IMG/VR virus record: IMGVR_UViG_3300001533_001400 | Coordinates: 1 to 21,229 of that record | DNA: 21,229 nt | Strand: one strand, 5' to 3' | Origin: a virus | Shown here: in pieces, positions 1-21,229 of the stretch | How the letters are laid out: every line of letters starts with the position of its first letter | Numbering within the stretch: position 1 is the first letter of the stretch | Position numbers and translations under genes: made by a program | The notes under the pieces: model-generated | What the model was told of the DNA's origin: nothing | Databases searched by the model: none | Seen by the model: the letters and a program-made list of their open reading frames with translations, nothing else

Positions 1-3000
1 TCATGCTCCCTCCAAGTAAGACACATCGTTTTTCATAACTACTTTCCAAACTCTGTCAGAATAACTTGCTAAAGCCGGCGTGTGGCTTATAACCATTATT
101 GCCTTGTTCCTTGCCTCGTTGTATACCATTGTCGCCATAGACTCTTCACCAGAAGGATCTATAAAGCTAAAGACCTCATCTAATATTATTAAGCCCAACA
201 AGCCGTTTGCAACACCATACTTCTTACTAACCCACCGGTTAAGTGCTAAGCACAATGATATATCCACCCTACGCTTCTGCCCGCCAGACAAACTCTTGTA
301 AGTCCTTTCGTTTCCTGAATTATGTATAATAAGCCCCAGCTTATTCCTCTCCTCACCTTTCTTAGTTACTGCTGTAGGTGTCACAACAATACTCATCTGA
401 CCTCCTGTGACAGTAGTCAAGTAATCAGAGACCGACTCATTAAACTCGTTACAAAATTTATCCAGTAAGACAGCCCTAATACCTTTTGCAGAAAACGCCG
501 TCTTCCAAAAGTCCAGCACCTCAACTCCATTATCTATTGTCTTGATCCTAAAGTCCGCCTCATCAAGCTGGTTTGTTATTAGCCTAAGATCACTGCTGTA
601 AGATATATTCTCATCCTTAAGCACTTCTATCTTTCGCTCTAAGTCATCAACATTACCTGAAACCATTGCCAGCATATCTTTGTTACCCTCTATAGCATTC
701 TCCATCCTTACCTTTTTCTCAAGATGAGAAGTCGCCTCTGCCACCGCAGCATCCCTTTCTTTATACAGGGCTGTTATTGCGCCCTCCACCAACTTAAGTT
801 TGCCCTCAAACAACTCCCTGTCCTTAGAAGCCCTGGTATACTCATCCTTTGTTGTATCTCTTTCTACCTCCATAGTATTCTTCTTAGCAGTAAGATCAGC
901 AATATTATCCTGAATCTCCTCAATCTTATACTTCCTTTCAGCAACATACCTGTCTATATTATCCTTCAAAACCTTTTCTTGCGCGCTCTTAAGCCCCGAA
1001 ACTTCCATATTAAGCTTGTCTATCTGAAGACTGATCTCTGTTTTCTTAGCCGCCTCTTCCTCAAGTATCTTTGTTTTTTCATCTATAAAAGCCTGCACAT
1101 TCTCCTTTGTAATCATTGAACCACACTTATCACACCGGGTATTAAGATTTGCCGCCCTAAGCTCTTCTATCTCTGTGCTGTGCTTAGAAAGCACACGCTC
1201 CTGGGCTGCATACAGGCCTTTGAGACGCCCTATCTCCTCTGACAGCTCTTCAAGACGCATATCATACCTAGTATCGGGCGCAACTACAGGACTGGCCATC
1301 TCCGCGCTTAATCTTCTCATATCTCTTTCAAGACCCGAACATCCCTCTGTTACCCTACCAATCTGTCTGCTGAACTCGCTTAGAACATGCTCATACCCTT
1401 TGTCTTCAAGATCTTTAACAAGATGATCTATTGATTCCCTTATGGTATCTCTCAAGCTTTCCTTTTCACTTATCTTTCTTGCATACTCATCTCTTATTGC
1501 TTCCGCATCCACACCTGCTGGGATCTCTGATAAGGACTCCTGAAGCTCTAAGATCTTCCTTTCGTACCCTTTCTCCTTCTCCCGCAAGTCCGCAATAGAC
1601 GCCTCAAAAGTCGCAATAAAGTTTTTGTTTGTTGTTATCTTTGAACCCAGCACCTGTGTCTCTGTATCAATACCTACCTTTTTCTGCTCAATGCTTTCCC
1701 GCTCTTTTGCAAATAACTTTTGCTTTTCATGAACCTTAGAATACAAATCATCATAAACCTCAAACCCTAAAAGATCTGTTATCATGTCAGTCCTGTCACC
1801 ATCAGTCAGCCCCGTAAGAACCATAAGGTTCTCCTGGCTAAAGTAGCAGGCCGCCTTAAACACCGCCTCATTAAACCCCAGCACTCTTTCCAGCACCGCC
1901 TGCTTATCATCTTCCCTCAGTCCTTGTGTAAGGTTGTCAGGCCCTTCGTCCGGGCCGCGCCCTACCACCTCAAGCCCCGCCTTACGGGATCGCTTAACAA
2001 CATAGCATAAGTCCTCGCTTCGTATCTCAACCTCAACAAAGCAGTCCTTGCAGCCGTCTCTTATTACAGAGTCCCCTGTCAACTCTTTTGTGGTCTTTCC
2101 AAAAAGACAGTAGTACAGAGCTTCACCCGTAAGCGTTGATTTTCCAACTCCGTTCAACCCGTCCAAGAATGTTACCCCCTTGTGCAAGTCATACTCCACC
2201 TCTCCTGCAGATACAAAGTCCTTCATCTTTACCTTAACAACCCGACCTTCAAAAACATCTTTCACAACCCTGACTTTATCTGTCAACAAGTCATCCAGCA
2301 TCGCCAGGTGCGTCTCATCCTTATCATTTAGTTTAAGCCACTCTTGCAGAATATCCTTAAACCCGTCCGACTTGATACGTTGCTCAAACACTACAGGAGT
2401 CTTTACTGATATTATACCAGCGCCCTCCTTTAAGTCTTTTCCTTTATAGTAGTTACCATCTCCTGCTACTACCTCAGATTGATCCTTTACTGTTCTAAAC
2501 TCAGGATACTTCAGCTTTATAAACTCAACCGCCCAGGTATCTGTATCTACTATGTACATACCTCTGTCACCCTTGTCTCCAAAAGTATGCTGCATGCAGG
2601 CGCCTATAACATAACAGTTGTCCGCCAGTTGCTTCCTTGTGTGATCGTGCCCGAAAAATACCAGCCTATTTGTTTTAGCTAACCTCTGCCAGTCTACACC
2701 ATTAAACTTATGCCCATACTCATTAGTCAGCGCCGGCTGTTTATGAAGTACTACTATATCATAATCCTTTATCTGATCATAGTCAACCGTATCTTGAAAA
2801 TTAACTGTTTTTATAAAAGGAACCTTAGCCTCTACAGCAACGTCACGTAAAAGATTTGATATATTCTGCCATCTGGTAGGACTTGTGGTGTTCTCAAGGT
2901 CGTGGTTCCCATCCACAAATATGTAAGGAGTTCGGTCTTTCTTAAAGTAATCTAAGGTAAGAACAATTACAGGCGTTGGGTGCGAGCCCACAAGATGAAC

Positions 3001-3168
3001 CCAGTCACCACCAAACACCGATGCGTCTATCTTTCTGTCTTTATGTATCTCCGCTACCTGATCTAAAATATGCGCCTGCTCAAAGAAACGACGTGATAGA
3101 TTTTCTTTCTCAATTCCAAACTGCTCCCACACATGTAATTGTAAATCGCTCCAAATACTTATTTTCAT
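1..3168 (-). CDS. Fused SbcD-SbcC (Mre11-Rad50-like) nuclease/ATPase, single chain
   Basis: 1055 aa in one unbroken frame. Residues 1-300 are a calcineurin-like metallophosphoesterase: SDLQLH (7-12), GGD (53-55), GNHD (87-90), LHKQP (141-145) and GHDH (173-176). Gln10 sits where many Mre11 proteins have the motif I His. Residues 305-1055 are an SbcC/Rad50 SMC-type ATPase: Walker A GLNGVGKST (337-345), long coiled coil, zinc hook CDKC (679-682), second coiled coil, signature LSGGQ (960-964), Walker B LIILDEVFS (about 993-1001) and the H-loop SHTP. In bacteria and T4 (gp47/gp46) these are two proteins that form a complex processing DNA ends. Start ATG follows AGGGAGAT; the stop TGA is the first codon of the window. 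It is the last gene of the visible operon. Function is secure by motif; the fusion is directly seen. Confidence 0.93.
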   Translation of the reverse strand: MKISIWSDLQLHVWEQFGIEKENLSRRFFEQAHILDQVAEIHKDRKIDASVFGGDWVHLVGSHPTPVIVLTLDYFKKDRTPYIFVDGNHDLENTTSPTRWQNISNLLRDVAVEAKVPFIKTVNFQDTVDYDQIKDYDIVVLHKQPALTNEYGHKFNGVDWQRLAKTNRLVFFGHDHTRKQLADNCYVIGACMQHTFGDKGDRGMYIVDTDTWAVEFIKLKYPEFRTVKDQSEVVAGDGNYYKGKDLKEGAGIISVKTPVVFEQRIKSDGFKDILQEWLKLNDKDETHLAMLDDLLTDKVRVVKDVFEGRVVKVKMKDFVSAGEVEYDLHKGVTFLDGLNGVGKSTLTGEALYYCLFGKTTKELTGDSVIRDGCKDCFVEVEIRSEDLCYVVKRSRKAGLEVVGRGPDEGPDNLTQGLREDDKQAVLERVLGFNEAVFKAACYFSQENLMVLTGLTDGDRTDMITDLLGFEVYDDLYSKVHEKQKLFAKERESIEQKKVGIDTETQVLGSKITTNKNFIATFEASIADLREKEKGYERKILELQESLSEIPAGVDAEAIRDEYARKISEKESLRDTIRESIDHLVKDLEDKGYEHVLSEFSRQIGRVTEGCSGLERDMRRLSAEMASPVVAPDTRYDMRLEELSEEIGRLKGLYAAQERVLSKHSTEIEELRAANLNTRCDKCGSMITKENVQAFIDEKTKILEEEAAKKTEISLQIDKLNMEVSGLKSAQEKVLKDNIDRYVAERKYKIEEIQDNIADLTAKKNTMEVERDTTKDEYTRASKDRELFEGKLKLVEGAITALYKERDAAVAEATSHLEKKVRMENAIEGNKDMLAMVSGNVDDLERKIEVLKDENISYSSDLRLITNQLDEADFRIKTIDNGVEVLDFWKTAFSAKGIRAVLLDKFCNEFNESVSDYLTTVTGGQMSIVVTPTAVTKKGEERNKLGLIIHNSGNERTYKSLSGGQKRRVDISLCLALNRWVSKKYGVANGLLGLIILDEVFSFIDPSGEESMATMVYNEARNKAIMVISHTPALASYSDRVWKVVMKNDVSYLEGA

Positions 3169-3179
3169 TTTAATCTCCC

Positions 3180-3380
3180 TTAGTACGCGTTTATAATAGC
3201 AAATATGTTACCGCTGTTCCTCTCTAACTCCTGTTCACTGCTACAAGTAACACACTTATCATGCGCCTTTGTGTATAACTTATCAAACGGAGCATACTGT
3301 AGTTCTTGACATACAGGACAGTAGATATCCTGTGCCGCCATTATTTCTTTACTTTTCTCCGCTACTATAACTATATTCAT
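3180..3380 (-). CDS. Small zinc-ribbon-like protein, unknown function
   Basis: 66 aa. Two Cys pairs, CPVC (residues 21-24) and CVTC (about 43-46), are spaced as in a zinc ribbon; no other domain is recognisable. The start ATG overlaps the TGA of the upstream gene (ATGA, 4 nt) and follows AGGGGAGGAA, so translation is probably coupled. It lies 11 nt before the SbcD-SbcC start. Function is unknown. Confidence 0.72.
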   Translation of the reverse strand: MNIVIVAEKSKEIMAAQDIYCPVCQELQYAPFDKLYTKAHDKCVTCSSEQELERNSGNIFAIINAY

Positions 3381-3607
3381 TTCCTCCCCTTTACTACGTG
3401 AGCCTTGTTAGCAGATAAGTCCTTTGAAACCACGTCTTTTGACTTGTCCCGATACTTAATCGTCTGCCTAAACCCACACCATTTACACCACAGTTGTGTG
3501 TCACCATCAGGATAAATTGGTGGCGCATAGTGCCAGTTATATTTATGAGCTAACCTCATTATAGCTTGGTACACGCAACCATAGAATGGAAGGTTATATA
3601 TTTTCAT
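3377..3607 (-). CDS. Small Cys-pair protein, unknown function
   Basis: 76 aa from the ATG at 3607, which follows AAGGGG at good spacing. The frame is open further upstream to 3673, but that extension lies inside the methyltransferase 3' end and has no better start. A single CKWCGF motif sits near residue 42, in a context (IYPDGDTQLWCKWCGF) that suggests half a zinc ribbon. The start is one base past the methyltransferase stop, and the stop overlaps the next start by 4 nt, so it is embedded in the operon. Function is not recognisable. Confidence 0.66.
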   Translation of the reverse strand: MKIYNLPFYGCVYQAIMRLAHKYNWHYAPPIYPDGDTQLWCKWCGFRQTIKYRDKSKDVVSKDLSANKAHVVKGRK

Positions 3608-3608
3608 T

Positions 3609-6600
3609 CTAGCCCCTTGTAGCTTCAATCCTGCCATATGATTCTTGAAAAGACTCCATGCGAGCCTGACCAATCTTAAAATATTCTTCTTCCATTTCTA
3701 TCCCGATAAAGTTTCGTCCCAACGCCACGCAAGCCAACCCTGTTGTAAAACTTCCTGCAAACGGGTCTAATACTGTCTGCCCTTCCCGGCTGACTAACTT
3801 GACTAAATATTTCATTAGGGCTATAGGCTTTACGGTGGGGTGGTTGTTTCTTGCTTTTAACCTTATTTCGTTTTTAACCTCACATTTACAAGTCGGTTGT
3901 CCTGTTCCACAAAGTATAGGTAATCCACAATTACCACACCTCATAGCGGTTGAGTGAGGCATCTCCTTGGCTTCCAACCCCTCACACCCCATATCCCGTT
4001 CTCGTTTAGAGGCTTTAGCACAATAGAAGAAGCGGGCGGCTGAGCCACCGTTGTCAGTATGTCCTCTAACCGTGTCTGTCCCGTCTTTAATGTTGCCACC
4101 GATGTCGGCAAGTCCACCGTGTCTGCCACTATGCTGTAAGCCACGATTTGCGGCTTTACTTGGATTCGTATTCGGAAACAACTCCACCACCTCATCAGAG
4201 CCATCGTGGATAAAGTTGGCGGGGAAGCGACCAGAAGGATTGGCACTTGCCAAAGTGGTATTTTCTGAATTAAACCCGCAAGTCTTATTATTGAAAGTAG
4301 TATCATCTTGCCGAGGGTTTCTTTTCGTATGCCACTCTGGTTCATTATGCCCCCCACCCTGCACCCATCAATATTCAATCCACCCACACCCCATTTAAGA
4401 CAGTTCTCTGCTACGGTCTTCTCACTTAAAGGCTTCCTTGCAAGGACAATGGGTTTATGATTTACGAGGGTGTTTATATGCGAGAGCCATACATCTTGCG
4501 TTGCAGTATTTAGAGGTTCGGCAAGGTATTGTTTCAAACACTTTTCCGCAATACTTACAAATATGCTTAACTCGGAGTTGTTTCTTTCGGTTAGTAAATC
4601 TGTTAGAACACGAAGGAGAACAGAATTTACGTTTAGGATTATTGGAAGTAAATCGCTTACCGCACTCTCCACAGATATACCATTTTTGCTTTGCCTGTAT
4701 GTAGCAAGTTCTTGAGCAATAAGCGTTAGGATGTCGGGCATACTCTTTTTTTCTTCGCCCAAAATCTTGTCCACAACCTTTACAAGTAATTTTGACCCAT
4801 CGGCTTGGCACTCTTGTATTCCATTGAGAGATGTCGGGGATTTCCCATCCGTGCTTTCTTGCGTGTTCCTCAATAGTAAGGAGTTCAAGATTTTCAATTC
4901 GGTTATCGCTTTTGATACCGTTGATGTGGTGGACTTGTTCTCGCTTTGAGAGAGTTCGCCCAAGATGGCGTGCCATAACAATACGGTGTTCAAGTGTATT
5001 GATACCGTCGCCTGTAATTTGGATATATCCAGCCTTTGTAATCTTTCTATTGATAGCCATATATTCTCCTTTAGGTTTCTATCCATAGAAAGTATATCAT
5101 ATTCCATTGTATTTGTCAAGCGTTTAGTAGCCCATACTATTGGCTCGTGTGCTGGTTTTAGGGCAGTGCCGTAACCTTCCCAATCACTATGTCCTTTATC
5201 GCTATAAACATCTTTAGGCTTCCAACTGTCGTCATTTATTACGCCAAGCTGTGTTCCGCCTTTGAATTTCAATTCACCTTTAGTTCTCTCATTCCCTTGC
5301 AACTTATCAACTGCTTTCCCAATTGATAACGATTTTGGGAAGCCGGAATTTCCAGTAATAAAGATTTTACCATTCCTGCGTGCAACAAAAGCACCTGTTT
5401 CTACTTCCACACACCAGACGTTGCCTTTGTATTCTATGGGAGTTACTTCTGCTCTTGTCCTTCGTGGATTTTGTGATCTTTGTTCGTTGTAAATAGCTGC
5501 AGATTTTCTACCCGATTGTCCTGCGGATTGTGGTTGATGTGGTGAACAACCTCTGTTCTCTGTAAACACCGCTTGAGAGATTGAGCCATTATGAGCCTGT
5601 GTTCCATAACATAACCGTCCTTGCGAGCCATAGCCAAGTATTCTTTCGGACATCTGACATATTTTATTGGCAAATAATTCCCGTGCTTCCTGAAATAAGT
5701 TACTCCGCCCTTCCAAGCAGGATTTTTGTCGCCACTCAATCCCGTTCCCGGAAATTTCATTCCTGTTCTGTCGAACCTGTAAGCGGTTAGGTTTATTCCC
5801 CTTATCTTTCCATTGCATTGTTGAGAGCAATACTTTGTCGTTTTTGTTCTGCTCCATTTTGGCCTGAAACTTTTGCCACAAACCTTGCAGATAATTTCCG
5901 GTGTTCTGTATTTCCCTTTGTTCCATTTCCCCATTTTCGCCCTGATACAGTTCTGACAATCCTTGTTCCTGATTGCTTGTTCTTTTGTTATAGTCGGAAA
6001 TGGCTTCTGACAAGTCCGGCAAACTTTCCAAAAAGGGTATATTCTCTTGCGGTTGTAATTCCTCTGCCCTTTGAAATATAAGTTTTCCGCCTCGTTCAAC
6101 AAGAACACGATGGTTTCTACTGACGATTTGGTCTGTGCTATCCGAGTGTATTCTATAAGCGGTATGTTTGTTTTCATAGATAAAACTCCTTTTTGGTTTA
6201 TGAAACTCATAAGAGTTATTATCTACATTGTAGCATAATACGAGATTATTGTCAATAGTTTTATGGTAGCGTTCCCACCCGTTAATTGTAAGTATCTCCG
6301 TATCCTCGCTTAAGCACCCATACACCCACATAATCTGGTCTCTAATCTCAAACCCAGCATCCTCAATAGCACAAGCCATACGGTGATAAGTTCTACTTCC
6401 GCCGAAAGCTAAGAGATGACCACCTGGCTTCAAAACTCTTAACACCTCTTGCCAAAGGGCTACTTTGTAAGCAATTCCTGTGTTATCCCAAGCCTTACCC
6501 ATAAAGCCTAACTCATAAGGCGGGTCAGTAACAACACAGTCTATGGTGTTTTCGCCTAACTTCTTTAGTTCTACTAAGCAGTCGCCTAATATTAACACGT

Positions 6601-6610
6601 CTTTCCTCAT
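3609..6610 (-). CDS. DNA methyltransferase (N6-adenine/N4-cytosine type) precursor, with intein, HNH insertion and -1 frameshift
   Basis: The N-terminal part has the catalytic motif DPPY (residues 29-32) and the conserved stretch [11 protein letters not shown]. The C-terminal part, in the -1 frame, has [15 protein letters not shown] and the SAM-binding [11 protein letters not shown]. This DPPY-before-FxGxG order is that of beta-class methyltransferases. The gene is interrupted three ways: an intein after Gly98 (99-421), an in-frame 230-residue step between HEPIV (488) and HKPIV (718) holding an HNH gene, and a shift at GGGGGGC (4349-4355). A -1 shift there gives 1001 codons in total; without it the product ends at 3941 without the SAM motif. 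Without intein and insertion the enzyme would be about 447 aa, normal for such phage enzymes. Start ATG 6610 is weakly preceded by GAGG. The likely role is modification of phage DNA; activity in this copy is uncertain. Confidence 0.85.
4349..4355 (-). other. Slippery heptamer G GGG GGC / homopolymer frameshift site
   Basis: In the upstream methyltransferase frame the codons are GTG GGG GGC, an exact X XXY YYZ heptamer. Upstream, the 0 frame encodes the conserved [11 protein letters not shown]; downstream, the -1 frame encodes [20 protein letters not shown] and the SAM-binding region. A -1 slip or one extra G would join the two halves. Programmed frameshifting, phase-variable slippage, a real mutation or a sequencing indel are all possible; no stimulatory structure was established. 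Confidence 0.6.
4455..5060 (-). CDS. HNH homing endonuclease with C-terminal zinc fingers, nested in the methyltransferase
   Basis: 201 aa. The HNH core is N-terminal: [15 protein letters not shown], then [19 protein letters not shown] (about residues 43-61). Behind it come at least three Cys clusters: CKGC with YCSRTC, CGEC with FCSPSC, and CKYC with YCNARC. Free-standing HNH enzymes nick or cut a recipient allele so that their own gene is copied in. The start ATG follows AAAGGAGAAT and lies about 30 nt below a consensus sigma-70 promoter. It is in the +2 frame relative to the methyltransferase start frame. The Ser/Thr/Leu-rich residues of the methyltransferase frame here are the out-of-frame translation of this gene. 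Confidence 0.88.
5091..5119 (-). promoter_or_regulatory. Consensus sigma-70 promoter for the second HNH gene
   Basis: On the minus strand: TTGACA (5119-5114), a 17-bp spacer, then TATACT (5096-5091). This is a perfect -35 hexamer, a 5/6 -10 hexamer and optimal spacing, ending about 30 nt before the start codon at 5060, with an AAGGAG ribosome site between. It lies inside methyltransferase coding sequence and begins where the upstream repeat copy ends. Confidence 0.8.
5443..6177 (-). CDS. HNH homing endonuclease nested out of frame inside the intein
   Basis: 244 aa from ATG 6177, preceded by AAAAAGGAG at good spacing; an upstream ATG at 6210 has no SD and is not preferred. The N-terminal part has a Cys cluster (VCRTCQKPF ... 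CQNC) and a second (CKVCGKSF ... YCSQQC). [11 protein letters not shown] motif typical of homing enzymes follows, and the HNH core is C-terminal: [15 protein letters not shown], then [20 protein letters not shown]. It runs in the +1 frame of the intein. Its first 60 or so codons overlap the intein block B region, so that DNA codes twice; its stop lies just before intein block F. It presumably drives homing of the intein, in place of the usual in-frame endonuclease domain. Confidence 0.86.
   Translation of the reverse strand: MKTNIPLIEYTRIAQTKSSVETIVFLLNEAENLYFKGQRNYNRKRIYPFWKVCRTCQKPFPTITKEQAIRNKDCQNCIRAKMGKWNKGKYRTPEIICKVCGKSFRPKWSRTKTTKYCSQQCNGKIRGINLTAYRFDRTGMKFPGTGLSGDKNPAWKGGVTYFRKHGNYLPIKYVRCPKEYLAMARKDGYVMEHRLIMAQSLKRCLQRTEVVHHINHNPQDNRVENLQLFTTNKDHKIHEGQEQK
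6227..6255 (-). promoter_or_regulatory. Consensus sigma-70 promoter for the intein-nested HNH gene
   Basis: On the minus strand: TTGACA (6255-6250), a 17-bp spacer, then TACAAT (6232-6227). Hexamers and spacing are near optimal. The predicted start of transcription is near 6220, about 43 nt before the SD-supported ATG at 6177. The bases are at the same time intein codons (reading [11 protein letters not shown]), so promoter and splicing domain share sequence. Confidence 0.78.
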
Positions 6611-6623
6611 AGTATCTATTTCC

Positions 6624-7136
6624 TCATCTGTTTACAAACAAACGTAATGCCAGTCCTGACTCAGCTCCGTTATTATAAATGTCGCATACCTTAACAACTT
6701 TGTTGTCAAAGTCCAGCATAAAACCCTTAACCTCAAATATCTCTTTGCCCTCATCATACACAGTAACAATGCGCAGCTTCTTCTTTACATACTTAAATAC
6801 TCTCCTGCCATCAAGAACTGAGTCATACCTGTCCGCGGGGTTGCCCTCAAAGTCAGTCACCAGCTCACGCCCATCTGAGGTATAGTAAGCAAGCGATACA
6901 TAAATAGCATCCCCAAACAAGTTAAACATCTCTGGCAAAGTACCGTCTCTAAGACCTGCCCAGTCTAAAGGCATATTAAGTATTGTCTTGTTATCTCCGT
7001 CAAAAACCCGGTACTGATCTATCACCTTGCTTATCCGCTCCGGCACTTTATCAATACTCCGCTTCCTCAACACTATCTCTACTTTCAGCTCCTGCATGCC
7101 AAAGCCCCCATTCTGGTTAGTCTCTCCATATAACAC
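6624..7136 (-). CDS. Hypothetical phage protein
   Basis: 170 aa from GTG 7136, which has GAGGA about 8 nt upstream and overlaps the previous gene by 20 nt. An alternative start is ATG 7097 (MQELKVEIVLRK), preceded by GGGGG; the choice is open. No known motif is visible. The sequence is a mixed beta-rich protein with segments such as KKKLRIVTVYDEGKEIFEV and no membrane span. It ends 13 nt before the methyltransferase start. The function is not recognised. Confidence 0.68.
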   Translation of the reverse strand: MLYGETNQNGGFGMQELKVEIVLRKRSIDKVPERISKVIDQYRVFDGDNKTILNMPLDWAGLRDGTLPEMFNLFGDAIYVSLAYYTSDGRELVTDFEGNPADRYDSVLDGRRVFKYVKKKLRIVTVYDEGKEIFEVKGFMLDFDNKVVKVCDIYNNGAESGLALRLFVNR

Positions 7137-7437
7137 TAGGCCATTCCTCTGGAGGTAATTCGCCCACGTTAATTATCTCTGTATAAGTATTGCCTTTGTT
7201 AAACTGGAACCTAGCCACAAAAACATGGCCGGACTCACATACATATTTTATGCCGTAACTCACTCCTCTACCAACTGCTGAGCCTCTCTTTATGTAAGTA
7301 CCTGAATCTTTTACTACAGTAATTACCCCACCAGAATTAACATATATCTCTGTTGGATGCACATATTCAAAACCACACGCAGGGCATCTCACAGCAATAT
7401 TTTCATTAAAGTTTTTCAGCTCTTCTTCATAAAACAT
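7117..7437 (-). CDS. Hypothetical zinc-binding protein
   Basis: 106 aa from ATG 7437, chosen because AAAGGAGGAAAGT directly precedes it; the frame is open to 7458 but without a better site. It contains CPACGFEYVHP near residue 18 and YVCESGHVFVARFQF near residue 68, a CxxC plus CxxxH arrangement of a zinc-ribbon fold wrapped in beta strands. It sits between recA and the methyltransferase and overlaps the next start. The role is unknown. Confidence 0.75.
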   Translation of the reverse strand: MFYEEELKNFNENIAVRCPACGFEYVHPTEIYVNSGGVITVVKDSGTYIKRGSAVGRGVSYGIKYVCESGHVFVARFQFNKGNTYTEIINVGELPPEEWPSVIWRD

Positions 7438-7475
7438 ACTTTCCTCCTTTACAGCCACCTACTCACTATATCTGG

Positions 7476-8498
7476 TTAGTCTTTCTTCTTCTTGTCTGCT
7501 AGAAGGTTTAGGAACATTTCCTCAGTAAAGTCTTTCTCTGCAACCTTGCTCTCTCCAAAGTACAAGTACCCCGCCACCTTCTTGTCTATTATACCATCAT
7601 CTACCAAAAGATCTGCCAGTCCGCTCATCCTGTCAACGCCTGTCTCAAAATGTATCTTTATCTTAGCATGCCTAAACGGAGGATATATCTTGTTCTTTGT
7701 AATCTTTGCCTCAGCAAGAATAGCAACTACCTGATCTCCTTTCTTAATCTTCTCTCTCCTTACCAGCTCTATACGAACCGAGCTCAAGAAAGGAATTGCT
7801 TTACCCCCGGGAGTTGCCTTAAGACTAAAAGGAACGTTGATTACATCATACACATGGTTAGCCACCATATACAAAACATCATTCTTGTATATAAAGGGAC
7901 AGCTCATACGAACCCCCGCCTTGATTTTCTTTGCCTTACTCATATCATCCTTAACAAAGCCTGTTGCCTTCTCGTGCTCTGAGGACAGCTGACCTAAGCT
8001 GTCTAGCGCCAGCAGTATCTTTGCCTCAGGATCGTTCTCAAGAATAAAGGGAAGAAGCCCCGCCAGTTCCTTGCCCCGCTCCTTATCCTTCACCGCCCTT
8101 GCTATTGTCTTTATGCCAAACATCTCACCAAAGTGCTCTTCTACTGTTGAAGACACACGCCTGATAAGCCTGTTCGGATCCAGGCCGTTCATTCGTGCTA
8201 TGCTCTCACTAAAGGAGTCCTCGGTATCATCAAGGACACAGGCTGCGTGCTCCCCATGTTTCTCTAAGTGCCTAGCCATAGCCACGTTTATCAAGGTTGA
8301 TTTACCTGTCATAGGCTCACCATACAGCTCAACTATCTTGCCATACGGATACCCCTTAAGGTAGTCCCCAGATATTATACGATTAAGCGCGTAGTTACCT
8401 GTATCCAACCACCCTCTTACCTCTTTGTCCCTGCCAACTACTACGTCCTCCCCAAACTCGTCAGCTATCGCTTGAAGAAATCCTTTAGGTTTTGTCAT
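7476..8498 (-). CDS. recA: RecA/UvsX-family recombinase
   Basis: 340 aa, close to the size of RecA and T4 UvsX. Walker A GEPMTGKST lies at residues 60-68, the Walker B-like ILLALDS ends near 167, and SLKATPGGKAIPFLSS matches the conserved C-terminal core region after the DNA-binding loops. It would form filaments on ssDNA and drive strand exchange in recombination-dependent replication. ATG 8498 follows AAAAGGAGT. The gene lies directly downstream of the ssDNA-binding protein gene, separated by an unusual 129-nt leader, and a UvsY-like candidate precedes that, the usual phage recombination set. Whether it groups with RecA or UvsX needs a tree. Confidence 0.92.
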   Translation of the reverse strand: MTKPKGFLQAIADEFGEDVVVGRDKEVRGWLDTGNYALNRIISGDYLKGYPYGKIVELYGEPMTGKSTLINVAMARHLEKHGEHAACVLDDTEDSFSESIARMNGLDPNRLIRRVSSTVEEHFGEMFGIKTIARAVKDKERGKELAGLLPFILENDPEAKILLALDSLGQLSSEHEKATGFVKDDMSKAKKIKAGVRMSCPFIYKNDVLYMVANHVYDVINVPFSLKATPGGKAIPFLSSVRIELVRREKIKKGDQVVAILAEAKITKNKIYPPFRHAKIKIHFETGVDRMSGLADLLVDDGIIDKKVAGYLYFGESKVAEKDFTEEMFLNLLADKKKKD

Positions 8499-8627
8499 TG
8501 TAAACTCCTTTTATAGTGCTGTGGTGTGGTTCTCCAGTCAGTCACACGGACTCTCTCACTGGACGGCTCAATCCGCAATCTTGCCCACACACTCCGGCTA
8601 GCCCTGACGGCACAACTCGTATTGCTT
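8499..8627 (-). promoter_or_regulatory. Structured 129-nt leader upstream of the recombinase gene
   Basis: This is one of the longest gaps between genes here; most neighbours overlap or lie within 40 nt. It is GC-richer than its flanks. It contains an inverted repeat, TCCAGT (8563-8558) with ACTGGA (8538-8533), enclosing AGTC/GACT around a 5-nt loop, followed by the SD AAAAGGAGT. No convincing small gene, tRNA or sigma-70 promoter was found. It may be an operator or RNA element controlling recombinase expression; this is inference. Confidence 0.35.
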
Positions 8628-9533
8628 TTACTGGCTTAAGAACGTATCTTTACACGTAGCATTAAACGCACACGCCTTGCACTTCTCACTGCGCATGCTA
8701 AATGACTTTCCAAAGCAGTCAGGCGCCTTCATAGGCTCTGAGGACGGCTGCGCTACAGGTGCTGTCTGCTGTTGTGGTTGTGGGGCAGTATTAGTAACTC
8801 CAGCCTCTGCTTTAGTAACTTCTTCTGCGCCTTCTGAGGGCTCTCCGTAATCCATCTCTCCCTCAAGGATCCTCTTTATCTCTTCATACGTCTTAACCTC
8901 AGGAACCAGAGTTTTAAGCTTTCGTATCTGATCCTTCCAATTAGCAGGAAGCCTGTTCCCTATAGGTGTCTTGTCCGGATCGGGAGCCACAGAGTACTTT
9001 GCCTTTTTCATATCCTTGCTGTCCGGCAACGTCATAGTTAGTGTAAGATCCCGCCCTGTCTCAAAGTCCAGGGGGTCTCCCCACTTAACATTGCACCATT
9101 GCAAAACTTCAGTGTGTATGCTCGGCCCGCACTCCAGAACCTGAATACCTTTTACCGTTTCTTGATCGTTCTTAAGATCAATAACGTTCATAAGGTACCT
9201 GCGCCTTATGCCCATTGAATTGGCCATAGCCGCATCTCCAGGATCTCCTGTCTTTATCAGCTGAGCTACCGCTTCACAGATAGGACACCTGTTCTTTCTG
9301 TTTAGGGTCTTTGGACATACCACCCACTCCTTTGCACCCTCAGGACCTACGTCAAAATGACAGAAATACGTGTAAGCTATATCTCCACCAACCTTGTCCT
9401 CAAAGTACAACATGTCATGAGGCATCACCCTTATCGGATTATCCCCTTCTGTCGGCTTCCACCTGTCAGGCCTTGCCCCTTTCTCGGTCTTTCTTTGGTA
9501 ATTCTCTCTTGCCTTTCCTAAGTCTAAACCCAT
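8628..9533 (-). CDS. ssDNA-binding protein, gp32-like
   Basis: 301 aa from ATG 9533, preceded by AAGGAGGTTGGTG; two codons upstream read TTG GTG and are not used. The N-terminal part is basic. A zinc-binding segment with H, C and CPIC (CHFDVG ... CPKTLNRKNRCPICEAV, about residues 58-88) resembles the gp32 zinc subdomain in the OB fold. A flexible Gln/Pro/Ala-rich stretch follows (about 245-268), then a second Cys motif at the C terminus, C-x11-C-x2-C-x5-C, where gp32 has an acidic tail. It would coat ssDNA for the polymerase, primase and recombinase encoded nearby. Assignment rests on motif and position. Confidence 0.8.
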   Translation of the reverse strand: MGLDLGKARENYQRKTEKGARPDRWKPTEGDNPIRVMPHDMLYFEDKVGGDIAYTYFCHFDVGPEGAKEWVVCPKTLNRKNRCPICEAVAQLIKTGDPGDAAMANSMGIRRRYLMNVIDLKNDQETVKGIQVLECGPSIHTEVLQWCNVKWGDPLDFETGRDLTLTMTLPDSKDMKKAKYSVAPDPDKTPIGNRLPANWKDQIRKLKTLVPEVKTYEEIKRILEGEMDYGEPSEGAEEVTKAEAGVTNTAPQPQQQTAPVAQPSSEPMKAPDCFGKSFSMRSEKCKACAFNATCKDTFLSQ

Positions 9534-9566
9534 CACCAACCTCCTTCTTTGTTTTACTGCTGTTAA

Positions 9567-10082
9567 TTATAGCGGACCATCATGCCCATAATCCCCCGAA
9601 CCGTGCTCCTTTCGGTAGTTGCAACTTAGCTGAATCAACATATCCAGCTTATGCTTCAAACCCGTAAGTATCTTAGAAATCTTACCGCATATCACTCCCG
9701 CGCTTCTAAGCTCCTCACGCTTTGCTCCGATCTTGTCAGCATGTTCCAAGTACCTTGGGTTAGTTAAGATCATGGATTTAATAGCCGATTCGGTTGGCTT
9801 GTTAGCTCTATGTTGTTCACGCACTTCTAAATCAAGATGTGCATACAATATCTCCTGCGCATCTTTAAGTACGGCTAGCTCATTTTTAGCCTTCTCTACC
9901 GCATCGTTTGCCTCCACCTCAACCACCCCAAACCAGGACACTAACTCTGGCTGTCGCGTCAACTCACCTGTAAGATTATCTCCATCAATACGAACTATCT
10001 GACTTAGATTACCTTTCCAAGCAAACTCGTTGACTTTTATCTCCACTGCTGCATCAAGTCTCGTCATCTCAGGTATTGTCAT
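9567..10082 (-). CDS. UvsY-like recombination mediator candidate
   Basis: 171 aa from ATG 10082, which follows AAGGAGGTGA; an upstream GTG at 10124 has no good site. The centre is an amphipathic helix rich in Glu/Lys/Ala (QPELVSWFGVVEVEANDAVE, then AHLDLEVREQ), followed by TESAIKSMILTNPRYLEHADK and a C-terminal helical hairpin ending KLDMLIQLSCNYRKE. This pattern is that of a common helical phage family found beside recombinases and SSBs. T4 UvsY loads UvsX on gp32-coated DNA, and the position just before the SSB and recombinase genes fits. No unique motif proves it. The 81 nt upstream (10083-10163) hold no gene. Confidence 0.6.
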   Translation of the reverse strand: MTIPEMTRLDAAVEIKVNEFAWKGNLSQIVRIDGDNLTGELTRQPELVSWFGVVEVEANDAVEKAKNELAVLKDAQEILYAHLDLEVREQHRANKPTESAIKSMILTNPRYLEHADKIGAKREELRSAGVICGKISKILTGLKHKLDMLIQLSCNYRKEHGSGDYGHDGPL

Positions 10083-10163
10083 TTCTACTTTCACCTCCTT
10101 CTTTACTTTTTTTCTTCCCCTCACTAGATATACACCAGTTTTTGACTTTTGTCCAAAAATAGT

Positions 10164-10430
10164 TTATACCCTAAAAAACTTTTTAACTTTTGAAAAAAGA
10201 CCCGCCTTCTTTAGCTCTGGAACTGCCACTAGCGGTGTCGCTATAGGCATCTCTGCTACCGGCTGATCAGCCACTTCCTCTGAGCTGACTGGCGCAAGCC
10301 TTTCCACAAACCTGTTGTTTCTTACGCAATTAGGCCTAGCTTTGTTCAGAAGTACGTAAGTCGTAAGAACCTCACATACCTGTGTCTTCTCATCAAGATG
10401 TGCACACATAGCACAAGTTACTTTACTCAT
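10164..10430 (-). CDS. Small Cys-rich protein with basic tail
   Basis: 88 aa from ATG 10430, preceded by GGGAGG; longer starts lie inside the upstream gene. The N-terminal third has CAMC, then single Cys at about 19 and 35 (CxxC-x9-C-x15-C), a possible zinc site. A Pro/Val/Ala-rich linker follows, and the protein ends with a basic amphipathic segment, LFSKVKKFFRV. It overlaps the preceding gene by 8 nt. The function is not recognised. Confidence 0.65.
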   Translation of the reverse strand: MSKVTCAMCAHLDEKTQVCEVLTTYVLLNKARPNCVRNNRFVERLAPVSSEEVADQPVAEMPIATPLVAVPELKKAGLFSKVKKFFRV

Positions 10431-10578
10431 AACTTTTTCCTCCCTTGTTCTCATAAGTCTCACACCAACTACTACTATCTATATCCTCATCCGCTCTGCA
10501 CTCACCCTCCATATTCTCAGTCTCCGGCTCGTAGTACAGGCATGTCAAACATATTTTTTCCTTCCTAGGCCCTAACAT
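10423..10578 (-). CDS. 51-aa Cys-containing protein
   Basis: ATG 10578 follows AAAGGAGGATAGGA, and TAA 10423 lies within the next gene's start (8-nt overlap). The protein begins MLGPRKEKICLTCLYYEP and has CxxC at 10-13, then Cys at 27 and 39, the same CxxC-plus-two-Cys layout as its downstream neighbour. It is acidic, unlike that neighbour. It sits between the polymerase and the 88-aa Cys protein. The function is unknown; the strong SD, tight packing and Cys pattern support a real gene. Confidence 0.66.
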   Translation of the reverse strand: MLGPRKEKICLTCLYYEPETENMEGECRADEDIDSSSWCETYENKGGKSYE

Positions 10579-10591
10579 TCCTATCCTCCTT

Positions 10592-12871
10592 TTACAGTTC
10601 CTCTAATTCTCCCCAAGACTTACCCACCTTAAACTCCGCCTCAATCGGAACCCTTAGCCAGGTAAACAACTTATCCTTAGGCAACACATCAGATAGAATC
10701 ATATTAGTCATGTCCTTTAGATCCTCTATTACAAGCATTGCACTGTCATGCACAGTCAGAACAAACTTAGCAGGCAACTTAGCTTTGGTCTTCAACCGAT
10801 GCAGGTTGCTTAATACAAACAACATTATATCATTCGCGCTGCCTTGATTCGGCGCATTTACGGCTTGCCGTATTATCCTTCCGGGTATCTTGTTTTCAGA
10901 CCCGGCCGCGGGAAACCTTCTTATTCTGCCAGTAGGATAAACCACCCTGTGCCTGTCATAAACCTCACGAAGCACCCGCTTGTGCCAAGAAGGCAGCCCA
11001 GGATAACTCTTAAAGTAAACTCCCCGTATTCTCTCAGCCTCATCCAAAGATATATCAATCTCAAACTTGTCAAACAAGTATTGCTTCAAGCCCTCCGCTT
11101 GCTGCCCATATAACAACCCAAATGATACCCCCTTAGCAAGCTGACGTTCTTCTTTAGTTATGTCCTCAGATTTCTTGCCATTTAACATAACAGCTGTACG
11201 CACATGCAAGTCTGCGTGCTCTTGAAACGCCCTTATCATTTTGTACTCAGGCGCTATAGATGCGGCCGTTCTAAGCTCAATCTGAGCAAAGTCAAAGTAA
11301 AAAAACACCTTTCCGGTATCCGCCACAAACAGTTTATAGATCTCGTTGTTACGAGGGATGTTCTGAAGGTTTACATTCCTAGAAGCTATCCTGCCACTTA
11401 CGGTACCCACAGGATCAAACTGAGTCCTGATACGCCCGTCATAGTTAACTATCTTAGGTATCTTGTCTATATAAGTAGATAGCAGTTTCTCCTGCTGACG
11501 ATACTTTACTACAAGACGTGCCCAGTCTTTTCCCTTACCGGCGTATGAGTTAAGCGTCTCCTCATCAACAGAGTACCCTGTCTTTGTTTCCTTTACAGGA
11601 GACTCTTTCAACTTGCCAAATATAACTTCTTGCATCTGCTTAGGGGATCTAAGGTTTACCCCCTCAAATTCCTTAAACGTTCCTACAAGATCTTTGTATG
11701 CTGTATCTCGTGACTCCGCTACCAGCTTACGCACCTTGTCAGCCTGAGCTTGGTCTACCTTCATCCCGGTAAGCATCATCTCATTTAGAACAGGTATTAC
11801 CGGCATTATCAGCCTTTCCGCTACCTTCTTCAAAGGTTTGGAAAGTTCAGAGTCAAATATGCCATTCAGCTTGTACGTAAACCATGCGTCTTCGGCATTG
11901 TATAAAGAAAACCTAACAGGATCTGTCTCCTCTATTGTATACTCATACGGACCTATATGTTCCATTGCCAAGTCCTTAAGACCAAATATCATCCTGTTCT
12001 CGTTCAACAAAAACGCCTTTACTCTTGTGTCCGCAAACTTCTTAACCTCAAACCCGCGTGACTGCAAGAACTTAACGTCAAACCAACTCCTGTGGAAAAT
12101 GTGCAGTATCGTATCATCCATAAGAACTTTCTTTACAAAGGACGCCGCCTGCTCTGTAAACACAGGGTCATCTGGCTTGTCAAGCCATACTGAAAAAGCC
12201 ATCTTTTCTCCCGCAAAAGCTATGTGTGTAATACGTGCGTCCTTGTTAAAAGGGTCAAGAGTTCCGTTTGTTTCAATGTCAGTACCCACATCTTTCCGCC
12301 CTATCATCCACTCTTTAAGTATGTCAAGATTGTCAAGACTGTCCACAACCACTAGCTTCCTATCGTAAACAGGACAGTAAAGCGCATTGTACACTCTCCT
12401 AAGCCCGGACTTAAAGTCTGAAACTTTCTCAGGGCTGTATAACAAAGCTGCCGGGTGTAGAACCTTTACCACTGGTATTCCTTCCCACTTATCCTCCTTA
12501 AACATACTGCCTGCCACAGAGCCCGCACACATTATAAGCTTAGGAGACAACCTCTGTATCAAAGGAAACAAGAATTGCTTTGCACAGAGATTCATCTCTG
12601 CCTTTCTAGGCGTCTCATTTTTAGGCGGCCTGCACAGCACCACGTTTGCCACAGCTATCTTGGTAAAGTCAAACCCCATATCAGTCATAGCCTGCCTTAG
12701 TATTCTCCCTGACGGCCCCACAAAGGGCAGACCGCTCCTTTCCTCCTCAGCTCCTGGAGCTTCCCCCACAACCATAAGATCAGGGTTCTCTACCTCTATA
12801 GCAGAGACCCTAACACAGTCTTTGTATTTGCAGGCACTACACAAGTCTGTCTTTTCCAACTGTTCTACCAC
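10592..12871 (-). CDS. polA: Family 4 uracil-DNA glycosylase fused to family A DNA polymerase
   Basis: 759 aa. Residues 1-165 match family 4 (Fe-S) uracil-DNA glycosylase: VVGEAPGAEEE (34-44), LPFVGPSG (48-55), HPAALL (139-144) and likely cluster cysteines C11, C14, C80 and C96. Residues 195-350 are a 3'-5' exonuclease: GTDIETNG (DxE, 198-200) and HRSWFDVKFL. Residues 400-759 are the polymerase: GTVSGRIAS and NLQNIP, motif A DFAQIELR, motif B RQLAKGVSFGLLYG and motif C LTVHDSAM. There is no 5' nuclease domain. It would be the replicative polymerase. GTG 12871, with AAAGGA upstream, overlaps the end of the preceding gene by 7 nt; this start includes C11 and C14. Whether the glycosylase part is active or only a DNA-binding module is unknown. 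Confidence 0.93.
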   Translation of the reverse strand: MVEQLEKTDLCSACKYKDCVRVSAIEVENPDLMVVGEAPGAEEERSGLPFVGPSGRILRQAMTDMGFDFTKIAVANVVLCRPPKNETPRKAEMNLCAKQFLFPLIQRLSPKLIMCAGSVAGSMFKEDKWEGIPVVKVLHPAALLYSPEKVSDFKSGLRRVYNALYCPVYDRKLVVVDSLDNLDILKEWMIGRKDVGTDIETNGTLDPFNKDARITHIAFAGEKMAFSVWLDKPDDPVFTEQAASFVKKVLMDDTILHIFHRSWFDVKFLQSRGFEVKKFADTRVKAFLLNENRMIFGLKDLAMEHIGPYEYTIEETDPVRFSLYNAEDAWFTYKLNGIFDSELSKPLKKVAERLIMPVIPVLNEMMLTGMKVDQAQADKVRKLVAESRDTAYKDLVGTFKEFEGVNLRSPKQMQEVIFGKLKESPVKETKTGYSVDEETLNSYAGKGKDWARLVVKYRQQEKLLSTYIDKIPKIVNYDGRIRTQFDPVGTVSGRIASRNVNLQNIPRNNEIYKLFVADTGKVFFYFDFAQIELRTAASIAPEYKMIRAFQEHADLHVRTAVMLNGKKSEDITKEERQLAKGVSFGLLYGQQAEGLKQYLFDKFEIDISLDEAERIRGVYFKSYPGLPSWHKRVLREVYDRHRVVYPTGRIRRFPAAGSENKIPGRIIRQAVNAPNQGSANDIMLFVLSNLHRLKTKAKLPAKFVLTVHDSAMLVIEDLKDMTNMILSDVLPKDKLFTWLRVPIEAEFKVGKSWGELEEL

Positions 12872-13248
12872 TCCATGTCCTTTCCTTGAATAGTGCGAAT
12901 TTGCTGTTGAATCTTCATTATCTCCTGGTCTGCTGATATTATATCCGATTTCTTAGACTTAGCCGCCTCAAACATAGCCCGCTTGGTTCCTTCCCACGTG
13001 TTTATCTCTTTGCGCTTAGCCCTTATACTTTCACACAGCTTAGCCCTGTCAAGCAACAACAGATCCATCTTTTCCTTTATCACTGCCCGCTGGTTGTTAA
13101 ACTCTTTAATCTCAGCACGAATAGCCGCTATCTGCGGGTTAATCATCAAAGCCTTCTTAAACAGATCAGTCTTCTCTTTCTTTTTGAAATCCCGATCTTT
13201 TCTAAGTTGCTTTATCCTGTCTCTGTGCTGCTTAAGTAGTTTGCGCAT
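12865..13248 (-). CDS. Basic coiled-coil protein, unknown function
   Basis: 127 aa, almost wholly charged helix: heptad-like Lys/Arg/Glu-rich stretches from RKLLKQHRDRIKQLRKDRDF through AAIRAEIKEFNNQ to ISADQEIMKIQQQIRTI. There is no Cys pair or membrane span. ATG 13248 follows AAGGAAGG and lies inside the end of the GroES-like frame (17-nt overlap); its stop overlaps the polymerase start. The function is not recognised; translational coupling with the polymerase is likely. Confidence 0.72.
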   Translation of the reverse strand: MRKLLKQHRDRIKQLRKDRDFKKKEKTDLFKKALMINPQIAAIRAEIKEFNNQRAVIKEKMDLLLLDRAKLCESIRAKRKEINTWEGTKRAMFEAAKSKKSDIISADQEIMKIQQQIRTIQGKDMEW

Positions 13249-13480
13249 CTGCCTTCCTTTTGACTATTGCCACTATATGCTCATCGTTTAGTATAAGATA
13301 TTTCTGCCCTTCATCAACAACAGGAACCCCAGAACCTACCCCATAAACCACCACATCCCCAGGAACAGCACACACGGGGTGCAAGACCTTTCCTCAAGGT
13401 ATTATTATCCTGCCCCTAGTAATCTCTTCCGAGTTAAGAGGCTTTACCAAAAGCCTGCTTCCAAGAATTTTAAGTGCCAT
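13232..13480 (-). pseudogene. groES: GroES-like co-chaperonin with in-frame TGA
   Basis: ATG 13480 follows AAGGAGGAAAAAATA. The first 28 codons (MALKILGSRLLVKPLNSEEI, then RGRIIIP) match the GroES N-terminal strand. Codon 29 is TGA (13396-13394). The frame then continues for 53 codons with GKVLHPV, VPGDVVVYGVGSG, VVDEGQKYLILNDEHIVAIV, the rest of a GroES barrel, to TAA 13232. The region that would hold the mobile loop is very short. TGA is a normal stop for several neighbours here, so recoding is unlikely; CGA to TGA is a one-base change. The intact remainder suggests a recent mutation, a sequencing error or a split gene. Phage GroES homologues such as T4 gp31 help GroEL fold capsid protein. 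Confidence 0.72.
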
Positions 13481-13767
13481 TATTTTTTCCTCCTTGTATG
13501 AGACAACACCCTAGGCCTTCTGTTGCTCGACACAACCAAAACACCCGACTTCCTGAACAACTCCTTGACAGCGGGAATTATGTCTTCAAAGCACTGAATA
13601 GGACAGTGAATTGCCGCTATCTTCTTTTCTTTATTCGCCTCCAATATTGCAACACCTGTGTCCCAACAAGCCAACCCGGCCTTGTCTGCAGAACCACGGA
13701 CAACCTCAAGATCATTAGTATAAAATCTTAGTGTTACCGCCACTGTCTTGTTACTTACTCGCGCCAT
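13480..13767 (-). CDS. Conserved small phage protein, unknown function
   Basis: 95 aa; ATG 13767 follows AAGGAGGTG, and the stop TAA overlaps the GroES-like start (TAATG). It has the pattern VTLRFYTNDLE ... ACWDTGVAILEANKEKKI ... CFEDIIPAVKELFRKSGVLV. From memory this resembles a family of small phage proteins with a strand, a WDSG-like turn, a residual N and a helix; no function is known for them. The C-terminal 15 residues are very basic. Placement directly before the GroES-like gene may be incidental. Confidence 0.75.
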   Translation of the reverse strand: MARVSNKTVAVTLRFYTNDLEVVRGSADKAGLACWDTGVAILEANKEKKIAAIHCPIQCFEDIIPAVKELFRKSGVLVVSSNRRPRVLSHTRRKK

Positions 13768-13778
13768 TCGGCACCTCC

Positions 13779-13943
13779 TTATGTTTCTCGTGAACGTTTA
13801 TATTCGCTCTCAGCCGTCTCACGGTCAGCCACCACCTGAGCTTTGTCGTAGGCCTTTTTTGTCCTTACTGCCAGACCAAACCTTCCGGCCATTGAAGCAT
13901 GCTGCCCCTTTCGGCTCATTTTGCTAAAAGGTTTCCTTACCAT
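13779..13943 (-). CDS. 54-aa basic protein
   Basis: ATG 13943 follows AAAAGGAGGTAACAA; TAA 13779 forms part of the SD of the next gene. The protein begins MVRKPFSKMSRKGQHA, includes GRFGLAVRTKKAYDKAQ and ends in an Arg/Glu-rich helix. It is strongly basic with no Cys. The function is not recognised. The excellent SD and its exact fit between neighbours support it. Confidence 0.6.
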   Translation of the reverse strand: MVRKPFSKMSRKGQHASMAGRFGLAVRTKKAYDKAQVVADRETAESEYKRSRET

Positions 13944-13956
13944 TTGTTACCTCCTT

Positions 13957-14268
13957 TTATTTAACCAAAACACCTTGTTTGTACAAATAAGGACACTCGT
14001 GTGGATAGTTGTCCCACTTCTCATAATCGTTAGAATACAGGTTTTTAATCATCTTAAGATACATTGGGTCCTTCCATACCCTTCTGCGCTTTTCCTTGCA
14101 AAACTCTTTTATATGCTCAGCGTGCCTCCCATCCCGCTCTTTCCATTCTACCACTAACCTATCTCTTTCCTTAAATAACTCTCTTTCAGCAATTCTTTTT
14201 GTAGAACAAACAGCCACTACTCTGTTTGCCTCACAGTCACTTACCCCTACTATCCAAACATGTCTCAT
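13957..14268 (-). CDS. Hypothetical protein
   Basis: 103 aa. The start ATG overlaps the helicase stop (TAATG) and has GGAGAT about 8 nt upstream. The first 25 residues (MRHVWIVGVSDCEANRVVAV, then CSTKRIAER) look like a beta-beta-alpha unit often seen in small phage proteins whose first strand begins with a hydrophobic IVG-type motif. A charged helix and a Tyr/Trp-rich tail follow. No catalytic motif is visible. Translation is probably coupled to the helicase. Confidence 0.7.
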   Translation of the reverse strand: MRHVWIVGVSDCEANRVVAVCSTKRIAERELFKERDRLVVEWKERDGRHAEHIKEFCKEKRRRVWKDPMYLKMIKNLYSNDYEKWDNYPHECPYLYKQGVLVK

Positions 14269-16808
14269 TATTTATCTCCATCTTCTGGAAGCAACTCAAC
14301 CTCAAACTGCTCTTCCTTGTACAGGCTAAACCTCGCTTTTGAGTGCTTCTCTAAATATTTACCATCGTAATCAAAAAAGTCTATAACTGTTACTACGTTC
14401 TCACCTTCTTTCCTACGCAAGCCACGACCTATCCTCTGAAGTATCTGCCGTCTGGATTTCTTCCCGGCCGCCAATACCAGCAGCTCAATACGGCTTATGT
14501 CGATACCTTCGTCTATAATCGAACTTGAAACAAGAACCCGCAGCGTCCCAGCTCTAAATGCCAGCAGGCTCCCCTTGCGGCTTTCGCTGTCTCCATGAAT
14601 AAAGTCCGCCTGGCCTACTCCAAGCCTGGCATCGATCATGTCAATCAGAAGCTCTCCGTGCTTAAGCAAGTCCACAACTATTAGCACCTGCTTGTCTTTA
14701 TATTCACCACACACCCTGTCAACTATCATCTTATTCCGCTTTACATTCTCTACAATATACTGCTCAACAACCCTACGATACACCCTCTTATAAACAGACT
14801 CCTTCTCTTTCCAAGGAGCTGAAAATGTCACTCCCTCAGCACTGTCCTCGTTTCTTATCTGATAAACAATATTATCGTAGTCCACATCGTGGTAGCACTC
14901 AATCAACTTTATTATAGGCGCGGCTGACACCCCACTATCTATTAGCTCTTTGTTAGTTACGTTGTAGACCACATCTCCTATGTACTGACGCACCAACCAC
15001 CCATCATACGTGTCCTCTGCAGGCACCGTTCCTGAGAAGCCTATCCTATAAACTGCCCTGGACCTTCTAAAAACACTTAAGTGCGTTGCGCTTTTCATGT
15101 GATGGCAGTTTGAAACCACCCCCATAGCTTTCCCCGCCACAAAGTTATGTGTGTCCTCTACCTCAATATTGTAGCGAAGTCCCGCCTTCTGTATGTAAGA
15201 CACCCCCTCAACACGAAGCACAGCATACTTTTTAGGGTCACACCAGCCTCCCACAAACTCCCCCGGGCAGTATCTTGCTATCTTATAACGCATCTCCGGC
15301 AAAAAGTACCTTCCCGCCCTATCTACAAAACTCCTCATGTCCTGCCTTCCTATAACCATTACCCATCCTTTTTCATTCCTAATCTTTGCACTTGTATCAT
15401 AGCGTGTGTTAAAACCCCGACAAATCATATCGGCCCTATCCTTAGGCATACTATTCAAACATATCTTTCCATCTACTGTACCGTCATCCATATACGCAAA
15501 GGCCCAGCCCCTATCATCCATTTGATTCAGAAACCTCGCCAAGTCGTTTTTCCACTCATCGTAAATTCTCTTAATATCTGGTGTTGATACAGTACACGTT
15601 CTGATAATCCCGTTTATAGGACTAAACTCTGTTTTAACCTTTTCGTTCCGCTGCCGTATAAGGTTACGCAGTATGCTTGTTTTATAATTAAAATATCCCT
15701 CATGCTTCACCCCATGCACTATTCTTATCCTGGCCGTTGTCTTTGTCTCGGAGCATCCTAAGTCTCCTATCAAACCTCCCCTTAACAGCTGTTCCTGCCA
15801 ATCTCCAAGGGCTCTTGCTTGTGTGAACCTGCCTGTCATTTTAGGATAAACCTTTACATAATCTCCTGGTCTCAGTCTCATTGCCGGAGAAACCGTACCG
15901 TCCGCTAAATACCATTTATGCTTATCTGTACATATCTCCTTTAGTTGCCTGCAACCAAACTTTATTTTAACCCAAACACCATTATGTTCGTTAACAAAAC
16001 CACGACTAACCCTTCTGTCTACCCACTGGTCTTCATACAAAGAATATAATGACTTTACCCTTAACTCTTCTCCTGCATTAACCCTCCTCACCACTTCTTT
16101 TATTTTCATGCTCTTTCCGTCCGCCATCAATACTTGTGTGCTGCCAGGAAAACATTCATCAACAATAAGCGCACAACTACGGTTAAACAAGTTAAAAACC
16201 CTTCTGTCGCTGTCCAACCGGGCCAGAAGCGTCTTAACCATAGCTATGTTAACATAGGTGTCCGCTTGTATCAAATCAGCGGTTATTATGCCCACATTCA
16301 AGCCTGTCCAACCCATAAGCATTGCTCTTAGCTGCCCCAACAACTCTATGCTGTGAACAACTATCAACACCCCTTCCGCCCTAAGCAGCTTAACTAATGC
16401 CGCCATGATCGCGCTTTTTCCTGAATTTGTGGCCGCCTGTATAATACAGTTCTTCATTTCAAACGCCCATAACAACGCTTCCTTCTGATACATCCTCTGC
16501 TCCAACCCGTGTAGCTCCGGAACATAAAACTTTATAGGCTTATAGCTTCGCTCATCCAATACTTCAGCATCCGGAAACGCTGTGGTTACTTTATTAAGAA
16601 ACCCAATAGGAAAAGCATTAGCAAACTTCTGGAAAAAACATTTTGTGCCGTCCCATTTCTTATCTCGGTACCTGGGCGAAAACTTTGCCCCCGGCACCTT
16701 TATAGATAAAAGCTCTATTATCTCACGCCTCTCAAGCTCGTCATCAAGAGCACAGTACACCATTGAAGGGCTTTTGCGTAGATCAGAGTCTGTTATATAT
16801 AGTCTCAT
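14268..16808 (-). CDS. SF2 DNA helicase, UvsW-like, intein-containing precursor
   Basis: 846 aa precursor; removing the 349-aa intein leaves 497 aa, about the size of T4 UvsW. Motif I AATNSGKS lies at 125-132. Motif II is DECHH, split between E218 and the first intein Cys. Motif III is IGFSGTVP, motifs IV-V include VLIVVDLLKHGE and VLVSSSIIDEGIDI, and motif VI is QILQRIGRGLRR. The N-terminal 100 residues (YRDKKWDGTKCFF, FPIGFLNKV) match the UvsW-type substrate-recognition region. It would remodel branched DNA and R-loops during recombination-dependent replication. ATG 16808 lies 4 nt after the previous stop, with only a weak SD. The protein should be inactive until the intein is excised, because the insertion breaks the ATP hydrolysis motif. 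Confidence 0.92.
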   Translation of the reverse strand: MRLYITDSDLRKSPSMVYCALDDELERREIIELLSIKVPGAKFSPRYRDKKWDGTKCFFQKFANAFPIGFLNKVTTAFPDAEVLDERSYKPIKFYVPELHGLEQRMYQKEALLWAFEMKNCIIQAATNSGKSAIMAALVKLLRAEGVLIVVHSIELLGQLRAMLMGWTGLNVGIITADLIQADTYVNIAMVKTLLARLDSDRRVFNLFNRSCALIVDECFPGSTQVLMADGKSMKIKEVVRRVNAGEELRVKSLYSLYEDQWVDRRVSRGFVNEHNGVWVKIKFGCRQLKEICTDKHKWYLADGTVSPAMRLRPGDYVKVYPKMTGRFTQARALGDWQEQLLRGGLIGDLGCSETKTTARIRIVHGVKHEGYFNYKTSILRNLIRQRNEKVKTEFSPINGIIRTCTVSTPDIKRIYDEWKNDLARFLNQMDDRGWAFAYMDDGTVDGKICLNSMPKDRADMICRGFNTRYDTSAKIRNEKGWVMVIGRQDMRSFVDRAGRYFLPEMRYKIARYCPGEFVGGWCDPKKYAVLRVEGVSYIQKAGLRYNIEVEDTHNFVAGKAMGVVSNCHHMKSATHLSVFRRSRAVYRIGFSGTVPAEDTYDGWLVRQYIGDVVYNVTNKELIDSGVSAAPIIKLIECYHDVDYDNIVYQIRNEDSAEGVTFSAPWKEKESVYKRVYRRVVEQYIVENVKRNKMIVDRVCGEYKDKQVLIVVDLLKHGELLIDMIDARLGVGQADFIHGDSESRKGSLLAFRAGTLRVLVSSSIIDEGIDISRIELLVLAAGKKSRRQILQRIGRGLRRKEGENVVTVIDFFDYDGKYLEKHSKARFSLYKEEQFEVELLPEDGDK
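15108..16154 (-). mobile_element. LAGLIDADG intein in the helicase (349 aa)
   Basis: It starts at Cys219 (CFPGSTQVLMADGKSMKIKE, block A), followed by block B EICTDKHKWYLADG. The endonuclease domain has two LAGLIDADG-type helices: LLRGGLIGDLGCS and WAFAYMDDGTVDGK. The end is block F/G LRYNIEVEDTHNFVAG ... GVVSN, followed by Cys of CHHMK. The penultimate residue is Ser instead of His. Excision restores LIVDE-CHH, the helicase motif II. Here the endonuclease is in frame and part of the intein, unlike the methyltransferase intein. Confidence 0.9.
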
Positions 16809-16812
16809 AGTT

Positions 16813-17250
16813 TTACTTCACAACCGTTCTTATGCCTTTGTTGAGGCATTCCATATCAAGTGTTTTCTCACTAAACTTACTCGGGTGCATCCTGCACTCG
16901 TACACCCAGGTTCCTTTTGGCAACAAGGCCTTGTCCTTCACCTCTACAGACTTACCTCTTGCGCCCACCCGCATATAAAGCCCGGAGCAAGAATCACAAA
17001 GCTTTCCCCTGCTGTCCAAAGGACACGGGTCATGCGCAAACACCCCGTACTCTTTTCGTAGAGCAACCCCCTGGTCCTCAAGACGCTTCTCTATCTTAAT
17101 ACACCTAAGATGCGCTTTTTTGTTCCCGGCCTCACAGTACTTTATCATATTTTTTAGGTTATCGTCATACTTATCCGACACCTTCTTTATTGCTTCTTTC
17201 TGCTCCTCTGTCAAGTCATCCCATGTCTTTTGGTGCCACTTCTTACTCAT
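16813..17250 (-). CDS. Hypothetical Cys-containing protein
   Basis: 145 aa from ATG 17250, preceded by AAAGGGG; the frame is open to 17301 but only inside the primase gene. The N-terminal half is a charged helix (WDDLTEEQKEAIKKVSDKYD). The C-terminal half has CPLDSRGKLCDSCS and, later, YECRMHP and MEC, a possible zinc site. It overlaps the primase 3' end by 8 nt and ends 4 nt before the helicase. Position between primase and helicase suggests a replication accessory role, but that is only context. Confidence 0.68.
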   Translation of the reverse strand: MSKKWHQKTWDDLTEEQKEAIKKVSDKYDDNLKNMIKYCEAGNKKAHLRCIKIEKRLEDQGVALRKEYGVFAHDPCPLDSRGKLCDSCSGLYMRVGARGKSVEVKDKALLPKGTWVYECRMHPSKFSEKTLDMECLNKGIRTVVK

Positions 17251-18124
17251 TTCTTTTCCCCTTTCCCATCCTACTTTTAACATATCCCACAAAACCCTCA
17301 CACCCCTCAGGTATTCCTATTGACGCCACATCCTTTTCTGGTAAGTATAAAGCCCGTACCTGGTATCGGCCTAAGAGCATTGCCAGCTCATCCTCATACT
17401 TAAGCTGTTTAGACGCGGCATCCTTATCTAAAACCAGAACTACCTTCTTCTTTAGCACACGAAGGTAATCCTTCACAACCTCTGATATTGCTGTGCCCAT
17501 AAGAACCACAACAGTATGACCCAGCTTGTTTACCTTTATCCCGTCAAACACGCCCTCTACAACGTAAATTTCCTCATTGTCAAGACCGTCATACTTAAGA
17601 AGCTTGTCTGACTTAGAAACATCTGCGTGTAAGTACTTAGGACGTACGTGCTTAAATATAGTCCTTGCTGTCCAAAAGATCAGGTTGCCCATACCGTTTC
17701 TGAACGGAAACAGAACCCTCTCTTTCCCAGGCCACCACATTATCTCGTACTTACTCACATCTCCCCGTGTTATCCCCCGGCTGCCCAAGTACCCCATTAC
17801 CTTGTTCTCAACTTTACAGCCCACCAGGGGGACTACGCCCTCTGGAAGCCGGGCTTCTTTTATTCCGCGGGTATCCAGAGGGCGCTCCTTCGGTGGGATA
17901 GGAAGGTCCCCCACATAATGAATGTCTAAAAAATTAAGAAGAGATGTAAGATTGCCGCCCCGAGAGCAGACCCAACAGTGGTACTTAAGCTTAGATGAGC
18001 TTACTTGCAGGTTCCACCTGTCATTGTTACACCAAGGACAGTCCTTAAAAATTACCTCGTCCCCCCTTAGCCTGTGCTCCCCAAGCTTTTCTTTTATTTG
18101 ATCAAACAGTTTTTCTAGCTGCAC
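17243..18124 (-). CDS. DnaG-type DNA primase (CHC2 zinc finger and Toprim)
   Basis: 293 aa from GTG 18124, which has CGGAG about 7 nt upstream; ATG 18157 in the same frame has no SD and would deepen the overlap with the previous gene, but cannot be excluded. The zinc finger is CPWC (about 29-32) with CWVC (50-53). The Toprim core has YVVEGVFDGIKV, with the catalytic Glu, and VVLVLDKDAA with the DxD. It is shorter than bacterial DnaG because it lacks the C-terminal helicase-binding domain. It would lay RNA primers for the family A polymerase. No DnaB-type helicase is in view. Confidence 0.9.
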   Translation of the reverse strand: MQLEKLFDQIKEKLGEHRLRGDEVIFKDCPWCNNDRWNLQVSSSKLKYHCWVCSRGGNLTSLLNFLDIHYVGDLPIPPKERPLDTRGIKEARLPEGVVPLVGCKVENKVMGYLGSRGITRGDVSKYEIMWWPGKERVLFPFRNGMGNLIFWTARTIFKHVRPKYLHADVSKSDKLLKYDGLDNEEIYVVEGVFDGIKVNKLGHTVVVLMGTAISEVVKDYLRVLKKKVVLVLDKDAASKQLKYEDELAMLLGRYQVRALYLPEKDVASIGIPEGCEGFVGYVKSRMGKGKRNE

Positions 18125-18569
18125 TTCTGTACTCCGGTTTGTAAAACCCTTCCTCATCTAATAAAGTCAAAATGTTCGGGATGTCTTTTATTGTCTTGTA
18201 CTCAGTCGCCTCTATAGCCCCAGTAACTGGGTCTTTTAATACCTTCATTGGAATCTCATAAGAGCCCTTAAAAAAGGCCTCACAGCGTTCCATATTCAGC
18301 CCATAGTGCGCCCTGGATCCTTTCTCCGGTTTGAACACCAGACCCCCAAACATTACCAGATCCCCGAACCGCGCGGTGTGGTTTGCGTTGCCTGCCAGTA
18401 AATGGTTAATCTCTTTACGGGTAAACAAGTAACCCCCGCCGCGCCTGCGGACATATTGGTAGACACGGAACAGAGCCTGTAAGATGCCTCTGTATAATGT
18501 AACTACCCGTATATCTGGGCTGTGCTGCACACCACAGATAGGACATTTGCATATATGCCGTTCCTGCAT
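18102..18569 (-). CDS. Possible winged-helix protein with N-terminal Cys cluster
   Basis: 155 aa; ATG 18569 follows AAAGGAGTAGGA. It begins with CKCPICG at 7-13. The middle (about 48-95) reads like a winged helix: FTRKEINHLLAGNANHTARF as helices, then GDLVMFGGLVFKPEKG and HYGLN as wing strands. The last 30 residues overlap the primase start. It could be a DNA-binding or zinc protein acting with the primase; there is no decisive motif. Confidence 0.7.
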   Translation of the reverse strand: MQERHICKCPICGVQHSPDIRVVTLYRGILQALFRVYQYVRRRGGGYLFTRKEINHLLAGNANHTARFGDLVMFGGLVFKPEKGSRAHYGLNMERCEAFFKGSYEIPMKVLKDPVTGAIEATEYKTIKDIPNILTLLDEEGFYKPEYRSAARKTV

Positions 18570-18579
18570 TCCTACTCCT

Positions 18580-18753
18580 TTACCTTCTTTGAATCAGGTT
18601 TTTTACTGCTACAATAGCACCGCCAAAAGGTGTTGCTGTACTCATAACCACGTCCCCTTTGCTCATACCGGTCTTTCTTACAATCAGATCCTGCGTAAAA
18701 AACAACACTACAGCCATAACTACCATAAGCGCAACCAACACTAAACGTTTCAT
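18580..18753 (-). CDS. 57-aa membrane-anchored small protein
   Basis: ATG 18753 follows GGGGGAT; TAA 18580 overlaps the SD of the next gene. Residues 3-19 (RLVLVALMVVMAVVLFF) form one transmembrane helix or uncleaved signal anchor. A short soluble tail with GDVVMSTATPFGGAIVAVK follows. The function is unknown. SD strength, spacing and the helix support a real gene. Confidence 0.6.
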   Translation of the reverse strand: MKRLVLVALMVVMAVVLFFTQDLIVRKTGMSKGDVVMSTATPFGGAIVAVKNLIQRR

Positions 18754-18790
18754 TCTATCCCCCTTATTTGTTAAAACAGTCCATGTCTCT

Positions 18791-18937
18791 TTACAGCTCG
18801 TCTCCCAAAGCCCTTGCTATGCGTTTAAGAATAGCTTTCAATATTGTCTTATAGTTATCATCCTTCGCCTGCTTTTCCTCAGCCGTCAGCAGCTTCTTTA
18901 CCACCTCAAGCTCTCCTGAACTAAATGTCACATTCAT
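18791..18937 (-). CDS. 48-aa helical protein
   Basis: ATG 18937 follows GGAGGG at good spacing (MNVTFSSGELEVVKKLL). The frame is open upstream, and ATG 19009 (72 aa) is an alternative with a more distant AGGAG; the shorter form avoids overlapping the previous gene. The protein is a Lys-rich helix with EEKQAKDDNYKTILKAILKR. The function is not recognised. Confidence 0.55.
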   Translation of the reverse strand: MNVTFSSGELEVVKKLLTAEEKQAKDDNYKTILKAILKRIARALGDEL

Positions 18938-18975
18938 CTGTTTGCCCTCCGGCGGATCAGCCCCGCGTTCCCTTA

Positions 18976-19266
18976 TTACGGCAGTAAAAGACCGAATAAA
19001 AACGCCCATGTTATCACATCTCCTATCAACGATAGTACACCCCAGCATATAAGAAATATTGCCTGGCCGTTTCTCTCTTTGTACTTCAGGTTTATTCCGC
19101 CCACTATAAAGCCTACCAGAGAAACACACCATGTTGCTACTATCAAACCAAACATAGCCCAGCCGCTAAAACTCTTTACCAACTCCTCCTTGCTTACTGA
19201 ACACCCGCAGTGCAAGCACACTACAGCTTTATCGTTTACTTCCTTTCCGCATTCCTTACAATACAT
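18976..19266 (-). CDS. Zinc-ribbon membrane protein
   Basis: 96 aa; ATG 19266 follows AAAGGAGAG. The N-terminal zinc ribbon is YCKECGKEVNDKAVVCLHCG (residues 2-21), followed by two hydrophobic spans, about 38-58 (MFGLIVATWCVSLVGFIVGG) and 70-94. This zinc-ribbon-plus-membrane build is common in small bacterial proteins and of unknown role. It is a paralogue of the next gene downstream in coordinates (19296-19478). Confidence 0.74.
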   Translation of the reverse strand: MYCKECGKEVNDKAVVCLHCGCSVSKEELVKSFSGWAMFGLIVATWCVSLVGFIVGGINLKYKERNGQAIFLICWGVLSLIGDVITWAFLFGLLLP

Positions 19267-19295
19267 TTTATCTCTCCTTTACCTTTAACTACCGG

Positions 19296-19478
19296 CTAAA
19301 GCCCGCCCAGCACTCTCCCTATGCACCAAAACACTATTGCCACAGGAATTGCCCACGCCAGCGCTATAATAAAAGACGGGCTCTCTTTCTTCTTACCTAC
19401 ACTCTTTACTTCACAACCACACTTAACACACACCACAGCTTTGTCCTTTATATCACCTCCACATTCTACACAATACAT
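19296..19478 (-). CDS. Zinc-ribbon membrane protein, shorter paralogue
   Basis: 60 aa from ATG 19478, with GAGAGGG upstream; earlier starts would run through the preceding gene. The zinc ribbon YCVECGGDIKDKAVVCVKCG is nearly the same as in the neighbour at 18976-19266. After a KKK linker comes one membrane span (FIIALAWAIPVAIVFWCIG). The pair probably arose by duplication, visible at DNA level over the start and ribbon codons. Confidence 0.72.
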   Translation of the reverse strand: MYCVECGGDIKDKAVVCVKCGCEVKSVGKKKESPSFIIALAWAIPVAIVFWCIGRVLGGL

Positions 19479-19479
19479 T

Positions 19480-19626
19480 TTACCCTCTCTTTCTACGTTT
19501 ACTAAAGGCAAACCCTCTGACCAGCCCGCGCTTCTCACAAAACTTTTTGTACGCCGCCTTTACTCTCTTTGCGTCCCGCCATGTTAAAAGATCTTTGTCG
19601 TCTCTTGGATTTATTTTCTCGCTCAT
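19480..19626 (-). CDS. 48-aa basic protein
   Basis: ATG 19626 overlaps the TGA of the upstream gene (ATGA) with GGAGAAAGAGA upstream. The sequence is charged (MSEKINPRDDKDLLTWRDAK) and ends FAFSKRRKRG, a strongly basic tail. Its stop overlaps the region carrying the SD of the zinc-ribbon gene. No motif or function is recognisable. Confidence 0.57.
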   Translation of the reverse strand: MSEKINPRDDKDLLTWRDAKRVKAAYKKFCEKRGLVRGFAFSKRRKRG

Positions 19627-19859
19627 ATTCTCTTTCTCCTAAAAGGCCTGTCCGAGTATCTTAGCCCCATCTCGTTCTGGCAATCACACAAGTAGTCTGC
19701 GTGCATCCTGCCCTCTCTGCCCACGTATGCCACTACCAGGCCTTCTCTTAATGTTTTCTTGCAATGCTCACACCTGCAGGATCCTCCGTACCGGTATATC
19801 CTCTTGCCGATCCTGTTCACAAACCACTTGCGAGTATGTGCTTTATGCTTTGTTCTCAT
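19623..19859 (-). CDS. Small zinc-binding-like protein
   Basis: 78 aa. It has CRCEHCKKTLREGLVVAYVG in the centre and YLCDCQN near residue 57, giving two Cys pairs with a short strand between, as in a treble-clef or ribbon. Both termini are rich in Arg/Lys. ATG 19859 lies inside the end of the preceding gene with a weak SD (GAAAAAAG), suggesting coupling. The role is unknown. Confidence 0.66.
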   Translation of the reverse strand: MRTKHKAHTRKWFVNRIGKRIYRYGGSCRCEHCKKTLREGLVVAYVGREGRMHADYLCDCQNEMGLRYSDRPFRRKRI

Positions 19860-20127
19860 CTTTTTTCAATATGCCTTCTTTAAGACGCTTGCCGTAGTCG
19901 TCAGGTATGCTTGCTACATCAAAACCTTTTCTTTGTCGTTCTACCCCACATGCTAATCTTGCTATCTTCTTCTCCAATCCTTGCAATATCTCATAACACC
20001 TTTTTTGATATACTTCGGGGTTTTTATAATTTACAAATGCCGGAGGTTTCTTGAACCATATCCTCCATGTCAGCTCTACCTTGCCCCAGAAGCTTGTGTC
20101 TAGTAAGCATGACCATAGCCATCTCAT
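19843..20127 (-). CDS. Hypothetical protein, start uncertain
   Basis: 94 aa when read from ATG 20127, but the first 30 residues are Trp-rich and overlap the 46-aa frame at 20024-20164, which looks more natural there. The part from [20 protein letters not shown] on (20038 downward) is convincing: a helical segment with EKKIARLACGVERQRKGFDV. Either the gene starts internally or a +1 shift near 20040 joins it to the 46-aa frame. The function is not recognised. Confidence 0.5.
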   Translation of the reverse strand: MRWLWSCLLDTSFWGKVELTWRIWFKKPPAFVNYKNPEVYQKRCYEILQGLEKKIARLACGVERQRKGFDVASIPDDYGKRLKEGILKKDENKA

Positions 20128-20164
20128 AGAAATGGAATGCGCCTGTGTCTTTATCCTGTTTCAT
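20024..20164 (-). CDS. 46-aa frame, possibly the 5' part of the next gene
   Basis: ATG 20164 overlaps the previous TGA (ATGA) with AAAGAGG upstream. It reads [20 protein letters not shown], then [14 protein letters not shown], before TAA. The smooth coupling at its start and balanced composition favour translation. It overlaps the 94-aa frame by 104 nt. A single +1 event would fuse DMVQET to FVNYKNPE. Confidence 0.48.
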
Positions 20165-20334
20165 TGGTCATTCCTCTTTATATGCCAACCGATTACGCTT
20201 CTATATTTAAGCATAAAATCCTTACTTGGTTTTACATGACTTAAACCAAGAGCTATTCTTTTAGCATATTCTGCTCCAGCATTAAATCCCATACCATAAA
20301 CTATTGGTATACATAATAATATTAGCCATATCAT
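20161..20334 (-). CDS. 57-aa protein with one membrane segment
   Basis: The sequence begins [20 protein letters not shown], a single N-terminal hydrophobic span, followed by a basic tail ([18 protein letters not shown]). The SD is weak. It follows the 59-aa gene by 18 nt and overlaps the next start by 4 nt. The function is unknown. This stretch is clearly AT-richer than the deacetylase to the right. Confidence 0.5.
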
Positions 20335-20352
20335 CTGCTTTATTCAAATATC

Positions 20353-20532
20353 TTATCCTAATATCGCTCTTACTACACACAGCCATAAAAATAACATCCA
20401 CACCACTTCATATGGGCCTGGCTCCCATTTACAATGCTCGTTGTATCTATACTTAGGATCAAATGCTGTTGATATAGCCCAAGTAACAATAATTATTGCT
20501 ATGACATTAAATACAATATTTACCCATTCCAT
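20353..20532 (-). CDS. 59-aa protein with two membrane segments
   Basis: ATG 20532 follows AAGGAG, which begins right after the deacetylase stop. Hydrophobic spans lie at about 4-22 (VNIVFNVIAIIIVTWAIST) and 43-58 (VVWMLFLWLCVVRAIL), with a short charged loop holding one Cys. The function is not recognised. It is the first gene on the AT-rich side of the junction. Confidence 0.57.
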   Translation of the reverse strand: MEWVNIVFNVIAIIIVTWAISTAFDPKYRYNEHCKWEPGPYEVVWMLFLWLCVVRAILG

Positions 20533-20545
20533 TGATCACTCCTTA

Positions 20546-21229
20546 TCACCTTATAGGTGCTTTATGCACTAACCACCATGCTATTCTCTTTGCTGTTTCC
20601 GAGAGGTTCACATAGTGACGGAAGCGGCGGTCCCACCTCATGCCGTCCACCCTGGGCTGGTCAGGGTCCAGTTCCCAGGGGTGGCAATAGAACAGGTAAT
20701 ATCCCTGTTGCCGAAGGATTTGCTTTACACCCTGTCTGAACATCCAGGACGGCCACAGCCGGAAATACCCCCCGCCGCCCCAGGGGATGCATCTTCCGCC
20801 CAGCTTCAGGTTGCTTACCGGGAGCTCGACAAGGCCGTCTTTTTCGTTCATGCCATGGTTGGGGATATACCGGCGTATACTGTCCACCCTGCCGTATCGA
20901 TCGTGCAGGGAGAAGTCATTATAGCTGGAATCATAGCGATAGCCGAGTTCTTTAAGGAGATCCATGAGTTCCCCGGTTATGGAAAAGCTGGGGGCACGGT
21001 AGCCCCGGACCGGCTGACCTGTGATATTCTCAAGGATGGACCTGCTTCGATAAAGGTCCTGCCGGAGTTCAGAATGAGAGATGTCGTAACAGAGCCGGTG
21101 GCCGTATCCATGCGATGCCACTTCATGACCTCGGGCCTGTATCTCTTTCACCAGACCGGGAACACGTTCGGCTATCCAGCCAAGCACAAAGAAGGTGGCT
21201 GAGACAGGGAAACCATCCAGCAGATCCAG
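20546..21229 (-). CDS. Polysaccharide deacetylase (NodB family), 5' truncated
   Basis: 228 codons, open through the right window edge, so the N terminus with the first NodB motif is missing. It starts within FPVSATFFVLGWIAE, followed by HEVASHGYGHRL (metal-binding HxxxH type, SHGYGH), RGYRAPSFSIT, GYRYDSSYND, GGGGYFRLWPSW and YLFYCHPWELD. This combination is typical of the deacetylases in exosortase/PEP-CTERM exopolysaccharide loci. It would remove acetyl groups from a surface glycan. The gene is markedly GC-richer than the rest, and its last 10 or so codons (WWLVHKAPIR) are AT-rich and unlike the usual family ending. Its stop adjoins the SD of the next gene. Confidence 0.88.
   Translation of the reverse strand: MDLLDGFPVSATFFVLGWIAERVPGLVKEIQARGHEVASHGYGHRLCYDISHSELRQDLYRSRSILENITGQPVRGYRAPSFSITGELMDLLKELGYRYDSSYNDFSLHDRYGRVDSIRRYIPNHGMNEKDGLVELPVSNLKLGGRCIPWGGGGYFRLWPSWMFRQGVKQILRQQGYYLFYCHPWELDPDQPRVDGMRWDRRFRHYVNLSETAKRIAWWLVHKAPIR
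20547..20569. repeat. Two overlapping 13-bp dyads at the composition junction
   Basis: On the plus strand CACCTTATAGGTG (20547-20559, 5-bp arms) overlaps GTGCTTTATGCAC (20557-20569, 4-bp arms). They lie in the last codons of the deacetylase, where GC-rich sequence gives way to AT-rich phage-like sequence. They could be a recombination crossover or attachment core, an operator, or chance. Confidence 0.4.

Follow-up and report, generated by a model that had tools for sequence, protein, structure and literature searches.

The 3′ ends of genes are common integration places for prophages, and integration in the 3′ ends of protein-coding genes is known, e.g., for icd. Beside such a border the integrase of a temperate phage is expected. 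The right end of the virus record described here resembles these prophages in that the end of a bacterial gene is replaced at a sharp border, and differs from them in that an integrase, an attachment core, and a second border were not found in the record. The bacterial gene shares its domain family with the XrtA system polysaccharide deacetylase, and the copy of this enzyme in L003, a 16.7-kb contig of the MAG "Deltaproteobacteria bacterium isolate HyVt-14", is 93.2% identical to it at the nucleotide level over all 649 bases. Unlike the L003 copy, that in the virus record lacks the first 42 codons and carries a foreign 11-residue ending. No literature joining prophage, polysaccharide deacetylase, exosortase, and PEP-CTERM was found. 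In simulated viromes, chimeras usually made up less than 5% of the contigs of at least 10 kb, according to the relevant part of PMC5610896, and a chimera is therefore a known kind of error. As set out below, the right end of the record is probably a chimeric contig end rather than a prophage border or a captured gene.

Layout of the record

The window, i.e., the whole stretch of DNA analysed, is the full 21,229-base virus record IMGVR_UViG_3300001533_001400 and contains no N. According to the ORF list, the main ORFs lie on the minus strand throughout the record. The following features were distinguished:

1..20532, minus strand: phage replication module with its main ORFs on one strand (Pfam, PHROGs; relatives L083-L085)
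1-3168, minus strand: SbcD/SbcC-like fusion (Pfam/PHROGs)
3609-6610, minus strand: DNA methyltransferase, in pieces (Pfam/PHROGs)
7476-8498, minus strand: UvsX-like recombinase (Pfam/PHROGs)
8628-9539, minus strand: phage ssDNA-binding protein (Pfam/PHROGs)
10592-12871, minus strand: family A DNA polymerase with an N-terminal uracil-DNA-glycosylase (UDG) superfamily domain (Pfam)
14268-16808, minus strand: UvsW/DEAD-type helicase with a LAGLIDADG intein (Pfam/PHROGs)
17243-18157, minus strand: primase (Pfam/PHROGs)
Between primase and deacetylase, minus strand: small ORFs of 59, 57, and 94 aa, and more (ORF list)
20353..20532, minus strand: 59-aa phage-side ORF, the first past the seam, with AAGGAG at 20539-20544 just upstream of its ATG
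20546..20580, minus strand: foreign tail AWWLVHKAPIR with its stop codon TGA at 20546-20548 (sequence and translation)
20546-21229, minus strand: deacetylase ORF, open at the contig end
20547-20559: dyad CACCTTATAGGTG, 5-bp arms
20557-20569: dyad GTGCTTTATGCAC, 4-bp arms
20580..20581, no strand: seam (blastn end point; 20581 is the last base matching the bacterial gene)
20581..21229, minus strand: XrtA-type polysaccharide deacetylase gene fragment of bacterial origin (blastn to L003; TIGR03006, PF01522, PF11959)

That the left 20.5 kb are of phage character is well supported by the families of the replication genes and by the related contigs L083-L085. The 59-aa ORF nearest to the seam had no family match in Pfam or PHROGs. 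On the right, the contig terminates within the deacetylase gene at 21229, and no phage gene is visible there. Positions 1-3 of the record are exactly the stop codon that closes the SbcD/SbcC-like ORF, and the last base of the record is a codon boundary of the deacetylase. These ends may be due to chance or may be those of a gene-trimmed provirus record; gene-wise trimming of longer contigs is the practice of provirus callers. In the case of trimming, sequence missing on the left could lead to a different interpretation.

A bacterial deacetylase gene at the right end

A deacetylase typical of bacterial exosortase/PEP-CTERM loci had been noted from the letters of the sequence, and the family matches confirm a polysaccharide deacetylase, which runs off the right end on the minus strand. 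Pfam recognized Polysacc_deac_1 and DUF3473 in the fragment, and the TIGR03006 model, "XrtA system polysaccharide deacetylase", matched it over model positions 40-259 of 272 with 258.2 bits, under the cut-off of 276.2; the fragment lacks the N-terminus. The full-length gene of L003 scores 323.7 against the same model, above the cut-off. Using blastn, window positions 20581-21229 were aligned without a gap to positions 5001-5649 of L003 (605/649 nt identical), and the next-best DNA relatives were L004 (77.6%) and L005, a SeepSRB2-named contig (75.1%). MAGs reconstructed from hydrothermal vent sediment data, and MAG names of the HyVt series, appear in the pertinent passages of PMC6946796, in which HyVt-14 itself is absent.

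All 227 codons of the deacetylase frame in the window are open. Of the 44 mismatches with L003, 27 are located at third codon positions, and the changed codons comprise 21 synonymous and 19 nonsynonymous ones; thus, the window copy shows no sign of decay. In L003, the deacetylase gene is preceded by genes for an AMP-dependent ligase and a WbuX-like amidotransferase and by wecB, and is followed by those for a four-helix-bundle protein and a bifunctional sulfate adenylyltransferase/APS kinase. The wecB product scored above its cut-off (322.8 vs 210.15), the ligase matched the exosortase A-associated model TIGR03098 below the cut-off (398.6 vs 592.35), and the amidotransferase also stayed below it (143.9 vs 203.2). 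Judged by these neighbours and by the TIGR03006 match, the L003 deacetylase seems to be part of an ordinary bacterial glycan locus.

That a GC-rich deacetylase abuts AT-rich phage DNA, as had been noted earlier, was confirmed: the GC content is 0.556 in 20581-21229 vs 0.353 in 20340-20580, and amounts to 0.439 over the whole of 1-20580. When the phage part was divided into 399 overlapping windows of 649 bp, none reached 0.556, and the maximum was 0.499. The GC skew of the right part, -0.003 vs -0.286 in the rest, was reached by 3 of these 399 windows. Both the GC content and the skew of the right part are foreign to the phage.

The seam and the foreign tail

The blastn alignment ends at 20581, and of the 35 bases past this point only 5 agree with L003 in register, which is no more than random; the seam is therefore placed at 20580/20581 and the tail comprises 35 bases, including the stop codon. 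A changepoint based on composition only fell at 20603, 22 bases from the alignment-based seam. Three points are regarded as established: where the seam lies, that the part to its right is of bacterial origin, and that the part to its left has phage character. The ending of about 10 codons that had been called unlike the family thus proved to be sharper than claimed, as the similarity to L003 stops at 20581.

In the tail, an incomplete codon is followed by 10 complete codons and the stop codon. By it, the last 20 codons of the L003 gene are lost and the native C-terminus of the deacetylase, TAKRIENFLNDFRQHEFITCSEFLD, is exchanged for TAKRIAWWLVHKAPIR. The protein continues as NLSETAKRIENFLNDFRQHEFITCSEFLD in L003 and ends similarly, as FRQHEFITCSRFLN, in L005, while the window reads NLSETAKRIAWWLVHKAPIR across the seam and then TGA. 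The join is in frame, with a single base between TGA and AAGGAG and 13 bases between TGA and the next ATG. The tail is probably the end of another ORF that would be of phage origin; an 18-base piece of it had no exact match in the viral contigs. Directly before the seam, the window agrees with L003 over 53 bases without a mismatch. This run is no sign of an attachment core because a longer perfect run, of 104 bases, exists elsewhere in the same alignment, and it was rejected as such.

A chimeric contig end as the favoured explanation

Three readings of the junction had been offered: prophage integration, capture of the gene by the phage, and a chimeric contig. The last of these is favoured and the other two have been weakened. 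In the favoured reading, about 20.6 kb of a phage replication module would be followed by 649 bases of the deacetylase gene of a relative of HyVt-14, without biological continuity between the two, and the join would have been made during assembly or library amplification, near the run-out of the contig, rather than in a living cell. This reading is preferred because of the match to a bacterial gene with a relative in a glycan locus, the foreign GC content and skew, the place at the contig end, and the searches, which found neither a close viral relative nor integration machinery. The right part matches the bacterial gene free of gaps through the last base of the contig and makes up 649 of 21,229 bases at its extreme end. 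We consider such a bacterial end piece, cut within a gene on both sides and attached to a phage contig, to have the usual look of a chimeric end. The bacterial side continues natively in L003, in the genome of which no phage DNA was found at E <= 0.001, the only match being one of 22 bases (E 0.018).

A look for an intact deacetylase in host bins had been suggested as a check. The L003 gene of the HyVt-14 MAG runs uninterrupted past the position of the seam; it represents an intact empty site in a relative and fits the prophage, chimera, and capture readings alike.

The close viral relatives that were sought are those of the deacetylase as well as those of the phage side near the seam. Six peptide patterns derived from the query deacetylase yielded two stretches and no relative in the viral contigs, and 367 relatives in the genome contigs, bacterial and archaeal. 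Patterns from an alignment of 17 sequences gave 13 stretches in the viral contigs, with one distant match (28%, residues 33-99) and no close relative, and a search of the phage collection gave three records of 29-33% identity. The absence of close viral relatives is suggestive only, because these scans depend on short peptide patterns being matched exactly and may omit near relatives of the window. As to the phage side, the near-seam ORFs of 59, 155, and 304 aa had no relatives in the viral contigs and that of 94 aa had one partial relative. A DNA search of 19500-20580 gave no match in phages, and the primase had six records there, all below 33% identity and none covering 80%. Hence, a phage sequence continuing without the host piece was not found with the tail 18-mer and the near-seam ORFs in the viral contigs or with 19500-20580 in phages.

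Several points speak against a chimera. The join is in frame, which has a chance of 1 in 3, and the stop codon comes just before AAGGAG and a phage ATG. Such a closed join also fits a real fusion, albeit that the stop codon and AAGGAG would follow in any case were the tail simply the natural end of a different phage gene. A k-mer shared at the seam was not demonstrable, the phage parent of this spot having been found neither in the viral contigs nor in phages. The gene-bounded ends of the record (a stop codon on the left and a codon boundary on the right) are compatible with a longer host-phage contig. The figure of less than 5% in the cited part of PMC5610896 equally implies that a contig of this size is, in most cases, no chimera.

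Were the join left uncorrected, a bacterial glycan deacetylase would enter lists of phage-borne metabolic genes, and the phage would become linked to a Deltaproteobacterial host from one contig end. Were it real, the join would indicate a host of the phage and a possible means of altering the host surface.

Prophage integration and gene capture as alternatives

A phage that integrated inside the 3′ end of a HyVt-14-like deacetylase gene, with its last 20 codons turned into 11 codons and a stop, is an unlikely explanation, although it would account for a seam near the 3′ end of the gene, for an ORF closed in frame, for the 53 identical bases before the seam, and for the gene-trimmed look of the record ends. 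An integrase family or site-specific recombinase was detected in none of the 32 phage-side ORFs (PHROGs, E 0.01) and no tRNA was found. The seam is adjoined by small ORFs and then by replication genes that read away from it, and, as mentioned, the identical run is shorter than another run in the alignment. The record holds one border only. The second copy of 20547-20569 that had been suggested did not turn up in the window: for any part of 20531-20640, the longest repeat is 11 bases (20557 and 19838), which by our estimate is about the length produced by chance, with about one such repeat expected.

The genomes of possible hosts also argue against a prophage border. Homologues of the ssDNA-binding protein at E <= 0.001 were present in none of the 11 genomes of the MAG's family and in none of 297 genomes from the phylum, a search that had no positive control. 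With 601-20580 as a DNA query, only four matches of 21-26 bases were obtained, at E 0.018-0.083, in 4 of the 11 family genomes. The phage polymerase matches all four host genomes examined, at two places each and with 30-40% identity. We attribute these matches to polymerase I and uracil-DNA glycosylase of the cells themselves, because they are split into long polymerase-like and short glycosylase-like ones. Furthermore, an integrase is absent from the 56 features listed for the complete comparator MW202455 and from the 99 features listed for another, Serbin, in 31 of its 43 kb. Serbin does list a "DNA recombinase" of unstated type, and the polymerases of MW202455 and Serbin are only 25-30% identical to that of the phage described here.

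Alternatively, the phage might have acquired a bacterial deacetylase recently and carry it at the head of this operon, perhaps modifying a surface glycan of the host. This is likewise unlikely, even though the gene lies on the same strand as the phage operon, is closed in frame with AAGGAG and ATG at a normal distance, has stayed open over its 227 codons, and shows no decay in its differences from L003. Against it stand the deacetylase searches, with no close relative in viral contigs and only distant ones in the phage collection, the GC content and skew unlike those of the phage, the loss of the native C-terminus, and the contig's lack of a phage gene on the right. Slightly less probable still is the specific version in which the surface-glycan (XrtA-type) deacetylase of a HyVt-14/SeepSRB2-like Deltaproteobacterium was captured very recently by a phage with a replication module of the lytic type, which would express it as the leading early-operon gene with a C-terminus supplied by the phage.

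It is highly improbable that the dyads at 20547-20569 function as a site of recombination or attachment: two overlapping 13-bp dyads are indeed present as had been described, but their arms measure only 5 and 4 bp, and both lie wholly on the phage side within the foreign tail. Of the earlier observation of a sharp switch with dyads at the seam, the switch thus stands and the dyads do not, since they end 11 bases before the seam and were rejected as its marker. Per 40 bases, the window has about 0.15 and 0.5 dyads of these two classes, and at least two are present in 4% of the forty-base windows (173 of 4238). With similar dyads this frequent across the window, they are weak and near chance level, and they were given no weight.

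Related phage contigs and minor observations

The contigs L083-L085 (IMG/VR 3300031707, 3300031772, and 3300032046; 6.5-11.4 kb) contain, between them, relatives of the UDG-domain polymerase (48-56%), the ssDNA-binding protein (51-58%), and the UvsX-like recombinase (52-53%), all over the matched segments. At E 1e-3, neither the deacetylase nor any ORF right of 16808 had a match in them. Another contig, L002 (IMG/VR 3300001533_001235), carries pieces of two near-seam ORFs, corresponding to 19748-19860 (94% nt) and 20044-20164 (82% nt). These pieces stand apart, and 20165-21229 was unmatched at E 0.01 within 7018 of its 11,684 bases. At 400-512, 869-1012, and 2760-2872 of L002, there are two copies resembling window positions 20044-20164 (75% and 82% nt) and a separate piece with 94% identity to 19748-19860. 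We take them for small-gene pieces that may have been shuffled between related phages.

A possible CRISPR link was rejected. The best match of 601-20580 in the 11 family genomes has 22 bases (E 0.018) and lies in L099 of genome G001, with no array around it. Tandem Repeats Finder reported one 15-base repeat of 2.7 copies around this match, and a repeat search gave three two-copy families of 71-75%.

Two parts of phrog_67 are matched in the N6/N4 DNA methyltransferase, one by the start (aa 6-99) of an 889-aa frame and the other by aa 166-241 of a second frame at 3609-4364. The interval separating these two matches contains an intein-like stretch, in which an HNH endonuclease ORF lies in a different frame (5443-6210), as well as a further HNH ORF at 4455-5060. 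From this arrangement we infer that the methyltransferase may be interrupted by an intein and a further insert. A group I intron was considered and dismissed, there being no Rfam match up to E 0.1 in 3000-7200. The intein of the helicase at 14268-16808 contains a LAGLIDADG endonuclease domain, with PF03161 above and PF14890 below the cut-off.

The ORFs 18976-19266 and 19296-19538 have a CxxC-type zinc-ribbon-like start in common and both match phrog_2546 and phrog_4852; they are probably a tandem duplicate. A 50-aa ORF at 13232-13384 matches the end of the phage co-chaperonin GroES family (phrog_3188, E 1.7e-05).
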